Part shown: piece by piece, positions 1 to 64,000 of the stretch
Layout of the letters: every line of letters begins with the position of its first letter
Position numbering within the stretch: position 1 is the first letter of the stretch
NCBI GenBank assembly: GCA_949287505.1
Contig: CASEGX010000117.1
Coordinates: forward strand, 1 to 64,000
DNA length: 64,000 nt
Direction of reading: 5' to 3'
From: an uncultured Spirochaetales bacterium
Lineage (GTDB): Bacteria; Spirochaetota; Spirochaetia; Sphaerochaetales; Sphaerochaetaceae
The notes under the pieces: model-generated
Told to the model about the DNA's origin: nothing
What the model saw: the letters and a program-made list of their open reading frames with translations, nothing else
Databases searched by the model: none
Program-made: the position numbers and the translations under genes

Positions 1-81
1 CTCCTGCGTCATTCCATGCAGGTCCAGCTGGTCGAGTATCTGGTCGATGGCATCCTTTTCCTTTGTGCTTTTCTTGGTCAT
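1..81 (-). CDS. IS256-family transposase, N-terminal fragment (runs off the window)
   Basis: Twenty-seven codons are open from an ATG at 81 to the window edge, beginning MTKKSTKEKDAIDQ and ending LDLHGMTQE. A good ribosome site (GGAAGGAG) lies 7-8 bases upstream. A short acidic and polar N-terminus before the main body is usual for IS256 (mutator-type DDE) transposases, and the terminal-repeat-like sequence upstream supports the call. The catalytic DDE residues would lie outside the window, so whether the enzyme is complete cannot be told. It could be another transposase type. Confidence 0.5.
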   Translation of the reverse strand, partial: MTKKSTKEKDAIDQILDQLDLHGMTQE

Positions 82-141
82 CTGCTGTATCTCCTTCCTT
101 ACAGTAGCATTTCCCATTTACACAAACTATCTTACAGGCCC
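1..141 (-). mobile_element. End of an IS256-like insertion sequence (partial)
   Basis: Read on the minus strand, the stretch from about 141 starts GGGCCTGTAAGATAGTTTGT and is followed by an untranslated lead, an AAGGAG ribosome site and a transposase-like start at 81. A terminus of the form CTGTxxxATAGTTTGTGTAAA is what I know from IS256-family ends. Only this end lies in the window, so the other inverted repeat and the target duplication cannot be seen. The element touches the stop codon of the next gene (143-145), which it leaves intact. Confidence 0.5.
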
Positions 142-142
142 G

Positions 143-1612
143 TCATGCCCAGACGGGGATGTACCTGATATATCTGTTTGAAGTCGCGTCATCCAGCGGT
201 TTGATTATCTGTTCCTTCACTGCTTCTTTGATCAGCCTTGATATGCTGGCTGAGTAAGTGTCTGCAAGGCCGAATCTTTCCCTTAGAGACTTGTTGGTCA
301 TTGCATCATCCTGGAGATACCTGATACTTGCATGCTGATATACGGCACGGAGTTTTTCCTCCCTTGGAATCATGGTGAAAGGAATCGCGGAATATAGAAC
401 CACTCTGGTGTTTTCTGTGTATATGACCATTCTGGGGGCAGGGAGCTGCATTGCTTCGGTTGCTATGACAATCTTGTCCCATCCTGTTCCCAGCTCTTCA
501 CACAGGTTGAAGCGCCTCATAAGTCTTGAGAGCTTCTCATTCCTTGATTTCGGAGGATTGTCGATGATTCTGTTTATATCGACGAGAGGAGTTCCTGGGT
601 TTGTCACCTCAATTCTGGTATCGAAGATCTCGATGGTTGTACCAGTACCCGTCATTGTCAGGTCTTGATGGATCATCGCATTAGCGATAACCTCCCTGAT
701 TGCAGTAGGTGGATAAGCGTATTCTGTCTCCCTGTAAGCGCCTTTTATGTCCTCACTTGTCGGGGTCATTGCATAGATGTACGTAAGGGCTTCTTCCATG
801 CATACAGCATAGCCCTTGTCCAAAGTTACTTCCTTCAGCATTCTTACTCGACTAGATCCGTCGTACTGGACAATTCTTATGGCTTTTCTGTCAAGCCTGG
901 AAAAGGAAGACAAGGTTTTTGCAAGAGTTATTCCTCCTAAATTGGTGATTGCATATTTCCCATTGTCCAGACGAGCTAGGATGTTCTCTTCAAGTAGATA
1001 ATGCGCGATACCTTCGTTGTCTGAGGGGAGAGGAAGCCGTCGGAGCTTGAAGTAAGCTGTATAATCTATGAGCCCGAAAGCTTCATTCAGAGTGAGATCC
1101 TGTTTCGCATATTGCATCTCGAAGTTTGTGTTGCGGAGTCTATCCCATAACTGGGCTTTCATGGCAGGCAGATCGCGGAGTTTCCTAGTATAGCTTCCTA
1201 CTCTGATATACTCCTCTTTCTTGAACGTGGATGGTTGTCCCAATGGCTTCTGGATTTCGATTATGAAGACAGTATTTCCATCGTAATCAACTGAGCGTGT
1301 TGAGAATTCAGTGTTAGAGGAAAGCATATGTGTGAGCCAGTTTGAAAGCTCCTCCATTGCACCTTCCTTATTGCCAACCTTCACCGATTGCAGATCCTCT
1401 GTTGTGCCGATAATTGCATGAGTGGTGTCATCAATACCCCATATCATATAGCTGCATGATCTCTCAGAAAGGACAGCACTGTTTGCGAGTGCAGATATAT
1501 CTTCTCCAATCATATCAGGCTTGAAGTTGTTTACCTTGAATTCAAGCCATGGTGTTTCACTTGGTAGTGCACAAAGCGCATCAATCAAATCTTTATCGTT
1601 ATTGTTCTTCAT
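143..1612 (-). CDS. AlbA_2 (Schlafen-type) / HATPase_c_4 regulator-like protein
   Basis: A 489-residue soluble protein. Residues about 17-145 match the AlbA_2 (divergent AAA_4/Schlafen-like) domain: PWLEFKVN near 21, then ISALANSAVLSE and YMIWGIDD. Residues about 295-420 look like the RecG-related HATPase_c_4 region (AIREVIANAMIHQDL, IEVTNPGTPL, RNEKLSRLMRRFNLCEELGTG), followed by a winged-helix-like tail that ends YIRYIPVWA, as is common in this family. Such proteins are often annotated as RecG-like helicases or transcription regulators, but no helicase core is present. The ATG at 1612 has an AGGTGG ribosome site. The gene sits in the mobile island downstream of the XRE gene, with an IS inserted at its stop codon. 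Its exact role is unknown; regulation or defence is plausible. Confidence 0.75.
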   Translation of the reverse strand: MKNNNDKDLIDALCALPSETPWLEFKVNNFKPDMIGEDISALANSAVLSERSCSYMIWGIDDTTHAIIGTTEDLQSVKVGNKEGAMEELSNWLTHMLSSNTEFSTRSVDYDGNTVFIIEIQKPLGQPSTFKKEEYIRVGSYTRKLRDLPAMKAQLWDRLRNTNFEMQYAKQDLTLNEAFGLIDYTAYFKLRRLPLPSDNEGIAHYLLEENILARLDNGKYAITNLGGITLAKTLSSFSRLDRKAIRIVQYDGSSRVRMLKEVTLDKGYAVCMEEALTYIYAMTPTSEDIKGAYRETEYAYPPTAIREVIANAMIHQDLTMTGTGTTIEIFDTRIEVTNPGTPLVDINRIIDNPPKSRNEKLSRLMRRFNLCEELGTGWDKIVIATEAMQLPAPRMVIYTENTRVVLYSAIPFTMIPREEKLRAVYQHASIRYLQDDAMTNKSLRERFGLADTYSASISRLIKEAVKEQIIKPLDDATSNRYIRYIPVWA

Positions 1613-1703
1613 ATATGTACCACCTGTTCTTGTTCTTCAACTTGGACTGAATTCGTCTGATAATGTCAATTTTATCTGGCATTTTATCAACCTCTCTCAT
1701 ATT

Positions 1704-2897
1704 TCAGTCCTCTATTTCCAGGCCATAAGAATTATGCATTTTGGCCCTTGCGAAGTCAGTACCATAAGCGTATTTGACTTCTCTTGCGTTCTCATCATAG
1801 AAACATGAAAAATAGTGTGGCCTGGTTCGTTCTGTACTATACATCATGTCTGAATACGGAGTGATTCTGGCCCCCGCCGCTATTTTGTTGATCTGACTCA
1901 ATCCCCCACCATAACCAAGGAAAAAAATGGCATCGAAGAACTGGGCAAGGAATGGCAACGACTTGAGATTTTCCTTGAGAACTTCATTTTGAATTTCATA
2001 GGTATTTATGAGTTTGGTTATAGTGCTGTTTTCAAGATGGGTTCCGATTCCAGGGAGATGGGAACGTATCCTTGTATCAAGATCCCCTAGATTGAGAAGT
2101 GCGCAAACCTTCCACACTGTTTCTGTTGATGGCGAAGATTTTGTCCTGGTTGCATCATAGTAATCGGAATAAGTCCTGCTGTTGATACCTGAGTCATTAA
2201 GGAATTTGGTCTTGTTGCTGTAAATGACACAGCTTTTGATTTTCTTGTCGATCTCCCTCCATAGATACTCAACAGGAAGATGCTTGTAGTCCCATAGGCA
2301 GTTTTCCAGTTCCTGCATTTCCATCAGCAGGTTTACTAATGGCCGGAGGTAATCATATCTTGATACATATCCTTCTTCGAGGAGTTTCATCACACATTTG
2401 TAGATGTGAATGGCATCAACTTCCTCCGCACGAAGGAATGAAATAAAAACACTCAAACAGAGATCATCGGATGTCTCACAAATCAAAGGATCAGATAGAA
2501 CGCCTTTAGTGCTGTTGTCGTTCAGAACTTGAAGAGTCTTGCATATTGCAGTCTTGTCGGAGCAATGCATCAGAAGACTTGAAGCAGCGGGGATACCTCC
2601 TGATTTCATGACCCAATACAAGATGTTGTTCGTGTCTTCGTAGCTGTCGTTCTTACGTTTATATCCATAAAGCAGAGTGTCTATAGGGATGCCAAGCGCT
2701 GCCGCAATCCTGAAGAGGTCAGCGAACATCGGAATCTTATGTTTCTTGAAATTGCTCAGAAATGTCGAGGGGAGAATCCCTGCCTGGACCGCAACTTCAT
2801 TACGTGATAGTCCAAGCTGCATTCTCTGGGTTTCAATTCTTTCCAACACTACATCTGCATCAAGTTCGTCATAAACCATCGTTTCTGTCCTATCCAT
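1704..2897 (-). CDS. XRE-family DNA-binding regulator with two HTH segments
   Basis: A 397-residue protein from an ATG at 2897, chosen over an upstream GTG at 2930 because only the ATG is preceded by a plausible ribosome site (AAAGAAG). Residues about 20-79 form an XRE/Cro-type HTH (RMQLGLSRNEVAVQAGILPS, then DLFRIAAALGIPIDTLL). A second segment at about 224-274 has the same spacing of small and hydrophobic residues (TKFLNDSGINSRTYSDYY, then TVWKVCALLNLGD) and may be a second HTH. The middle is alpha-helical with no recognised family. It is transcribed divergently from the integrase across a 208-bp AT-rich gap, so it may control integration or excision. The target is unknown. Confidence 0.7.
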   Translation of the reverse strand: MDRTETMVYDELDADVVLERIETQRMQLGLSRNEVAVQAGILPSTFLSNFKKHKIPMFADLFRIAAALGIPIDTLLYGYKRKNDSYEDTNNILYWVMKSGGIPAASSLLMHCSDKTAICKTLQVLNDNSTKGVLSDPLICETSDDLCLSVFISFLRAEEVDAIHIYKCVMKLLEEGYVSRYDYLRPLVNLLMEMQELENCLWDYKHLPVEYLWREIDKKIKSCVIYSNKTKFLNDSGINSRTYSDYYDATRTKSSPSTETVWKVCALLNLGDLDTRIRSHLPGIGTHLENSTITKLINTYEIQNEVLKENLKSLPFLAQFFDAIFFLGYGGGLSQINKIAAGARITPYSDMMYSTERTRPHYFSCFYDENAREVKYAYGTDFARAKMHNSYGLEIED

Positions 2898-3019
2898 ATT
2901 TTCGTAACTTCTTTGAAAGAGGTAAATCACGATTAGTGTGAGAACAAATGAAAACCTTATGAGAAAGGTATTTATTGTTCGAAAAATTACATAAAGTTAC
3001 CTATATTGATAGATACCTA

Positions 3020-3048
3020 TTGACATATCAACAAGAGTGCCATAGATT
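3020..3048 (+). promoter_or_regulatory. Promoter of the integrase operon
   Basis: TTGACA at 3020-3025 is a perfect -35 box, separated by 17 bp from TAGATT at 3043-3048. The expected start lies near 3055, about 50 bases before the integrase ATG. Just upstream are two TACCTAT direct repeats (2999-3005, 3014-3020) and a small palindrome CTATattgATAG (3001-3012). These could be operator elements for the divergent XRE regulator; that is inference. Confidence 0.55.
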
Positions 3049-3105
3049 TGAAAGTACAAAATATAACTATGTATAAATGGTATGTTATATACATAGGAGG
3101 TAGCT

Positions 3106-4359
3106 ATGGCCAGAGTCAATTCAGAACCGTATTACTATTCGAAAGCCAACATAAATGGAGGCAAGGATCGCTATGTTCTTGCAATCAGGGATTCCTCAAA
3201 GCGCTCTGGCTATAAACAGATAATCTTTCATGCCTCAAGGCGCGAGGCCGGTATCAAGGCCAAGGAACTCTTTGATGAGTACATGAAGAAGAACGCTCTT
3301 GTAGAAGAAAAGAAGGAAAAGCCCGTTACTGTAGCATCGGCATGCAGAATCTTCATGACCAGGAGAGCGACAGGACGTAAGGAGATATGCCAGAATCATT
3401 CGATTCTCCAGGTCTCAGCTAGATTCGAGAATCATTTCATTCCGGCACTTGGAAAAAAGAAGCTGTCGGTGCTTTCCGTCGAAGACATTCATGCTTATAA
3501 GAAGTCACTTGTCAGAAAGGGGCTTGCCGACAAAACTGTCCACTATTGCATAGATGAAGCCAGGGAATTCTTCGATTATTGTGTCGAAGTTGGATGGATG
3601 GAACACACACCGTTTGACTCAACATTCAAGATGGCTCGCCCAAAGCCAAAGAAGAACCGCATTCCTGGCAATATCGATGACTATCGCAAAATGCTGAAGA
3701 AGGGATGGAACAATCCTTTCAACCAGGCTGTTTCGATGATCTGTTTCTTCACAGGAATGCGTGTCTCAGAAATCAGAGCACTCAAGAAGGAAGACTTTGA
3801 GCCCTACTATGACAAGAGTGAATGTGAGGATTGTGTTGTTCTCCATATCCGCAGGAGTCTCACTGAAAAGAACAAAGAGAAGAGTCCTAAGAATGGCCGT
3901 GAGCGCCTTACTGTCATTCCCCGATGGGTCTATGAGTTCATTCTTCCTGTAATCAATCTCAGCAGGACAACTCTCTGCTTCTCGAACACTCAAGGCAAGA
4001 AGCCGATTTCTATCGACAAGAATCTCTATCAGTTCCGCAAGGAGCTTGGGCTTGTTACTGGAATGACACCTGATGAGGTGAAGAATCTGGGCATCGATTT
4101 CCACTCACTGAGGAAGATGTTCAACTCGATGATGACAGGCACGCTCTCAAGCGATATCCGCCGTGGAATCCTTGGTTGGACGAGCGAGAACGTTGCCCTT
4201 GAGCACTACTTCCAGGTTCTTCCGATTCACTATCAGAAGATCCTCGATGCTCAAAAGGTGCTCTTCAATGACGAATCAATCGAGTGGTTCAAAGCTCACA
4301 ACATTCTCGACCTCTCGGATGAATACAAGACTTCAAGGAAAAGACACAAGGAGGAATAG
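3106..4359 (+). CDS. int: Tyrosine recombinase / integrase of the island
   Basis: A 417-residue phage-type integrase that should catalyse site-specific insertion and excision of the element. The N-terminal third (about 1-70) is a basic arm-binding-like region. Residues about 80-180 form the SAM-like core-binding domain (VEDIHAYKKSLVRKGLADKT). The catalytic domain follows, with the box-I arginine R219 in TGMRVSEIRAL, H333 and R336 in HSLRKMF, and nucleophile Y368 in EHYF. The usual second His/Trp position is Trp in LGWTSENVALEHY. The start has a perfect AGGAGG ribosome site. The excisionase follows after 2 bp. All catalytic residues are present, so the gene looks active. It lies about 10.5 kb from the tRNA-Ala that is the likely integration site, which is unusual. 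Confidence 0.93.
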   Translation: MARVNSEPYYYSKANINGGKDRYVLAIRDSSKRSGYKQIIFHASRREAGIKAKELFDEYMKKNALVEEKKEKPVTVASACRIFMTRRATGRKEICQNHSILQVSARFENHFIPALGKKKLSVLSVEDIHAYKKSLVRKGLADKTVHYCIDEAREFFDYCVEVGWMEHTPFDSTFKMARPKPKKNRIPGNIDDYRKMLKKGWNNPFNQAVSMICFFTGMRVSEIRALKKEDFEPYYDKSECEDCVVLHIRRSLTEKNKEKSPKNGRERLTVIPRWVYEFILPVINLSRTTLCFSNTQGKKPISIDKNLYQFRKELGLVTGMTPDEVKNLGIDFHSLRKMFNSMMTGTLSSDIRRGILGWTSENVALEHYFQVLPIHYQKILDAQKVLFNDESIEWFKAHNILDLSDEYKTSRKRHKEE

Positions 4360-4361
4360 CA

Positions 4362-4577
4362 ATGACTACCTACTCAATCTACGAAGCAGCTGACAAGCTG
4401 GGAATCTCGGTTTCCGTCTTGAGGAGGGAAATCTACAAGAAGAAGCTCACTGGGCGCAAGTTCGGTGGCCGTGTCTACATCCTAGACTCGGATCTCGAAG
4501 ACTATGTGAAGCAATGCTCAACTGATCCATCCAACGATAAGGGCTATGAGGCACAACTTATTTCCAGAGAGGTATGA
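4362..4577 (+). CDS. xis: Excisionase-like HTH_17 DNA-binding protein
   Basis: A 71-residue protein with a MerR/excisionase-type winged helix across residues 4-50 (YSIYEAADKLGISVSVLRRE, then GGRVYILDSDLEDYV). Small proteins of this family bind DNA beside attachment sites and steer integrases to excision. It begins 2 bp after the integrase stop and overlaps the next gene by a few bases, so the three are one transcription unit. Position and family make a recombination-directionality factor the best reading, but many HTH_17 proteins are simple regulators. Confidence 0.8.
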   Translation: MTTYSIYEAADKLGISVSVLRREIYKKKLTGRKFGGRVYILDSDLEDYVKQCSTDPSNDKGYEAQLISREV

Positions 4578-4579
4578 TT

Positions 4580-5035
4580 ATGTCACTTGGTCGCAGGATG
4601 ATTTCAAATGATGTCATCATGGAACCAGAATTCATCAAAGGTGGAGCTGAGGCACGTTCTCTTTATATGTATCTTGTCATTTCCGCAGATGATATAGGGA
4701 TTGTGCCTTACCCAAGCATCCTCTCCATTTTTAACATGACAGAGGACTCTGAACCTTTCCAGTATCTTGTGAAGAACAAGTACATCATCACAGTACCAGG
4801 CTTTGAGTATGTCGCCATCACACACTGGCATCTCATGAATACATTCAAGGGTGACAGAAATTATCTTTCTACCCGGCTGGAGTTCAGGAAGCATCTAGTT
4901 CGTGATAGATACACTGGACTCTATAGAGTGCGGGAGAGAGGTGAGGCGGCCTATAAGATGGAAGAAGACTTGCCGAAGTCTGCACGCAGGAAAACAACAA
5001 GAAAAAAAGCATCACAAAGTGAGAATTCAGAATGA
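4580..5035 (+). CDS. Phage replisome-organizer-like N-terminal protein
   Basis: A 151-residue protein from an ATG at 4580, chosen over one at 4574 because AGAGAGG sits about 8 bases upstream of it but only 2 from the other. Residues 1-110 resemble the N-terminal winged-helix region of phage replisome organizers (RRMISNDVIMEPEFI, LYMYLVISADDIGI, YIITVPGFEYVAITHWH). The C-terminus is basic and ends RRKTTRKKASQSENSE. Proteins of this kind help load helicase at an element's origin. The reading frame stays open for 44 codons past the TGA at 5033, which suggests the protein was once longer. Assignment to replication is by motif and position only. Confidence 0.65.
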   Translation: MSLGRRMISNDVIMEPEFIKGGAEARSLYMYLVISADDIGIVPYPSILSIFNMTEDSEPFQYLVKNKYIITVPGFEYVAITHWHLMNTFKGDRNYLSTRLEFRKHLVRDRYTGLYRVRERGEAAYKMEEDLPKSARRKTTRKKASQSENSE

Positions 5036-5245
5036 ACTTTTGAGTGGAAATTCCTTGCCACAGAAGATGTTGCGAGGAATTTCAATGAGTCTGGAATAAA
5101 ACGAGGAAAGACATCTGGAATCAAATGTGGAAAAGATTCTGGAATGTTTTCTGACTTTGTTTCTGGATGAGAATTCGGATCAGTTCCTGGATTTCATGCT
5201 GGTTTTAGGTGTGGCCGAGAAGTAAGTAATGAAAGAAACAACTAA
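5033..5245 (+). pseudogene. Possible decayed C-terminal tail of the replisome-organizer-like gene
   Basis: After the TGA at 5033-5035 the same frame is open to a second TGA (5168-5170), then to a TAA at 5243-5245. The 44 codons in between have a repetitive protein-like pattern: NESGIKRGKTSGIKCGKDSG, with SG-I/M-x-x-G-K repeated, and Gly-rich sequence continues past the second TGA. Three TCTGGAAT-type DNA repeats underlie it. Either two nonsense changes shortened a longer protein, or this is chance plus simple repeats. Confidence 0.3.
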
Positions 5246-5483
5246 GTAAGTAAAGGAGGGCTTTTTCGAGCCAGTGAAGTGCTCAACTCTTCACACTTCG
5301 CTTAAAAAGCCAACTCCTTGGACGAGTGGAAAAATGAAGAGGGGGAAAATGCGACCTTCGAAAAAAGGTGGAGCATTTTTCCACTCTTGCAAGAATCAAT
5401 CAGAGAAGAAGAGCCAGTCCTGGACTGTGCACTTTGCACGCAGGTTTCATCGATGCCATTGCGAGAGGGTTGAAGGTGATGAA
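5246..5483. other. Gene-poor stretch between replication-like gene and small helical protein
   Basis: I find no convincing gene here. Fragments of coding-like sequence occur in all three plus frames, e.g. FIDAIARGLK near 5449-5478 in a frame different from its neighbours, as expected of a decayed or frameshifted gene. An upstream in-frame start for the next gene (5274) lacks a good ribosome site. Confidence 0.3.
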
Positions 5484-5768
5484 ATGGAAAACAAGTTCAA
5501 AAAAGAAATGCAGAACCCTTTGATTCAACTGAAGCTGAAGATGATCAGGGACAATGTCAATCGCTGGGATGCTCTCTGGGCGTCATATGAAGGCTACTAT
5601 AAGGAGATGTCGGAAGATGAGATCAAAGCTTTCAATGCAGAACTTCTTGTCATTGCGACTGACACGATGAATGAGCTGTCGTCAATCAGGAAGATGCATA
5701 TAAAGACGAGCGTACCTTTTGAAGAAAAGCCATCAGAGAAGTCAGGCCCACGACATCTTGGACGTTGA
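5484..5768 (+). CDS. Small helical hypothetical protein of the island
   Basis: A 94-residue protein from an ATG at 5484 with a ribosome site GAAGGTGAT just upstream. It starts MENKFKKEMQNPLIQLKLKM and is rich in charged residues with heptad-like spacing, so it is probably alpha-helical (NRWDALWASYEGYYKEMSED, then NAELLVIATDTMNELSSIRK). The basic tail ends in SGPRHLGR. No family is recognised. It lies between the replisome-organizer-like gene and the recombinase, where mobile elements often carry small accessory or mobilisation-control proteins, but nothing in the sequence proves such a role. Confidence 0.5.
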   Translation: MENKFKKEMQNPLIQLKLKMIRDNVNRWDALWASYEGYYKEMSEDEIKAFNAELLVIATDTMNELSSIRKMHIKTSVPFEEKPSEKSGPRHLGR

Positions 5769-5806
5769 TAGATATCGCTTCTCTGAAGAGGCTTGTTTCA
5801 AATCAG

Positions 5807-6020
5807 CGTACACTTCAATTTCAGGAAAATGTGTACGTTGGGCAAGATAAATAAGGAGCGTTTACCTTGAGGAAATAATTGGTTGTTTTGTAAGTGTTTA
5901 CCACGTTTACCATTCATTACTTGGAAAAGGGGAAGGTAAACGTTGAATGCGTGCTTGTTTTTTTTGGTTATGGACATGCCATCAGCTGGCTGAGTAGAGG
6001 TCACAATGTGGTGTACACCA
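5807..6020. promoter_or_regulatory. Cluster of inverted repeats upstream of the serine recombinase (possible res/inversion site)
   Basis: The gap 5769-6116 has no gene but several ordered repeats: CGTACAC (5807-5813) facing GTGTACG (5831-5837) as a 31-bp dyad; CGTTTACCTT (5859-5868) facing AAGGTAAACG (5933-5942) with two more GTTTACC copies between them (5895-5902 and 5905-5911); and a perfect 12-bp palindrome TGGTGTACACCA (6009-6020). Resolvases and invertases bind two or three such dyads next to their own gene. The function is inferred from position. Confidence 0.45.
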
Positions 6021-6116
6021 GTGATACTTCTGAAACAGTCTCATTGAAATCCGTTGCTGAGACAAATCCGTCTCATATCTTCACCACCACTTTATTGGTA
6101 CTTTTGGGAGGTCATT

Positions 6117-6674
6117 ATGATAGTTGGTTACATCAGGGTCAGCACCGCTGATCAGAATCCTGCAAGGCAGGAAGAAGCATTGAAGAGCCATGGAGTCGAG
6201 AGAGTTTTCGAAGAGAAGATCTCTGGCAAGGACATGAACCGTCCGAAGCTGAAGGAGCTTCTGGATTTCGTGCGGGAAGGAGACACTGTGGTTGTCGAGT
6301 CCTATTCCCGTTTTGCCAGATCCACAAAGGATCTCCTCTTCATCATCGATAAGCTACAGGAGAAGAAAGTTTCTTTCGTCTCCTTGAAAGAGAACATCGA
6401 TACGACAACACCGCAGGGAAAGCTCATGCTCACGATCTTCGCTGGGCTTTCCCAGTTTGAACGTGAATGCACTCTTCAACGTCAGGCGGAGGGAATCGCT
6501 ATCGCCAAAGCAGAAGGCAAGTACAAGGGTCGTAAGCCAATCGAGATGCCAGCAGACTGGGATTATGTCATCAGGCTCTACAGAGCTAAGGAGCTGACAG
6601 CCGCACAGGCCCAGAAAAGGCTGGGCCTCAGCCATGCAACGTTTTATAGAATGTTAGCAAAACACCATGTTTGA
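6117..6674 (+). CDS. Serine recombinase (resolvase/invertase family)
   Basis: A 185-residue small serine recombinase. The start at 6117 follows GGGAGG and places the family's N-terminal motif MIVGYIRVSTADQNPARQ correctly, with nucleophile Ser9. Arginines of the active site lie in ESYSRFARSTKDL, and the dimer/E-helix region in PQGKLMLTIFAGLSQFERE is intact. The C-terminal 45 residues are a Hin-like HTH (LTAAQAQKRLGLSHATFYRM). It would resolve or invert DNA at short dyads such as those at 5807-6020. It lies 21 bp before the methyltransferase on the same strand and may be cotranscribed with the restriction operon, so it could move or switch that module. It looks complete. Confidence 0.9.
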   Translation: MIVGYIRVSTADQNPARQEEALKSHGVERVFEEKISGKDMNRPKLKELLDFVREGDTVVVESYSRFARSTKDLLFIIDKLQEKKVSFVSLKENIDTTTPQGKLMLTIFAGLSQFERECTLQRQAEGIAIAKAEGKYKGRKPIEMPADWDYVIRLYRAKELTAAQAQKRLGLSHATFYRMLAKHHV

Positions 6675-6695
6675 GACCTAGAAGGAAAGTTTCAT

Positions 6696-7721
6696 ATGAG
6701 GTACCCTGGCGCTATGGACAAAAGAACATCGTCTTCTCAAAAGAAGCGGAAAACGGAATTTAAATTCATTGATCTCTTCTCGGGAATTGGGGGCATGAGG
6801 CTTGGGTTTGAAGCCGCAGGAGGAAAATGCGTCTACTCCAGTGAGTGGGATGAGTATTGCAAGAAGACATATGAAGCAAATTTTGGTTCTAGACCAGATG
6901 GTGATATCACTAAAGTAGATGCAAAGCAGATTCCGGATCACGATATTTTGGTCGGTGGATTTCCCTGTCAGCCGTTTTCCATTGCTGGTGTTTCAAAAAA
7001 GACCAGCTTAGGACGGAAGACTGGATTTGAAGATGAAACACAAGGGACATTGTTCTTTGATGTTTGCAGAATATTGAAAGAGAAAAATCCTCCTGCATTC
7101 GTCCTTGAGAATGTTAAAAACATCAAGAGCCATGATCATGGAAATACATGGAGGGTAATTCTTGGGAGTTTGGAAGATCTAAACTATGACGTTGTTTTTA
7201 AGGATGTAATCGACGGGCAGAATTATGTTCCTCAGCATCGTGAAAGGGTTTTTATCATAGGTTTTCGGAAAGATCTTGAAGTGAAAGACTTTACTATTCA
7301 GGTTCATCCAGTCAAGCCGAAACCTTTGCTGAGAGATATCATGGAGCCTGAAGTTGATGCCAAGTACACTATATCTGAGCATCTTTGGAACTACCTGCAA
7401 GAGAGAAAAATCAAGCAGAGGGCAAAGGGTAATGGCTTTGGGTACAGCTTGGCATATCCTGATGGAATTACCCACACTTTGAGTGCCAGATATCATAAGG
7501 ATGGAGCTGATATTCTTATCCCCCAGGATGGGAAATGCCCTCGAAGACTAACACCTCGCGAATGTGCAAGGCTTCAAGGGTTCCCTGATTCCTTTATCAT
7601 ACCAGTCTGTGATGGAAGGGCATATAAACAGTTTGGGAATTCTGTTGTAGTGCCCCTCGTGGCTGATATTGCCAAGCAGGTATCGGACGAACTGAAGAAA
7701 GCGAAGAAGAGGATGAAATGA
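6696..7721 (+). CDS. DNA (cytosine-5) methyltransferase, Dcm/EcoRII type
   Basis: A 341-residue C5-MTase that transfers methyl from SAM to cytosine. Motif I is IDLFSGIGGMRLGF (25-38), motif IV GGFPCQPFS with catalytic Cys91, motif VI FVLENVKN, motif VIII QHRERVFIIGF, then TPRECARLQGFPDSF and motif X QFGNSVVVPL. The target-recognition region carries KGNGFGYSLAYPDG and THTLSARYHKDGADILI, very close to what I know of Dcm and M.EcoRII, which methylate CCWGG. A CCWGG or CCNGG-like site is therefore predicted, not shown. An ATG at 6714 is an alternative start. It overlaps the helicase by 4 bp (ATGA) and is the first gene of the six-gene operon, where it would protect host DNA. Confidence 0.93.
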   Translation: MRYPGAMDKRTSSSQKKRKTEFKFIDLFSGIGGMRLGFEAAGGKCVYSSEWDEYCKKTYEANFGSRPDGDITKVDAKQIPDHDILVGGFPCQPFSIAGVSKKTSLGRKTGFEDETQGTLFFDVCRILKEKNPPAFVLENVKNIKSHDHGNTWRVILGSLEDLNYDVVFKDVIDGQNYVPQHRERVFIIGFRKDLEVKDFTIQVHPVKPKPLLRDIMEPEVDAKYTISEHLWNYLQERKIKQRAKGNGFGYSLAYPDGITHTLSARYHKDGADILIPQDGKCPRRLTPRECARLQGFPDSFIIPVCDGRAYKQFGNSVVVPLVADIAKQVSDELKKAKKRMK

Positions 7722-9601
7722 GTGAGTGGAAAATTGATGGCAACCTCCTCTCCCTGGAGATTGATGGAAAGACATTCAATTTGTCCGGAGACGAGATTCT
7801 GGACATTGAAGACGGCAAGTCTGTTGAGATTGGAGGCAGCCTTGTACCAAAAGTCTCTAGCCAGTTACCTCAAATAGACTTTGGTCATGCTTGGGTTCGT
7901 TCCACAATCAAAGCGCAAATCTATGTTCCCCAGTCAAAAAACGAATTGATTCCCTGGTGTCAGTTCAAGGTTGTCGATTCTTTTTTCAAGTCACACGATA
8001 TACCTTTCTTGCCGTCTGATTACATTGTTGCGGACAATCTTTTTCTCATACTTGATCCTGATCAGGCTGCAGAACTCAAAACAAGTTTCAAGTCACATGC
8101 ATCTGGCCCTATTGGATATAAGCAGATTGCTCTGATACAGAAGAATCTATCCTCGAACGAGTACATTACATTTATTGAGAGTGATGAGCGTTGTGAAAAG
8201 CGGGCCCCAGATAGTCATGCAATTAGCAATGTCCGGTCTAGACTTTATCCGTACCAGCTAGCTGGTGTTCAATGGATGGGATCTGTTCTGGATGACGATG
8301 CAGGCTTTGTCCTTGCAGATGAAATGGGACTAGGAAAAACAGTCCAGATCATCACTGTCATCGATGAACAGCGAGAAAAGGGGCCAAGCCTTTTAATTGC
8401 GCCCAATTCCCTGATGGAAAACTGGTCAAGGGAGATTCAGAGATTTGCTCCATGGCTCTCGTTCACTGTTGATGCAGGAAAAACCAGAGAACATAACTAT
8501 CGTCGTCTTCTTGACTATAGCCTGGTGATCACCTCATATGATGTTGCCAGAGTCGACTTCATGGTCTTGGGTAGTATCGACTGGAACTTGATAGTCCTAG
8601 ATGAGGCTCAGAATATTAAAAACTACGGGACACACAGAAGCAAAGAAATCAGAAAATATCCCAAGCGAAGTGGAATAGCGGTGACAGGTACTCCGTTGGA
8701 AAACCACATTACTGATATCTGGTCAATCTACGACTTCTGCTTTCCTGGCCTGCTTGGCGATGTCAAAGCATTCAAGTCTGAGTTTGGGGACGATTTCGAC
8801 AGTGCTGAGAAACTCGAACGGATTATTACTCCTATCATGCTTCGCCGAAGATCTAAGGATGTTCTGAAAGATCTTCCTGACAAGGTGATTACGCCAATAG
8901 CCTTGGAGATGAATCCTGATGAAGCAGAAGGCTATGAGCGTATACGAATGGAAGCCATGGACGAAGATGGGAGAGTGAACCCGGGGATCCTGACTACACT
9001 CAGAATGTATTGTGCTTTACCGGAGATTGTCGACAATGACTTGAAATCCACTTCTCCTGCAGATACAAGTGCCAAGTTCGCCTATCTCTTCGAGGGCCTA
9101 TTGGACAAAATATATTCTCAGAAAGAAAAGGTGATCATTTTTACTGGGTGGGTGCAAGCTCAGGAAAAGATTCAATCCAACGTCCGGGCACGGTATGGGT
9201 CTTTCTGTGACATCTTGAATGGAGATGTTCCGATTGATGAACGGCAGAAGATGATAGACGAATTCAGCGAACGTATAGGATTTGCTGTCCTGATAATCAA
9301 CCCGACAGTAGGAGCAACAGGGCTCAATATCACAGCCGCAAATCATGTGGTCTTCTATACGTTGGACTGGAATCCTGCAACTGAGGACCAGTGCATAGCC
9401 CGGGCGGCCCGAATCGGCCAGAAAAAGACCGTGTTTGTTTATCGCCTTTTCTATTCCGACACCATTGAAGATGAAGTGAATGATTGCCTTGAACACAAGA
9501 GGAAATTACAGAATGCGACTGTTAAAGGCACAACAGCTGATGTCAGTCCTGATGTTCAGAAAGCACTTGGTCGCAGCCCGTTCTTGAGGAGAAGATCATG
9601 A
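7718..9601 (+). CDS. SNF2-family DNA helicase/translocase
   Basis: A 627-residue superfamily-2 ATPase. After an N-terminal extension of about 170 residues with no recognised domain comes the SNF2 core: LYPYQLAGVQWM, Walker A DEMGLGKT (201-208, Lys207), the DEAQ box (295-298), TGTPLENHITDIWSIYDF, LRRRSKDVLKDLP, and the C-terminal lobe with motif VI QCIARAARIGQ (arginines 562 and 565). No nuclease domain is fused to it, so cutting must come from a partner. SNF2 enzymes track on duplex DNA and occur in DISARM and in MORC-associated restriction systems. It overlaps both neighbours by 4 bp, which implies coupled translation. It probably moves along DNA after site recognition. Confidence 0.92.
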   Translation: MSEWKIDGNLLSLEIDGKTFNLSGDEILDIEDGKSVEIGGSLVPKVSSQLPQIDFGHAWVRSTIKAQIYVPQSKNELIPWCQFKVVDSFFKSHDIPFLPSDYIVADNLFLILDPDQAAELKTSFKSHASGPIGYKQIALIQKNLSSNEYITFIESDERCEKRAPDSHAISNVRSRLYPYQLAGVQWMGSVLDDDAGFVLADEMGLGKTVQIITVIDEQREKGPSLLIAPNSLMENWSREIQRFAPWLSFTVDAGKTREHNYRRLLDYSLVITSYDVARVDFMVLGSIDWNLIVLDEAQNIKNYGTHRSKEIRKYPKRSGIAVTGTPLENHITDIWSIYDFCFPGLLGDVKAFKSEFGDDFDSAEKLERIITPIMLRRRSKDVLKDLPDKVITPIALEMNPDEAEGYERIRMEAMDEDGRVNPGILTTLRMYCALPEIVDNDLKSTSPADTSAKFAYLFEGLLDKIYSQKEKVIIFTGWVQAQEKIQSNVRARYGSFCDILNGDVPIDERQKMIDEFSERIGFAVLIINPTVGATGLNITAANHVVFYTLDWNPATEDQCIARAARIGQKKTVFVYRLFYSDTIEDEVNDCLEHKRKLQNATVKGTTADVSPDVQKALGRSPFLRRRS

Positions 9602-10023
9602 TACAGGTCGTATGTAAACGACTGACAAAGAATGACCTCGGCTTGACAGGTGGGCATCAGGGAGGAATTTGTGTCCCATTCAAAGTGGCAAGGCTTAACT
9701 TCTTTCCTGCCTTGGACCCCAGTGAATACAATCCACGAGCAGATGTTGTCTTTGACTGCAAAGGAAAGACCTTCTGTTTTACGTACATCCATTACAATAG
9801 CCGCCTGCATAAGACCGGGACTCGAAATGAATATCGCCTGACCGGGATGTCGAAGTTTTTCAAGGAATATGACTGTTGCGAAGGGGATTTGCTGGAATTC
9901 TGTCTCAATGAGGGAAGGTATTCTATTGATATTAAGCATCGAAACATCGATGATGAGAAAGACGTGTTTGACCCGGATAAACCTTTGATTATCCGTTCCG
10001 ATTGGGCATACAAGAGGGGGTAA
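9598..10023 (+). CDS. Stand-alone EcoRII-N-like (B3-fold) DNA recognition protein
   Basis: A 141-residue protein that matches the N-terminal effector-binding domain of restriction enzyme EcoRII almost along its length: KRLTKNDLGLTGGHQGG (7-23), FFPALD, NP at 45-46, YIHYNSR (63-69) and TRNEYRLTG (75-83). From memory EcoRII has KRLSANDTGATGGHQ, IYYNSR and TRNEKR at the same places; the TRNE segment contacts CCWGG DNA. Residues R76, E78 and R80 are kept. The nuclease half of EcoRII is absent, so this should be a pure sequence reader. It sits between helicase and ATPase, overlapping the helicase by 4 bp. It likely guides the complex to the methylase's site. Confidence 0.85.
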   Translation: MIQVVCKRLTKNDLGLTGGHQGGICVPFKVARLNFFPALDPSEYNPRADVVFDCKGKTFCFTYIHYNSRLHKTGTRNEYRLTGMSKFFKEYDCCEGDLLEFCLNEGRYSIDIKHRNIDDEKDVFDPDKPLIIRSDWAYKRG

Positions 10024-10027
10024 TACC

Positions 10028-11656
10028 ATGAGTATTGAAGTTCTTATTCCAGATCCAGAAGTCTTGATCATGGGGTTGAGAGATACAGGTTACGATAGTA
10101 ATACTGCGTTGGCTGATGTTGTGGACAACTCGGTTGATGCTGGAGCTACTTGTATAAAGGTCAGCATTCAGCTTGATCGAAACAATAATCCGACAGTCAT
10201 GATTGCCGACAATGGTTGCGGAATGAATCGATCTGAGTTGATCGATGGAATGAAGTACGGCTCTTCAAGTACGTTGACGAAGGACCCGAAGAGGCTTGGT
10301 AAATTTGGCCTTGGTCTCAAGACCGCATCTACTGCTTTCTGTAAACGCTTTTCAGTGGTTTCAAGAGCAGCTACCAACGATCCTATCTACATGGCAACTT
10401 GGGATTTGGATAATGTTGCCAGGGAGAACAACTGGAATCTCGAGATTGTCGGAGAGGAGGATATTCCCAGAGTCTACAAGACCGTGTTCGATGACATCAC
10501 GAGAGATGAAGGGCATGGGACTCTTGTTGCTTGGGAGAAGGTTGATAGGCTTACTGCTAAAAAGAGCACATTGGATAGGATCGCTTCCAAATTTGCTGAT
10601 TATGCTTCGCTCATTTACCATCGTTTCCTTGATGAGGATGATGACAGGGCACGAACTCTTGAGATGAGCGTCAATGGAGTGAAGCTGGAACCCAATGATC
10701 CATTCTGCCTGAGGGAGATGAGGGAAGATGGATCAGGGACAATCACGACAGGACGAGCTAGAGACAAGGAATGCACAGTGCAGATGGAAGATGGTACTCA
10801 AAAAGAGTCCACTTTCCATCTTCAAGGCTATGTCCTACCAACAAAGGAGAGTTTTTCGTCCAAAGAATCGCTAGAAAGGGCTAACATCACCAACCATAAC
10901 ATGGGCTTCTATGTCTATAGAGAAAACCGGATGATAGCCTGTGGAGATTGGCTTGGTCTGAAAAAGGCGGAACCTCATGACTCATATTTCAGAGCTGAAT
11001 TCAGTTTTGACCACAACCTTGATGTCGCTTTCAAGATTGATGTGAAGAAGTCAAGAATCGAGCTCAATCCCGATCTTAGCAACTGGCTCAAAGAGTGGAT
11101 GGCTCCTGGTGTCAAGATGGCAGAAGAGCGATATCGGAGAAAAGTCGATGATACCGTTCTGGAAGATTCTCCCAAGTATCATGTGGAGTCTGACAAGAAC
11201 ATTGTCGATAAAGAAGCTCTGGTTGTCGAGTCGAAGATCAAACCTGTTGGAGATGTTCAGGCTGATGGAACGCAGAAGGTTGAAATTACAAACGCAAACA
11301 CTCCAAACGGACCTTGTGTTGTATCTATAACCATTGCTCCGGATGAAACCCCTGGAGTGTCCATTCTCACTAGCGACAATGTGAAGGGTGGAGCTTTGTG
11401 GGAGCCTACTTTCAAGGATGATCATCAGAGTGTAATCATCAATACGAACCATCCTTTCTATCAGAAGGTATACTTCCCTAACCACAAGAATGGCATTGCA
11501 GTCTCAGGTCTTGATGATCTTCTGTGGGCTTGTGCTTGTGCTGAATTCGGAACAGTCAATGATTATCAGAAAAAGGATTTCAAGGATTTTAGAATGAAAG
11601 TATCCAGCATTCTGGAAACCTTGGTTGAAGATTTGCCGGAGCCGGAAATAGGTTGA
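10028..11656 (+). CDS. MORC/MutL-like GHKL ATPase of the restriction operon
   Basis: A 542-residue protein with a GHKL ATP-binding domain: ALADVVDNSVDA (27-38, Mg-binding Asn34), IADNGCGM (60-66), and the lid motif GKFGLGLKTAS (91-101), followed by an S5-like transducer region with KKSRIELNPDLSNW near 345. The usual general-base Glu of the N box is Asp30, which I believe is normal in this bacterial subgroup. Such ATPases dimerise on ATP and clamp DNA. Comparative work by Iyer, Abhiman and Aravind linked them to restriction-modification loci and to eukaryotic MORC proteins. The C-terminal 150 residues are unassigned. It starts 4 bp after the reader gene, and the HNH gene follows after 14 bp. 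Confidence 0.88.
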   Translation: MSIEVLIPDPEVLIMGLRDTGYDSNTALADVVDNSVDAGATCIKVSIQLDRNNNPTVMIADNGCGMNRSELIDGMKYGSSSTLTKDPKRLGKFGLGLKTASTAFCKRFSVVSRAATNDPIYMATWDLDNVARENNWNLEIVGEEDIPRVYKTVFDDITRDEGHGTLVAWEKVDRLTAKKSTLDRIASKFADYASLIYHRFLDEDDDRARTLEMSVNGVKLEPNDPFCLREMREDGSGTITTGRARDKECTVQMEDGTQKESTFHLQGYVLPTKESFSSKESLERANITNHNMGFYVYRENRMIACGDWLGLKKAEPHDSYFRAEFSFDHNLDVAFKIDVKKSRIELNPDLSNWLKEWMAPGVKMAEERYRRKVDDTVLEDSPKYHVESDKNIVDKEALVVESKIKPVGDVQADGTQKVEITNANTPNGPCVVSITIAPDETPGVSILTSDNVKGGALWEPTFKDDHQSVIINTNHPFYQKVYFPNHKNGIAVSGLDDLLWACACAEFGTVNDYQKKDFKDFRMKVSSILETLVEDLPEPEIG

Positions 11657-11670
11657 GGATTCTTGGATAA

Positions 11671-12537
11671 ATGAATATTGCCTCTCTCGTCTCGACAATC
11701 AAAGATGATTTATATTCCGTCTATCATATTGAGTGGGATGTTCGTGTGGTCGAGATGGGAGAAGGTGATGTCAACCTAGCTATTTTCCCATCTGCTGTGG
11801 CGGGAGAATGTGTCATAGGTTTCAATCTATATCTCTTTTATACACGGCTGGATATGGAAATGGCGGTTGAGAATGAACCGCCGCTTATGATAGGTGTTTT
11901 CAGAGGTGTCGAGAGGAATGGGAAAGCAAATATTGCCCAGATAGAAGCCTTTGAGACGCTTTTGCGAGGAGCCAAAGGTCATCTCATCTACAGGGTTAAT
12001 GGTGGAACCTTTTCTGATGCGCCTTTGAAAGAGCATATGAACGAGCGATGGTCATATTTCTCTCTCAGATATGAGAGTGACTACCTGGATGTTCATACAC
12101 GACTTGATTTCGATTATCAGGAAATACGTCATCATGTTTTGAACTTTGCTGGGCTTATTCTGCTTTTTTCCAGTTACCAGGCCAAGGAAGAGCTTGCTCT
12201 GTACGAAGAGGGCAAGTCATACATGGAGACAAGCGTTAGATATGAAAGAAACCCCATAAACAGGGCCTTATGCCTTGAAAATAAAGGTTATTGTTGCTCT
12301 GTTTGTGGAATCGATATGGAAAAGGTTTATGGCAGTCCTGGTCGCGAGTTCATTGAGGTTCATCATTCGATTCCAGTTTCCGAGTATGGGCAAGAGAGAT
12401 TGATTGATCCGCTCGCTGAGCTATTCCCTGTTTGTCCAAACTGCCATGCCATGTTGCATCGCCGGAAGCCTCCTTATTCAATAGATGAGTTGAAGCAACT
12501 CATGAATGACGCCAGTGGTGAAAGAGGAAAGAAATGA
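11671..12537 (+). CDS. HNH endonuclease (McrA-like) of the restriction operon
   Basis: A 288-residue protein. The N-terminal 190 residues have no recognised domain. The C-terminal 85 residues form a zinc-bound HNH nuclease: CCSVC (208-212), EVHHSIPVSE with His231-His232, DPLAELFPVCPNCHAMLH with Cys255, Cys258, His259 and His263. The layout is that of McrA-type HNH enzymes, which nick or cut DNA with one metal ion. It is the only obvious nuclease in the operon and so the likely effector. Its stop overlaps the start of the AIPR gene by 4 bp. The N-terminus may bind DNA or a partner; nothing in the sequence shows which. Confidence 0.88.
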   Translation: MNIASLVSTIKDDLYSVYHIEWDVRVVEMGEGDVNLAIFPSAVAGECVIGFNLYLFYTRLDMEMAVENEPPLMIGVFRGVERNGKANIAQIEAFETLLRGAKGHLIYRVNGGTFSDAPLKEHMNERWSYFSLRYESDYLDVHTRLDFDYQEIRHHVLNFAGLILLFSSYQAKEELALYEEGKSYMETSVRYERNPINRALCLENKGYCCSVCGIDMEKVYGSPGREFIEVHHSIPVSEYGQERLIDPLAELFPVCPNCHAMLHRRKPPYSIDELKQLMNDASGERGKK

Positions 12538-14648
12538 AAGTTGTAGTGAAGTCCGATAAACAAGCTGAAGACCGTTATACATCATTTATGCATGATCTCG
12601 ATGCGATGTGCATTGTAGATGGATATTCATCACGTGAAACGGCTTTTATTGCCGACAGGTGTCAGTTTCTGGTCGATCAGGATGTGTTGCAGAGCTTTAA
12701 TGTGGTTCAATATGCAGACGAGTCATGTCGAATTGATGCCTGGGGGCTCAAACCTGCAATTGATGGTAGCAGCAACGACTCCATAGTCCTGATTATCAGC
12801 GACTTCTTTGATCAAGATTCGCTAGCCGCCATAACCCTGACTGACTTCAGGGCATATTGCAACAAGGCAAAACGATTTTTCCAGAATGCGTTGAAAGATG
12901 AATTCAGGCTTTTGCATCTTCCTGCCAACTCATCTGCTGCCCAGTTTGCCGATTATATATACAAGCGCCGCAATGAGGATCAGCAGGTAACCATCATTGG
13001 AATTACAAATGGCTCGGTTGTATCGAAAAGCAACAAGCTTGTCATTGCGGAAAATACCACAACAACAGTGACGTTCCGTTACGACATATGGGATTTTGCC
13101 AGGTTTGCCAGAATAGAGCGTTCTCTTGGAGGCAGAGAGTCAGTCGATATAGATCTTGTAAACGATTATGAACTTCCTGAAGGGATTAAGTCCCTTCATG
13201 TAGAGAATGGCAGTTCTGAAATTGATTCATATCTCTTTGTGTTGCCAGGCAAAGTGCTTTACGAAATGTATGAACAATGGAATGAACGGCTTTTAGAGCA
13301 GAATCCTCGCACATTCTTGCAGTTCACAGGGAAGATCAACAAGGGAATCAGAGGGACGCTCACCAACAATCCTGATAGATTCTTCAGCTACAACAACGGC
13401 ATAGCAGCTGTAGCAAACAGGGTCGACATCGATCCTGTGACAGGTAACATCAACAAGATCTACAACCTTCAGATTGTCAATGGCGGACAGACAACGGCTT
13501 CAATCTACAATGCATATTACAGGTCAATGAAGGACAAGAAGCCGATTGCTATCGACAAAGTCTATGTAATGGTCAAGCTGTCTGTAATTGGTCGACAGGA
13601 GCTTGCTGATCAGATCATCCCAAGGATTTCAGAATTCTCGAACTCGCAAAATAAAGTTGCTTCTTCTGCTTTCTCGATTCGCCATCCTTTCCATATGAAG
13701 ATGGAGGAGTACTCAAGAAATATCCATGCACCGGCAAACGGAGACCAGCAGGAGACCTTCTGGTACTACGAGAGAGTACAGGGCCAGTACAAGAATGCAA
13801 TCAATATCAGGCATTCAAGTGCAGAGAAGAAGTCTTTTGAGTCCCAGAATCCCAAATCCCAGATGTTCAAAAGTGTTGAACTGGCAAAGTATGTCATGGC
13901 ATTTGACATGAAACCATATCAGGTCTGTCTCGGCAGTCAGAAATGCTATGCTCTCTTCTCGAAGGAATATCTGAAGACAGATGATGATGGACAAGGCATT
14001 GTCGGGCCTGAAATCAATCAGGATTACTTCAAGGAAGTTTGCTGTAAAGCTCTCATCTTCAAATACATCGAGAAGCACGCAGGACGTGGGCTTCAGTTTG
14101 TCCTTGCGCCATATACAATCGCAGTGTTGATGAAGAATCTTCAGGAAAAGGGGCTTAATCTCAATTATACGCTCATCTGGAACAAACAATGGGATAATGA
14201 AGCGTTGTTCTCCTTGTTGATGACCTATGTTGATGTTGTGTACAAAGTCTTGGCCGAGTCGATGCCTGAGGGAATTCAGATTTTCTCCGAATGGGGCAAG
14301 AAGAAAGAATGCTGGGACAAGTATGCTCAGCAGATACAGCTCGACCTGATGCCTATCATCGAATATACAGTCTCTCAGGATGAGTATTTGGCAACTGTAA
14401 AAGAACATAAAAGCAATGCTGTCATGATCAAGGGAATCGAGGCTCAGACTTATGTTGTCAGCAAACCTGCTTCATATTGGACCAGTTTGATGAGATGGAT
14501 CCACAAGGGGAACATGTCAATTACTTCGAAGGAAGATGGCATTCTATCTTATGCAACCAAGATTCCGTACAAGATTCCTTCCGACAAGCAGTCCGAGGTC
14601 ATCATCAGGATAGAAAAGAGGGCTGTTGATAGTGGCTTCTCAGGTTGA
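12534..14648 (+). CDS. AIPR-family (abortive infection phage resistance) protein
   Basis: A 704-residue protein of the AIPR family (Pfam PF10592). The signature blocks are present: LEQNPRTFLQFTGKINKGIR (about 254-273), NPDRFFSYNNGIAAVA, NLQIVNGGQTTASIYNAY (311-328) and a helical region with SEFSNSQNKVASSAF. The N-terminal 240 residues include a region that may be restriction-endonuclease-like (DAWGLKPAIDGSSNDSIVLI), but no clear PD-(D/E)XK triad can be confirmed by eye. AIPR genes repeatedly sit beside methylases, SNF2 or Z1 helicases and MORC ATPases in phage-defence loci. The molecular activity of the family is not settled. It is the last gene of the operon, and no terminator was found behind it. 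Confidence 0.88.
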   Translation: MKVVVKSDKQAEDRYTSFMHDLDAMCIVDGYSSRETAFIADRCQFLVDQDVLQSFNVVQYADESCRIDAWGLKPAIDGSSNDSIVLIISDFFDQDSLAAITLTDFRAYCNKAKRFFQNALKDEFRLLHLPANSSAAQFADYIYKRRNEDQQVTIIGITNGSVVSKSNKLVIAENTTTTVTFRYDIWDFARFARIERSLGGRESVDIDLVNDYELPEGIKSLHVENGSSEIDSYLFVLPGKVLYEMYEQWNERLLEQNPRTFLQFTGKINKGIRGTLTNNPDRFFSYNNGIAAVANRVDIDPVTGNINKIYNLQIVNGGQTTASIYNAYYRSMKDKKPIAIDKVYVMVKLSVIGRQELADQIIPRISEFSNSQNKVASSAFSIRHPFHMKMEEYSRNIHAPANGDQQETFWYYERVQGQYKNAINIRHSSAEKKSFESQNPKSQMFKSVELAKYVMAFDMKPYQVCLGSQKCYALFSKEYLKTDDDGQGIVGPEINQDYFKEVCCKALIFKYIEKHAGRGLQFVLAPYTIAVLMKNLQEKGLNLNYTLIWNKQWDNEALFSLLMTYVDVVYKVLAESMPEGIQIFSEWGKKKECWDKYAQQIQLDLMPIIEYTVSQDEYLATVKEHKSNAVMIKGIEAQTYVVSKPASYWTSLMRWIHKGNMSITSKEDGILSYATKIPYKIPSDKQSEVIIRIEKRAVDSGFSG

Positions 14649-14781
14649 AGAAAAGATGTTGGCGGACTCTCGCTGGACTGCAACCTTCTTTGAAATTGAA
14701 TCAACTGTAAGCCTGAGAAAGGAACGGTATTCGGCTCAAATCATTTCAGCAAAACATTGCAGTTGAGCCCTGGAAATGAAA

Positions 14782-14806
14782 CAACTCCCTGACTTGCAGA
14801 GAGTTG
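14782..14806 (-). terminator. Weak hairpin after the tRNA-Ala gene
   Basis: On the minus strand CAACTC and GAGTTG (14801-14806 and 14782-14787) can pair around a 13-base loop, followed by GTTTC. It lies 8 bases beyond the tRNA 3' end, where a terminator is expected, but the U tract is poor. It may instead be part of an attachment-site arm. Confidence 0.3.
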
Positions 14807-14813
14807 CTTGTGT

Positions 14814-14887
14814 TGGAGATGATCGGAATCGAACCGACTACCTATTGAATGCCATTCAATCGCTCTAGCCAAGTGAGCTACATCCCC
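14814..14887 (-). tRNA. tRNA-Ala (anticodon GGC)
   Basis: The minus strand folds as a full cloverleaf of 74 bases. The acceptor stem GGGGATG pairs with CATCTCC and includes the G3-U70 pair that marks alanine tRNAs. The anticodon stem ATTGA/TCAAT encloses the loop ATGGCAT, giving anticodon GGC, and the T arm carries GGTTCGAATCC. CCA is not encoded. Its 3' end points at the mobile island, as usual when integrases use a tRNA 3' end as attachment site. The gene itself looks intact. Confidence 0.9.
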
Positions 14888-14923
14888 GAAACTGTGAGTG
14901 AATATATCAAGAAGAAAGGATAA

Positions 14924-14954
14924 TTGCAACTCTTTATCCATAAGAGTATTGCAA
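14924..14954 (+). repeat. Inverted repeat overlapping the asd promoter
   Basis: TTGCAACTCTT and AAGAG-TA-TTGCAA can pair around TATCCAT, giving a 31-bp imperfect dyad whose right arm supplies the -35 box of the predicted asd promoter. It could be an operator for a dimeric repressor. No regulator is identified. Confidence 0.4.
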
Positions 14955-14977
14955 CAGGGGTCATTCAACTGTATTCT
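14949..14977 (+). promoter_or_regulatory. Promoter of asd
   Basis: TTGCAA (14949-14954) and TATTCT (14972-14977) are separated by exactly 17 bp, and transcription would start about 25 bases before the asd ATG. The same -10 hexamer is used in the pckG promoter at 18171-18199. Confidence 0.5.
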
Positions 14978-15007
14978 TCTTTCAATATTTTAGAAAAAGG
15001 CAGGGCA

Positions 15008-16030
15008 ATGATGGATAAGAGAATCAAGGTTGCTGTCATCGGTGCTACAGGAGCTGTCGGTCAGGTTTTCATGTGGATGCTTTCCGACCACCCGTGGTTT
15101 GAACTGAGTTATGTTACTGCATCAGCAGCGAGAGTGGGCCAGAAATATGGTGCTACAGCTCACTGGGTTATGCCGTTTGAGATGCCTGAGTCGATCAAGG
15201 ATATCGAAGTAAAGGAATTCAATCTTTCAGAAATGTCCAAAGCTGGAGTAAGGATTGTTTTCTCCGCACTTCCTGCTGCAGTGGCAAGGGAAGCAGAGCC
15301 ACAGCTTAGGGCTGAAGGTTTCTATGTTTTCTCGAATGCCGCAGCCATGCGTTACGATGCAGATGTTCCTATCCTCATTCCTGAAACCAATATCGAACAG
15401 CTGGACCTCATCAGGGAACAGGGATATCCGCAGACCGGATTCTGTGTAACCAATGCAAACTGTGTGACCACAGGCCTTGCAATGGCACTCGCTCCGCTCA
15501 GAAAGTATGGAATCAAGACAATTACCATCAACAGCTATCAGAGTGTGTCCGGTGCAGGATACCCGGGTCTTTCCTCCTTTGATATCACAGATAACTGTAT
15601 CCCGTATATCGGCGGGGAAGAGGAGAAGATTGAAAAGGAAATCAAGAAGATTCTGTCCATAGATCCCGATGTATATGCATATACAGTACGTGTTCCTGTA
15701 ATGTTCGGGCATCTTGAGACTGTATGGCTTGATTTCGAGAATACTCCAGAGCTTGAGGATATTATCAAGGACTGGGCGGATTTCAAGGTTGAGTCCGATC
15801 TCCCGTCATCTCCTGAACAGCCGGTTGTATACTCTGATGCCCCGACATTCCCTCAGCCGAAGTATGCATTCTGGGGGAATCCGAAAGGAATGGTAGTCTA
15901 TACGGGACGCCTTAAGAAGAAGAATGGAAAAATCGGATTCGTTCTCCTTGTCAACAACATTGTCAAAGGCGCCGCTGGTGGTTCAATCCAGAATGCAGAG
16001 GCTTTTGTCTCGCATTACGGCTTGCGATAA
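15008..16030 (+). CDS. asd: Aspartate-semialdehyde dehydrogenase
   Basis: A 340-residue enzyme that reduces aspartyl phosphate to aspartate semialdehyde with NADPH, the branch point to lysine, diaminopimelate, threonine and methionine. The dinucleotide motif VIGATGAVGQVFMWML lies at residues 9-24, the substrate loop near SYVTASAARVGQKYG, and the catalytic Cys152 in NANCVTTGLA. The length and the SGAGYPGLSSFDITDN segment fit the archaeal/fungal-like class of the enzyme rather than the E. coli class. The start at 15008 follows AAAAAGGCAGGG; an ATG directly after it (15011) is equally possible. It is transcribed alone, ending at a shared terminator with the convergent U32 gene 13 bp away. Confidence 0.92.
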   Translation: MMDKRIKVAVIGATGAVGQVFMWMLSDHPWFELSYVTASAARVGQKYGATAHWVMPFEMPESIKDIEVKEFNLSEMSKAGVRIVFSALPAAVAREAEPQLRAEGFYVFSNAAAMRYDADVPILIPETNIEQLDLIREQGYPQTGFCVTNANCVTTGLAMALAPLRKYGIKTITINSYQSVSGAGYPGLSSFDITDNCIPYIGGEEEKIEKEIKKILSIDPDVYAYTVRVPVMFGHLETVWLDFENTPELEDIIKDWADFKVESDLPSSPEQPVVYSDAPTFPQPKYAFWGNPKGMVVYTGRLKKKNGKIGFVLLVNNIVKGAAGGSIQNAEAFVSHYGLR

Positions 16031-16043
16031 ATCATTCAGGCAA

Positions 16044-18146
16044 TCATTGCATTTGAGAAGGAACAGTCCATTTCCTCTGTTCCTTCTTTTCTTCTCTCAC
16101 AATAGTCGTACAATCATCGGCATATATGACATAGTGCCGGCCATTCTGCTCTGCATGGAATGTATTATGCCTTTTGCAGTCTGCACAGGACAGTCCAAGA
16201 CCATCATGGCGGTAACATGCCCTGGAGATGAAGAGCGCTGGCCTGTATGATGTATCCACTGTCGGTTTGAACGGCCAAGGTTCTTCATACTCTTCTCTTT
16301 CAATCCAGAGGTAGCCGCCAACAAGAGAAGGAACAGCCTCTTTTAACAATACCGCTGCTTCTCTGTTTGGCAGATAGAGATATATATCCGCAAAATAATC
16401 ATACTCAGGATGCTTCTGGGCAAAGATTATGTCCCCGATATTATTAAGCCCGACGAGAGGGTTCTTGATGGTTTTCAGTTTTTCTTCCATCTTCCTGAAT
16501 AGGTTAGCTTCCTCGTACCGTACAGCGGGGAATGAAATGTATGTTCTCCCATCAATAACGACACCATCTGTATTCCAAGGCGTTCTCTCCCCATCCAGTC
16601 TTTGCCTTGGTGGCAGCTGTGTGGATTCATGTCTTTCCACCTTCGCCTCATAGTGGTGTTCATCTTTCTCTGAAGAAGCGAGTTTTTCCATGAAATCTCT
16701 TCTTATCTTCTTCAGCTCTGATGGATTGATATAACAATCACCAATCGTATTCTCTATATTGATTGGGGAAAGCTGCACGGAGTAGGTGCCTGACTGAGAG
16801 AAAATTGTGCGGAGAGCTTTCTCCGGAGAATTCTCCGAAGCTGATACATTGCAAGGGTAGCTTTCCTGCAGATTGCCGGCGGAAACGGAAATCTGTTCCT
16901 TCTCGATTCTTATTCTCGCTCCGATGTTTTTCTTCATCAGTGGCAGTTCCGTCTCTGATATGGCTTTCATGTTAAGCGAGCTGTCAGAAATCATAAACAG
17001 GTCGGCACCTTTCGGCAGCCTTGTATCATCGGGAAGGAAAAGTATCGTTCTGTTTCCCTGTGCCTCTCCTGGTTTTGCCGAGAATCTGTAAGGCTCTGCA
17101 AGCCCTTTATCTGAAAGAAGCACCATCAGACCATCATATGCTTTTATCTTTCTGTCTGTTTCAACAAGAATCTTCCTTCCTCTCTGATCCAGAATACAGC
17201 CGATTCTTTCTCCTCTGTGTCCAGGATATGGGCCTGTCGTCATTATTCTGTGTCCTGGATGAAGTGGAAGAAGAAACCCCGGGCCTGCTTTTCTCTGGAA
17301 GGAGACAGAAACGCCATGATGATAGGGCTTTTCATCTTTTCCATCGATTATGGCCCTGTAATACCTTGTTACAGCATCCACATATTCCGGTCCCTTGAGC
17401 CTTCCTTCAACCTTAAGGCTGTCGATTCCGATATCCATGAGCTTGCGGACGCAGAGCCCTGCATCCAGGTCCTCCAGTGAGAATGGATAATACCTCTTTC
17501 CTGTCTCCTCATCACAGAACCATGACCGGCAGATCTGTGCACAGCTACCTTCATTTGCCGAGCGTCCAGTAATGCAGTGTGATGCCATGCAAAGCCCGGA
17601 GAATCCATAGCAGAGAGCCCCGTGGATGAAGACTTTCAGCTCTATATCCGGGCATTCCTTCCTTATGCTTGCAATCTCGTCAAGATTGAGCTCTCGAGAT
17701 AACACAACCCGTTCAAAGCCAAGGCCCTGCAGGGCTTTCACTCCCGCGCTTGTATGCACAGCAAGCTGTGTGGAGCCATGAAGCGGAAGGGAAGGGAAAT
17801 CCCTTCTCACAATATTCGCAACCCCCAGATCCTGGACTATGAGTCCATCGCATCCGTATTTGCTGATAGTTGAGAGCATGTCATACAGACGTGGAAGATC
17901 CTTGTCATCAATGAGCGTATTCACTGTGATATAGATCTTCCTGTCATTTTCGAGGGCGTATCTCCGTATTCTGGAAAGATCCTCTTCTGAGAAGTTTCCG
18001 GCACCCTTTCGTGCGGAGAAGTCCTTCATTCCGAAATAAACCGCATCGGCTCCGGCTCTGAATGCGGCGATGGCTTCCTTTATTGTTCCAGCGGGAAGTG
18101 CAAGCTCTATCATATCCCCGAGTTTAGTGTTTTGGGGCTTTATCAT
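16044..18146 (-). CDS. U32-family peptidase / RlhA-like hydroxylation protein
   Basis: A 700-residue protein of the U32 family with a DUF3656-type C-terminal half. The N-terminal TIM-barrel region shows ELALPAGTIKEAIAAFRAGA, AVYFGMKDFSARKGAGNF, VQDLGVANI, LHGSTQL, VFIHGALCYGFSGLCMASH and SLKVEGRLKGPEYV. Cys residues after GALCYGFSGLC and in GSCAQICRSWFC fit the iron-sulphur or metal site of the family. Known members act in hydroxylation of 23S rRNA C2501 (RlhA), tRNA hydroxylation (TrhP) or ubiquinone synthesis; this length is nearest to RlhA. An internal ATG at 18113 (MIELALPAG) is the more usual family start, but neither has a strong ribosome site. Its 3' end overlaps a bidirectional terminator. 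Confidence 0.88.
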   Translation of the reverse strand: MIKPQNTKLGDMIELALPAGTIKEAIAAFRAGADAVYFGMKDFSARKGAGNFSEEDLSRIRRYALENDRKIYITVNTLIDDKDLPRLYDMLSTISKYGCDGLIVQDLGVANIVRRDFPSLPLHGSTQLAVHTSAGVKALQGLGFERVVLSRELNLDEIASIRKECPDIELKVFIHGALCYGFSGLCMASHCITGRSANEGSCAQICRSWFCDEETGKRYYPFSLEDLDAGLCVRKLMDIGIDSLKVEGRLKGPEYVDAVTRYYRAIIDGKDEKPYHHGVSVSFQRKAGPGFLLPLHPGHRIMTTGPYPGHRGERIGCILDQRGRKILVETDRKIKAYDGLMVLLSDKGLAEPYRFSAKPGEAQGNRTILFLPDDTRLPKGADLFMISDSSLNMKAISETELPLMKKNIGARIRIEKEQISVSAGNLQESYPCNVSASENSPEKALRTIFSQSGTYSVQLSPINIENTIGDCYINPSELKKIRRDFMEKLASSEKDEHHYEAKVERHESTQLPPRQRLDGERTPWNTDGVVIDGRTYISFPAVRYEEANLFRKMEEKLKTIKNPLVGLNNIGDIIFAQKHPEYDYFADIYLYLPNREAAVLLKEAVPSLVGGYLWIEREEYEEPWPFKPTVDTSYRPALFISRACYRHDGLGLSCADCKRHNTFHAEQNGRHYVIYADDCTTIVREEKKEQRKWTVPSQMQ
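16056..16090. terminator. Bidirectional terminator between asd and the U32 gene
   Basis: AGAAGGAACAG (16056-16066) and CTGTTCCTTCT (16077-16087) form a perfect 11-bp stem with a 10-base loop and a T tract on the plus strand. On the minus strand it lies inside the last codons of the U32 gene. It would end asd transcription. Confidence 0.75.
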
Positions 18147-18170
18147 CCAGTCCCATGACGCAAATGCTTG

Positions 18171-18199
18171 TTGCCAAATATCCTGATAGTAATTATTCT
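18171..18199 (+). promoter_or_regulatory. Promoter of pckG
   Basis: TTGCCA (18171-18176) and TATTCT (18194-18199) with a 17-bp spacer. The expected start is near 18206, leaving a 50-base leader with a strong AAGGAG ribosome site before the gene. It lies in the gap between the divergent U32 and pckG genes. Confidence 0.55.
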
Positions 18200-18256
18200 G
18201 TCTTATAGCATATAACTGCCTTACCGCAGATATGAAATAAGGATAAGGAGAAACCT

Positions 18257-20086
18257 ATGACAGTTAACGATCTCAAGCATTCAAAGCTTGTCCAGTGGGT
18301 CAATGAGGTTGCTGCACTTACTACACCAGATAACATCGTTGTTTGTGATGGATCCAAGGAACAGTATGATCAGCTCATTGAACTCCAGGTTGAGCAGAAG
18401 CTCTGTGTACGTCTCAATCCTGAGAAGAAGCCAGGCTGTGTGCTTTTCCACTCGGATCCTTCCGATGTAGCACGTGTTGAGAAGAGAACCTTCATCGCAT
18501 CAGAGAAGGAGGAGGACGCTGGTCCTACCAATAACTGGATCGATCCGAAGGAACTCAAGAAGACAATGACTGATCTCTATCGCGGATGTATGAAGGGAAG
18601 GACGATGTATGTCATTCCTTTCTCCATGGGTCCGCTCGGATCACCAATGTCCAAGCTCGGTGTTGAGCTTACAGATAGCGCATATGTTGTCTGCAACATG
18701 ATGATTATGACAAGAGTCGGAGAGAAGGTTCTTGAAGAGCTCGGAACAGACGGATACTTCGTTCCATGTCTCCACTCTGTAGGCAAGCCTCTCCAGAATG
18801 GTGAGTCTGATAATGGTCAGTGGCCATGCGCTCCAATGGAGCATAAGTACATCTCCCAGTTCCCAGAGACAAGAGAAATCTGGTCCTATGGTTCTGGCTA
18901 TGGTGGAAACGCTCTTCTCGGCAAGAAGTGCTTTGCTCTCCGCATCGCTTCTGTTCTTGCTCGTGATGAGGGCTGGCTTGCTGAGCACATGCTCATCCTC
19001 AAGATAACAAATCCAGAGGGCAGAGTCCGCTATGTAACAGGTGCATTCCCATCAGCTTGTGGAAAGACAAACCTTGCAATGCTCATTCCTACTATCCCAG
19101 GATGGAAGGTTGAGACAATCGGTGATGATATTGCATGGATGAAGCCAGGAAAGGATGGCAGACTTTATGCTATCAACCCAGAAGCAGGATTCTTCGGAGT
19201 TGCTCCTGGAACATCTGCAAAGTCCAACTACAACGCTCTTATGGCAGCTTCCAAGAACACCATCTTCACAAACGTCGCTCTTACAGAGGACAAGGATGTA
19301 TGGTGGGAGGGAATCGGATACGATGCTCCTGGCAAGCTGATTGACTGGCACGGAAATGAGTGGGTACAGAACAAGGAAGACAAGTCCCAGACACCTGCTG
19401 CTCATCCGAATTCAAGATTCACAGCTCCAGCTGCACAGTGCCCATGCATTGCACCTGAGTGGGAAGATCCTGCAGGAGTTCCTATTTCTGCAATCCTCTT
19501 CGGTGGAAGAAGACCTTCTACAATTCCTCTCGTTCATATGTCACGCAACTGGAACCACGGTGTATTCCTTGGATCCATCGTTGGCTCTGAGGTTACAGCT
19601 GCAACACTCGATGTCAAGGCTGGAACAATCAGAAGAGATCCATTTGCAATGCTTCCATTCTGTGGATACAACATGGGTGACTACTTCCAGCACTGGATTG
19701 ATGTTGGTGCAGCAGCTCCATCACAGGATGTTCTTCCGAAGATCTTCTACGTCAACTGGTTCCGCAAGGATGCTGACGGTCACTTCATCTGGCCTGGCTA
19801 TGGCGACAACAGCCGTGTCCTCAAGTGGATTTTCGAGTGCTGTGACGGCACTGCAAAGACAGTTGATACACCAATCGGAATCATGCCGACAGTCGATGCT
19901 ATCGACAGACCGGAAGGTGTTTCCGAAGCTGATATGGCAGAACTTCTCAAGGTCGACACAGAAGGCTGGCTTAGAGAGGTCGAGGATATCAGGACAAATC
20001 ATTATCCGAAGTTCGGCAAGCACCTCCCGAAGGAGCTTTCCGCTATGCTCGATACGCTTGAGGCAAACCTCAAAGCAGCAAAATGA
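18257..20086 (+). CDS. pckG: Phosphoenolpyruvate carboxykinase (GTP)
   Basis: A 609-residue GTP-type PEPCK that interconverts oxaloacetate + GTP with PEP + CO2 + GDP in the cytosol. The kinase P-loop is [15 protein letters not shown] with Cys268 and Lys270, the hyper-reactive cysteine of the GTP class. Other blocks are [49 protein letters not shown] and [19 protein letters not shown]. The length is typical. In fermenting anaerobes it often runs toward oxaloacetate, making GTP. The oadGAB operon at 44.4-48.1 kb would take oxaloacetate on to pyruvate. It is a single-gene unit with its own promoter and terminator, and its regular codon use suggests high expression. Confidence 0.97.
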
Positions 20087-20109
20087 GCTTAGAGCTCCAT
20101 GCTCTTATG

Positions 20110-20135
20110 GCCCTGGATCCGTCCAGGGCTTTTTT
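20110..20135 (+). terminator. Terminator of pckG
   Basis: GCCCTGG (20110-20116) pairs with CCAGGGC (20123-20129) around a 6-base loop and is followed by six T. This is a textbook intrinsic terminator, 24 bases after the pckG stop. Confidence 0.9.
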
Positions 20136-20233
20136 CATCGCATGGTATGTTCGCTTCATCGTTTTATCCAGACGAAGGGAGAGGTATAAGGAATAATATA
20201 GGCTGAGAGAATCTTTTTATAAGGAGATTACGG

Positions 20234-20983
20234 ATGATCAGCATCGCTATTTGTGATGATCAGAGCATGTATCTTGAAAAGATTGAGAAAGCCATATCAG
20301 AATACTTCATCAACTTCCCGGAGTATCAGGTGAGGGTATCAGGATTCTGTAATTCTTCTGTTTTCCTGGATGAGCTTGAAAAGACTGGAGGCTGGGATAT
20401 CGTCATCCTTGATATCTGCATGCCCGGTATCAGTGGAACAGAGATAGCCCGGGAGATACGCAGGAGACATGATCGTACAGAGATAATCTTCATCTCCGTC
20501 TCTTCCGATTATGCACTTGCAGCTTTTGCCCTGAAGGCCGTGCACTATGTCCTCAAGCCGTTCTCATCTGCAGAATTCCACGAAGCGCTTTCACGGGCTC
20601 TTCTGCCTTTTTCAGATAGAAAACCACGGCGTATCCTCCTGCATCTTGCCAGTGGTTCCATTCAAAGCATTGATGCATCTTCCATTCTCTATATTGAAAG
20701 CATCGCTTACAGGAGGGTCGTCCATACGTCAAAAGGCGTGTTTGAGGAGACGAGGAGGACGCTTTCTTCCTTTCTGGAAGAGCTTGGTGATCTTTTCCCC
20801 GGTCAGTTCATACAGCCTTATCGCGGTTATATTGTGAATCTGGAGGCAATCCGGACCATATCTCCTGATCACATTACTTTGCAAAGTGGTGATTCGGTCC
20901 CCATAAAACGTGGCGATTTCCGCAAACTCCGTGAGTCATATTTCAAGTGGTCATTCAGAGATGAAGGAGCGGATGTTTTATGA
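20234..20983 (+). CDS. LytTR-type response regulator
   Basis: A 249-residue two-component regulator. Residues 1-120 form the receiver domain with acidic pair Asp8-Asp9, phospho-acceptor Asp60 in VILDICMPG and Lys in YVLKPFSSAEF. Residues about 135-240 form a LytTR DNA-binding domain (SIQSIDASSILYIESIAYRR, FIQPYRGYIVNLEAIRTI, SVPIKRGDFRKLRESYFKW). No histidine kinase lies next to it. LytTR regulators often control extracellular structures, and the gene precedes the chaperone-usher operon by 443 bp on the same strand, so it is a candidate activator of that operon. The ribosome site is AAGGAG. Confidence 0.9.
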   Translation: MISIAICDDQSMYLEKIEKAISEYFINFPEYQVRVSGFCNSSVFLDELEKTGGWDIVILDICMPGISGTEIAREIRRRHDRTEIIFISVSSDYALAAFALKAVHYVLKPFSSAEFHEALSRALLPFSDRKPRRILLHLASGSIQSIDASSILYIESIAYRRVVHTSKGVFEETRRTLSSFLEELGDLFPGQFIQPYRGYIVNLEAIRTISPDHITLQSGDSVPIKRGDFRKLRESYFKWSFRDEGADVL

Positions 20984-21353
20984 GAAAGAGGGACGATTCA
21001 TCGTGTGAAAAGTCTCTTTTATCGTAAATCACATCGAAGTGTTATTTTCTGTGATAACCAAATATACAGTTAGGTATGGAAGATTATGCAGTATTATATC
21101 GTGCTTGGTTCCAGCTTTTCCCAACTTTGGATAAATCAGGAGGTAAATGTACATTTGTGAAATAATAAAAGTGTATAAAAATACCACTTAATTCTGTTAA
21201 GGAAAAGGACTTGAAAAATAAGATGCGCTGATATAGCATAGCTCTTACAAGAAACAGAATTTACATGGTAGAAGGTGTAAGCTTGACAGCTTTATCTTCC
21301 CCTCCCTGTTTATTCTCTCTGCCTAGAAAATGGAAATTGTGCATTTTCCAGAC
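20984..21353. other. Long AT-rich leader region before the chaperone-usher operon
   Basis: No gene of normal size is found. The stretch includes an AGGAGG followed 3 bases later by a 15-codon frame (21147), probably too close to be translated; a good -35 box TTGACA at 21283-21288 without a -10 at the right distance; a C/T-rich tract (21297-21308); and a hairpin TGGAAAttgtgcattTTCCA (21331-21350). A region this long before a surface operon suggests complex control. Confidence 0.4.
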
Positions 21354-21368
21354 GGGGGGGGGTAAACT
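21337..21368 (+). promoter_or_regulatory. Candidate length-variable promoter with a nine-G spacer tract
   Basis: A run of nine G (21354-21362) lies between TTGTGC (21337-21342) and TAAACT (21363-21368). The spacer is 20 bp, so loss of about three G would bring it to the optimal 17. GCYTAGAAAAT is repeated on both sides (21321-21331 and 21376-21386). Poly-G tracts of this kind tune promoter strength in Treponema pallidum tpr genes. The boxes themselves are weak matches. Confidence 0.4.
21354..21362 (+). repeat. Homopolymeric G9 tract
   Basis: Nine consecutive G residues, 64 bases before the chaperone start codon. I noticed no other G run this long in the window. Such tracts slip during replication and are a common basis of phase variation. 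Confidence 0.9.
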
Positions 21369-21426
21369 GATTCTTGCTTAGAAAATACTGAAAATAATTC
21401 AGAAGTGTCCGAAGGGAGGGATATTC

Positions 21427-22158
21427 ATGCTTAGGAAAGCCGCACTGCTTCTTGCGGTTCTGCTGATACCATTCAGCCTGATGGCTTATCAGCTATCACC
21501 ACTTAATGTAACATATGATCCGACAGGCGCTGGGAGTGCCAAGGTTTATACAATAGTCAATGATTCTGATTCCCCGGTAGCAATCGAGGTTAGAGCTGAG
21601 CAGAGGATTGTTGATATAGACGGTAATGAAGCGAATCAGGATGGTTCTGCGTATTTCTCAATCCAGCCCAATAGGATGATCATCAGGCCTGACTCCACAC
21701 AGCTTGTCCGTGTACAGTACCGTGGACCTCAGACTGTAACGAGGGAGCTTTCATTCCGGATTATCTCAGAGCAGATTCCAATGCCTCGAGGCGCACAGGA
21801 AGAAGAGAGCGGACAGATGATTTCCTTCCTCTTCGTCTATTCTACAAGTGCATATGTAAAGCCTTCACGCATCGTTGAGAGCATAGCCTCTGCTGTAAGT
21901 GTCACAGAAGATGGAAAGCTTGAGATCGTGCTTGAGAATACAGGAAGCGTTCATCAGATGCTGAACAGCCTCGACATCGAGATCTCCGATGATAAAGGAA
22001 ACACTTATACTCTGACAGAAGAAGAACTGCTGCCTCTTTCAGGACAGAACCTTCTTACGAATTCAAAGCTGCGCACAGTGATTGAGATGCCGGAGATTCT
22101 TACTGGCTCAGACTCTTTCACAGCTTCTGTTTCCTACGATTACGAATATTCAGCCTGA
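21427..22158 (+). CDS. PapD-like periplasmic pilus chaperone
   Basis: A 243-residue exported protein with a 20-residue signal peptide (MLRKAALLLAVLLIPFSLMA). The N-terminal Ig-like domain has the chaperone pattern: SPLNVTYDPTGAGSAKVYTI, PVAIEVRAEQR, MIIRPDSTQLVRVQYRG and ELSFRIISEQIP, the alternating hydrophobic strand that donates to subunits. The second domain ends SVSYDYEYS. PapD-type chaperones fold and cap pilus subunits in the periplasm and hand them to the usher. It is first in a tightly packed operon with an AAGGGAGGG ribosome site, 20 bp before the usher. The family is strongly supported; the subclass (classical or CS1-like) is not clear. Confidence 0.85.
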   Translation: MLRKAALLLAVLLIPFSLMAYQLSPLNVTYDPTGAGSAKVYTIVNDSDSPVAIEVRAEQRIVDIDGNEANQDGSAYFSIQPNRMIIRPDSTQLVRVQYRGPQTVTRELSFRIISEQIPMPRGAQEEESGQMISFLFVYSTSAYVKPSRIVESIASAVSVTEDGKLEIVLENTGSVHQMLNSLDIEISDDKGNTYTLTEEELLPLSGQNLLTNSKLRTVIEMPEILTGSDSFTASVSYDYEYSA

Positions 22159-22178
22159 AGCAGAAAGCAGGGGGATTT

Positions 22179-25100
22179 ATGGTATCAGATAACGGACTTC
22201 GCCGGATCCGGTATGTTCTTATCATCATTTTATCTGTGCTGATAGCTGGGATAACAGCATATCTTGCCCTGTTTCCTGACATGGGCAAAGGCTTTGCTGT
22301 GTTCTTGGCTCTCGCTATTCTTCTGATGTCATCTGTCCTTATGAATCTCTGCATTGCAGGAAGTACGGATGACACGAGGAGAATAGCCCTTCTTGTTTTT
22401 TCAATAGGCGTTCTTCTTCTCTTCCTCGGTGGCATTGTTTATATCCTGTTTTTAAATCCTGATGATGAAAATCCACCTGTTGCGGAAACATATATTGAAC
22501 CGGAAAGCATGGAAGAAATCATAATTCCGGAAAACACTGAACCTGTTGCTATTCTGGAAGAACCTGATGAAATCATTGAAACACCTTCCATTCCTTCTGC
22601 ACCATCTTTATCCTTTGAAATCACGGATATAATTCCCGAAGAGACAATAACCACAATACCAGAACAGGAAACTCCAGAAAAAACAGAAGAGCTGGATCAT
22701 GAGCCTGCAATTGAGGCAGGAAATATAGTTCCTGAAATAAATGATTCAGAGTATATAAATACAACAGATGATATTTCAGATTCTGAAGTAAGTGATACTC
22801 CGTTTGATCCATCGGCAGAACCTTACATTTCTCCATCACAGCAAAGGGCTGATGATTTCTGGTCAAGTTTCTTCATAGCTGGAGAGGATGAGCTCGTTCT
22901 TGAAGACGGTGTTTATTTCATGACGCTTGTCGTGAATAATAGTGAAGTAGGGACAATCAATACAGTTATAGAAAATGGGGCTGCTTCCATAAGTACATTT
23001 GAATTGAAGGAGTATCTCAGAGGTTCTATAACCGATGAGGCTGAAAGCAGGATTTTCTATGGTGATGAAGATTATATATCTATAGAAAGCCTCAACGAGG
23101 CAGGCGTTCAGGCTTCCTTTGACAGTAATGCATATATTATCACTCTGGATTTCTCAAACGAGGACATGCCAGTACAGATTCTAAGCGTGAGAGGAGTCTC
23201 CAGAGGAGCATTGAAGTCCCTTCCTATATCAGGGGCAGAGATTATAAGTCCTGCAGCATTTACCTGGGCTTCCAGATATACGCTTTCCGGAAATTTCGAC
23301 ATCGTTCCAGCAAAGGATTTTGTAAATTCACTGAATTTTACATTCTCTGTAGATAACAGGCTGCGCCTCTGGGATCTTTTCCTGGATTTCGATTATGCCC
23401 TCAGATATAGAAATGGAAAACTGCAATTCGACTGGGGCAGTTATGAATTCCATTATGATTTCGAAGACTCTATGATTCGTCTTTCATGGGGCAATGTCGC
23501 TTCAGACCTTTTGTCTCCTTCGGGAACGGATATTGGAATCCGTTTTGATAAAGCAATTGAATACGGTCCTCCAGATGCTGCACGGAAGAGTCATATAGAG
23601 CAGATCATTTCCATCGAAACTGAATCGGATGTCCAGATATTCAATGAAGACAATGAGATCTTTAGAAGAACACTTCAGCCAGGTAACTATAGATTACAGG
23701 ATTTTGTACTCTATACAGGAGTAAACAGGATTCGCATTGTTGTCACACCTCTTGATGGCTCTCCTGCCACTGAAACTGAGATTGACCTGATTTACTCCAG
23801 CTCACTTCTTGCTCCCGGAGAGGTTTATTATGGCGGTTCTCTCGTAACAAGCAGGAATATAGTGAATTCCCAGAATGATATTATTCCCGGTGCTGTCAGA
23901 ATCCCTCTTTCTGATGGAAGAAGTCTTGAATACGATGCAAGAAATATATCTCTTGGTGGCTATCTCCGTGCAGGACTGACGGAAAGTCTTACTATGGATG
24001 TCTCTGCAGCTTTCATGAACAGCGTCACATCATCAAGCTATTTCAATCCCACAGTCCGAACAGCTTTTGAATTTACCCATGCGAACATATTGGGAACGAC
24101 AAGATACAATCTCAATGTGACCGGTAACAATGATGGCAATGGCCATTTCGTCCTTCCAGAGATCTATGCAAGAATCGGACATCAGGCATTTACCGGCATG
24201 AGATGGCTCAGCTCTCTGAATCTCGGCTTCACATATAATGCAGATTTCAGCAGATCAGATAATCGTCATTCTTTAATGCTTTCCTCCAGCTTCTCTGGTT
24301 CTGTTGGAATTGTTGGATGGGGTTTGAGTCTTTCTGGTACATTGCGTCCGGAAATACTGAGAAACTCCACTTATAGTGCGTCTCTCTCATTGTCATTATC
24401 TGCAACACGTAATGTCTATTTCAGTGCAGGTCTTTCTGTAAGCGGTTCAGGAACAGCTGATCCATCTGTCATCGGACGGGCAAGTGCTACTATCAGATTC
24501 AGTCCAGCGAGGGCTTCTATCAGCGTCTCCAACAACAGGCTTTCTGCAGATGTCAATGTGAATAGCGGAAAGCATTCATTCTCTGCAGGTGTCGATACTT
24601 CTCCCAAATACATTGCTCAATTTGATTCTTATTCATTCGATGCGGCTTATTCATACTCTGGAAGTCTCTTTAATATCTCGGCTGGTTTGTATGCTGATGA
24701 TGCTATCAGAAGTGTTTCAGGCAATTTCTCTATATCTACCGCATCCGTTTTTGCAGATGGCCTTATGGGTTTCAGTTCTTATATTCCTTCCAATTACATT
24801 CTCCTTAAGCAGGAAGGAGCGATAAAGGGTAATGATATATCTGTAGGATCTGTAGGTAGCTCAATGTCTTCACCTCTTAACCAGAGATTTGGAATAGGGT
24901 TGTATACAGGACTTTCTCTGAATAGAACATCATCTCTTTCTGTATATAGTGTGAATCCTGAGTCTTTTGGATCTGCAACTGCCTTCAATATTGCAATACC
25001 TGCAAGCCGGAGAGGTGGGTATGTCCTTCGTGTAAAAGCAGAAAACAAGTATTCTGCTTCCGGCGTTGTCATATTGCCCGATGGCACTTTATGGCTTAAT

Positions 25101-25451
25101 GGTTCTTCCCCTGTGTACAGAGTTGAGGAAGAAAATGGGCGCGTAGAGCTTGAGTCCTCGGATTATTATGTTTTCACAGATTCTGATGGCCGTTTCATAA
25201 TCTCTGATCTGATTCCTGGACGTTATGCATTTGATGTCAGCTACGAAGATAAGTGGCTGCTATATGTGTTCAATATATACGATGACGAAGAGTATTCCGT
25301 GGACATCCAGCTCCTTGAAAATCCAGAGCCGGAATCCGGAATTATCATTCCTGATATCTATTCCGCGCTTTATTCATTCGATAACGGTGAATATGTGACC
25401 GGAGATGAGTTCTGGGCAATGCTTTATCCAGATATGTGGGAGGCTGTATGA
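22179..25451 (+). CDS. Usher-like outer-membrane protein with N-terminal membrane helices
   Basis: A 1090-residue protein. It does not start with a signal peptide but with three predicted membrane helices (about 12-32, 38-61, 69-92), followed by about 130 residues rich in Glu, Asp, Pro, Ile and Thr. From about 225 it resembles pilus ushers: an N-domain (GVYFMTLVVNNSEVGTINTV), then a long beta-barrel of alternating Ser/Gly-rich strands with LQPGNYRLQDFVLYTGVNRI and PGEVYYGGSLVTSRN, and a carboxypeptidase-regulatory-like C-terminal domain (FTDSDGRFIISDLIPGRYAF). Ushers form the outer-membrane pore that assembles pili. The inner-membrane-like N-terminus is odd and appears genuine, since the frame is continuous. 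Its stop overlaps the next start (ATGA). Confidence 0.75.
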   Translation: MVSDNGLRRIRYVLIIILSVLIAGITAYLALFPDMGKGFAVFLALAILLMSSVLMNLCIAGSTDDTRRIALLVFSIGVLLLFLGGIVYILFLNPDDENPPVAETYIEPESMEEIIIPENTEPVAILEEPDEIIETPSIPSAPSLSFEITDIIPEETITTIPEQETPEKTEELDHEPAIEAGNIVPEINDSEYINTTDDISDSEVSDTPFDPSAEPYISPSQQRADDFWSSFFIAGEDELVLEDGVYFMTLVVNNSEVGTINTVIENGAASISTFELKEYLRGSITDEAESRIFYGDEDYISIESLNEAGVQASFDSNAYIITLDFSNEDMPVQILSVRGVSRGALKSLPISGAEIISPAAFTWASRYTLSGNFDIVPAKDFVNSLNFTFSVDNRLRLWDLFLDFDYALRYRNGKLQFDWGSYEFHYDFEDSMIRLSWGNVASDLLSPSGTDIGIRFDKAIEYGPPDAARKSHIEQIISIETESDVQIFNEDNEIFRRTLQPGNYRLQDFVLYTGVNRIRIVVTPLDGSPATETEIDLIYSSSLLAPGEVYYGGSLVTSRNIVNSQNDIIPGAVRIPLSDGRSLEYDARNISLGGYLRAGLTESLTMDVSAAFMNSVTSSSYFNPTVRTAFEFTHANILGTTRYNLNVTGNNDGNGHFVLPEIYARIGHQAFTGMRWLSSLNLGFTYNADFSRSDNRHSLMLSSSFSGSVGIVGWGLSLSGTLRPEILRNSTYSASLSLSLSATRNVYFSAGLSVSGSGTADPSVIGRASATIRFSPARASISVSNNRLSADVNVNSGKHSFSAGVDTSPKYIAQFDSYSFDAAYSYSGSLFNISAGLYADDAIRSVSGNFSISTASVFADGLMGFSSYIPSNYILLKQEGAIKGNDISVGSVGSSMSSPLNQRFGIGLYTGLSLNRTSSLSVYSVNPESFGSATAFNIAIPASRRGGYVLRVKAENKYSASGVVILPDGTLWLNGSSPVYRVEEENGRVELESSDYYVFTDSDGRFIISDLIPGRYAFDVSYEDKWLLYVFNIYDDEEYSVDIQLLENPEPESGIIIPDIYSALYSFDNGEYVTGDEFWAMLYPDMWEAV

Positions 25452-26146
25452 GACGTAATGTTATAATCTGCCTTATCTTATTGCTTGTTTTACTGATAGT
25501 TCCTGCATTCTCTGCAGATCTGGGTATCAAGGCATATAAACTCGGAGGAGCAGATGAGAGTGGAAAGTATTTTGAACTTGCAATCACAGATGCTCTTACC
25601 GGAAGTCTTAATATCGTTAAGGATGTTGCTGACGGGGAAGGTGCATCAACAACCGGGCAAATAAATATCACAGATTATATTGATGATTTTCTTGGAACAA
25701 TACCATCAGCTCAGGCATCTGGCAGCTATGGAAGCTTTCTGTTCTCATACCGTCTTGCGGGAAACTATGAGGGAAGCTATACGATTTCAATGACGTTGTC
25801 ACCGTTTAAAGGAACAGCCTCATCCAATACAGGAATAGTGAATGCATATTATGAGCTTAAGAATGAGAATATCATTTTCAATGAAGCACACACTACGGAA
25901 AGCAGAGATGGATTCACTATAACCCAGAGTTCAGGGAATCCTTCGTATAAGGCCACAAACGATAGCAGCGTGGAATTAAGCACAAGCATAAATATAAGCA
26001 ATGGTAACAGTACAGAGTATGAGCTGATTGATGATATCTGGATCGCAAGAGGTGCGATATTCGCGATTATCGACTCATCAGACTATGACTCTGTTGGCAA
26101 TGATCTCTACAACGCCAGTGTCGTAGTGGAAATACTGTCAGACTGA
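25448..26146 (+). CDS. Exported protein of the chaperone-usher operon, subunit 1
   Basis: A 232-residue protein whose ATG overlaps the usher stop. The signal peptide (MRRNVIICLILLLVLLIVPA, cut near FSA-D) is followed by a beta-rich sequence with repeated Gly/Ser/Thr strands (GSYGSFLFSYRLAGNYEGSY) and a hydrophobic alternating last strand (NDLYNASVVVEILSD), as expected for a subunit that exchanges strands with a chaperone. No family is recognised. Its place directly after the usher suggests a minor, basal or adaptor subunit. It is less like the later paralogues, since the F/Y-W motif is missing. Confidence 0.65.
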   Translation: MRRNVIICLILLLVLLIVPAFSADLGIKAYKLGGADESGKYFELAITDALTGSLNIVKDVADGEGASTTGQINITDYIDDFLGTIPSAQASGSYGSFLFSYRLAGNYEGSYTISMTLSPFKGTASSNTGIVNAYYELKNENIIFNEAHTTESRDGFTITQSSGNPSYKATNDSSVELSTSINISNGNSTEYELIDDIWIARGAIFAIIDSSDYDSVGNDLYNASVVVEILSD

Positions 26147-26156
26147 AGGAGGGAAA

Positions 26157-26804
26157 ATGAAAAGAAAAATAATTGCATTCATCATATTCTTTATCGTTCT
26201 TTCTTCTTTGGGTGCTGAGAGAAAGGAAATGAGCAAAAGCTTCCAGATTCAGGGAGCCTATGGAACCGTAACAGAGCTTGCAATAACTCCTATTCCTGCT
26301 CAGTCACAGAATTATCGTATTGGTATGCCTTTCAATGTTGAGGATGTGCAGGTTCAGTCCACACAGGAAGCAGGCAGAAAGATTGCTGAGTGGTCTCTTA
26401 TCTCAAATACGAGGTTCCTTCTCAAGATAAAAGCCACGAAACTGACGTTTAATGGAGAATCAGCAACAGCAGAGCCTCTGGATTATGTAATCACATTTGC
26501 TTACAGGCTGACAGATACTGTTGGAACACAGCATTTCCAGTACAACACGGAGTCAGGGGCCGCAAACCTTGTTGGTTCAAGTGAAGCCGGGGCAACTGGT
26601 GAGAAGGATGGTGAGTACACCGTCATCGATATCCTCGGTCCTGAATTCACTGAGGAGTACTTCAGTAACTCATATATCGGAATACTCAATGAGAGTATTT
26701 ATTTCAAATTCACACAGTCAGCTTCTGCAAAAGTCCAGGATGATGATCTTGTCCCTCCCGGCGAATATTCAGCTGTAGTGACACTGTTAATAGAGGGGGA
26801 ATGA
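26157..26804 (+). CDS. Exported protein of the chaperone-usher operon, subunit 2
   Basis: A 215-residue protein with a short signal peptide (MKRKIIAFIIFFIVLSSLGA). The mature part is beta-rich; LISNTRFLLKIKATKLTFNG occupies the place of the FW-strand seen in the later paralogues, and the C-terminus LVPPGEYSAVVTLLIEGE has the proline/glycine-tyrosine-strand pattern of pilus subunits. The ribosome site is GGAGGG, and the next gene starts 1 bp after its stop. A structural or tip role is inferred only from context. Confidence 0.65.
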   Translation: MKRKIIAFIIFFIVLSSLGAERKEMSKSFQIQGAYGTVTELAITPIPAQSQNYRIGMPFNVEDVQVQSTQEAGRKIAEWSLISNTRFLLKIKATKLTFNGESATAEPLDYVITFAYRLTDTVGTQHFQYNTESGAANLVGSSEAGATGEKDGEYTVIDILGPEFTEEYFSNSYIGILNESIYFKFTQSASAKVQDDDLVPPGEYSAVVTLLIEGE

Positions 26805-26805
26805 T

Positions 26806-28197
26806 ATGAAGAAAGTATTGGCATTATTTATCGTCATCATTGCACTATCATCCTCATTGTTTGCTTATGAATATAAAGTGGGAGATGTTCAGAGCCGCTT
26901 TAACAGCGAGTCAAACATGGCTGTAATGCCTTACGATGGTGCATTCGGCGTTAATCTCAGAGACACTGGTTCTTATCCTGTACGTAATGGAAATGTGGAG
27001 TATCGAGATGGTTCCATCATTAAAAATGATGCTTCCCATTATTTTGATGACCAGATGGTTGCTAACGGAATCATTGAAGGAGTATTTAAACGAATCGAAT
27101 GGTTTGAAAATTACCGTACAGACCGTTATAGATATGATTTAGAGAAAGTTTCTTCTATGACTCTACGTGTCGACTGTTCTTCTGACTTCATGTTTGTATC
27201 GCAGTCTGATGATTCATATAAGCGCCCATTTTATTTATATGTACTTCCGCGAGCTGTCAGCGGAGAGAACAAATATGCAGGAGATCCTACTGGAACGATT
27301 GCACCGATTCTTGTAACTGACAGTTCTCCGGTAGAGATACCTGCACCATCAAATTTTGATGACTATACTTCCATCTGGTTCGATCTGCTTCTTGCACTCC
27401 CTGGAGAGGTCACAGATGAAGGTGTAACGGTAGAGAATACCTTTTACCCGCTCTCGGACGCCGATGATTATACAGCAGAAGTCACAATAACAATTGAGTG
27501 GACTGGTATTTACGCAATAAAGTACTCTTCTTGGTCGCTTATTGGATGGTGGGATGATGATGAGCAAATTGGTACTGAAACAGTTACAGTAGAACGTACC
27601 ATGACAATACCATTCTCAGGATATTGTTCATTTGATGAACAAGAATCTACAGGAAGTCTTTATATAAGTACGACATCTGAATCTCAGGAAATCAACCTTA
27701 ATCCTGATGCTGCATCGACTGTGAAGGTTGCGGATATATCCTATCTTGTTAATTTCGGACACGGGCTTGGAGGCTCTCAGCCTGCATACGATGATTCAAA
27801 GGCCTGGATGTTCCTCTCTGCAAGCCCGGATCCTGGAAGTTCTTTGCAGGATGGATTCAGACTTGTTAATCAGAACGCGACAGGAAGTCTTACTGATTAC
27901 AACAGCGTTCCTTTCCTTGTGACTGTTGAAGGAAATGGTCAGTTCATAGAGTTTGATGGAAGAGCAAAAGCTTCTGATTTCACACCTGATGGTGGTATAG
28001 ATACCGAATATATTGAGACTGCATGTATATGGGAACAACATCGATTTAATAGCTCAAATAATAGCAACAGTCAGTATTACCACTCCCATAATTTTGAAGG
28101 CGAGGTTTTTGTTGAGGTAACTCCAAAATCTGATCTTATAGCACCTGGTCGATATGTCGGCGACATATATGTTCATGTAATTACGAATGGAGATTGA
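26806..28197 (+). CDS. Large exported protein of the chaperone-usher operon (possible tip adhesin)
   Basis: At 463 residues it is about twice the size of its neighbours. It has a signal peptide (MKKVLALFIVIIALSSSLFA), an aromatic- and Asp/Asn-rich N-terminal domain of about 280 residues, and a C-terminal half ending DLIAPGRYVGDIYVHVITNG, the same last-strand pattern as the small subunits. A two-domain protein with one pilin-like domain and one extra domain is the layout of tip adhesins in chaperone-usher systems. I infer that role, but no binding motif is recognised. Its stop overlaps the next start (TGATG). Confidence 0.65.
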   Translation: MKKVLALFIVIIALSSSLFAYEYKVGDVQSRFNSESNMAVMPYDGAFGVNLRDTGSYPVRNGNVEYRDGSIIKNDASHYFDDQMVANGIIEGVFKRIEWFENYRTDRYRYDLEKVSSMTLRVDCSSDFMFVSQSDDSYKRPFYLYVLPRAVSGENKYAGDPTGTIAPILVTDSSPVEIPAPSNFDDYTSIWFDLLLALPGEVTDEGVTVENTFYPLSDADDYTAEVTITIEWTGIYAIKYSSWSLIGWWDDDEQIGTETVTVERTMTIPFSGYCSFDEQESTGSLYISTTSESQEINLNPDAASTVKVADISYLVNFGHGLGGSQPAYDDSKAWMFLSASPDPGSSLQDGFRLVNQNATGSLTDYNSVPFLVTVEGNGQFIEFDGRAKASDFTPDGGIDTEYIETACIWEQHRFNSSNNSNSQYYHSHNFEGEVFVEVTPKSDLIAPGRYVGDIYVHVITNGD

Positions 28198-28775
28198 TGA
28201 ATATGACAGTAAAAAAGATATTGGCTTTGATTTTTATCTCTTTGCTGGTCTTCTCTCTGTTCGCAGAAGACCATAGGCACCTTTCTCTGAGCGCTACTGT
28301 TCCAGAGGATTTTGGCATTGCCTTTCCACCCGGGGCAATAAAGCTTGATAGATTTGTTTTTGAGTTTGGATTTGAAGCTGATGAAACCAGACTGCTTGAT
28401 GAATGGGTGCTGCCAATCGGGGAAATAGAAGCTGCAACTGGTTCTCGGAATCTTAGTCTTCTTTATTATGGAAACTCTTCTTCCGTATATGATGTGACTC
28501 TCAATTTCTCTATCAGTGATATGACACTTAAAGATTCTGATAACGGGATATCAATTCCTTTGGGTATGGAATTCAGCACGAATCCATATGTCGATGATGA
28601 TATCGAAGTCTATGCAGAGCAAGACGTCGATTCTGTCAGGGTTATTATACCACCGGCGGGGGAGCGCATAGGTGTTCCTGTCGTGGATATGAGGTTTTAT
28701 TGGGATATTTCCGATGGCATTATGCCCGGGGATTATGAGGCAGAGCTCCGTATAGAGCTTCTGGAAAATAATTAA
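28197..28775 (+). CDS. Exported protein of the chaperone-usher operon, subunit 4
   Basis: A 192-residue protein. The ATG at 28197 overlaps the previous stop and follows GGAG; an ATG at 28203 is also possible. Signal peptide (MTVKKILALIFISLLVFSLF, cut near AED). The mature part is beta-rich with SLLYYGNSSSVYDVTLNFSI and ends GIMPGDYEAELRIELLENN, again the G-x-Y plus alternating strand of a subunit. No family is recognised. Confidence 0.65.
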   Translation: MNMTVKKILALIFISLLVFSLFAEDHRHLSLSATVPEDFGIAFPPGAIKLDRFVFEFGFEADETRLLDEWVLPIGEIEAATGSRNLSLLYYGNSSSVYDVTLNFSISDMTLKDSDNGISIPLGMEFSTNPYVDDDIEVYAEQDVDSVRVIIPPAGERIGVPVVDMRFYWDISDGIMPGDYEAELRIELLENN

Positions 28776-28790
28776 GGAGGAATCAAGAAA

Positions 28791-29429
28791 ATGATTCGTA
28801 AAGGAATAGCTGTTGCCATTGTTCTCTTGCTTGTACTGAATGCTATGTTCGCAGATGATTTAGCTACAGGAACGTCTGAGATTACACTCAGTCTGAAGAA
28901 TGGAACCGGTGATGAGGAGAATCCGGTTTTGACGCCTTCGTATAAGGTTGGATTTACAAATGAGTCCAGTGTTACTGCAGAAACAGATATGAATGGTAAA
29001 ACAGTCGATAAAGTCGTACTGTCAGATGCCACTGCAGATGCACAGCTTGTTGCTACTGGTTCTGTGAATATGTTTTATCAGATTATCAGCAGCGATCCAG
29101 TCCATGTAAAGATTACTGGAGAAGCTCTTGCTTCTACAAAGCTGGCAGGTGTGGAAGGTAATGAAGACACTATTGACTGGGATGCAGAATTCACGCCGAA
29201 AACAAATGAATCCGCAGGATCTAAGACTTCTTTTGGCTATAGCGAAGGAACAAAAGATTATTCAACAGGTGCTGTAATTTTCACACATAATCCTTCTGCA
29301 ACAAATGGAACCGTTGGATCAAGCGGTGTTATCCCTGTGACTTTTACAACTCAGGATGCTTCAAAAAACACTATTGATGATTACACCGCAACAATAACAC
29401 TGACTGTTACGGAAGGATTATCAGACTGA
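28791..29429 (+). CDS. Exported pilin-like protein, paralogue A
   Basis: A 212-residue protein with signal peptide MIRKGIAVAIVLLLVLNAMF. It shows the motif set shared by this family: SVNMFYQIISSDPVHVKITG (an F/Y-aromatic strand), then TIDWDAEF, and a C-terminal strand TIDDYTATITLTVTEG. AAGGAGG ribosome site, 15 bp after the previous gene. It is probably a repeated or alternative pilus subunit assembled by the upstream chaperone and usher. Confidence 0.68.
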   Translation: MIRKGIAVAIVLLLVLNAMFADDLATGTSEITLSLKNGTGDEENPVLTPSYKVGFTNESSVTAETDMNGKTVDKVVLSDATADAQLVATGSVNMFYQIISSDPVHVKITGEALASTKLAGVEGNEDTIDWDAEFTPKTNESAGSKTSFGYSEGTKDYSTGAVIFTHNPSATNGTVGSSGVIPVTFTTQDASKNTIDDYTATITLTVTEGLSD

Positions 29430-29444
29430 TAGGTAACGGAAGCA

Positions 29445-29990
29445 ATGATAAAACGTATAGGGCTGGTGATAATCTTACTGTTTTTCTCTTTCTGCTGTTT
29501 TGCAGGAGAGGTGCTTGATAATGCGGATATGACGCTGATTTTTGATATGAAAAACAGTTCTCATGATATCCGCATATTCGGCTTCTCCTCGGAGCCTGTT
29601 GAAGTATTTGATCAGGCTTCAGAGGAGCAGCTTGAACTGGAAACATCAGGCTCTGATAGTGATTTTCATGCCAGCTCGACGTTTTATGCATATTGGTATG
29701 TTTCGTCTGTTCAGCCGTTTGAGATCATTCTTTCTGGGACATCGCTTCAGAATGAGAAATCGATATGGGATTGGGTATGCTATTGGGATTCTCTCCAGGA
29801 GGGGCAGCAGACTTCTGTTGTCCTGAGTTCTATTGGCAGGGAAGCGGGAGAGCTTCTATATGAGCATGATCCAATGAATGGAATAACTTCTGAAGGAATG
29901 GTTGAGATTTCCCTTGAAACTCTGGCATCTGGCAACCTTATTCCAGGTACATACCAAGGGACCATTACGATGGGAATTGCGGGGAAATGA
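29445..29990 (+). CDS. Exported pilin-like protein, paralogue B
   Basis: A 181-residue protein with signal peptide MIKRIGLVIILLFFSFCCFA. Family motifs: TFYAYWYVSSVQPFEIILSG, then SIWDWVCYW, and the last strand LIPGTYQGTITMGIAGK. It is one of the shortest members and sits 1 bp before the next gene. The start at 29445 has a weak AACGGAAGC ribosome site, so coupling to the preceding gene is likely. Confidence 0.65.
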   Translation: MIKRIGLVIILLFFSFCCFAGEVLDNADMTLIFDMKNSSHDIRIFGFSSEPVEVFDQASEEQLELETSGSDSDFHASSTFYAYWYVSSVQPFEIILSGTSLQNEKSIWDWVCYWDSLQEGQQTSVVLSSIGREAGELLYEHDPMNGITSEGMVEISLETLASGNLIPGTYQGTITMGIAGK

Positions 29991-29991
29991 T

Positions 29992-30549
29992 ATGGTGAAA
30001 AGAATACTGTCAGCTTTGCTTATATTAATTATTTTCATTCACGCATTGACCGCAAGTGAAGGAACACCAACAGGTTTTTTCAAGCAGAATCAGATTTCAG
30101 GTGATGGTTCTGAAACTGCAGAGAGTGAAGTTGTTCTTTCTTTCAGCAACCTTCTGAGTGTCAAAGTAGGCTTCAGAGATCCTGAAGATGAGGACAAGAT
30201 TGTATATAGTCTTGATTTTGATCCAGACAACAAAACAGGTGTAGCTACGGCTTCTGTTGAGCTTTTCTGGTCTCTTGTTACAGAAAACATTCCTGTAAAG
30301 CTCACTATAGGGCCTCTTGAAAGGTTATCCAACCGGAATGTGGCAAATACACTGGATTGGGAAGTTTCTGGTTTTGGCAGTACATCTGTTGATAGTAATG
30401 AAGGGAATACAAGCAGTGTCGATGTTTCAGCTCAGGCCGGCAACCTTGAGGATTCTGCAAAGCTGGAAATAAAAACACTGGGAGATTATAGGTTTCTGCC
30501 AGCTCGTTCGTATACGGCAGATTTAATAGTTAAAGTAAATATTTCCTGA
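29992..30549 (+). CDS. Exported pilin-like protein, paralogue C
   Basis: A 185-residue protein. The ATG at 29992 is chosen because it begins a clear signal peptide (MVKRILSALLILIIFIHALT) and follows a GGGGAAATGA stop/ribosome region; a longer upstream frame overlaps the previous gene and has no signal. Family motifs: SVELFWSLVTENIPVKLTIG, NTLDWEVSGFG, and the last strand SYTADLIVKVNIS. The spacing of the FW and DW motifs is nearly the same as in paralogue D. Confidence 0.65.
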   Translation: MVKRILSALLILIIFIHALTASEGTPTGFFKQNQISGDGSETAESEVVLSFSNLLSVKVGFRDPEDEDKIVYSLDFDPDNKTGVATASVELFWSLVTENIPVKLTIGPLERLSNRNVANTLDWEVSGFGSTSVDSNEGNTSSVDVSAQAGNLEDSAKLEIKTLGDYRFLPARSYTADLIVKVNIS

Positions 30550-30563
30550 GGAGGGATAATACA

Positions 30564-31208
30564 ATGAAGAAAATAATTCTTTTCGGATTGATGATCATGT
30601 TGGTTGCAGCTGTTTATGCTAAAACTACTGATGGCATTTATAACAGCGCAGACCAGGGGGACTCAGGTTTCCAGGATGGCGATGGAGCAATGATTCCGGT
30701 ATCACTTACTCTTGATGGAGCCTCTGCTCCAGAATCAGTCAAAGTCGGTTTTGTCAGTGGGGATGTCACTGCTATTGATACAGATACTTCTTCCATGAAA
30801 GTTTCAGCTGCATCTCTTACGCCTGTTACAGGTTCTGCAGTAGGAGACCATGATGTCGGTACAGCTTATCTTGATAGAGCAAAGACCCCTGTCAATGTCT
30901 TCTGGCAGATTCAGTCGCCAAACACACTGTATGTTAGGCTCAGCACTTCCGCACTTTCAAATGGTGCGCCTAGTGGTGAGGTCACAATCGACTGGGAGGT
31001 TTCAGGAACCGGTGATGACGAATTTACAATCGGGGGAACAGGTGAGGACGTATCTTATGAGGCGGCATTAGTTTATACTCATAAAGGATTAGAAACATCA
31101 TATACATCTTTCGGAGATGCTGATCTTGAAATGAAGACAGCAAGCTATGTTGGTAAGATCGGAGATACATATTCAGCTGATCTGACTGTTACAGTATCGA
31201 CAAAATAA
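30564..31208 (+). CDS. Exported pilin-like protein, paralogue D
   Basis: A 214-residue protein with signal peptide MKKIILFGLMIMLVAAVYA. Family motifs: PVNVFWQIQSPNTLYVRLST, TIDWEVSGTG, and the last strand TYSADLTVTVSTK. The composition is rich in Gly, Ser, Thr and Asp and poor in Lys, usual for surface subunits. GAGGAGGG ribosome site. It is closest to paralogue C by motif and could be the result of local duplication. Confidence 0.68.
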   Translation: MKKIILFGLMIMLVAAVYAKTTDGIYNSADQGDSGFQDGDGAMIPVSLTLDGASAPESVKVGFVSGDVTAIDTDTSSMKVSAASLTPVTGSAVGDHDVGTAYLDRAKTPVNVFWQIQSPNTLYVRLSTSALSNGAPSGEVTIDWEVSGTGDDEFTIGGTGEDVSYEAALVYTHKGLETSYTSFGDADLEMKTASYVGKIGDTYSADLTVTVSTK

Positions 31209-31209
31209 G

Positions 31210-31857
31210 ATGACAAAGAGACTTTCTCTTGTTGCAATATTGATTATCAGTCTGGTTGCAACGCTTGGTGCGGTGCAGCTTGCAGATGATGAGCTGACAA
31301 AGGAAACTCCCGCAAAGCTTGGTGTGAAGCTTGGGTTTAATCTGACTAATTTCCAGAACTATGAATTTGGTTTCACATCCTCCGGAGTAGTTTCCAGTGC
31401 AGCACCATTGCCATCTGTTGATCTGACACCCGTTGCTGAAGTCAGCCAAAATGGTATGACCACTCTTTCTGTTTCACCTGTGAGTCTGTATGCTTATTGG
31501 AATGTTACAGGCAGAGATAACATCTCTCTGAATCTTCAGCTTAGAAGCGGGCTTGTCAATCCGACAGCAGATGGAAATGAGAAGAGGGTTATTCCTCTGA
31601 CTGTACGCTGGTACAGCAATGGACAGGATCATGTGCTTACAGCAACTGGTGAAAGTCCTGTTGGCGGGACTGGAAATGACTCATTGATAATGAAAAGAAA
31701 TCTTTCATCTGAACCCCTTCATGAAGAAGGTGTTGTTCAGCTTACTGTAAGTGCAAGTGATACTGCGGGAGAGACAGGATCATTTTCATTGAATGAGATT
31801 GCATTATCTGGTGCTTACAGAACAACGATGACAATAATTGTCAGAACAACAAATTAG
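31210..31857 (+). CDS. Exported pilin-like protein, paralogue E
   Basis: A 215-residue protein that starts 1 bp after the previous stop and has signal peptide MTKRLSLVAILIISLVATLG. Family motifs: PVSLYAYWNVTGRDNISLNL, PLTVRWYSNGQ (the DW position is RW here), and the last strand LSGAYRTTMTIIVRTTN. No ribosome site of its own is seen, so translation is probably coupled to the gene before it. Confidence 0.65.
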   Translation: MTKRLSLVAILIISLVATLGAVQLADDELTKETPAKLGVKLGFNLTNFQNYEFGFTSSGVVSSAAPLPSVDLTPVAEVSQNGMTTLSVSPVSLYAYWNVTGRDNISLNLQLRSGLVNPTADGNEKRVIPLTVRWYSNGQDHVLTATGESPVGGTGNDSLIMKRNLSSEPLHEEGVVQLTVSASDTAGETGSFSLNEIALSGAYRTTMTIIVRTTN

Positions 31858-31870
31858 TAAAGGAGGAGCG

Positions 31871-32392
31871 ATGAGAAAAATACTTATGATTTCAATTGTA
31901 CTTCTGATTATTGCTCCTCTTTCAGCAATTGATCAGTATGCTATTGCAACAATTGATTTCACCTCTGAACTTGCTGCTAATTTCGGATTTACCAAACAAG
32001 TCGTAAATTCCTCAATAAGACCGACTGATGATTTTACTGCAGATACAGTGATTTATTTTGATGACTACGATGATTATGAATCCATACGCACTGAAGCCTT
32101 TAATATCTACTGGCAGTTGTTCACACCACAAGGAGTGATACTTGAAGTAGCTGGTACACCACTTACTTGTGAAGGGCAGAGCGGAGCAATCACGTGGAGT
32201 AATTCAAGAGACATTGATTTAAGGAGTGATGGTAATTTTGTCACTGTTTATGAGGATGAGAACAACTCCGGAAACGGGATACGCTATGACTATAAATCAA
32301 TAAGACTTGTAATAGATAACGATTCGCTTGATGGAATCAACTGGAATGAAGAATATTCTGGAACCCTTACATTGAAGCTGAGTGTAAAGTAG
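31871..32392 (+). CDS. Exported pilin-like protein, paralogue F
   Basis: A 173-residue protein. The ATG at 31871 follows AAAGGAGGAGCG and begins a signal peptide (MRKILMISIVLLIIAPLSAI); a longer frame from 31838 overlaps the previous gene and is rejected. Family motifs: AFNIYWQLFTPQGVILEVAG, SGAITWSNS, and the last strand EYSGTLTLKLSVK. It is the smallest of the set. Confidence 0.68.
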   Translation: MRKILMISIVLLIIAPLSAIDQYAIATIDFTSELAANFGFTKQVVNSSIRPTDDFTADTVIYFDDYDDYESIRTEAFNIYWQLFTPQGVILEVAGTPLTCEGQSGAITWSNSRDIDLRSDGNFVTVYEDENNSGNGIRYDYKSIRLVIDNDSLDGINWNEEYSGTLTLKLSVK

Positions 32393-32403
32393 TAGGCAGG
32401 ATA

Positions 32404-33012
32404 ATGAGAAAGATATTATTAACAATAATCCTTGTATTTATCTCTTTAATCGCAGCTTTTGGTGCTGTTTCCTCCAGTGCACTTACCGGGGCAGAGTTCG
32501 ATATGTATTTTGTGAAAAATGGAATATCTAAACCGACATTTTTCGATGTGAAGACAGGGCTTGAAGCTACTTCTTTCGGCTTCCCTCCATATACTGGTAC
32601 TGAGGAGGTATTGACAGCCGAGTTAGGTCTGGAATTGGTGATATACGCGACGAATTACTCTCTTTATCTTACGTTTATTGATAACACCGGCGATTATAAC
32701 TCTGGTTATATGCTTTCAGGTGCAGATGACGTATCTATGGGCAACTACAATTATTCTGTTACTTTCACAAGTAATGATGTACAAGAGACCCATCAGATAA
32801 ATGTGACGGATGCCACAGCTCCGCGCTCAATCAGTGAGAGACGTATTGATATCTTTGATATGAACTCCGCTAATGTGGAGGATTCAGATTCAGAGATTGT
32901 CAGCGCGGTTACCGGTTCAGGTACTCTGACCTGTACTTTGACAACTCCTTCCAATGGTTTTAAACAGGGACAGTACCGTGGGCATATAGTATGTGTCTTA
33001 ACAACTGAGTAG
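32404..33012 (+). CDS. Exported protein at the end of the chaperone-usher operon
   Basis: A 202-residue protein with signal peptide MRKILLTIILVFISLIAAFG. It is more divergent: ELVIYATNYSLYLTFIDNTG lies where the FW strand is in the others, and the last strand is GQYRGHIVCVLTTE. It closes the operon. A small stem GAATGAAccatTTCATTC (33049-33066) follows but lacks a T tract. It may be a terminal or alternative subunit. Confidence 0.62.
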   Translation: MRKILLTIILVFISLIAAFGAVSSSALTGAEFDMYFVKNGISKPTFFDVKTGLEATSFGFPPYTGTEEVLTAELGLELVIYATNYSLYLTFIDNTGDYNSGYMLSGADDVSMGNYNYSVTFTSNDVQETHQINVTDATAPRSISERRIDIFDMNSANVEDSDSEIVSAVTGSGTLTCTLTTPSNGFKQGQYRGHIVCVLTTE

Positions 33013-33258
33013 TCTGTATACATATTCTTTTCAGTAAGTTTTCCATATGAATGAACCATTTCATTCGTAGCTGATCATCGGTAATGAATATGTCAGTAAA
33101 GATGGATTTTGAGTTGTCAGAGTGAAAGCTTCTATGCAGGATGGCTTTGAAAAAACAAGCTTATGCTCAAGAGATTCGGGAGTTTCCGTTCCTGGTGAAG
33201 AAAGAAATATACAGGGCACAACGTGAAATTGCTATTGCATGATGCAAGGAGAACGGAT

Positions 33259-33287
33259 TTGAGTGGAAATGAGCATTGTGCTAGATT
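33259..33287 (+). promoter_or_regulatory. Promoter of the RNase D-like gene, predicting a leaderless mRNA
   Basis: TTGAGT (33259-33264) and TAGATT (33282-33287) are 17 bp apart. Transcription should begin about 7 bases after the -10 box, which is the ATG at 33294. No ribosome site precedes that ATG, in agreement with a leaderless message. Confidence 0.45.
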
Positions 33288-33293
33288 CTCAGT

Positions 33294-34157
33294 ATGGATT
33301 ACACATATCTTGATACCGACAAGAAGATAGAAGAGGCTGTTTCCCATTTTGAGACGCTGGACAGGATAGCTGTTGATTTCGAATGCGAGTTCAACCTGCA
33401 TATCTATGGAGAGCACCTCTGTCTTATCCAGATATTCGATGGTGTCTCTTTCTATCTTATAGATCCGAGGGCATCAGGCGTTACCAGAAATGGTCTTTCC
33501 CTGTTTTTCTCATCTTCTGTAAAGAAACTCTGGTTTGACTGTCAGTCCGATGCCTCTCTTGTTTTCAAGGTATATGGCCTTTGTATTGAATCTGTCTTCG
33601 ATGTGAGGGTGCTTGCCGAGATCCTTGGTTTCCATGGCAATCTGCATGCTCTGGAGAGTGAGTATCTTCATATAGACAGCAGTGTGAACAAAAAGAAGAA
33701 CCAGCAGGCCAACTGGCTTAAACGACCTATTCCTGAAAGTCAGATAGAGTATGCGCTTGAGGATGTTGCGCATCTTATGGAGCTTGAGGATGTACTTGTT
33801 CCTATTGTTCATGAGCGCAAGCTTGATAAAAATGCTGAAAGTGCGATGAGAAAGGCAACATCTCCTAAGAAGCCACTCCCTGGCTGGACAAGAATCGGAG
33901 GATGGAAGAGGCTGACAAAGGAAGAGAAGATTTATGCGAAGAATATATTCATTGCCCGTGATAAAATCGCAAAACGCTTCAATGTCCCCGCAGCCCGTGT
34001 GATGAATAAGCATCTGATTACCGAACTTGCAAAAGAAAGGCCTTCCAGTGAAGGAAGGCTTAGAGAAAAACTGCAGAATGAGAGTGAGAGATTCCTTTCA
34101 TTTCTCATTCCCGCTGTATGGAATGCAATGGAAATAAGCCGTAAGGAATCAGACTGA
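33294..34157 (+). CDS. rnd: RNase D-like 3'-5' exoribonuclease
   Basis: A 287-residue DEDDy exonuclease with an HRDC domain. ExoI is AVDFECEFNLH with Asp28 and Glu30, ExoII is KLWFDCQSDASLV, and ExoIII is IEYALEDVAHLMEL with the Tyr-x3-Asp pair. The HRDC region follows GGWKRLTKEEKIYAKNIFIA, where RNase D enzymes bind RNA. RNase D trims tRNA and other small RNA 3' ends. It is shorter than E. coli RNase D (375) and has one HRDC domain rather than two. It ends 9 bp inside the 3' end of the convergent peptidase gene. All catalytic acids are present. Confidence 0.85.
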   Translation: MDYTYLDTDKKIEEAVSHFETLDRIAVDFECEFNLHIYGEHLCLIQIFDGVSFYLIDPRASGVTRNGLSLFFSSSVKKLWFDCQSDASLVFKVYGLCIESVFDVRVLAEILGFHGNLHALESEYLHIDSSVNKKKNQQANWLKRPIPESQIEYALEDVAHLMELEDVLVPIVHERKLDKNAESAMRKATSPKKPLPGWTRIGGWKRLTKEEKIYAKNIFIARDKIAKRFNVPAARVMNKHLITELAKERPSSEGRLREKLQNESERFLSFLIPAVWNAMEISRKESD

Positions 34158-35201
34158 TAGAAGTACTGCAAGATAGCTTACAAGAGCTTCCATCTCGCTT
34201 TTTGCAATGCGTTCATTCACACTATGCGCGTTCTCATATCCGATGCATAGCGTGATGGCATCGATGCCGAGACGACGGAGGTTGTTTGCATCGCTTCCGC
34301 CAGATGTCGGTTTTGTCTTTCCGTCTCTTCCGATGGTTTCAGCAGCTTCCATTGCTCTTATAAGGGCTTTATCTGTCTCTTCGATAATGTAAGGAGAATA
34401 GAGATCATAGAGCTGTACATTGCATTCAGCCCCAGCTTCAGCCGCGGCTTCTTCTGCGTTTCTTATGATAAGATCTGATACATTCCTTCTCTTGTCATCT
34501 GAAAGTGATCTCACTTCGTATATGACAGTGGCTTTATCTGGAACTATATTCGTGGATCCTGGTGCCATGAAGGATCCGACATTGCATGTTGTCTCTTCAT
34601 CGATTCTCCCTGAGGGGGAAGACGCTACGGCTTTTGCCGCGGCTTTTATGGCATTGATACCTTTCTCTGGAGAAAATCCTGCATGCGCCGTGCGTCCAAG
34701 CATTGTTATCTCAATGCGGTTTTTCCCAGGAGCTGAGATTATTGCAGTCCCTACATCTCCTGCGGCATCAAGGATGTAAGCTTCCTTGATACTGAATGGT
34801 TCAAAGAATCTTTTTTCCAGTTTTGCAGATCCCTGCAGTCCCAGTTCCTCTGCACGTGTGAAAAGGAAAAGAGCATCTGGCTTTTTCTCTGCGATGGTAA
34901 GAACAGCAGCAATCGCAGCTTTATCATCAGCACCTAGTGCTGTGTGCCCATCTGTGAAGAAATATTCCTCATTCTCAAGCATGTGTGCATCTACAGCTCT
35001 CTCCACAGTATCCATATGGCATACTATCATGAGCTTGCTTTCCGCAGTGCTGTTCCAGAAAAGAAGATTTCCTGCCTCGTCATCACGGAAAAAATAACCA
35101 TGTTCACTCATTCTTGAGATTATATATGAGCTGACACCATCTTCTTTCCATGAAGGCGATGGTATTGATACAAGATTCCTGAAATGCTCAAAGACGTTCA
35201 T
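34149..35201 (-). CDS. M20-family metallopeptidase (PepT-like)
   Basis: A 350-residue di-zinc peptidase. Zinc ligands and catalytic residues are visible: MIVCHMDTVE (His, Asp), ALGADDKAAIAAVL (bridging Asp), TRAEELGLQGS (general-base Glu and ligand Glu) and a C-terminal His in YENAHSVNERI. A dimerisation domain lies between about 160 and 270 (ITMLGRTAHAGFSPEKGINA). The family includes tripeptidase T and aminoacylases; the substrate is probably a small peptide. The start ATG (35201) has no ribosome site but lies 7 bases after TATATT, so it may be leaderless. Cytosolic, monocistronic. Confidence 0.87.
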   Translation of the reverse strand: MNVFEHFRNLVSIPSPSWKEDGVSSYIISRMSEHGYFFRDDEAGNLLFWNSTAESKLMIVCHMDTVERAVDAHMLENEEYFFTDGHTALGADDKAAIAAVLTIAEKKPDALFLFTRAEELGLQGSAKLEKRFFEPFSIKEAYILDAAGDVGTAIISAPGKNRIEITMLGRTAHAGFSPEKGINAIKAAAKAVASSPSGRIDEETTCNVGSFMAPGSTNIVPDKATVIYEVRSLSDDKRRNVSDLIIRNAEEAAAEAGAECNVQLYDLYSPYIIEETDKALIRAMEAAETIGRDGKTKPTSGGSDANNLRRLGIDAITLCIGYENAHSVNERIAKSEMEALVSYLAVLLSV

Positions 35202-35624
35202 AGAGCTGAATATAGTCCTCTTTCCGGTTTTATTCCATATGCCATCTTCAGATAAGAAGCAGGGTGATTTAAAACCATCTAACTGTTAAAGCATGATTGA
35301 GTAATCCATACTTCTCGCTGTGGTAAGACCTCGAGGCTCTCTATTCCGTGCGGGAAGAGAGTCTCCTATAAGCATTATCTTTTCCTGAATCCCACCGGTT
35401 ATCTTTCTTCTTTGCATATCGGAGAATGCATCTCGGAAACCAGAACGGGTTGTTGGCAATCTTTTCTGACTAGTTTTTGAGATGTGCAGCGGGGTTTTCA
35501 GCAATGTCTCTATATACACAGTATCAGCTGAAAAATGAGAGGGGATACTATGTAAGTACAATGGATATCCGTTTCCACAAAGGAAGGAGAGAATATCAGA
35601 ATATCAAAAAACAAAGAATGGCAT
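35202..35624. other. Intergenic region between the M20 peptidase and LRR genes
   Basis: No convincing gene. A 91-codon frame on the minus strand (35286-35561) has no signal, motif or ribosome site and is probably chance. Upstream of the peptidase, TATATT (35209-35214, minus strand) could be its -10 box. Nothing else is recognised. Confidence 0.4.
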
Positions 35625-35654
35625 GGCAAAACAATAGGGCAGGTTGCCCTGCCC
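35625..35654 (-). terminator. Terminator of the LRR lipoprotein gene
   Basis: On the minus strand GGGCAGG (35654-35648) pairs with CCTGCCC (35643-35637) around GCAA, followed by TATTGTTTT. It is a GC-rich stem with a T-rich tail, 21 bases after the stop codon. Confidence 0.75.
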
Positions 35655-35675
35655 GTATAGCTTCTATAAGCTCGA

Positions 35676-38057
35676 TTATAAGCTTTCATCTGGAAGCGAA
35701 ACCCCATCAACGATGATATCTGTAGTAACTGTATGACCATTAGAGTATCCGACTTTCCAGCTAGCTGTATGAGGTTCACCATCAATAGAAGAACCCTCTG
35801 TAATATTAACAATCTGAGTTGATGACAGCGTGCCCTGATCGAAGACCTGTTCGTATGTTCCATAAAGAACAACATCAGATCCCTCTGCATTATATTTAAC
35901 ACCAGTCATGGTGATTACATAATTACCGCTTGTTTGGCTGCCTTCTGTAATTTCCATACCATCGAGATCCATATACTGGATAATACTGATAGTTGTACTG
36001 AAAATGCTTCTTACAAAATTGAGATTTCCTGTTTCTCCACCTGGATTATCATCTCCTCCCGGCGTTGTTCCAGGTTCTGCATAGATTACCTCACAGCTTT
36101 CTGGAAGCTGCCTGAAAATTGAAGACTCCCAACCATCAGGAATTTTGCCTTCCTCGAAAGCTACCTTGAAGGTTTTCAGATTATGGCATGCATTGAATGC
36201 ATTCGGGCCAACGTCAACAACAGAAGCTGGAATCTCTATATTCTCAAGACCCGTTGCCCAGAAAGCGCCTGTGTTTATACGTTCAAGTCCATCCGGAAGT
36301 TTGATTTTCTTAAGGGATGTACAGCCATGAAAGGCTTCCCTTCCGATGCTCCTAAGAGTAGAAGGCAGGGAAACATCAGCAAGAGATGTACATTTTGAGA
36401 AAGTTGAGCTTTCTAATGATGCTACACCTTCTGGAATTTCTATAGTCTCAAGAGAAGTGCAGCCTTCGAATGCAGATACACCGATTTCATTGATACTGGA
36501 AGGAATCTCAATGCTCTTAATTGTTGTGAGATCTTTGAATGCATCATTACCGATTTTCACCACAGGTAAGCCGCGGTATTCAGCAAGGATATTGACTTCT
36601 ACTGGTGTAGAACCTGGTGCATATCCATCAACCAGATAACATTCAACTTCGTTATTGTTCTCATCATAATAAAACCTTGGAACATAATACAGCTTATTAA
36701 GTTCTGCTGGCTTACTTTCTACATTATCCGGAAGACGATTGTTCCATCCATGCCACTTGTATGATACTTCGTGGACATAGGGAACATATACGGTCCTAAG
36801 ATTAGCGCAGTTCTCAAAGATTCCGTTTCCTATGATCTCCACAGTTTCAGGAAGAGTAACTTCCTCAATAAGGGTACCACTGAATGCTCCGTCTCCAATA
36901 GTTTTAACACTTGCTGGAAATGAAGATATTTTGATTGGAGTGTTTTTGAAAGCATTTTCCCCGATTGTCTGAAGTTTTTCCGGGAGTTCTGTGAGTGAAA
37001 CGTTGATCCCCTCAAAAGCACTTTCTCCGATTTCCGTGAGCGAAGAGGGAAGGGAGGTGAGAGCGATGCTCTTGTTTTCTGGATATCCCATGAAAAAAGC
37101 ATACTGACCTATACTCTTCAAAGAATCAGGAAGTTCCGTAAGAGCAAGATTTGAACACTCATAAAAGGAATATTCTCCGATTGATTCAAGTGTAGATGGA
37201 AGATTGATAGTCGTCAGTGATTTGCAGCCATGGAATGCCTCATTCTCAATGACCTTTACAGTCTTCGGAACTGTAATAGATGTAATAGATTCGTTTTGAT
37301 AGAAAGCATGCGAACCAATGGCAATAACGGGAAGTCCTTTATACTCAGCAGGAATACTTAATTCAGAATTACCATCTGTAACACTTGCTCCGATGCAGAT
37401 ATATCCATTTTCTTCTGATGATTTCAAGAAGGCGAGGCCTTCATTGCCGTAGTTGTAATGGATTGTCGTACTTTCTGGGACATTATCCACCCACATCAAA
37501 CTGTTCCAGGCATATGAACCTTCAGGAAGCGGAACATACAGATCTGTAAGATTTGAGCAGCCAGCAAGCATACTATACTGAACCATCGTTACGCTATCAG
37601 GAATTGTAAGGCTCTTAAGCCCGCTGTTTCTGAATGCAGAAAGACCAATGTACTGCAACGTTGATGGCAGTTCTAGTTCTTCAAGGTTCGGCATATTCGA
37701 AAACGAATTGTCATTGATCGCAAGAATACCATCTTCGATGACAATCTTTCTGACATCCTGCAGCATTGTTGCATCTTGGATGGTTGCAATCTTATACCCT
37801 TTGATTTCAGAAGGAATTGTGTATGTGTCTATAGGTTCATCAGGCCTTTTCATGGCCATTACACCGTAATATCCCTCGTAATCAGGATCAGGATAGATTG
37901 CAAACATGCCATCTTCACTTGTAATGAATCCAGTTTCTCCTCCTGGATTATCCGGATCATCTCCAGTATCCGACGTAACCTGCGGCGAACATGAGACAGA
38001 TACAAAAGCAATAATCAATACAAAAAGAATGGCTGATATTACTGAAAGCTTCTTCAT
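35676..38057 (-). CDS. BspA-like leucine-rich-repeat surface lipoprotein
   Basis: A 793-residue lipoprotein. The signal peptide ends in a lipobox (FVSVSCSP, lipidated Cys near 23), then an Asp/Gly/Pro linker. Most of the chain is LRR_5 (BspA/TpLRR) repeats of about 23 residues, for example ITVPKTVKVIENEAFHGCKS, LPSTLESIGEYSFYECSN and IEIPSSINEIGVSAFEGCTS, in two blocks (about 85-425 and 490-660). The last 110 residues form a separate domain after a second GGDDNPGGETG linker, a sequence that also follows the lipobox. BspA-like proteins bind host fibronectin or other bacteria in Treponema, Tannerella and Trichomonas. Ribosome site GGGGGAGGT. It would sit on the outer membrane. Confidence 0.9.
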   Translation of the reverse strand: MKKLSVISAILFVLIIAFVSVSCSPQVTSDTGDDPDNPGGETGFITSEDGMFAIYPDPDYEGYYGVMAMKRPDEPIDTYTIPSEIKGYKIATIQDATMLQDVRKIVIEDGILAINDNSFSNMPNLEELELPSTLQYIGLSAFRNSGLKSLTIPDSVTMVQYSMLAGCSNLTDLYVPLPEGSYAWNSLMWVDNVPESTTIHYNYGNEGLAFLKSSEENGYICIGASVTDGNSELSIPAEYKGLPVIAIGSHAFYQNESITSITVPKTVKVIENEAFHGCKSLTTINLPSTLESIGEYSFYECSNLALTELPDSLKSIGQYAFFMGYPENKSIALTSLPSSLTEIGESAFEGINVSLTELPEKLQTIGENAFKNTPIKISSFPASVKTIGDGAFSGTLIEEVTLPETVEIIGNGIFENCANLRTVYVPYVHEVSYKWHGWNNRLPDNVESKPAELNKLYYVPRFYYDENNNEVECYLVDGYAPGSTPVEVNILAEYRGLPVVKIGNDAFKDLTTIKSIEIPSSINEIGVSAFEGCTSLETIEIPEGVASLESSTFSKCTSLADVSLPSTLRSIGREAFHGCTSLKKIKLPDGLERINTGAFWATGLENIEIPASVVDVGPNAFNACHNLKTFKVAFEEGKIPDGWESSIFRQLPESCEVIYAEPGTTPGGDDNPGGETGNLNFVRSIFSTTISIIQYMDLDGMEITEGSQTSGNYVITMTGVKYNAEGSDVVLYGTYEQVFDQGTLSSTQIVNITEGSSIDGEPHTASWKVGYSNGHTVTTDIIVDGVSLPDESL

Positions 38058-38083
38058 TCAGACCTCCCCCATAAAACGTTGTA

Positions 38084-38112
38084 ACAATATCATGTTGTGT
38101 AGGATATGTTAA
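38084..38112 (-). promoter_or_regulatory. Promoter of the LRR lipoprotein gene
   Basis: On the minus strand TTAACA (38112-38107) and TATTGT (38089-38084) are separated by 17 bp, with the expected start about 20 bases before the ATG at 38057. Confidence 0.5.
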
Positions 38113-38548
38113 GGATTCAGGTAAGAATTAACTCTTCAGGGTAGGCCATTGCCTCGCCTCTATCGTTGCACTTAAGGTTTTGACAGATTTCCTAGAATAT
38201 AGAAATAAGCAAAAACCATTTACATAAGTGATGCATTGATATTATAGAGATAAAGCAAAGCCTCACTCCTGTAGCTCGCCGATAGAGAAAAACAAAAGCG
38301 GTATATGCTGTCAGGATAAACAATCTTTAAACACGAAGCCTCATCTGATAGGGCCTTCAATAATCGGGAGGGGAGGCTACAGATCGGTTTCACTCAGGTT
38401 TGTATCTTTTCCAAATAATTTCAAAGTGCTTTTGGTTCACTTCCATCCTGGATGTAGAGGAGGTAGGGGAACAATAGCTGTATGTATAAGGAGAATCTTC
38501 ACCATATCGGGAACGCAGAACGTATATGCAGTAAAAGGAGATTCTGTA
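38113..38548. other. Intergenic region before the AAA-ATPase gene
   Basis: No gene is supported. The frame of the next gene is open upstream to 38426, but that stretch lacks a ribosome site and family similarity. A long-spaced inverted repeat AGCCTC/GAGGCT occurs at about 38338-38381. Nothing else is recognised. Confidence 0.35.
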
Positions 38549-40150
38549 ATGAATGCGAACTGGTATACTGATGATATGAAGACGATTACCACGAATCTTT
38601 TCTCTTTCAGGCTTTTCAGGGAAAACGATGACATCCTGTACATAGATAAAACGATGTACGCTTATATTCTTGCGAAGGAGACAACGAAGAACTTCTTCTT
38701 TCTCTCCCGCCCAAGAAGATTTGGCAAATCGCTCTTCTGTTCAACACTTCATTCTCTCTTTGAAGGAGATGAGAAGCTGTTCAAAGGCTTGTACATAGCA
38801 GAGAAGACTGATTACGATTTCAAGCCTTATCCTGTCCTTCATTTTGATTTCAGTGGTATGGATACCCGCAATATTGAGGAGTTTCTTTCGGCATTCCGGC
38901 ATTTGATAAAGTATGAGGCAAGCAGGAACAATGTGATGTTGGACGATGCTACTCCAGCGCAGATGCTTGATACCCTCATCAAGAAGCTCTCAGATGAGAA
39001 AGGCCCTGTTGTGATACTCATAGACGAGTTCGATTCACCACTTACAGCCATGCCGAAGATTGCAGATGAGATAAGACAGGTTTTGAATCCCTTTTATGCC
39101 ACAGTGAAGAAAAACAGCGAGAGAATAAGGTTTTTCTTCATCACTGGGGTTGTGAAACTTGCGAACCTATCCCTCTTCTCTTCACTGAATAACCTTACAG
39201 ATATCTCAATGCTCCCTGAGTTCGCAGCAGGCTTCGGGTATACGGAAGAAGAGCTGAAGGAATACTTCGGGGAGGAAATTGATGAATACCTTGAAGAGCA
39301 TAGGTGTGAACAGAAGGAAGATTTCATAAGAAAGATAAAGGATTACTATGACGGTTATCGTTTCTCGCCAGATGCTGAGATATATGTTTATAATCCAGTC
39401 TCCATAGGTTCGTTTTTCAATAACAGGTGCAGATTCAGAAATTACTGGAATCATACAGGTGTTCCTGCATTTGCAGTCAGCCTTGCCAGAAAGTGTAATC
39501 TGCTGGAACTTATTGATGGGGAATCTCTTTTCATAAACGAAGCAGCTTTCTATACATTTGATATTTCAGATATAACCTCTACCAGTCTTTCGAGAAGTTC
39601 TGTGATAGCACTTCTGTATTATGCCGGGTATCTTACTTTCATAGATGAGAACAGTGTGGATTATCCCAATACGGAAGTCAGAATATCTTTCATGGAGAAT
39701 CTTGTCTCAAGATATGCCGATGGCGGGGTCGACAAGGCATTTATGGGCATCTGGATAAATGGTTTTCGTAAAGCCTGTGAAAATGGTGATGAGGAAGCAG
39801 TAAGGAAACATATGGAGAAATACTTCAATGCATTCTCATATGAACTCGGATACGGGGAAAAGGAACGGTTCTATCATATAATCTTTCATGCAGTTTTCAT
39901 TATTGCCGGTCTATATGCAAATTCCGAGGACAGAGGGCTGAGAGGACGATCTGATGAGGCTGTTATAGCAGGGGAGCATATCTGGGTATTCGAGCTAAAA
40001 GTGGACAGAAGTGTGGATGAGGCCTTGAAGCAGATAGAAGAGAAAGGCTATGGAGAGAAGTATGCCTACACTGGAAAGAAAATACACAGAATCGGCATAA
40101 GCTTCTCTTCTGAGACAAGGACTATTGCACAGTGGAAAAGCCTTTCATGA
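38549..40150 (+). CDS. AAA-ATPase-like / PD-(D/E)XK nuclease superfamily protein
   Basis: A 533-residue protein of the AAA-ATPase_like + PD-(D/E)XK (DUF1703) family. Start at 38549 after AAAAGGAG; from there the N-terminus matches the family (NLFSFRLFRENDDILYIDKT). Walker A is in SRPRRFGKSLFCSTLHSLFE and Walker B in VVILIDEFDSPL. The C-terminal nuclease-like part has GRSDEAVI, then WVFELKVDRSVDEALKQIEE. The family is abundant in gut bacteria including treponemes, often in many copies, and its function is not known; mobile-element or conflict roles have been proposed. It overlaps the convergent molybdenum hydroxylase gene by 6 bp. Confidence 0.88.
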   Translation: MNANWYTDDMKTITTNLFSFRLFRENDDILYIDKTMYAYILAKETTKNFFFLSRPRRFGKSLFCSTLHSLFEGDEKLFKGLYIAEKTDYDFKPYPVLHFDFSGMDTRNIEEFLSAFRHLIKYEASRNNVMLDDATPAQMLDTLIKKLSDEKGPVVILIDEFDSPLTAMPKIADEIRQVLNPFYATVKKNSERIRFFFITGVVKLANLSLFSSLNNLTDISMLPEFAAGFGYTEEELKEYFGEEIDEYLEEHRCEQKEDFIRKIKDYYDGYRFSPDAEIYVYNPVSIGSFFNNRCRFRNYWNHTGVPAFAVSLARKCNLLELIDGESLFINEAAFYTFDISDITSTSLSRSSVIALLYYAGYLTFIDENSVDYPNTEVRISFMENLVSRYADGGVDKAFMGIWINGFRKACENGDEEAVRKHMEKYFNAFSYELGYGEKERFYHIIFHAVFIIAGLYANSEDRGLRGRSDEAVIAGEHIWVFELKVDRSVDEALKQIEEKGYGEKYAYTGKKIHRIGISFSSETRTIAQWKSLS

Positions 40151-42700
40151 CTTCTTTCTGCTGTAAGGAGTATCGGAAAGGGGGAGTGTACAACGCTCAA
40201 TTCCATCCAGACGGCGGTATGCATTTGCTATAGCCGGAGCTGTAGGAATCGTGCAGAGCTCTCCGACACCTTTTGCTCCATAGGACGATGGGAGTTTCCC
40301 GGAGGCATGAACGAGCTTCGTTTCTATTTCAGGCCTGTCTGTGGTCCTCAGAAGCCCAAGTGTCGCATATTTTGATTTCACAATGCCGTTTTCCGTTATG
40401 AAATCCTCGGTAAGGGCATAACCCATACCCATCAGTACGCCACCTTCAATCTGTCCCTCTATTGCCTTCATGTTGATTACAGTTCCTGCATCGCAGGCTG
40501 CTGTGATTTTCCTGACACGTCTCTCTTCATCAAGCTCAGCAACCTGTGCAGAGTATGAATAGGCGAGGTGAGACACAGGATTTTGTTTTGTGCTTGTAAT
40601 CGGATCTGTCCTGAAATCGAACTCGGCACTGAATTCCTGTCCCTCAAGAGAGCTGAGACTCCCTTTTCCGAGAGCATCTTTCAGCTTAAGTGATGCAAGA
40701 CGTACAGCCTCCCCTGTGAACGCGGTCTGTCTTGAGGCGGTGGATGTGCCGCTGTCCGGAGTACGTGATGTGTCCGGGGCTTCCACGATGAAAGCATTCC
40801 GTGGCATGGAGAGCGTTTGGGCTGCTATCTGAAGCATTACGGTCCCGATTCCCTGCCCCATGCATGCAGCTGATGAGCGTATATGTATTTTCCCGTCTTC
40901 AACGGATAGCGTACAGCGTCCTGCGTCTGGAACTCCTACACCGACGCCGCTGTTTTTCATGGCAAGAGCTATGCCCGTTCTCTGTGATGAGTAGTATGCA
41001 TCCCTTACGGCTTCAAGACATTCTATGATACCTGTGTCAGGACCGGCAATCTGCCCGTTTGGCATCACGTCTCCTGGCTTTAGTGCATTGAGCATTCTGA
41101 TCTCAAATGGATCCAGGCCTGTAAGCGCTGCCATTTCATCCATTGCGCTTTCCATCGCAAAGCAGGACTGGGTGACACCGAAGCCTCTGAATGCACCTGC
41201 AGGAACATTGTTTGTATACATGGCCTTTCCATCGACCTCGAAATTCTGGAAATTATATGGGCCGGATGCATGCGTGCATGCTCTTTGGAGAACAGGACCA
41301 CCAAGGGATGCATACGCTCCTGTATCAGCGAGAATCTCTGCCTTCATCCCCTTGATCCTTCCATTCTTATCTCCGCCGAGCCTTATATGGATCGTCATCG
41401 GATGGCGCTTTGGATGAACCTCAAGGCTTTCCTGTCTTGTAAGCTTGACTTTGACAGGGCTTTTAAGCAGGTATGCGGCAAGTGCTGCATGATGCTGTAC
41501 GGACATGTCTTCCTTTCCTCCGAATCCACCTCCGACAAGCGTTGCCCTGACATGAACCTTATCCTTTGGGATTGAAAGCATTCTTGCTATTTCTCTCTGG
41601 TCATCATATACAGACTGATCGGAGGTGTAGATGAAGACGCCATCATCTTCCGGCATTGCCACAGCGCATTCCGGTTCCATGAAGGCGTGCTCAGTGAAAG
41701 GAGTGGTATAAGTCTTATCGACGATATAGGTACTCTCACTCAGTGCTTTCTCCGCATCCCCTCTTGAAATATGCTCATGGTCCATGACATTTGAAACGCC
41801 TTCATGTACATGGATTCTCTCCTCAAGAGCCTCTTCCGGGGTATATACGCCATCAAGCTTCTCGTATTCTATCCTTATCTTCTCCTTGATTCGTTTCAGA
41901 GCCTCCTCGGTCTTTGCAACCACAAGGCAGAGTGCATCTCCTTTATATGCAGAAGTCTTTCCTTCCTGTATCAGTACCGGCCAGTCTGCAAGAAGATGTC
42001 CATGGATATTATTCGAGACATCGGAGGCTTTTATGACGGCGACAAAGCCTTCTTCCTTTTCTGCCTCTTCTGTATCTATTGCCTTGAGTCTGATGCGTGG
42101 TTCAGGTGAACGAAGTGCAGAGGCATAGAGCATTCCTTCAACGTGGATGTCATCGGTATAAACGCCTGTGCCGAGAGCTTTCTCGTTGGCATCTATTCTT
42201 GCCATGTCCCCCGAAAGTGCCGTGTCCTCATTCTCTTCAGGTACTGTTCCGCCCTTGCTGAGAAGATCAGAAGCAAGAAGCACAGCATTCTCAATTTTGA
42301 CGTATCCTGTGCATCTGCAGATATTTCCCCTAAGTGCCTTCTTCACATCCTCCCTTGATGGGGAAGGATTCGCGTCAAGCAGGGCCTTGGCTGCCATTAT
42401 CATGCCAGGGGTACAGAAACCGCACTGTACGGCTCCGGCTTCGATGAAGGCATAGGAGTATATGCGCTTTTCCCTTTCTGATAATCCTTCAATTGTTATG
42501 ACAGAAGCCCCATCAAGCTTATAGAGCTTCTGTGTACAGGCTTTGCGGAGCTTTCCGTTTATTATCACAGAGCATGCGCCACAGGCGCCTTCTGAGCATC
42601 CGTCTTTTGTACCTGTTAGATGAAGGGTGTTCCTGAGATAATCAAGAAGGGTGGTATCCCTTTCCGGTGAGTATGTTCTGTTGTTGATAGTAATAGTCAT
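40145..42700 (-). CDS. Molybdenum hydroxylase, xanthine dehydrogenase / aldehyde oxidoreductase type
   Basis: An 851-residue fusion. Residues 1-75 are a plant-type [2Fe-2S] domain (Cys35, 40, 43, 55 in GCSEGACGACSV...KAC), 76-150 a second [2Fe-2S] domain (CGFC at 93-96, CRC at 128-130), and the rest the molybdopterin subunit (TLVGGGFGGKEDMSVQHHAA, GAFRGFGVTQSCFAMESAMD, AACMGQGIGTVMLQIAAQ, GAKGVGELCTIPTAPAIANA). There is no FAD domain, as in Desulfovibrio Mop-type aldehyde oxidoreductases and in so-called selenium-dependent xanthine dehydrogenases of about 850 residues, which this length fits. The substrate is probably a purine or aldehyde; the electron acceptor is not evident. No cofactor-insertion genes are nearby. 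Its 3' end overlaps the AAA gene. Confidence 0.85.
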   Translation of the reverse strand: MTITINNRTYSPERDTTLLDYLRNTLHLTGTKDGCSEGACGACSVIINGKLRKACTQKLYKLDGASVITIEGLSEREKRIYSYAFIEAGAVQCGFCTPGMIMAAKALLDANPSPSREDVKKALRGNICRCTGYVKIENAVLLASDLLSKGGTVPEENEDTALSGDMARIDANEKALGTGVYTDDIHVEGMLYASALRSPEPRIRLKAIDTEEAEKEEGFVAVIKASDVSNNIHGHLLADWPVLIQEGKTSAYKGDALCLVVAKTEEALKRIKEKIRIEYEKLDGVYTPEEALEERIHVHEGVSNVMDHEHISRGDAEKALSESTYIVDKTYTTPFTEHAFMEPECAVAMPEDDGVFIYTSDQSVYDDQREIARMLSIPKDKVHVRATLVGGGFGGKEDMSVQHHAALAAYLLKSPVKVKLTRQESLEVHPKRHPMTIHIRLGGDKNGRIKGMKAEILADTGAYASLGGPVLQRACTHASGPYNFQNFEVDGKAMYTNNVPAGAFRGFGVTQSCFAMESAMDEMAALTGLDPFEIRMLNALKPGDVMPNGQIAGPDTGIIECLEAVRDAYYSSQRTGIALAMKNSGVGVGVPDAGRCTLSVEDGKIHIRSSAACMGQGIGTVMLQIAAQTLSMPRNAFIVEAPDTSRTPDSGTSTASRQTAFTGEAVRLASLKLKDALGKGSLSSLEGQEFSAEFDFRTDPITSTKQNPVSHLAYSYSAQVAELDEERRVRKITAACDAGTVINMKAIEGQIEGGVLMGMGYALTEDFITENGIVKSKYATLGLLRTTDRPEIETKLVHASGKLPSSYGAKGVGELCTIPTAPAIANAYRRLDGIERCTLPLSDTPYSRKKS

Positions 42701-42777
42701 GGCGTCTCCAGCGTATGTTTTCGGTTTGGCCGCTGAGCCACTGGCCGTGATACCATCCCTTATTTATTTTCCTGTCC

Positions 42778-42805
42778 TATTATACTGCCGTCAAGCTTTC
42801 AGTGA
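42778..42805 (-). promoter_or_regulatory. Probable promoter of the molybdenum hydroxylase gene
   Basis: On the minus strand TTCACT (42805-42800) and a perfect TATAAT (42783-42778) are 16 bp apart, 78 bases before the start codon. The -35 box lies within the last codons of the dCMP deaminase gene. Confidence 0.4.
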
Positions 42806-43282
42806 AAGCACAAGTTCTTTTCTTTCTGTATTGAGGGGTTCGAAAAGGACACCGGCCTCTTTGAGCATCTTCTTGCTGGCTAGCGTGGAGTCCGTGGTCT
42901 CATACTTGTCTGAAAGATATACGACCTTCTTTATTCCTGACTGGATGATTGCCTTGGCGCATTCATTGCAAGGGAACAAAGCAACATACAGCGTAGCTCC
43001 CTTCAGGTTAGCTATTGTTGAGTTCAATATGGCATTCAGTTCTGCATGACAGACATAAGGATATTTAGTCTCAAGCCATTCTCCCTCTCTCTCCCAGGGA
43101 AGATCATCATCCGAGCATCCTGTAGGGAAACCGTTATAGCCGACACCTACGATTTTCCTGTCTGGCGAAACGATGCATGCGCCGACTTGAGTGTTCGGAT
43201 CCTTTGAGCGCAGCGATGACAGCACTGCTATCCCCATGAAATACTCATCCCAAGAAATATGGTCTTCTCTCTTACCAGCCAT
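42791..43282 (-). CDS. dCMP deaminase (ComEB-like)
   Basis: A 163-residue zinc deaminase that converts dCMP to dUMP for thymidylate synthesis. The ATG at 43282 has a perfect AAGGAGG ribosome site; an upstream ATG at 43360 does not and would add a non-homologous tail. Motifs: DPNTQVGACIVSPDRKIVGV, GYNGFPTGCSDDDLPWER, VCHAELNAILNS (zinc His, catalytic Glu) and PCNECAKAIIQSGI (zinc Cys pair). The PWxR segment and the length fit dCMP deaminase rather than CMP/dC deaminases. The leader contains an imperfect dyad that includes the ribosome site (about 43281-43309). It is the gene before the molybdenum hydroxylase on the same strand, with no functional link. Confidence 0.92.
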   Translation of the reverse strand: MAGKREDHISWDEYFMGIAVLSSLRSKDPNTQVGACIVSPDRKIVGVGYNGFPTGCSDDDLPWEREGEWLETKYPYVCHAELNAILNSTIANLKGATLYVALFPCNECAKAIIQSGIKKVVYLSDKYETTDSTLASKKMLKEAGVLFEPLNTERKELVLSLKA

Positions 43283-43416
43283 ATTATCCTCCTTCTGAAG
43301 GATTATATCATTTCCAGGACGGGAGGGAAAATCAGAAATGACTGATGGGTAATTAATCACTGTTCCCGGAAAAACTGCGGCTTACGAACCTTGTTTCCTC
43401 CATCCAGCTTTTTTAT

Positions 43417-44322
43417 TCAGCTGTGAGCATGGAAGAAACTGATGATTTTATCCATAAGCTCCTTCTGGACTGATTTGTACATGAGGAGAGCGTGATGTGT
43501 GTGATGGCACTCTTTTCCCATTTCTGTCTCTACAAAATATGACTCAGTATCTGTTTCTCTTCTTATGATTTCCTGATTTTTAAACGGGACTGTCTTGTCG
43601 CCTCTGTCATGTATGGACAGAAGCGGTGTTCTGATTCTCTCGAGATCTCTTCGGATAGCTTTCAGATTCCAGACAAGTGAAGCTCCCTGCTTCGGGAAAA
43701 GCCCTCTGTAACCCTTCCAGTCTTCATTGCCGTCATTCGAGTCAGGTTTTCCGGTGACAATGCCTGCATGTATGGATGGTTTGAAAAGTCCGATGATACG
43801 GGCAAGATAGGATGCCCATGATGTAACTATCCTGTCGCGGAAGAATGAGTTGTATACGACGGGCGCACCTATTATGACTGTGGCAGCAACGCTATGATTC
43901 TCTGCAAGTTTCAGCGCCATCGCACCGCCCATGGATGTTCCGATCACGACGACACTCTCATACTCCTTGCAGAGCTTCTCATAATACTCTTCTATCCATG
44001 CATACCATGAGGAGAACACTGTTTTCTCGAAATCATGATAATCTGCCCCGAATGTGGGGATGAGGGGCGCATATACATCGTATCCTTCGTCCTTCATTCT
44101 TGAGGCAGCATATGTGTACATCGCTGGGGTTGTAGGATAACCGTGAATCATCAGGACAGCCTTTTCTGAGCCTTGTCTGATCACTATCGATCTGCAAGCG
44201 GGGTCGAAGCATTTTGATTCATCGGCTTCGAGCTTCTCAGGTTTCTCATGATAGAAGAGGAGGCATGACGACCAGAGATAGATGAAAATGGCAATCGCTA
44301 TGATTACTGCTGCATAAATCAT
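43417..44322 (-). CDS. Membrane-anchored alpha/beta hydrolase (carboxylesterase-like)
   Basis: A 301-residue protein with one N-terminal membrane helix (IYAAVIIAIAIFIYLWSSCL), then an alpha/beta-hydrolase fold. The oxyanion region is AVLMIHGYPTTPAMY, the nucleophile elbow VVIGTSMGGAMAL (Ser in GTSMGG), the acid LLSIHDRGDKTVPFKNQE, and the His in CHHTHHALL. This is the pattern of monoglyceride-lipase/carboxylesterase Est30-like enzymes acting on short to medium acyl esters. The anchor leaves it facing either side of the inner membrane. Cleavage of acetyl or feruloyl esters from plant glycans is possible but unsupported. It lies between dCMP deaminase and the oad operon. Confidence 0.82.
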   Translation of the reverse strand: MIYAAVIIAIAIFIYLWSSCLLFYHEKPEKLEADESKCFDPACRSIVIRQGSEKAVLMIHGYPTTPAMYTYAASRMKDEGYDVYAPLIPTFGADYHDFEKTVFSSWYAWIEEYYEKLCKEYESVVVIGTSMGGAMALKLAENHSVAATVIIGAPVVYNSFFRDRIVTSWASYLARIIGLFKPSIHAGIVTGKPDSNDGNEDWKGYRGLFPKQGASLVWNLKAIRRDLERIRTPLLSIHDRGDKTVPFKNQEIIRRETDTESYFVETEMGKECHHTHHALLMYKSVQKELMDKIISFFHAHS

Positions 44323-44346
44323 GGCAGCATTCTACCTCATGGAAGA

Positions 44347-44377
44347 GAAATAAAACAGGACCCCTTCCGAGGTCCTG
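44347..44377 (-). terminator. Terminator of the oadGAB operon
   Basis: On the minus strand CAGGACC (44377-44371) pairs with GGTCCTG (44362-44356) around TCGGAAGG, followed by TTTTATTTC. It is a strong stem, 22 bases after the oadB stop. Confidence 0.8.
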
Positions 44378-44399
44378 TGATAAGTCTCGTTATCCCTTA

Positions 44400-45593
44400 T
44401 CAGAGGGCTGCCATCATTGTAGGAACGACAGAGATCAGAACACCTGCTGCAACTGCAGATCCGATAACTCCGGATACGTTCGGTCCCATAGCATGCATGA
44501 GAAGGAAGTTCTGAGAGTCCTCTTTCTGTCCTTCCTTGCTGGAGACACGCGCAGCCATAGGAACTGCGGATACACCTGCTGAACCGATGAGCGGATTCAC
44601 AGGGTGCTTCGGATCGACCTTGTTCATAAGCTTTGCAATGAGAACACCGCCTGCTGTTCCGAATCCGAATGCGACCATACCGAGCACAAGGATTCCAAGT
44701 GTCTCAAGGTTGAGGAAGACATCTGCTGCCATCTTCGATCCAACTGCAAGGCCAAGGAAGATCGTGACTGTGTTCATAAGAGCATTCTGCATTGTATCAG
44801 AGAGTCTCTTCATGACACCGCACTCTGTAGCGAGGTTGCCGAACATAAGAGCTCCGATGAGTGAACATGCGGAAGGAAGGAGGATTGCACAGACTGTGAT
44901 GACCATGATCGGGAATACGATCTTCTCAGTCTTGGAAACCGGTCTGAGCTGTTCCATCCTTATAAGTCTTTCCTTCTTTGTTGTCAGTGCTCTCATGATA
45001 GGTGGCTGAATGATTGGAACAAGTGCCATGTACGAGTATGCTGCGACAGCAATTGAACCAAGATATTCAGGAGCAAGACGGCTGGTTACATAGATTGATG
45101 TAGGGCCATCTGCACCACCGATGATTCCGATAGAGGAAGCAACGTTCAGGTCGAAGTTGATTCCAGGAATGAATGACAGAAGAAGCGCTCCGATAAGTGC
45201 CGTGAAGATACCGAGCTGGGCAGCTGCACCCATCAGAAGAGTTTTCGGGTTTGCGATAAGCGGTCCGAAATCCGTCATAGCACCTACACCCATGAAGATG
45301 AGCACAGGGAAGAGGCCGGAATCGATACCTGCATCGAAAAGAACCCTGATGAATCCTGCATCGCCCGATGTCGGATCGACAGAAGCGATGTATGCGAACG
45401 GAATGTTCGACAGGATACATCCCATAGCGATTGGAACAAGGAGAAGCGGTTCAAAGCCCTTCTTGATTCCAAGATACAGCAGCACGAATCCTACAAGGAT
45501 CATCAGGGCGTTTCCCCAGCCGCCTGGCTGGAGAAAACCGTAGATGCCTGTAGAGTAAAGCAGCTGCTGGAATCCATTTATAATTGCATCCAT
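44400..45593 (-). CDS. oadB: Oxaloacetate decarboxylase, beta subunit (Na+ pump)
   Basis: A 397-residue membrane protein with about nine to eleven helices, the Na+-translocating carboxybiotin decarboxylase. Family blocks: [40 protein letters not shown] (with the functional Asp of the IGGADGP motif), [40 protein letters not shown] and [20 protein letters not shown]. It removes CO2 from carboxybiotin carried by OadA and exports Na+, conserving energy from oxaloacetate or related acids. It follows oadA after 13 bp and ends the operon at a clear terminator. The same subunit serves methylmalonyl-CoA and glutaconyl-CoA decarboxylases, but the OadA here sets the substrate as oxaloacetate. Confidence 0.95.
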
Positions 45594-45606
45594 TTTCTAT
45601 TACCTC

Positions 45607-47808
45607 TTAGCCGATGACCATCAGCTTGGTACCAGACTGAAGCTGGTCGCCCTGGTTGACGAGAATCTGCTGAACTGTGCCATCGCACGGTGAGTAGATC
45701 TCATTTTCCATCTTCATAGCTTCCATGACCATGAGAACCTGGTCCTTCTTTACCGCATCTCCGACCTTTACATTGAAGCGGAGTACAAGACCCGGCATCG
45801 GTGCATTGATATCTGTTCCGCCTGAAACAGGTGCGCTCTGCACAGGAGCTGGCTGTACCGGGGCACTCTGGACAGGTGCTTCCTGTGGTGCCGGTGCAGG
45901 AGCTGGAGCTGGCTGTACTGGAGCACTCTGAGCTGATACAACACCGCCGATAGTCATAAGAAGGTCTCCAGACTGAAGCTGCTGTCCCTGTGAGACAGGA
46001 ATGGATGAGATGACACCATCGCATGGAGCGTAGATCTCATTCTCCATCTTCATGGCTTCCATGACCATGATGACCTGATCCTTCTTCACCGCGTCTCCGA
46101 CTTTAACGTTGATGCGGAGTACAAGACCCGGCATTGGTGCCTTGATCTCTTCAGAGCCTGTGACAACTGTCTGCTGAACAGGTGCGCTCTGTACCGGAGC
46201 TGCCTGTGGTGCAGCCTGAGGAGCTGCTGTAATGCCATCAGAAATTGTGTACGGATAAGCAACGCCGTTTACAGTAGCTGTGCCATTCTGAAGCTGGACA
46301 CCATATGTGTGGCCGTTTACAGATACTGTATAGCTTCCGTTTCCGCCAGCTTTCTTCGGAGCCTCTGCTGCCTTCTTTGCCTCTTCAGCCTTCTTCATCT
46401 CGCTCTTGAGTCTTACACCGTTGACTTTTGCGTTTCCTGTGAGATAGAGGATTCCCTTCTCCTTGCATGCTGCTGCGATGAAGATGTTCTCGTCTGTAAT
46501 TGGGAGGTTAGCCTCTTCAAGCATCTTCTTTGCTGCTGCGATGCCTTTCTTCGGATCGCGGTCGTTGATGTCTACAACCTTCTCTGTTGTCGGCTCGAGA
46601 TGAAGCTGCTCAGATGCAAGCTTCACGACTTCCGGATCAGGTGAGACAGGTGTCTTTCCGAAATAGCCGAGAACCATCTTGCCATAGCCCTCTGCAAACT
46701 TCTTCCATGGTCCGAACATGACATTGTTGAATGCCTGCTGGAAATAGAACTGTGAAACAGGTGTTACGGATGTGCCGAAACCGCCCTTTGCAACTGTATC
46801 GCCCATAGCCTCGACAATCTGTGGATACTTGTCCATGAGTCCGTTGTCTCTGAGCATCTGGGTATTTGCTGTAAGAGCTCCGCCAGGAAGCGGGAAGAAC
46901 GGGATTTCAGGGTTGACTGCTGTAGCCTCTGGTGGGAGGAAGTAGTCGGACATGCACTTCTCGAATACCTTCTCAGCCTCGCGGACCTTGTTGATATCAA
47001 CATCGAGTGTATAGTCCGTGCCCCTGAATGCATGCCACATTGTAAGGATGTCTGGCTGGCATGTACCGCCTGAGCATGGAGACATCGACAAGTCGATGCC
47101 GTCTGCGCCTGCATCGAGTGCTGACATGTACTGTGCGATTGATACACCTGCTGTCTCGTGTGAATGGAAAACGATCTTCACATTCGGTCCGAGAAGCTTT
47201 CTGGCTCTCTTGATTGTTTCATATACATTGTGCGGAGTGGATGTGCCTGAAGCATCCTTGAAACATACAGAATCAAAAGGAATGCTTGCATCGAGGATCT
47301 CGCGGAGAATCCTTTCATAGAAATCCGGGGTATGAGCTCCTGTGACACCCTCCGGGAGGCTCATCATCGTGACTGTGACTTCATGCTTGAGTCCTGCGTC
47401 ATGGATAGCTCTTCCGCTGTCGATGAGGTTGTTGACATCGTTGAGAGCATCGAAATTCCTGATTGTTGTCATGCCATGCTTCTTGAAAAGCTGTGCATGG
47501 AGCTTGATGATGTCCCTTGGCTGTGAATCAAGTCCGACGACATTGACACCGCGGGCAAGAGTCTGGAGGTTTGCATCCGGACCTGCAACACGTCTGAATT
47601 CATCCATCATCTCGAATGCATCTTCATTTGTATAGAAGTAGAGTGACTGGAATCTTGCTCCACCACCTGCTTCGAAATGAGTAATACCTGCTTCCTTTGC
47701 AGCTGCAACTGCTGGCATGAAGTCCTTTGTGAACACACGTGCGCCGTAAACAGACTGGAATCCATCGCGGAACGCTGTGCACATGAAGTCAACTTTCTTC
47801 TTGCTCAT
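45607..47808 (-). CDS. oadA: Oxaloacetate decarboxylase, alpha subunit with two biotinyl domains
   Basis: A 733-residue protein, longer than the usual 590-600. Residues 1-460 are the carboxyltransferase (TAFRDGFQSVYGARV, VCFKDASGTSTPHNV, VFHSHETAGVSIAQYM, GGTCQPDILTMWHAF), which moves CO2 from oxaloacetate to biotin. After a short EEAKKAAEAPKK linker and a partial hammerhead-like segment come two biotin carrier domains, each with EAMKMEN: Lys587 and Lys699. They are separated by an Ala-Pro-Val-Gln-rich flexible linker. Tandem carriers are normal in dihydrolipoyl acyltransferases but unusual in OadA. It forms a complex with OadB and OadG. It starts 17 bp after oadG. Confidence 0.95.
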   Translation of the reverse strand: MSKKKVDFMCTAFRDGFQSVYGARVFTKDFMPAVAAAKEAGITHFEAGGGARFQSLYFYTNEDAFEMMDEFRRVAGPDANLQTLARGVNVVGLDSQPRDIIKLHAQLFKKHGMTTIRNFDALNDVNNLIDSGRAIHDAGLKHEVTVTMMSLPEGVTGAHTPDFYERILREILDASIPFDSVCFKDASGTSTPHNVYETIKRARKLLGPNVKIVFHSHETAGVSIAQYMSALDAGADGIDLSMSPCSGGTCQPDILTMWHAFRGTDYTLDVDINKVREAEKVFEKCMSDYFLPPEATAVNPEIPFFPLPGGALTANTQMLRDNGLMDKYPQIVEAMGDTVAKGGFGTSVTPVSQFYFQQAFNNVMFGPWKKFAEGYGKMVLGYFGKTPVSPDPEVVKLASEQLHLEPTTEKVVDINDRDPKKGIAAAKKMLEEANLPITDENIFIAAACKEKGILYLTGNAKVNGVRLKSEMKKAEEAKKAAEAPKKAGGNGSYTVSVNGHTYGVQLQNGTATVNGVAYPYTISDGITAAPQAAPQAAPVQSAPVQQTVVTGSEEIKAPMPGLVLRINVKVGDAVKKDQVIMVMEAMKMENEIYAPCDGVISSIPVSQGQQLQSGDLLMTIGGVVSAQSAPVQPAPAPAPAPQEAPVQSAPVQPAPVQSAPVSGGTDINAPMPGLVLRFNVKVGDAVKKDQVLMVMEAMKMENEIYSPCDGTVQQILVNQGDQLQSGTKLMVIG

Positions 47809-47825
47809 TTTCTTTGAACCCCTTT

Positions 47826-48131
47826 TTAATTCTTGGATTTGTCGTATGCAGCTGCTATTGCTGCGGCGACTGCTGCTTCATCTCCCTGTGGAGCTGCGGC
47901 AGCTCTCTGCTGGACCTGTACTGAGGCTGCCTGAACTGGGGCAGCTGCTGGTGTCTCGCTCTGGTGGCCTTTCTCCAGGTTCATGATGACCTTGCTCATC
48001 AGTTTGGAAGCGAAGATCAGAATGACGAGGAAGATGAAAACCGTACACATTCCAAGCACCAGGAGTACCAGGCCATCGTAAATCTGTGCGACAAGCACAT
48101 CTCTTGGCATATTTGTTAACATCGTCAACAT
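47826..48131 (-). CDS. oadG: Oxaloacetate decarboxylase, gamma subunit
   Basis: A 101-residue protein with one membrane helix (about 17-45, IYDGLVLLVLGMCTVFIFLV) and an Ala/Gln/Pro-rich tail, the layout of OadG, which holds the alpha and beta subunits together. The ATG at 48131 is chosen since CAGGAG lies 7 bases upstream; a start at 48146 would overlap that ribosome site. The usual zinc-binding His-rich C-terminus of enterobacterial OadG is absent; the tail is instead AAVAAAIAAAYDKSKN, as in many OadG-family proteins of anaerobes. First gene of the operon. Confidence 0.85.
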   Translation of the reverse strand: MLTMLTNMPRDVLVAQIYDGLVLLVLGMCTVFIFLVILIFASKLMSKVIMNLEKGHQSETPAAAPVQAASVQVQQRAAAAPQGDEAAVAAAIAAAYDKSKN

Positions 48132-48168
48132 ATAACACTCCTGCACCTATATTAGGTTTCAATTTCAG

Positions 48169-48198
48169 AATATATCAGAGATAGGGTTGTCTCTTCAA
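48169..48198 (-). promoter_or_regulatory. Promoter of the oadGAB operon
   Basis: On the minus strand TTGAAG (48198-48193) and TATATT (48174-48169) are separated by 18 bp. The start would be near 48162, leaving a 30-base leader with the GGAG ribosome site. Confidence 0.5.
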
Positions 48199-48325
48199 TA
48201 TGCGGATTTCCTGTCCTCTTGAAAGAATGACTATGAAAACCACTGTGATTTCCTTGCAAAAATACCCGTCAGAATGGAAGATGGTTCTATCCCCGTACGT
48301 GAGGGATTTTAATTAGGAGTATATT

Positions 48326-49654
48326 ATGGATTATAACGTATTTGATTATGGTGCTTCAGGCGATGGAAAGAAAGATGATGCCAAGAGTATCCAGAAAGCA
48401 ATAGATGCAGCCTCTGCCTCGGGCGGCGGACGTGTTGTCCTTGATGGCTGCCGCACATTCCTCTCTTCATCAATCATCCTGAAAAAGGGTGTGGACCTTC
48501 ACGTCGTGCGAGGATCAAGGCTTCTTGCGACTCCGGTTCTTGAAGATTACATGCACCCGAATGAAGGAAAGAAAGATGAGGGGGTGAGTATCGCTGGCAC
48601 TCCGGTGACCCTGAAACCTTCCTATGCTTTCATCTATGCCCTCGATGCCGATGATATCGCTATAACAGGAGATGGGGAGATTGATGGAAACTGCTACGCG
48701 TTTGTCAAACGTGTCTCACAGTACTATGTGACCGGGGATTTCTACCCTCGTCCGACGATGATATATCTTGAGCACTGCAGCCATGTGACTGTCAGGGATA
48801 TAACTCTTCGTAATGCACCATTCTGGACACTCCATCCGGCAGGATGCTACGACGTGCTTATCAGTAATATACGTATATTGAATCCACTTGATGTTGCGAA
48901 CTCGGATGGAATAGACCCGGACCATTCATCAAATGTCAGGATTCTGGGTTGCCATGTTGAAGCTGCTGATGACTGCATATGCCTGAAGAGCTCTGCAGGG
49001 AACATGGAGTATGGTCCAACAGAGAACATAGTCATTGCCGATTGTACTCTTAAATCAACATCAGCTGCGCTGAAGATCGGAACTGAAGGCACCGGAGATT
49101 TCAAGAACATCGTTGTCCATGGTGTGACCATAAGCGGTACCAACAGAGGCATTTCCATACAGATCCGTGACCAGGGGTCTGTCAGGAATGCATTTTTCTC
49201 TGATATCACAATAGAGACACGTCGTTTCGCTCCATGCTGGTGGGGAACTGCGGAGCCCATCGCCATAACATCAATTGATAGGGTGGAAGGAAAGGAATCG
49301 GGAAGCATAGAGAATATCGTTTTCGAGAACATCGTTGCCTCGGGAGAGAATGGCGTATTCATTCATGGAAACCATAAGGTGCGGAACATCAGGATGCGCA
49401 ATGTCCGTATTGAGCTGAAGACTGTGTCCAAATGGGAAAAAGGGCTTTATGATTACAGGCCGGGAGAGGGGACGGAAGTTCTGAAGAAAGGTTCTTCTGC
49501 ATATTTCATCAGCGGAGTCGATGGTCTTTTGATGGAAGATTGCAGTGCTGTTTTCTCTGATAATGCAGACGGTGCTTTCTCCGATGCTGTAAGAATCGAT
49601 GATTCTACAGACATTGAGAACAGGGCGTTCAGAACAGAGGGGCTTGATGACTGA
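48326..49654 (+). CDS. GH28 glycoside hydrolase (polygalacturonase-like)
   Basis: A 442-residue right-handed beta-helix enzyme without a signal peptide, so cytosolic. It starts with the typical NVFDYGASGDGKKDDAKSIQ segment. Catalytic blocks: NSDGIDPDHSSNV (first Asp), EAADDCICLKS (Asp pair) and STSAALKIGTEGTGDF; the usual GHG of secreted polygalacturonases is replaced by Ser-Ala-Ala, as in exo-acting intracellular members. A later RGISIQIRDQG corresponds to the RIK-like region. It probably removes galacturonic acid or rhamnose units from imported pectin oligomers. Ribosome site TTAGGAG. It overlaps the GH38 gene by 8 bp and so is cotranscribed with it. Exact linkage cannot be read from sequence. 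Confidence 0.88.
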   Translation: MDYNVFDYGASGDGKKDDAKSIQKAIDAASASGGGRVVLDGCRTFLSSSIILKKGVDLHVVRGSRLLATPVLEDYMHPNEGKKDEGVSIAGTPVTLKPSYAFIYALDADDIAITGDGEIDGNCYAFVKRVSQYYVTGDFYPRPTMIYLEHCSHVTVRDITLRNAPFWTLHPAGCYDVLISNIRILNPLDVANSDGIDPDHSSNVRILGCHVEAADDCICLKSSAGNMEYGPTENIVIADCTLKSTSAALKIGTEGTGDFKNIVVHGVTISGTNRGISIQIRDQGSVRNAFFSDITIETRRFAPCWWGTAEPIAITSIDRVEGKESGSIENIVFENIVASGENGVFIHGNHKVRNIRMRNVRIELKTVSKWEKGLYDYRPGEGTEVLKKGSSAYFISGVDGLLMEDCSAVFSDNADGAFSDAVRIDDSTDIENRAFRTEGLDD

Positions 49655-52600
49655 GAGAAGAAACAGGATCCTTGCAATCCTTAATTACCTAGAGAAGAAC
49701 ATACTGTTCCCGAGGACAGCTGTTGAGAATGTCGAGATATCAGCAGCAGATTATGAAATCCCTGATGTTTTTCCTCTCGATGCGGCATGGGAATCTTTCC
49801 CTTCTGATGAGACGTGGGGCGGCCCTGACAGTCACTTTCTGTTTCGTGCTTCTGTCAGCGGATGGGAAGGAAAACCGCTTGCCGTGATTCTTGAAACTGA
49901 CTCAAAAGTGAGATGGAGCACGGATAATCCACAGATACTCGTCTATCTTGATGGAAAGCTTCGTGGAACGATGGATATGAATCACCAGATGCTTGTTCTT
50001 TCCGAAAAGTGCAGGGAAGGAGAAGTCTTCACTCTTGGTTTCTATGCATATTCAAACAGTCGGGGACGCACTAATTTTTTCCATCTTTCCGCAGCAGCTC
50101 CATCGTTTGGCGTGATGGCTCTCTATTTTGATATGAAGAATGTTTTCGAAGCAGCCGATCTCCTTTCTCCTGATGATATTGAGCGTATCAAGGCTTTTGC
50201 TTCACTTGAGAGCGCGATAAATGTCCTGGATACACGTTCTCATTCGCTTCTTGAGGAAAGCGTGGAAAAGGCGAGAGGGATTATCGATGCTTACCTCTCT
50301 TCCAGACCTCTTTCCTGTGTCACCGTTTCCTCTGTCGGAAGCACTCATATCGATGTGGCGTGGAAATGGCCGCTGAGGCAGACAAGGCAGAAAGCTGTCA
50401 GAAGTGCTCTCACTGCCCTCAATCTCATGGATCATTATCCTGATTTCCACTTCCTGCTCACTCAGCCGCAGGTCTATGAATTCATACATGAGGAGCGTCC
50501 GGACATCTTTTCACGCATCAAGGAGCGCATAAGGGAAGGTCGATGGGAAGCTGAGGGTGGAATGTGGCTCGAGAGCGACTGCAACCTTGCATCCGGAGAG
50601 TCTCTTGTAAGACAGCTTATACATGGAAAGCGGTATTTCGAGGAAGTTCTCGGAGCCCCTGAGTCCATTGTCCTGTGGCTTCCTGATGCATTCGGTTTCA
50701 ACGGGAACCTTCCTCAGATAATGAAGAAAGCCGGGATAGAGTATTTCATGACAACGAAAATCAGCTGGAGTGATACTCATATCTTCCCGTATGATGTATT
50801 TACGTGGCGCGGTATCGATGGAAGCGAGGTCCTTTCGTATTTCATATCCACGCGCGAATATGGAAGCGACGGCCGTCATCCCGATTACCACACAACCTAT
50901 AACGGCATACAGAATGCTTCCCAGATCATGGGTACGTGGAACAGATTCCAGGACAAGGACATTCTTGAAGATGTTCTTACATGCTACGGCTATGGAGATG
51001 GTGGAGGTGGACCTACCTTCGGGATGCTTGAGAACTCGAAGCGGCTTTCACACTCTGTTGCAAGATGCCCCCGCACAGTAAACACAGGAATGCGTGAATA
51101 CTTCTCATCTCTTCGCAGCAAATGCAGGAAAGCTCTGCCTGTATGGACAGGAGAACTCTATTTCGAGTATCACCGCGGTGTCATGACAAGTATCAGTGAG
51201 GAGAAGAAGTGGAACAGAAGGATTGAGAACCTTACTCACGATGCCGAAGCTCTTTCTGTGATTGCAGGGCTTTCTCTGCGTGACAGACTTGATAAGGTCT
51301 GGAAGATAATCCTTCTCAATCAGTTCCATGACATATTGCCAGGATCCGCAATCGATGAGGTGTATGAAGAGGCATTCAGGGAATATGAAGAAGCTGAAGC
51401 CATGGACTCATCCATCATTTCCACCTCCCTTTCATCTCTCTATGGAAATGAGGGGCATGTTCTTTCCGTGTTCAATACAACCGGGCACATGCGTACGTCC
51501 CTTGTCCAGCTTGAAAGAGAAGTAGAAGGCTATTCTGGCCAGAAGACATATGACGGGCATTATCTTTTTAAAGCTGATGATGTTCCTTCCTATGGAGCGA
51601 AAAGCATAGCCAGAGATGACGGCGTGAAAGAGTGTGTGCTGCAAGGTTCTGCTTCTTCCTTCGAGACCCCTTTTTATAAGGTAATGATAGACTCAGATGG
51701 CAATATATCCTCACTTTTTGATAAGGAATACGGCAGGGAGGTTATCAAAGAAGGGGATGCTGGAAACAAAATCATTTCATATGAGGACCGGCCTCTTCGC
51801 TTTGATAACTGGAACACGGAGGAGTATTACAGAGAAAAGCCGTATCCATGGGATGTGGATGGAAAAGCAGAAGTCGTGGAGAACGGGCCTTTAAGAGCGG
51901 TTGTTGAGATAAGGAAGAAATCACTTTCGTCCACCCTTGTGCAGCATGTTGCGTTCTATCGCCATACGCGCCGCGTGGATTTCATCTCATCGCTTGACTG
52001 GGACTCGGATCATCTTCTTGTCAAAGCGGAATTCCCTGTTGCAGTTCATTCCTACAGTGCAGACTATGAAATCCAGTTCGGATCAATAACACGGAGTGCA
52101 ACTGAAAACACCGACTGGGACAGAGCCGCATTCGAGGTACCAGCACTGCGCTGGAGCGATGTCTCGGAACCGGGATATGGTGTTTCGCTCATGGCGGACA
52201 GCCGCTATGGCTACAGCGTAAAGGATGGCGTGATGACAGTCTCACTTCTCAAGTCCGGAACGGATCCTGCAGAGAATGCCGACAGGGGACACCATGAATT
52301 CACATACTCCATTTATCCTCATGGCGGGACATGGAGAGAGGGCGGTACCGTTGCGGCTGCGGAAGACCTCAATAAACCTCTTATCGCATTTTATTCTGAC
52401 AGGACTTTGAATACATCATTCATAAGTTCCAGCAGAGAAAACGTAATTATCGATACAGTAAAGGAAAGCGAGGATGGAAAAGGTATTGTAATAAGGGCTT
52501 ACGAAGCCTATGGAATGCGAACGGGAGCTGAGATACGTTTCGACAGGGAATATGTGGTACATGAGACAGATCTTCTGGAGAGAAGAACGGGAGAAGACAT

Positions 52601-52667
52601 CAGCGGAGAGTGCATTGAGCGCGTCTTCATGCCGTATGAGATCGTGACGTTCTATCTTTCGCGTTGA
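49647..52667 (+). CDS. GH38 alpha-mannosidase
   Basis: A 1006-residue enzyme. The ATG at 49647 lies inside the end of the GH28 gene; an earlier in-frame start at 49599 would overlap it more and has no ribosome site. GH38 motifs: SSVGSTHIDVAWKWPL (zinc ligands His234, Asp236), GGMWLESDCNLASGESL, and the nucleophile Asp347 in WLPDAFGFNGNLPQI; a zinc His is in NQFHDILPGSAIDEVY. The length and the helical-bundle plus beta-sandwich C-terminus fit bacterial GH38 enzymes acting on alpha-mannosides (2-, 3- or 6-linked). It lacks a signal peptide. Coupled with GH28 it may take part in degrading oligosaccharides after uptake. Confidence 0.93.
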   Translation: MTERRNRILAILNYLEKNILFPRTAVENVEISAADYEIPDVFPLDAAWESFPSDETWGGPDSHFLFRASVSGWEGKPLAVILETDSKVRWSTDNPQILVYLDGKLRGTMDMNHQMLVLSEKCREGEVFTLGFYAYSNSRGRTNFFHLSAAAPSFGVMALYFDMKNVFEAADLLSPDDIERIKAFASLESAINVLDTRSHSLLEESVEKARGIIDAYLSSRPLSCVTVSSVGSTHIDVAWKWPLRQTRQKAVRSALTALNLMDHYPDFHFLLTQPQVYEFIHEERPDIFSRIKERIREGRWEAEGGMWLESDCNLASGESLVRQLIHGKRYFEEVLGAPESIVLWLPDAFGFNGNLPQIMKKAGIEYFMTTKISWSDTHIFPYDVFTWRGIDGSEVLSYFISTREYGSDGRHPDYHTTYNGIQNASQIMGTWNRFQDKDILEDVLTCYGYGDGGGGPTFGMLENSKRLSHSVARCPRTVNTGMREYFSSLRSKCRKALPVWTGELYFEYHRGVMTSISEEKKWNRRIENLTHDAEALSVIAGLSLRDRLDKVWKIILLNQFHDILPGSAIDEVYEEAFREYEEAEAMDSSIISTSLSSLYGNEGHVLSVFNTTGHMRTSLVQLEREVEGYSGQKTYDGHYLFKADDVPSYGAKSIARDDGVKECVLQGSASSFETPFYKVMIDSDGNISSLFDKEYGREVIKEGDAGNKIISYEDRPLRFDNWNTEEYYREKPYPWDVDGKAEVVENGPLRAVVEIRKKSLSSTLVQHVAFYRHTRRVDFISSLDWDSDHLLVKAEFPVAVHSYSADYEIQFGSITRSATENTDWDRAAFEVPALRWSDVSEPGYGVSLMADSRYGYSVKDGVMTVSLLKSGTDPAENADRGHHEFTYSIYPHGGTWREGGTVAAAEDLNKPLIAFYSDRTLNTSFISSSRENVIIDTVKESEDGKGIVIRAYEAYGMRTGAEIRFDREYVVHETDLLERRTGEDISGECIERVFMPYEIVTFYLSR

Positions 52668-52724
52668 TTATGAGAGGGGAGTCTTTTTCCCTTTGCTGTG
52701 TTATATTCTTCGTAGGAGAAAATT

Positions 52725-53645
52725 ATGGCTGATAATCAGATGGATGAATATGAGGCCCAGACCCTGCGTATCCGTGAGAGGATGGACAGGATCGGACGCA
52801 AGATAATGATAATGAGCGGCAAGGGAGGTGTCGGCAAGACCACCGTTACCGTGAACCTTGCCAATGCCCTTGTTGATATGGGATGCCGCGTGGGAGTACT
52901 GGATACGGACCTGCATGGTCCTAATGTCGCGGTGATGTTCGGCTGTAAGGATGCTGAACTGACAAGTGAGGACGGACACACGTTCATCCCTGTCAAACCC
53001 AGGGAGAACTTATCTGTGATGTCCCTTGCTTTTGCACTTGAGGATCCGGATGCACCTGTGATCTGGCGCGGTAGCCTGAAAAACAGTGCTATAAGACAGT
53101 TTTTGTCGGATGTGGAGTGGGGAGAGCTGGATTATCTTCTGATAGACACCCCTCCAGGAACGGGTGATGAGCAGCTTACGATCTGTCAGTCAATTCCTGA
53201 GCTCACAGGTTCCATCATCGTGACGACACCGCAGGAGGTCGCTGTGCTGGATGCCCGCCGTTCCGTGAATTTCTCGAGAAAGCTCGGCGTTGCCATCATC
53301 GGAGTTGTGGAGAACATGTCCGGGCTTGTCTGCCCGTTCTGCAAGCATGAGATTCCTATTTTCGGTAAGGGTGGCGGAAAGAAGATGTGCCAGGATATGC
53401 ATGTGCCGTTCCTCGGGTCAATCCCTATGGAAGCCGGGCTTCCGGATGCGGAGGATGCTGGAAAGGAATGGATAACGGAACCAGGTGTCCATCCTTCTGC
53501 GGAGGCCCTGAAGGCTATAGCCAATGAGATCAATAACGGAACAGCCTGCTCAACAAGCCGTGACACATCATTTCTGGGTACACCATCCTGCAAGCCTTCA
53601 GCCTGCGCATCGTGTACATCCAACTGTCCGTCGAGGAAGAAATAA
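52725..53645 (+). CDS. mrp: Mrp/NBP35-type P-loop ATPase (iron-sulphur carrier)
   Basis: A 306-residue ParA-like ATPase. The deviant Walker A is SGKGGVGKTTVTVNLANAL (residues 31-49), switch motifs are VLDTDLHGPNV and LLIDTPPGTGDEQLT, and the CxxC that binds a bridging Fe-S cluster is in LVCPFCKHEIP. The C-terminal 35 residues add a cysteine-rich tail (CSTS, SCKPSACASCTSNC) that may hold another metal or cluster. Mrp/ApbC proteins deliver [4Fe-4S] clusters to apo-enzymes. The stop overlaps the Nudix start (TAATG). A good AGGAG ribosome site precedes it. Confidence 0.92.
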   Translation: MADNQMDEYEAQTLRIRERMDRIGRKIMIMSGKGGVGKTTVTVNLANALVDMGCRVGVLDTDLHGPNVAVMFGCKDAELTSEDGHTFIPVKPRENLSVMSLAFALEDPDAPVIWRGSLKNSAIRQFLSDVEWGELDYLLIDTPPGTGDEQLTICQSIPELTGSIIVTTPQEVAVLDARRSVNFSRKLGVAIIGVVENMSGLVCPFCKHEIPIFGKGGGKKMCQDMHVPFLGSIPMEAGLPDAEDAGKEWITEPGVHPSAEALKAIANEINNGTACSTSRDTSFLGTPSCKPSACASCTSNCPSRKK

Positions 53646-54223
53646 TGAGAGAAGAACTGATCTGGAAGACTGATTCAAAGAAGAAGGTCCTTGACTGTCA
53701 TATCTTCAATGTGCTGACAGCAGAGAGAACCGCACCGGATGGACGCACTGGAAGCTTTGTGGAGATCGAGTCCCCTGACTGGATAGTCGCTATTCCTTGG
53801 TTTCTGAAGGACGGGGTACCGTACTTCATCATGGAAGAGCAGTTCCGCCATGGCTCCGAGTCCGTGACGAGGGAGTTCCCTGCAGGACTTGTCGAGAAAG
53901 GTGAGGCTGCACTTGCCGCTGCAAAACGGGAGATGCTGGAAGAGACCGGTATGACAGGTTCTTTCACAGAGCTTGGCAATGTCTGTCCGAACAATGCATT
54001 CATGTCTAACAGACAGTCCTTTTTCCTTGTGACGGATCTGGAGAAGAAAAGCGGACAGTCCCTGGATCCGAATGAGACTATTGATGTCATAGAGGTGCCT
54101 GTGGAGGATGTGATCCGGGACATGGGTACAGGCCTTTATGATAACGGTATCATGATGATGGCAATCGGTTTCTTCCTCCGCTATGCAGAGAGCCACCCGG
54201 AGATGCGGAGAAAACATGATTAA
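53645..54223 (+). CDS. Nudix hydrolase (ADP-ribose pyrophosphatase-like)
   Basis: A 192-residue protein with a complete Nudix box at residues 81-103 (GLVEKGEAALAAAKREMLEE then TGM), where the two Glu of REMLEE bind the metal. The N-terminal part (VEIESPDWIVAIPWF, then YFIMEEQFRHGSESVTREFP) is the beta-sheet domain seen in ADP-ribose and related sugar-nucleotide pyrophosphatases. It would hydrolyse nucleoside diphosphate derivatives to a monophosphate. The start at 53645 overlaps the Mrp stop and the end overlaps the next lipoprotein gene, so the three are translated together. Confidence 0.9.
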   Translation: MREELIWKTDSKKKVLDCHIFNVLTAERTAPDGRTGSFVEIESPDWIVAIPWFLKDGVPYFIMEEQFRHGSESVTREFPAGLVEKGEAALAAAKREMLEETGMTGSFTELGNVCPNNAFMSNRQSFFLVTDLEKKSGQSLDPNETIDVIEVPVEDVIRDMGTGLYDNGIMMMAIGFFLRYAESHPEMRRKHD

Positions 54224-54905
54224 GATTCTTGTCCTTCTTCTTGCTTCCGTTGTTTTCCTGCCGTCCTGTCAGAGTATTGAAGCGCCTTCTGTATCTGTGA
54301 CAGGAAGTGCGGTTGTTGAGACTTCTCCTGACATGCTTTCTTTCACGCTTGCTGCGGAATATACAGGAAGTACCACGGAAGAGGCGATGTCAGTTGCATC
54401 CGGCATGATAAGCTATGCGGTTTCCATACTCAGGAATTCATTCGGAGTGGAAGAAGAGGATATCTGCACCGAGTATTTCTCGATATCGCCATCATATTCG
54501 TATCAGGATGGGGAGAGGGTTCTGGAAGGCCAGAGCGCGGTGGAGCGGCTCAGGGTCAGCTTGCATGATATCGACAGGGCCGGAGACATGATTGCAGAGC
54601 TTTCTGCTCTCGATGGCATTGAGATCTATAATCTGCAGGCTGGCAAAAGCGACAAGAGCATGGAAATCATGAAGGCGCGGGAGCTTGCTGTTCATGATGC
54701 ATATGCCAAGGCAACTGTATATGCCCACGCCGCAGGTTATGAGCTTGGCTCACTCATTTCTCTTTCTGACAGCGAGGCAAATGGATTTATAAGCGAGGAA
54801 GCAAAGACTTATACCGCGCTTTCCACTGCCTCCGGGGCTGAATACTTCTCCGGAGTCATGGAAATAAGCGACAGCGTCAATGCTGTTTTCTCCCTCGTGG
54901 AATGA
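54216..54905 (+). CDS. SIMPL-domain (DUF541) lipoprotein
   Basis: A 229-residue lipoprotein. The start at 54216 overlaps the Nudix stop and begins a signal peptide with lipobox LPSCQS (Cys18). The mature part is a SIMPL domain: VSVTGSAVVETSPDMLSFTL, EDICTEYFSISPSYSYQDGE, then RELAVHDAYAKATVYAHAAG and LGSLISLSD. Members (E. coli YggE, BP26) are periplasmic or membrane-linked proteins tied to oxidative stress, but their activity is unknown. Its last 29 bp overlap the 3' end of the convergent MFS gene. Confidence 0.85.
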   Translation: MIKILVLLLASVVFLPSCQSIEAPSVSVTGSAVVETSPDMLSFTLAAEYTGSTTEEAMSVASGMISYAVSILRNSFGVEEEDICTEYFSISPSYSYQDGERVLEGQSAVERLRVSLHDIDRAGDMIAELSALDGIEIYNLQAGKSDKSMEIMKARELAVHDAYAKATVYAHAAGYELGSLISLSDSEANGFISEEAKTYTALSTASGAEYFSGVMEISDSVNAVFSLVE

Positions 54906-56028
54906 TGAATACCATCAGTATTGCAGAGAGCGCAAGTGCCACTGAAAGCACAGGCATTGAACTGCCATAGCCAAAGATGTCGATGGCCTTCCCGAATACT
55001 GCATTGAAGATGACATCGAGAATGCTTGCAGCGCTCACTGCGACCGTTGTGGCTCTTGCACCCATATCGGCTGGGGCGTGTTTCCTGACAAGTGATACTG
55101 TCGTCGGATAGACAAGGGAAATCGCAAGACCGACCACAAGCAGAAGCGGAAGTAAGGTAAAGCTGAATGTGATGACAGCTACAACAGTGGCAAGAACCAG
55201 TGACAGGAAGAGCATTTTCTCCGCACCGACTCTGTCAACAATGGTGCCGAGGACAAGACGGCCGACCATGATTCCTGCAGAATAGAGGGAGAGTGCAAAT
55301 CCTGCTTCTGCAGCAGATACTCCTACATATTCAGTTCCGTACATTATGATGTAGTTCGTGATGCCATGTTCTGCGATAAGATAGAGCCCCAGAGTCAGTG
55401 CGATGATGGCAATCATCCCATATTCGGTCTTTCCCTGCGCCGTGGCGATATCTTTTGCTTCCTCTTTCGCTTTCTCCTTGCCATCTCCCTTCATCTTCAT
55501 TACTGCCACCGCCAGCGGTATGAGGAGCACTGCCATCGCAATCAGTACACCATTCCAGACAGAGACCGAGGATGAATATGCTGAGAGTATGAGCTGGGAA
55601 CCGGATGTTCCTATTCCCTGCAGGAAAAACAGGGCATTGAGGAGCATGAGGCTCTTTGTTGTGGAGAACGAATCGGAGATCAGGTTGATTGTGGTGTTAA
55701 GCAGCGTTGAGATTCCCAAAGCCAGGAAGAAACCGATAAGAAGGAGCGCATAATTCTTTCCAAGAAGCAGCAGAAGCTCTGAAAGAGACAGTGCAATGAT
55801 GAAAAGAGCCATCGCCCTTTTTCTTCCGACTTTATCAAGAATCATGCCTCCGAAGAGGAGGCAGATAAGGTTTCCAAGATAGCTTGCTGAGACAATCAGC
55901 CCCACCTGTGACATCGAGAAACCGAAGACAGATGTGAAAAGGGGAGTGAAAATCCCTCTGAGGGCATCGCTGACTCCTAAAATGATCATGAGCAGAGCAG
56001 AGACTGCGTATAAACCTTTGTTTCTCAT
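54877..56028 (-). CDS. MFS transporter, probable sugar or glycoside importer
   Basis: A 383-residue membrane protein with twelve predicted helices in two halves. The MFS signature after helix 2 is GGMILDKVGRKRAM, and its counterpart in the second half is GTIVDRVGAEKM. The central loop carries charged residues (KMKGDGKEKAKEEAKDIATA). Its start overlaps the GH105 stop by 4 bp (ATGA), so the cargo is probably the oligosaccharide hydrolysed by GH105 and perhaps by the 839-residue protein, such as an unsaturated pectin disaccharide. Drug efflux is the alternative, though less likely from context. Confidence 0.85.
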   Translation of the reverse strand: MRNKGLYAVSALLMIILGVSDALRGIFTPLFTSVFGFSMSQVGLIVSASYLGNLICLLFGGMILDKVGRKRAMALFIIALSLSELLLLLGKNYALLLIGFFLALGISTLLNTTINLISDSFSTTKSLMLLNALFFLQGIGTSGSQLILSAYSSSVSVWNGVLIAMAVLLIPLAVAVMKMKGDGKEKAKEEAKDIATAQGKTEYGMIAIIALTLGLYLIAEHGITNYIIMYGTEYVGVSAAEAGFALSLYSAGIMVGRLVLGTIVDRVGAEKMLFLSLVLATVVAVITFSFTLLPLLLVVGLAISLVYPTTVSLVRKHAPADMGARATTVAVSAASILDVIFNAVFGKAIDIFGYGSSMPVLSVALALSAILMVFIIPRGRKQH

Positions 56029-57110
56029 AAATCAGCGTCCATGGCCTCAATAAGGAAAAGCATTGCCATTGCCTGTCCATATGGCATTGGATGAATAGGA
56101 ATCTCCCTGTACCAGTCAAGATTCTCCCTTCCCATCGGTGTTCCATATGAGCAGAGCTGCAGAACACCGTTCTCATCAATTGCATCAAGGATAGCCGGAA
56201 GTGCCTTCCTGGCTATCTCCTTGTACTTAGGGTCCAGAAGGCCCAGTCTGATACCGAGAAGGATTCCATAGCCAAAACCTGCCGTGCAGCTTGACTCAAG
56301 GTACGAATCCTCATGATCAAGGAGTGTGTGCCATAATCCTGACTTATCCTGGAGCTTCTCGATAGCGTCAACCTGGCGGGTAAGTACTGTAGAGACATAG
56401 TGTCTGATACCGGGGCGGAGATGGATTATCTCATCAAAGAGAGGCAGTGCGATTGTTGCCCAGCTGTTTCCTCTTCCCCAGAAAGCACCTGCGAAATGAT
56501 TCTTGTTCTTATATGTATAGCCATGATACCAGAGTCCTGTCACAGGATCTGCAAGCTGTTCAATGTGAAGAAGAAGCTGATACTCCGACTCTTCAAGATA
56601 CTCACTCTTTCCATCGATGCGTCCCATATTCGCAAGTGGGAGCACACTCATCATAAGAGTATCATCCCAGAGCTCTCCTTCATTGACATCATCTGTCGTC
56701 CTGTGCTGGAAACCACCTTCAGGAGTTCTTGGAAGGCCTCCGTCATAAAGCCATTCTGTCCATTCTCTGGAGATGCTGAGATACTCCTCATTCTTGAGAT
56801 ACTCCCCAAGATACTCGAGTGTGAGAATCGGAGCCATCGTGTTGACGTTCTTCCCCGGAAGTCCGAAGCGGATTCTCTCATCGAAATAGGATGTGAGCAT
56901 CTTCAAATACTGCTCGTCACCGCTCTTCTCAAACAGTTTCCATAGACCGAAAAGCCCTACGCCCTGGGTCCATTCCCAGTATCTGTACTTCTCCCTGTCG
57001 GCAACTCCCTGGCCGAATTTCCCGGAAACGTAATCGGGATCATCTTCCTGATAGAGTACTGGTATGAAACCTTTGATCAGTGTTTCAAGTTTTTCTTTGA
57101 TAGCGTTCAT
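56025..57110 (-). CDS. GH105 unsaturated rhamnogalacturonyl hydrolase
   Basis: A 361-residue (alpha/alpha)6-barrel enzyme, cytosolic. The family pattern is clear: YRYWEWTQGVGLFGLWKLFE, GFQHRTTDDVNEGELWDDTL with catalytic Asp149 or Asp150, ANMGRIDGKSEYLEESEYQL, and HFAGAFWGRGNSWATIALP. GH105 (YteR/RhiN) removes the unsaturated uronic acid left by rhamnogalacturonan or other lyases. It precedes the MFS gene with a 4-bp overlap and follows the 839-residue gene by 95 bp, so the three form a pectin-related unit. A distinct lyase is not seen in the window and may be the 839-residue protein. Confidence 0.92.
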   Translation of the reverse strand: MNAIKEKLETLIKGFIPVLYQEDDPDYVSGKFGQGVADREKYRYWEWTQGVGLFGLWKLFEKSGDEQYLKMLTSYFDERIRFGLPGKNVNTMAPILTLEYLGEYLKNEEYLSISREWTEWLYDGGLPRTPEGGFQHRTTDDVNEGELWDDTLMMSVLPLANMGRIDGKSEYLEESEYQLLLHIEQLADPVTGLWYHGYTYKNKNHFAGAFWGRGNSWATIALPLFDEIIHLRPGIRHYVSTVLTRQVDAIEKLQDKSGLWHTLLDHEDSYLESSCTAGFGYGILLGIRLGLLDPKYKEIARKALPAILDAIDENGVLQLCSYGTPMGRENLDWYREIPIHPMPYGQAMAMLFLIEAMDADL

Positions 57111-57205
57111 TTCGTTTTCTCTCTTTCTTCTGATTGTTCCATGCTTTTCGCGGCATTCTACGACTAATTTGCTGAATGCCGGTTAAAACTTTCTATTATT
57201 TGCTT

Positions 57206-59725
57206 TTATGCGTTTTCTATCACCACATCTCCGTATGGAGTGAAGCCTTTGTAGTTCTCCCTTATTCCGTTTACGCTGAGGCTTTCATCCCATGCTGCCT
57301 CTATAAGGCCATAGTCCGGATCCTGGAAGCGGTAACTGAGTGCCTCTTTGTCTGTTTCAAACGGAATGCTGAGTATTCTGTCCTTGAATGTTTCAAGGCT
57401 TCCTTCTTTCCAGGTGTCAGAGCAGCGGATAATCCAGATGTTTCTCTTTCCCGGGCTTATGAGCTCTCTTTCCCTGTTCGGTCCTTCCTCTGTAAGCGTG
57501 ATGCCGTTTACTGCTGTTATTGCCAGCAATCCTCCCTTATGGTTCTCTGCAAAAGCCCATCCTCCGGATATTTCAGTGCGCTTGAATGCAAAGACAGGGA
57601 AGTATGCATGCGTGAAGTCCACAGGATGGCTGTCGCTTACTTCCCATATACAGGATGCAAAGCCCTTGTACTGATTTGCTCTTGGCAGTGTTCCTGAGCC
57701 TGCCCAGTATGATGGACGGGCCTGGCCGAAGAGAGCGAACTCGCCTGGGTGCGTGATCCATACATGCTCCTCTGCACCAAGGACAGCGTGGATGACATCT
57801 TCCTGGAAACCTCTTCGGCCCGGGTTGAAATCATTGGCTGCAGAGAGCAGATAGCCGGATGTCTTGTATACAGTCACATCAGCGTATCCCTTATAACCGT
57901 GAGTGGATTTCCATGAAAGGGCCTTACCCTTTTCGATCCTGTGGTATTCCGCATTCTCCGGCTTCGGTTTGTAGCCGCTCATGAGAAGCGGTACCGATCC
58001 CTTTCCGGCATGGGATTCGTTTCCGATTCCGTAGCCTATCCAGTTTATGAACGATGGGCAGTTGGAGTAATTGCCCATGAGCTCCTTGAGGTATGTCCTG
58101 CCGCTTGTAGTGCTGAAGATGCCTTCGTATGAGGTTATCGCAAGGAGGCGGAAGACATACTCAAGGGCCTTTTCCGCATTCCTCTTCATCTCCTCGTTCT
58201 CTGTCTGCGCATAGAGGGATGCGAATCCAAGGATATCGATCGGAAGATATGGAGGGCTGTTCCACTCTGTGAATCCTTCCCTGAAGAATGTCTCGAACCA
58301 TGGACGGAGCATGGATATGGCTTTCTCCTGCTTTTCCTTTCCTGTCATGCCGCTGTTGGAAAATATCCTGTCAGGGAACATCTCTCCTGCAATCAGCTCG
58401 GAAACATGGAACATAAGGGCATGGTTCTCACTCCAGAACCACATGGCATCATCTCCGGGTTCGTCATGCCAGTAACGGAAAGAGAGAAGGCATTCCTCCA
58501 TATCGCGAAGTGTTTCCTTCCTGATCTTTCCTGAAGAGGCGAAATGTCTGATCATGAACGGAAAGTATGAGATGTAGAAATCCGAGCAGTCGCTTCGTTT
58601 ATTGATGAAATCAAGCTGGGCACGGAGTATTCTTTCTATCTCATCATTGTCCCCATCTGTGTAGAGAAGAGCCATCGCGCGGTTTGAGTTGCCCTCCCCA
58701 TAAAGCGATAGAAACCGCCAGGCTTCCTTTACCCTTGATCCAAAATCAGGACTGGTCTCTCCCTCGAATGAGAATGGGAAATTCTCGAATGTGCGTATCG
58801 TGCGTATTGTCAGGCCTTCGATTTCCGTTGATACAAGCATCCTGAGAAAACCCACGGGGAAATTCTCTACAGGGCCAAGGTCTGCCTTTCCCGACCCATT
58901 CTCAAAGACAGCATCCGCGCTTTTGAGAATGTTCAGCGCTGCATTCTCCTCTGTAGCACCTTCCATGTGCACTGTCATGGTTTTTCCAGGGAAAGGATTT
59001 TCCATCGTCATCGTTATATGGCCGCTTGTGAATGTGCTTCTGTCAAAAGCCAGCGTTTCCATTGCTTTCTCGGCCTTCATGATGAGGTCTGTATTGCGGT
59101 TGCCCATCGGAACTTTCTGCAATAGATTCCCTGGTCCTTCCTTGAGCTGTATGGATACCGCTATCTCCGTATCGCGCTCTGCAAATTCATCTGCTTCGAG
59201 AACGAATACATTGTCGCCCTCTTCAAGAGACAGGGTGAAATCAGTTTCCCTTGTCTCATTCCTTCTGTATGGACGGAAAGAGAATACCTCTTTCCCATCC
59301 TGATAGATGGAAGTTCCACCTTCAACGGAGATGTGGAATGAATAATCTCCTTTCGTGGAGGCATTCAATACGATGTATGCGGCAATATTCAGCCATTTCG
59401 GAGTAGGAGAGAATATCGAGGCCCCGATTACGGGATCTCCGAAAGGAGCCCTGTATAGAACAGAGACCTCCCGGTCTATCAGGAATGCCTTTCCCTCAGG
59501 TTCCGGATCCGTGAATACTGGTGCATCCACTCCGCTTTTCATTATATTCTCAAGGAATTTAACTCTTATCGGATTTTCGTGCGTAGAGGCTGCTGTGGAC
59601 CCGATCCAGACATTTGATTCTTCTTTTATGGCGACAGGTTCGCCTTTTACGTCCTCGCTCCTTTGTTCTGTTATCAGATAGCGTGTGATATACCCATGTT
59701 CCAGCTCGGAAATGTGCCAGTTCAT
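57206..59725 (-). CDS. Large unassigned protein of the pectin operon (candidate carbohydrate-active enzyme)
   Basis: An 839-residue protein without signal peptide. I do not recognise the family. The N-terminal 300 residues are beta-rich (SIFSPTPKWLNIAAYIVLNA, then FTLSLEEGDNVFVLEADEFA, which reads like a carbohydrate-binding jelly roll). The centre (about 330-560) is helical with WFWSENHALMFHVSELIAGE and WNSPPYLPIDILGFASLYAQ, typical of (alpha/alpha) toroid enzymes. The C-terminal part (GRRGFQEDVIHAVLGAEEHV, HPGEFALFGQARPSYWAGSG) is a beta-sandwich. This order resembles heparinase II/III-like or other toroid lyases. Its place upstream of GH105 supports a glycan-active role. Ribosome site GGAGG, divergent from the AraC gene. 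Confidence 0.7.
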   Translation of the reverse strand: MNWHISELEHGYITRYLITEQRSEDVKGEPVAIKEESNVWIGSTAASTHENPIRVKFLENIMKSGVDAPVFTDPEPEGKAFLIDREVSVLYRAPFGDPVIGASIFSPTPKWLNIAAYIVLNASTKGDYSFHISVEGGTSIYQDGKEVFSFRPYRRNETRETDFTLSLEEGDNVFVLEADEFAERDTEIAVSIQLKEGPGNLLQKVPMGNRNTDLIMKAEKAMETLAFDRSTFTSGHITMTMENPFPGKTMTVHMEGATEENAALNILKSADAVFENGSGKADLGPVENFPVGFLRMLVSTEIEGLTIRTIRTFENFPFSFEGETSPDFGSRVKEAWRFLSLYGEGNSNRAMALLYTDGDNDEIERILRAQLDFINKRSDCSDFYISYFPFMIRHFASSGKIRKETLRDMEECLLSFRYWHDEPGDDAMWFWSENHALMFHVSELIAGEMFPDRIFSNSGMTGKEKQEKAISMLRPWFETFFREGFTEWNSPPYLPIDILGFASLYAQTENEEMKRNAEKALEYVFRLLAITSYEGIFSTTSGRTYLKELMGNYSNCPSFINWIGYGIGNESHAGKGSVPLLMSGYKPKPENAEYHRIEKGKALSWKSTHGYKGYADVTVYKTSGYLLSAANDFNPGRRGFQEDVIHAVLGAEEHVWITHPGEFALFGQARPSYWAGSGTLPRANQYKGFASCIWEVSDSHPVDFTHAYFPVFAFKRTEISGGWAFAENHKGGLLAITAVNGITLTEEGPNRERELISPGKRNIWIIRCSDTWKEGSLETFKDRILSIPFETDKEALSYRFQDPDYGLIEAAWDESLSVNGIRENYKGFTPYGDVVIENA

Positions 59726-59791
59726 CTTTTCCTCCGGGCATCAGTATATCTTAGAATCTGTTATTTTCTGCACGCTTTTTGCTATCTTCTA

Positions 59792-59820
59792 TTAACTCAG
59801 TTGCGTAAATTGCGTATTAT
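59792..59820 (+). promoter_or_regulatory. Promoter and direct repeats before the AraC-family gene
   Basis: TTAACT (59792-59797) and TATTAT (59815-59820) have a 17-bp spacer; the start would fall 1-2 bases before the ATG at 59829, giving a leaderless or near-leaderless mRNA. The heptamer TTGCGTA is repeated 9 bp apart (59801-59807 and 59810-59816) inside the promoter and could be an autoregulatory site. Confidence 0.4.
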
Positions 59821-59828
59821 TATGACTC

Positions 59829-61577
59829 ATGTCAGATCTCATGGATTCACTTTATTTCGAAGAGGGTTTCTCAATCAGGCTCAATGCTGATTCCGATCCG
59901 TTCTTTCTGCTGGTGGATTACAGCAGCCGCTCATATCCTCTGAACATGGCGAATCAGCATTATCATGATTTCTTTGAGATCTTCATCACGCTTGAGGATG
60001 AGGCTGCGCATCTTGTTAACGGTCGCTATCTGCAGCTGCGTAAAGGTGATATCATCTTCCTGCGTCCTCAGATGCTCCATATGTCGATATATCCCAGAAG
60101 GACAACAGCGCAGAGGAGAATAATCATAAATTTCAACGATTCTCCGATTCATGGTATGGGCTACCAGATTGATAAAATCAAGGCGCTCTTTGATTCTGAT
60201 GTGCCTATACTCAGATTGCCTCCGGAGGATCTTTCCAGGGTCATAAACAGGCTTAATGACATCTTCACGGCAGGAAAGAAGAAGAATTCGGGCTGGCAGC
60301 TGGAAATCTATTCACTTTTCATTCTCTTCATGCTGGAGCTGATGAGAGCGTCCCGCCGTGGAAAATACAGCGAGGAAAAGCAGCCGGTGCTTCCTGATCT
60401 GAAGATGTATGCCATCACAGAGTATATAGACACGCATTATATGGAGACACTCTCGCTTCGGGAGATAGCCGAGAAGTTTGCAATATCTCCATTCTATCTT
60501 TCGCATCAGTTCACACGTGTCATGGGGATGTCATTCGTCAGCTACATACAGAAAGTCAGAGTCCGCTATGCGCTGCAGATGCTTTCATATACTGGTGTGA
60601 GGATACATGACATCATCACGAATTGCGGTTTTGCATCAAGCTCCCAGTTCAACCGTACTTTCTCTGCATATTGCGGTATGAGCCCTTCAGATTTCAGGAA
60701 GCTTGGGAGCGCTGACAAGGATATCATAATAAGCTCACTCGACCCGGAACGCTCCGAGGTTGTTCCGTCTGCGTTCCCTCCTCGTTTCAGGACCCTTCCC
60801 AGAAAGCGAAGGGGAATTGATGGAATGAAGATAGGTGTTATTGCAGAAGCTCTGGCCGCTCCGGACCCTGCGGTGCTTAGAGAGCAGCTTTCAAGGCTGG
60901 GGGCTGAAACCGTAGGAATGAATGCATCTACATGCTTCGAGTGGGCTGACTGCTACAGGCATCTGAGTGACCGGCGCCTTTCGGAGCTTGCATCTGCCGG
61001 CCTCGATATCTCTGTTCTTATCGTCGATGGTAATGGTCTGGCTTCTGCGGATGAGGAGAAACGGAAAGAAGCGATTGCGGAATGCAATGCGGCCTTGCGT
61101 GCAGCTGTGATCCTCAATTCCAGGGCAATCGGCATCGTTTCACCAGAAGGAGCTCCTGACATCTTCGCATTGTCGCTTTCAGAGATTGAGGAAAGTGCGG
61201 AGAATGGGGAAATAACTGTTGCAGTCGTACCTGTAATCGGCAGTGCTGTGGATGGTTTTGAAGGTGCATTGAAACTTTCCAGGAAGGATGGGAAAGTGTC
61301 TTTTCTCCTTGATCCTCTTGCACTTCTGCATGAGGATAAGGAAAACACGTTCTCTTTCTTCGAGGAGGTATTCTCAATGATAGGGGACAGGATAGAAGCC
61401 TTGCTTTTGAAAGACAGACTCGATGGAAGGACTGTGAACATCGGCAAAGGAATAATGGCGAAGACCTATCCCCGTATTTCCGCACTTCTTTCGCACAGCG
61501 TGCCTCTGATAAGAGCCGGATATGACTCCGTGTCCATCGCCGATGACATCCTCTATATGCGCAGGATATTCCTCTGA
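59829..61577 (+). CDS. AraC-family regulator fused to a TIM-barrel (xylose-isomerase-like) domain
   Basis: A 582-residue protein. Residues about 15-140 form an AraC-type cupin sensor (NQHYHDFFEIFITLEDEAAH, YLQLRKGDIIFLRPQMLHMS). Residues about 195-295 are two HTH motifs of AraC (LREIAEKFAISPFYLSHQFT, DIITNCGFASSSQFNRTFSA, PSDFRKL). From about 330 a further domain begins with its own Met (MKIGVIAEALAAPDPAVLRE) and reads like a sugar-phosphate isomerase/epimerase TIM barrel (NASTCFEWADCYRHLSDRRL, ISVLIVDGNGL, RAIGIVSPEGAPD, TYPRISALLSH). Regulator plus enzyme-like domain is uncommon; the barrel may bind a sugar. It probably controls the divergent pectin operon. No ribosome site. Confidence 0.85.
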   Translation: MSDLMDSLYFEEGFSIRLNADSDPFFLLVDYSSRSYPLNMANQHYHDFFEIFITLEDEAAHLVNGRYLQLRKGDIIFLRPQMLHMSIYPRRTTAQRRIIINFNDSPIHGMGYQIDKIKALFDSDVPILRLPPEDLSRVINRLNDIFTAGKKKNSGWQLEIYSLFILFMLELMRASRRGKYSEEKQPVLPDLKMYAITEYIDTHYMETLSLREIAEKFAISPFYLSHQFTRVMGMSFVSYIQKVRVRYALQMLSYTGVRIHDIITNCGFASSSQFNRTFSAYCGMSPSDFRKLGSADKDIIISSLDPERSEVVPSAFPPRFRTLPRKRRGIDGMKIGVIAEALAAPDPAVLREQLSRLGAETVGMNASTCFEWADCYRHLSDRRLSELASAGLDISVLIVDGNGLASADEEKRKEAIAECNAALRAAVILNSRAIGIVSPEGAPDIFALSLSEIEESAENGEITVAVVPVIGSAVDGFEGALKLSRKDGKVSFLLDPLALLHEDKENTFSFFEEVFSMIGDRIEALLLKDRLDGRTVNIGKGIMAKTYPRISALLSHSVPLIRAGYDSVSIADDILYMRRIFL

Positions 61578-62537
61578 TCAGCCAAGAACTGAGAGCGTGT
61601 AGTTGTTTAGCGTATCATTCTCATAAAGCAAGCGGTAAAGCGACTGCACGAGCGGGAATTCATCTGCAACCCCTTTCTGTCTTGTTATCTCTCCGATGAG
61701 CTTCACGGTTCTCAGGCCTTCAACGACAGTTGATGACTTGGAATCCGGGTCGTAGCCGAAACCTTTCCCGATGAGCATTCCGAGCGTCCTGTTCCTTGAA
61801 AGGTCATTCAGGGCTGTGAGCCCGAGGTCTCCGATACCGCAGTAGCAGAATATCGTATCCTCGCTGCATGAGAAAATCCTCAGCAGGTTCCTCATCTCAT
61901 TTACAGCCTTTGTGTAGACAAGGAAGTCAACATTGGGGCTGTTGAATTTGCCAGATACGATCCCGATTGCGATGGCATACATGTTCTTGAGGATACTCAT
62001 CAGCTCCACAGCTCTCACATCGCTTGACCAGTCAAGGGAGAACTGTGTATCAGGAAGGACTTCTTTCCTGAAATAGTCATAATCCTCTTTCTTTCCGCCG
62101 AAAGTGAATGATGTAGGAAACCCGTTTATCGTCTCGATTGCGAACGACGGGCCTTTCATGCTGGCAGTTCTTTTGAATGGGATATTCTCTGTTATGAAAG
62201 CGCCATTGTCACTCATGCCTTTCGCAAGGTTTATGATCAGAGGTTCCTTTTCGGTATTCTTCCTCACTTCCTCTGAGAATGAGACTATGGCCTTGGATGG
62301 TATGACAAGCATGATTACATCAGCTTCATGGAAGACTGAGAAGCTTGAGGTCGCAGAGAGGTATCTGTTCAGGAAGCGTGTGGGAAAGTATTTCCTGTTT
62401 GTATGATGATCATTGATTTCCTTTTCGACGTCCTTTTCGATTGTATGTAATACAACTCTGTTGTTTATGTTCCATGCAAGCCGTTCTGCCACTGCCGTAC
62501 CGAATGTTCCGGCTCCTGCTACGACGATATTGTTCAC
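61578..62537 (-). CDS. gpsA: Glycerol-3-phosphate dehydrogenase [NAD(P)+]
   Basis: A 319-residue enzyme that makes sn-glycerol 3-phosphate from dihydroxyacetone phosphate for phospholipid synthesis. The Rossmann motif is VAGAGTFGTAVAERLAWNIN (5-24), followed by VIMLVIPSKAIVSF, LIINLAKGM, and the C-terminal domain with AIAIGIVSGKFNSPNVDFLV, CGIGDLGLTALNDLSRNRTL and SSTVVEGLRTVKLIGEITRQ. Catalytic Lys residues lie in NLAKGM and SILKNMYAIAIG. It overlaps the GH36 gene by 4 bp and abuts the AraC gene with no gap. Being downstream of a glycoside hydrolase is probably incidental. Confidence 0.9.
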   Translation of the reverse strand: MNNIVVAGAGTFGTAVAERLAWNINNRVVLHTIEKDVEKEINDHHTNRKYFPTRFLNRYLSATSSFSVFHEADVIMLVIPSKAIVSFSEEVRKNTEKEPLIINLAKGMSDNGAFITENIPFKRTASMKGPSFAIETINGFPTSFTFGGKKEDYDYFRKEVLPDTQFSLDWSSDVRAVELMSILKNMYAIAIGIVSGKFNSPNVDFLVYTKAVNEMRNLLRIFSCSEDTIFCYCGIGDLGLTALNDLSRNRTLGMLIGKGFGYDPDSKSSTVVEGLRTVKLIGEITRQKGVADEFPLVQSLYRLLYENDTLNNYTLSVLG

Positions 62538-64000
62538 TTTTCAATCCTCCTGATGATGTAGAGCCTGGAAGAGTAGTCTCCCAGCATTCTCATTCCTTCG
62601 TGATGCCCGATGCCGGAGATCTGCTCAACCATTGAGATACCTCCCCATTTCAGTGCATCGCCGGGAATCTCATAGCATTCTGATTCTTCCGGATAGGCAT
62701 ATACTTCGCGTTCCGGAATCATGTGGCTTCTTGAGAATACCCTGTAGTTGTAGCTTTCATTTGCATCCGGCACCACCAGCACTTCTGCTGTGGTGTTCGG
62801 TCTTATCATTTTCTGGAGATAGAGCATGAGTATTGTCGATCTGTCCTCATTGGCTACTGTCCATATGAGTCTGTTTCCATCTTCCACGACCCTGAAACGT
62901 CCGGTCTCAAAAAGAAGACGGAATGTCTTGTAGAACTCTATCTGTTCCTTGAATGCCTTTTTCTCGCTTCTGGATAGCGCTGTAGGATCCAGTGAATATG
63001 AAAGAACACCGAACGCTGCGATATTGAAACGTGTTTCCCTGTCGACAATTCTCCTCGTTGCCCAGTTCGGAGAAGGGGAGATAACGGTTCCGATTACCGA
63101 GAGAGGATACATCAGTCCAGCATTCTTTATTATCCTGGCCCTTTCAATCGGATCTGATACGCAGCTTGGCGTTATCGAGGCGGATACGCTCAGCATTCCG
63201 AGATCGAAACGTGCGCCTCCTCCTGCGGATGTCTCAATATACATTTCCGGGCATCTCTCTCCGATCTGGGAGAGGATCCTGTACAGCGATGATGCGTATT
63301 CATGGGCGTACATTCCGTAATCCCTGATACCTGTCAGAGAGTATATGTCAGAATAATGCCTGTTGATGTCCCATCTGAGGTAATCGAGGCGGACAAGCTC
63401 TGCAAGGCGCACGATTGTGGATACAATCCAGTCCTGCACATCGAAGCGTGTTATATCGAGAAGTGCCTCATGTCTGCCTTCTGCATTTGTCTCACCATCG
63501 CGTCCGATTATCCACTCAGGGTGTGCTTTATACAGCATTGATTTCGTGCTGATTGCCTCCGGTTCGAACCAGAGACCAAATAGAAGGCCTCGGCGGTGGA
63601 TCGAGTCTGCAAGCTCTGTCAGTCCGGACGGTATCTTCTGGGTGTTCACATGCCAGTCTCCGAGGCTTGTCCTGTCATTGTTCCTGGCTCCGAACCATCC
63701 GTCGTTTATCAGAAGTCCATCGAAGTCCATCTCTTCTGCAGCTTTCGCGATTTCCTCAATCCTGTTTTCCTGCACGGCGTATCTGACGGCTTCCCATGTG
63801 TCCAGCATCAGGGGCCTCATCCGTTCCTTCCACTGCGATCGGAGAATGGAGGTGGTGATGAATATCTTCATCCTGTCTCCGGCTTCTTCCAGCCCTTTTT
63901 CAGAGAATGTCATGACCGCTTCCGGTGTCTCGAATTCCTCACCGGTGTCGAGTACCCATGAAAACATGTCAGGATTTATTCCCCAGACTATGTGTGTGAT
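62534..64000 (-). CDS. GH36 alpha-galactosidase-like enzyme (N-terminus beyond the window)
   Basis: At least 488 residues are in the window; the frame is still open at 64000 (ITHIVWGINPDMFSWVLDTG), so the N-terminal beta domain is cut. GH36 blocks: EEFETPEAVMTFSEKGLEEA, FDGLLINDGWFGARNNDRTS, GLWFEPEAISTKSMLYKAHP, the nucleophile Asp in LDYLRWDINRHYSD, and AGGGARFDLGMLSVSASITP. Where I expect SDDTD with the acid/base Asp, it has SCVSD, so the acid/base may be missing or shifted. The family cleaves alpha-galactosides such as raffinose or alpha-N-acetylgalactosaminides. It overlaps gpsA by 4 bp. Specificity is uncertain given the change. Confidence 0.85.
   Translation of the reverse strand: MTHIVWGINPDMFSWVLDTGEEFETPEAVMTFSEKGLEEAGDRMKIFITTSILRSQWKERMRPLMLDTWEAVRYAVQENRIEEIAKAAEEMDFDGLLINDGWFGARNNDRTSLGDWHVNTQKIPSGLTELADSIHRRGLLFGLWFEPEAISTKSMLYKAHPEWIIGRDGETNAEGRHEALLDITRFDVQDWIVSTIVRLAELVRLDYLRWDINRHYSDIYSLTGIRDYGMYAHEYASSLYRILSQIGERCPEMYIETSAGGGARFDLGMLSVSASITPSCVSDPIERARIIKNAGLMYPLSVIGTVISPSPNWATRRIVDRETRFNIAAFGVLSYSLDPTALSRSEKKAFKEQIEFYKTFRLLFETGRFRVVEDGNRLIWTVANEDRSTILMLYLQKMIRPNTTAEVLVVPDANESYNYRVFSRSHMIPEREVYAYPEESECYEIPGDALKWGGISMVEQISGIGHHEGMRMLGDYSSRLYIIRRIEK

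What the first reader, a model, noticed from the sequence alone, without database searches (positions are those of the whole stretch)
6696..14648. Six-gene restriction-like defence operon: Dcm-type MTase, SNF2 helicase, EcoRII-N reader, MORC-like ATPase, HNH nuclease, AIPR protein
Six genes in a row, three joints with 4-bp overlaps and the rest within 14 bp, combine parts that individually occur in phage-defence loci. The MORC/MutL-type ATPase with SNF2 helicase and methylase recalls restriction loci described by Iyer, Abhiman and Aravind, but the addition of a free-standing EcoRII-N reader together with HNH and AIPR proteins is a combination I do not know as a named, tested system. The model: methylase marks self sites, reader finds unmarked sites, ATPase clamps, SNF2 translocates, HNH cuts; AIPR may act as a further effector. 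It lies in a mobile island beside a tRNA, where defence genes cluster.
Basis: partly seen in the sequence, partly recalled or inferred. Interest (0 to 1): 0.85.

Follow-up and report, generated by a model that had tools for sequence, protein, structure and literature searches.

The report
MORC–SNF2 restriction operon with EcoRII-like reader
A six-gene bacterial DNA-defence operon is really there; five of its genes form a widespread, apparently untested restriction machine of a kind predicted in 2008, and the sequence suggests which DNA site it checks, so it can be tested simply.

Summary
The six genes are present as described. Five (Dcm-type methylase, SNF2 ATPase, EcoRII-N reader, MORC ATPase, HNH nuclease) form a recurrent unit. 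Of 80 relatives kept from a scan of 84,980 species genomes, 63 have SNF2, reader and MORC (61 also HNH); 15 have SNF2, MORC and HNH with an unknown family, X, instead of the EcoRII-N reader. All 50 loci with at least 6 kb on both sides carry a C5-methylase. AIPR is optional (8 of 80). The class is not new in print: Iyer, Abhiman and Aravind (2008) described SWI2/SNF2-type MORC operons with HNH or EcoRII-like nucleases and a VP1/RAV (B3-like) DNA-binding protein; methylases and Vsr are frequent neighbours. I found no experimental test. Added here: the core is defined; the likely target is CCWGG (Dcm-like TRD, EcoRII-N motifs, frequent EcoRII-C and Vsr neighbours); EcoRII-C is not needed; reader type and methylase TRD change together, though over few events. 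Best explanation: ATP-dependent restriction-modification of unmethylated CCWGG DNA.

The parts
6696..7721 (+). Dcm-type cytosine-C5 DNA methyltransferase (341 aa), TRD like E. coli Dcm
   Evidence: Pfam DNA_methylase 2.6e-94; TRD core 70% identical to E. coli Dcm over 30 residues
7718..9601 (+). SWI2/SNF2 superfamily-2 ATPase (627 aa)
   Evidence: Pfam SNF2-rel_dom 1.7e-53, Helicase_C; of 73 SNF2 relatives scoring over 500, Walker A pattern in 72 and DEAQ/H-type pattern in 73
9598..10023 (+). Free-standing EcoRII-N (B3-like) DNA reader (141 aa)
   Evidence: Pfam EcoRII-N 4.7e-11; family profile vs EcoRII effector domain 3hqf 5.4e-14 and RAV1 B3 domain 1wid 1.2e-6
10028..11656 (+). MORC-family GHKL+S5 ATPase (542 aa)
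   Evidence: HATPase_c_3 6.6e-30; profile vs human MORC2 6.8e-11; GFYVYRENRMI (residues 293-303) fits the MORC-specific GhXhhpXXRhl motif given by Iyer 2008
11671..12537 (+). HNH nuclease protein (288 aa): ~180-aa N-terminal domain + C-terminal HNH domain
   Evidence: Pfam HNH 5.2e-06; profile vs EcoKMcrA 6ghc 1.9e-8 (name); H231 H232 C255 C258 H259 H263 invariant in 45 sequences; model pLDDT 87
12534..14648 (+). AIPR-family protein (704 aa), optional accessory gene
   Evidence: Pfam AIPR 1.7e-78, AIPR_N 4.4e-18; AIPR in 8 of 80 relatives; Q[IV]VNGGQTTAS in 10 of 10 AIPR sequences of the set
6117..6674 (+). Serine recombinase just upstream, part of the island
   Evidence: Pfam Resolvase 1.6e-45; 90% identical copy at the same place in L014
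3106..4359 (+). Tyrosine integrase-like gene of the island
   Evidence: Phage_integrase 8.2e-05, below Pfam's curated cut-off; 76% identical copy in L014
14780..14834 (+). att-like 55-bp stretch overlapping the tRNA-Ala 3' end
   Evidence: Similar copies bracket a 485-aa ORF beside the same tRNA/asd site in G321 and occur twice on G000 contig 119
14814..14887 (-). tRNA-Ala(ggc), likely integration target
   Evidence: ARAGORN; one unbroken match of tRNA end plus asd in 9 of 40 genus genomes including the own one, elsewhere tRNA piece and asd match apart or in part

Best explanation
This is an ATP-dependent, multi-subunit restriction-modification system. The Dcm-type methylase puts 5-methylcytosine on the host's own CCWGG sites (inferred from its TRD). 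The free-standing EcoRII-N protein is the site reader and brings the complex to CCWGG that lacks the mark (inferred). The MORC ATPase dimerises on ATP and clamps or loops DNA, and the SNF2 ATPase moves or remodels the complex along DNA (inferred from families). The HNH protein makes the cut (inferred; its HNH residues are intact). AIPR is an optional added effector or regulator. Shown by the sequences: gene order, conservation, intact motifs, constant presence of a methylase gene, and a reader slot that another family can fill. Not shown: binding, cleavage, defence, and the CCWGG target itself.
For: Co-occurrence: 63 of 80 loci have SNF2+EcoRII-N+MORC, 61 of these also HNH; exactly the 15 other loci with SNF2 have X+SNF2+MORC+HNH, and no locus has both EcoRII-N and X; the last 2 (L027, a 4.1-kb contig; L077, MORC near a contig end) show neither reader nor SNF2. 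Found in many phyla including one archaeon. A methylase lies in 50 of 50 loci with at least 6 kb on both sides; the 11 loci without one scoring over 200 are all cut by a contig end, three of them with a methylase fragment. Target: TRD core shared with E. coli Dcm (window 70%; 59 methylases of EcoRII-N loci mean 73%; 14 of X loci 58%); EcoRII-N motifs NDxGxTGxHQ and TRNExR both in 59 of 73 reader sequences, split pieces counted in the 73; EcoRII-C nuclease in 24 of 63 EcoRII-N loci and 0 of 15 X loci (Fisher p 0.0036, not corrected for kinship), Vsr in 41 of 63 and 8 of 15. EcoRII-C was not detected in 22 of 40 EcoRII-N loci with full flanks nor in the window, so the unit stands without it. Reader and TRD change together: Y..T[IL]SARY in 14 of 14 readable X methylases; of 60 methylases from EcoRII-N loci (plasmid loci included, three two-methylase loci apart) 58 lack it, 1 (L047) has a Tyr by chance, 1 has no such stretch. 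In the three loci with diverged readers (TRNE -> HNE) there are two methylase ORFs, and the one whose TRD could be read lacks the Dcm-type stretch. Closest tested analogue: CglI/NgoAVII (PMC4267653, abstract and two sections read): C5 methylase + B3-like nuclease + SF2 ATPase, ATP-dependent site-specific cleavage.
Against: No experiment. Dcm-like TRDs also occur, as I recall, in CCNGG methylases, so CCWGG rather than CCNGG is not proven. Three EcoRII contact positions that I recall (Tyr41, Lys92, Lys97) are not kept in the window protein. X is not recognised as a DNA-binding fold, so calling it a reader is positional. The MORC motif-I acid is Asp in 84 of 85 sequences (1 not matched) where GHKL ATPases usually have Glu (recalled). 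The 80 loci are the best-scoring part of 155 relatives. In the window's own phylum the MORC family is rare: 4 of 296 genomes at E <= 1e-20, and the three besides the own one are only 32-39% identical.
Confidence: 0.6

Rival explanations
1. Infection-triggered abortive system: the MORC/SNF2/reader/HNH set senses foreign or damaged DNA and AIPR is the toxic effector; the methylase only keeps the set silent.
For: AIPR is in the operon here and in L014 and L020, and near the set in other loci; in the MZA system MzaE is an AIPR protein and MzaB an ATPase by NCBIfam name, and PMC9523054 (passages) calls mzaABCDE validated; AbiU1/AIPR is described as often linked to RM (PMC3506569, passages).
Against: No AIPR detected in 72 of 80 loci, nor in 44 of the 50 with full flanks; no conserved RX4-6H (HEPN-like) motif in 10 AIPR sequences.
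Confidence: 0.15
2. Type IV-like: the HNH/reader complex cuts DNA with foreign or altered cytosine modification rather than unmethylated CCWGG.
For: The HNH domain is nearest by sequence to EcoKMcrA, a modification-dependent nuclease.
Against: A C5 methylase gene is present in 50 of 50 full-flank loci, as expected if the methylase must protect the host. The N-terminal part of the HNH protein was not recognised as a modified-base reader, which excludes nothing.
Confidence: 0.12
3. The four genes are helpers of an EcoRII R-M system (repair, regulation, loop control), not a nuclease system of their own.
Against: EcoRII-C is not detected in the window, in 22 of 40 full-flank EcoRII-N loci or in any of 15 X loci; the HNH residues are invariant in 45 sequences.
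Confidence: 0.1

Closest known systems
SWI2/SNF2-type MORC restriction-modification operons predicted by Iyer, Abhiman and Aravind 2008 (PMC2292703)
   Same: MORC + SWI2/SNF2 + HNH or EcoRII-like nuclease + VP1/RAV DNA-binding protein; methylases and Vsr as frequent neighbours; AIPR in the Figure 2 legend
   Different: There a list of frequent neighbours; here a five-gene core with optional AIPR/Vsr/EcoRII-C, a predicted CCWGG target, and an alternative reader family X
CglI / NgoAVII / BceSIV ATP-dependent R-M systems (PMC4267653)
   Same: C5 methylase + B3-like DNA-binding domain + nuclease + SF2 ATPase (CglI, NgoAVII); ATP hydrolysis needed for cutting
   Different: Z1-type ATPase, PLD nuclease with B3 domain in one protein, no MORC among the three genes, GCSGC/GCWGC-type sites
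MZA (MzaABCDE) anti-phage system
   Same: MzaB (170 bits) and MzaE (240 bits) are distant relatives of the MORC and AIPR proteins
   Different: Both far below the NCBIfam cut-offs (850, 1050); no Z1 or MzaD match listed for these six proteins; SNF2, EcoRII-N and HNH instead
EcoRII Type IIE R-M system
   Same: Dcm-type methylase and EcoRII-N effector domain
   Different: No EcoRII-C nuclease detected in the window; reader is a separate protein; two ATPases and HNH instead
DISARM class 2
   Same: The DrmMII profile matches the methylase strongly (3e-139)
   Different: DrmD models match the SNF2 protein far below cut-off (116.5 vs 950 and 46.2 vs 610 bits); no DrmA or DrmB in the listed hits of the six proteins

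Membership tests
SWI2/SNF2-type MORC R-M operon (Iyer 2008) | MORC family: GHKL ATPase plus GhXhhpXXRhl motif in the S5 domain | tested here: met
   GFYVYRENRMI at residues 293-303; G293, Y295, Y297, R298, E299, R301, I303 invariant in 7 sequences; profile hit to human MORC2; motif text
SWI2/SNF2-type MORC R-M operon (Iyer 2008) | SWI2/SNF2 helicase in the operon | tested here: met
   78 of 80 relatives
SWI2/SNF2-type MORC R-M operon (Iyer 2008) | HNH or EcoRII-like nuclease (often) | tested here: met
   HNH protein
SWI2/SNF2-type MORC R-M operon (Iyer 2008) | VP1/RAV-type (B3-like) DNA-binding protein (in some neighbourhoods) | tested here: met
   EcoRII-N match and RAV1 B3 match
SWI2/SNF2-type MORC R-M operon (Iyer 2008) | Restriction activity | not testable with these tools
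   Needs experiment
MZA | MzaB and MzaE above the NCBIfam cut-offs | tested here: not met
   170.2 vs 850 and 240.3 vs 1050 bits
MZA | Z1-domain MzaC and MzaD | tested here: not met
   No Z1 in Pfam and no MzaC or MzaD in NCBIfam for the six proteins; PADLOC lists were capped at 25 for two proteins
EcoRII Type IIE R-M | EcoRII-N fused to an EcoRII-C catalytic domain | tested here: not met
   Reader is 141 aa alone; no EcoRII-C or Vsr profile match in any window ORF
EcoRII Type IIE R-M | CCWGG methylase | tested here: inconclusive
   Dcm-like TRD; specificity not measured, CCNGG not excluded
CglI/NgoAVII | Z1 SF2 ATPase and PLD nuclease with B3 domain | tested here: not met
   SNF2 ATPase and HNH instead; no Z1 or PLD Pfam match
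DISARM | DrmA and DrmB | tested here: inconclusive
   Not in the PADLOC hits listed for the six proteins, but only the best 25 families per protein are listed and neighbours were not scanned

The most novel reading that the evidence does not exclude
A distinct, still unnamed mechanistic class of ATP-dependent restriction-modification: a conserved MORC+SNF2+HNH motor-nuclease that takes its site specificity from a separate, exchangeable reader subunit (EcoRII-N for CCWGG, or the uncharacterised family X for another site), with methylase TRD and reader evolving together and with optional effectors (AIPR, EcoRII-C, Vsr) plugged in. It would give a prokaryotic MORC a defined substrate.
Probability: 0.45. 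Interest if true: 0.75.

Novelty: new member of a known kind. Interest (0 to 1): 0.55.

Why it matters
Prokaryotic MORC proteins were predicted in 2008 to work in restriction systems; I found no experimental test of this type of operon in the open-licence library searched (listings). This family makes the question directly testable: a likely target site (CCWGG), a laboratory host whose own Dcm methylation can switch protection on or off, and separate genes for reader, clamp, motor and nuclease. It may also bear on how eukaryotic MORC silencing proteins arose.

Tried and rejected
Viral contigs: a scan with the window MORC found no relative. Phage records: 3 partial MORC matches, none covering 80%. 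X family in plasmids: no match. X by Pfam and PADLOC: only hits below cut-off or insignificant. X fold: model pLDDT 73; no Foldseek match with E <= 0.001 and no VIA match with Z of 5 or more, so it can be called neither a B3 domain nor anything else. HNH N-terminal domain: one Foldseek match with E <= 0.001, a DUF1054-type protein (2a8e, E 6.3e-5, TM 0.37; VIA Z 8.0 at 4.6 A), then CapZ/dynactin-type matches at VIA Z about 5 to 7.6; not used as evidence. AIPR in solved structures: nothing below E 0.028. HEPN-like motif in AIPR: not conserved. Left att site: none found in the window; the window starts at base 1 of its contig, so the left end of the island may be missing. Promoter and terminator scan: no excess over shuffles. 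My first regular expressions for GHKL and HNH motifs failed and were redone; the redone HNH pattern matched 64 of 76, and the five misses printed lack the proline after HH. A first TRD pattern failed and was replaced by an alignment. Considered and rejected: filing under MZA (cut-offs not met), EcoRII (no EcoRII-C), CglI (no Z1/PLD).

Sampling limits: the genome scan kept the best 80 of 155 relatives, chosen by similarity to the window MORC. Of the nine plasmid records with a reader match I opened seven and left H3 and H5 unopened; I also opened H10, which has SNF2 and MORC but no reader match. Profiles for counting were built from the same loci that were counted. AIPR, EcoRII-C and Vsr counts depend on such profiles and on at most about 10 kb of flank, so distant or far copies may be missed. 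In the three two-methylase loci one methylase of each pair was extracted only in part by my script, so its TRD was not read.
Full report
Observation. The six ORFs, their coordinates, the three 4-bp overlaps and the two short gaps (4 and 14 bp) are as reported. Pfam gives DNA_methylase, SNF2-rel_dom/Helicase_C, EcoRII-N, HATPase_c_3, HNH and AIPR/AIPR_N, all above the curated cut-offs. PADLOC and NCBIfam give no named system: the MORC and AIPR proteins resemble MzaB and MzaE but score far below the NCBIfam cut-offs (170 vs 850 and 240 vs 1050 bits), and Pfam finds no Z1 domain in the six proteins. The best PADLOC hits are MTase_II/DrmMII for the methylase and ZorD for the SNF2 protein.

Conservation. 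tblastn against plasmids found 56 records with a MORC relative and 9 with the free-standing EcoRII-N protein; those 9 are the nine best MORC records. Seven of the nine were opened; all seven have SNF2, EcoRII-N, MORC (split in L007), HNH and a Dcm-type methylase close together. A scan of 84,980 species genomes with a MORC alignment gave 155 relatives, of which the best 80 were kept. Scored with profiles for eight families: 63 loci have SNF2+EcoRII-N+MORC (61 with HNH), 15 have SNF2+MORC+HNH without EcoRII-N, and 2 show neither reader nor SNF2 (L027, a 4.1-kb contig, and L077, where MORC is near a contig end). Of the 80, 50 loci hold at least 6 kb on both sides of MORC, and all 50 have a C5 methylase in the locus. 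The set spans Pseudomonadota, Bacillota, Bacteroidota, Acidobacteriota, Spirochaetota, Verrucomicrobiota, Actinomycetota, Fibrobacterota and a Thermoplasmatota archaeon, among others. In the window's own phylum it is rare: 4 of 296 genomes have a MORC relative at E <= 1e-20, and the three besides the own one are 32-39% identical; two of these lie beside a methylase, and no other core gene was found in the short loci held.

AIPR is accessory. The 10 AIPR sequences examined share Q[IV]VNGGQTTAS and no conserved RX4-6H motif.

Which DNA site. Three lines point to CCWGG. The methylase TRD core of the window is 70% identical to that of E. coli Dcm; 59 methylases of EcoRII-N loci average 73% and 14 of X loci 58% (the rest of the protein is also less similar in X loci, 43% vs 56%, so the TRD figure alone is not specific). 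By recall (the EcoRII structure paper is not held) these stretches hold the contact residues His36, Arg94, Glu96 and Arg98, which the window keeps, whereas Tyr41, Lys92 and Lys97 differ. Finally, EcoRII-C nuclease genes lie in 24 of 63 EcoRII-N loci and in 0 of 15 X loci, and Vsr genes in 41 of 63 and 8 of 15. CCNGG is not excluded.

A second reader family. The 15 loci with SNF2 but without EcoRII-N have, directly before SNF2, a protein of a shared family ('X'), mostly about 270 aa, four with a ~100-aa N-terminal extension and one (L053) of 188 aa, without a Pfam match above cut-off in the eight tested. A profile of X matches exactly these 15 loci among all loci held at that point, so EcoRII-N and X exclude each other in this set. 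The MORC tree places X loci inside the EcoRII-N loci, with one or two origins (parsimony 2 changes, at least 1 forced by well-supported branches). Their methylases share a different TRD stretch, Y..T[IL]SARY, in 14 of 14 (the fifteenth is truncated), against 1 chance case (L047) among 60 methylases from EcoRII-N loci, of which 58 lack it and 1, a second unrelated methylase in L089, has no such stretch. Three further loci (L072, L076, L082), one clade with support 100, have readers in which TRNE became HNE, and two methylase ORFs each; the one whose TRD could be read has no Dcm-type stretch. This is what a reader/methylase match predicts, but the independent events are about two or three, so I treat it as suggestive. 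The X model (pLDDT 73) resembles no solved fold convincingly, which excludes no fold.

Not merely a helper of EcoRII. EcoRII-C was not detected in 22 of 40 EcoRII-N loci with full flanks, and neither EcoRII-C nor Vsr in any ORF of the 64-kb window. H231 H232 C255 C258 H259 H263 of the HNH protein are invariant in a 45-sequence alignment, and the SNF2 Walker A and DEAQ/H patterns are present in 72 and 73 of 73 SNF2 sequences scoring over 500.

Mechanism. I propose an R-M machine: methylase protects CCWGG; the EcoRII-N reader recruits the complex to unmethylated CCWGG; the MORC dimer clamps or loops DNA; SNF2 moves or remodels; HNH cuts. Shown: gene content, order, motifs. Inferred: every activity. 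The nearest tested analogue is CglI/NgoAVII, in which a C5 methylase, a B3-containing nuclease and an SF2 ATPase make a system with ATP-dependent, site-specific cleavage. Iyer et al. proposed that MORCs in such operons loop DNA between the recognition and cleavage sites (passage).

Island. G302 contig 73 has the length (25,920) of the contig of L014, an uncultured Spirochaetales bacterium, and the same genes, so they are taken as the same record. L014 carries the same integrase-like gene, recombinase and six genes beside the same tRNA-Ala. A 55-bp stretch at 14780-14834 covering the tRNA 3' end occurs twice around a 485-aa ORF in G321. The left end was not found.

Literature. Iyer 2008 already described this class of operon. 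Other searches. Only PMC2292703 held four of AIPR, SNF2, HNH endonuclease, Dcm, Vsr, EcoRII. No test of the system was seen in these listings, but the library holds open-licence papers only, and newer DefenseFinder models were not available. PMC9523054 (passages) describes Z1-type relatives; PMC12137116 (passages) a GHKL-Shedu protein that defends against phage.

Verdict. Real, widespread and testable; a member of a class predicted in 2008 and, as far as I could search, untested. Interest 0.55; the modular-reader reading deserves 0.75 if true.

Noticed in passing
window 6696-14648 vs L014 6690-14614: Uneven divergence from the nearest relative: methylase 83% and AIPR 86% identical, but SNF2 66%, reader 62%, MORC 67% and HNH 56%. 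The restriction module seems to evolve faster than its two flanking genes, or was exchanged.
   Followed up: partly
window 10028-11656, MORC motif I; 85 sequences: The motif-I acidic residue is Asp in 84 of 85 MORC sequences (1 not matched) where GHKL ATPases usually have Glu (recalled); it may slow ATP hydrolysis.
   Followed up: no
L039 1686-2801, L052, L057, L063: Four X proteins carry a ~100-aa N-terminal extension (with NENPNNIKNMRDEFDPYFDN) absent from the other X proteins.
   Followed up: no
L007 8986-10604; L015; L085: MORC split in two ORFs in the Sphingomonas melonis plasmid; reader split in L015 and L085: possibly decayed copies or sequencing errors.
   Followed up: no
G000 contig 119 (L101) 714-766 and 2197-2249: Two more copies of the tRNA-end att-like stretch about 1.5 kb apart, around a 345-aa ORF that was not identified.
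   Followed up: partly
window 146-1612: Schlafen/AlbA_2 plus RecG-like C-terminal protein near the contig start; G321 has at the same tRNA site, between two att-like copies, a 485-aa protein that looks AlbA-like by eye.
   Followed up: partly
window 26157-33012: Run of about ten ORFs of 181-463 aa on one strand after a 1090-aa ORF; the three tested (26157, 26806, 30564) have no Pfam match.
   Followed up: no
window 35679-38057: BspA-type leucine-rich-repeat protein, 793 aa.
   Followed up: no
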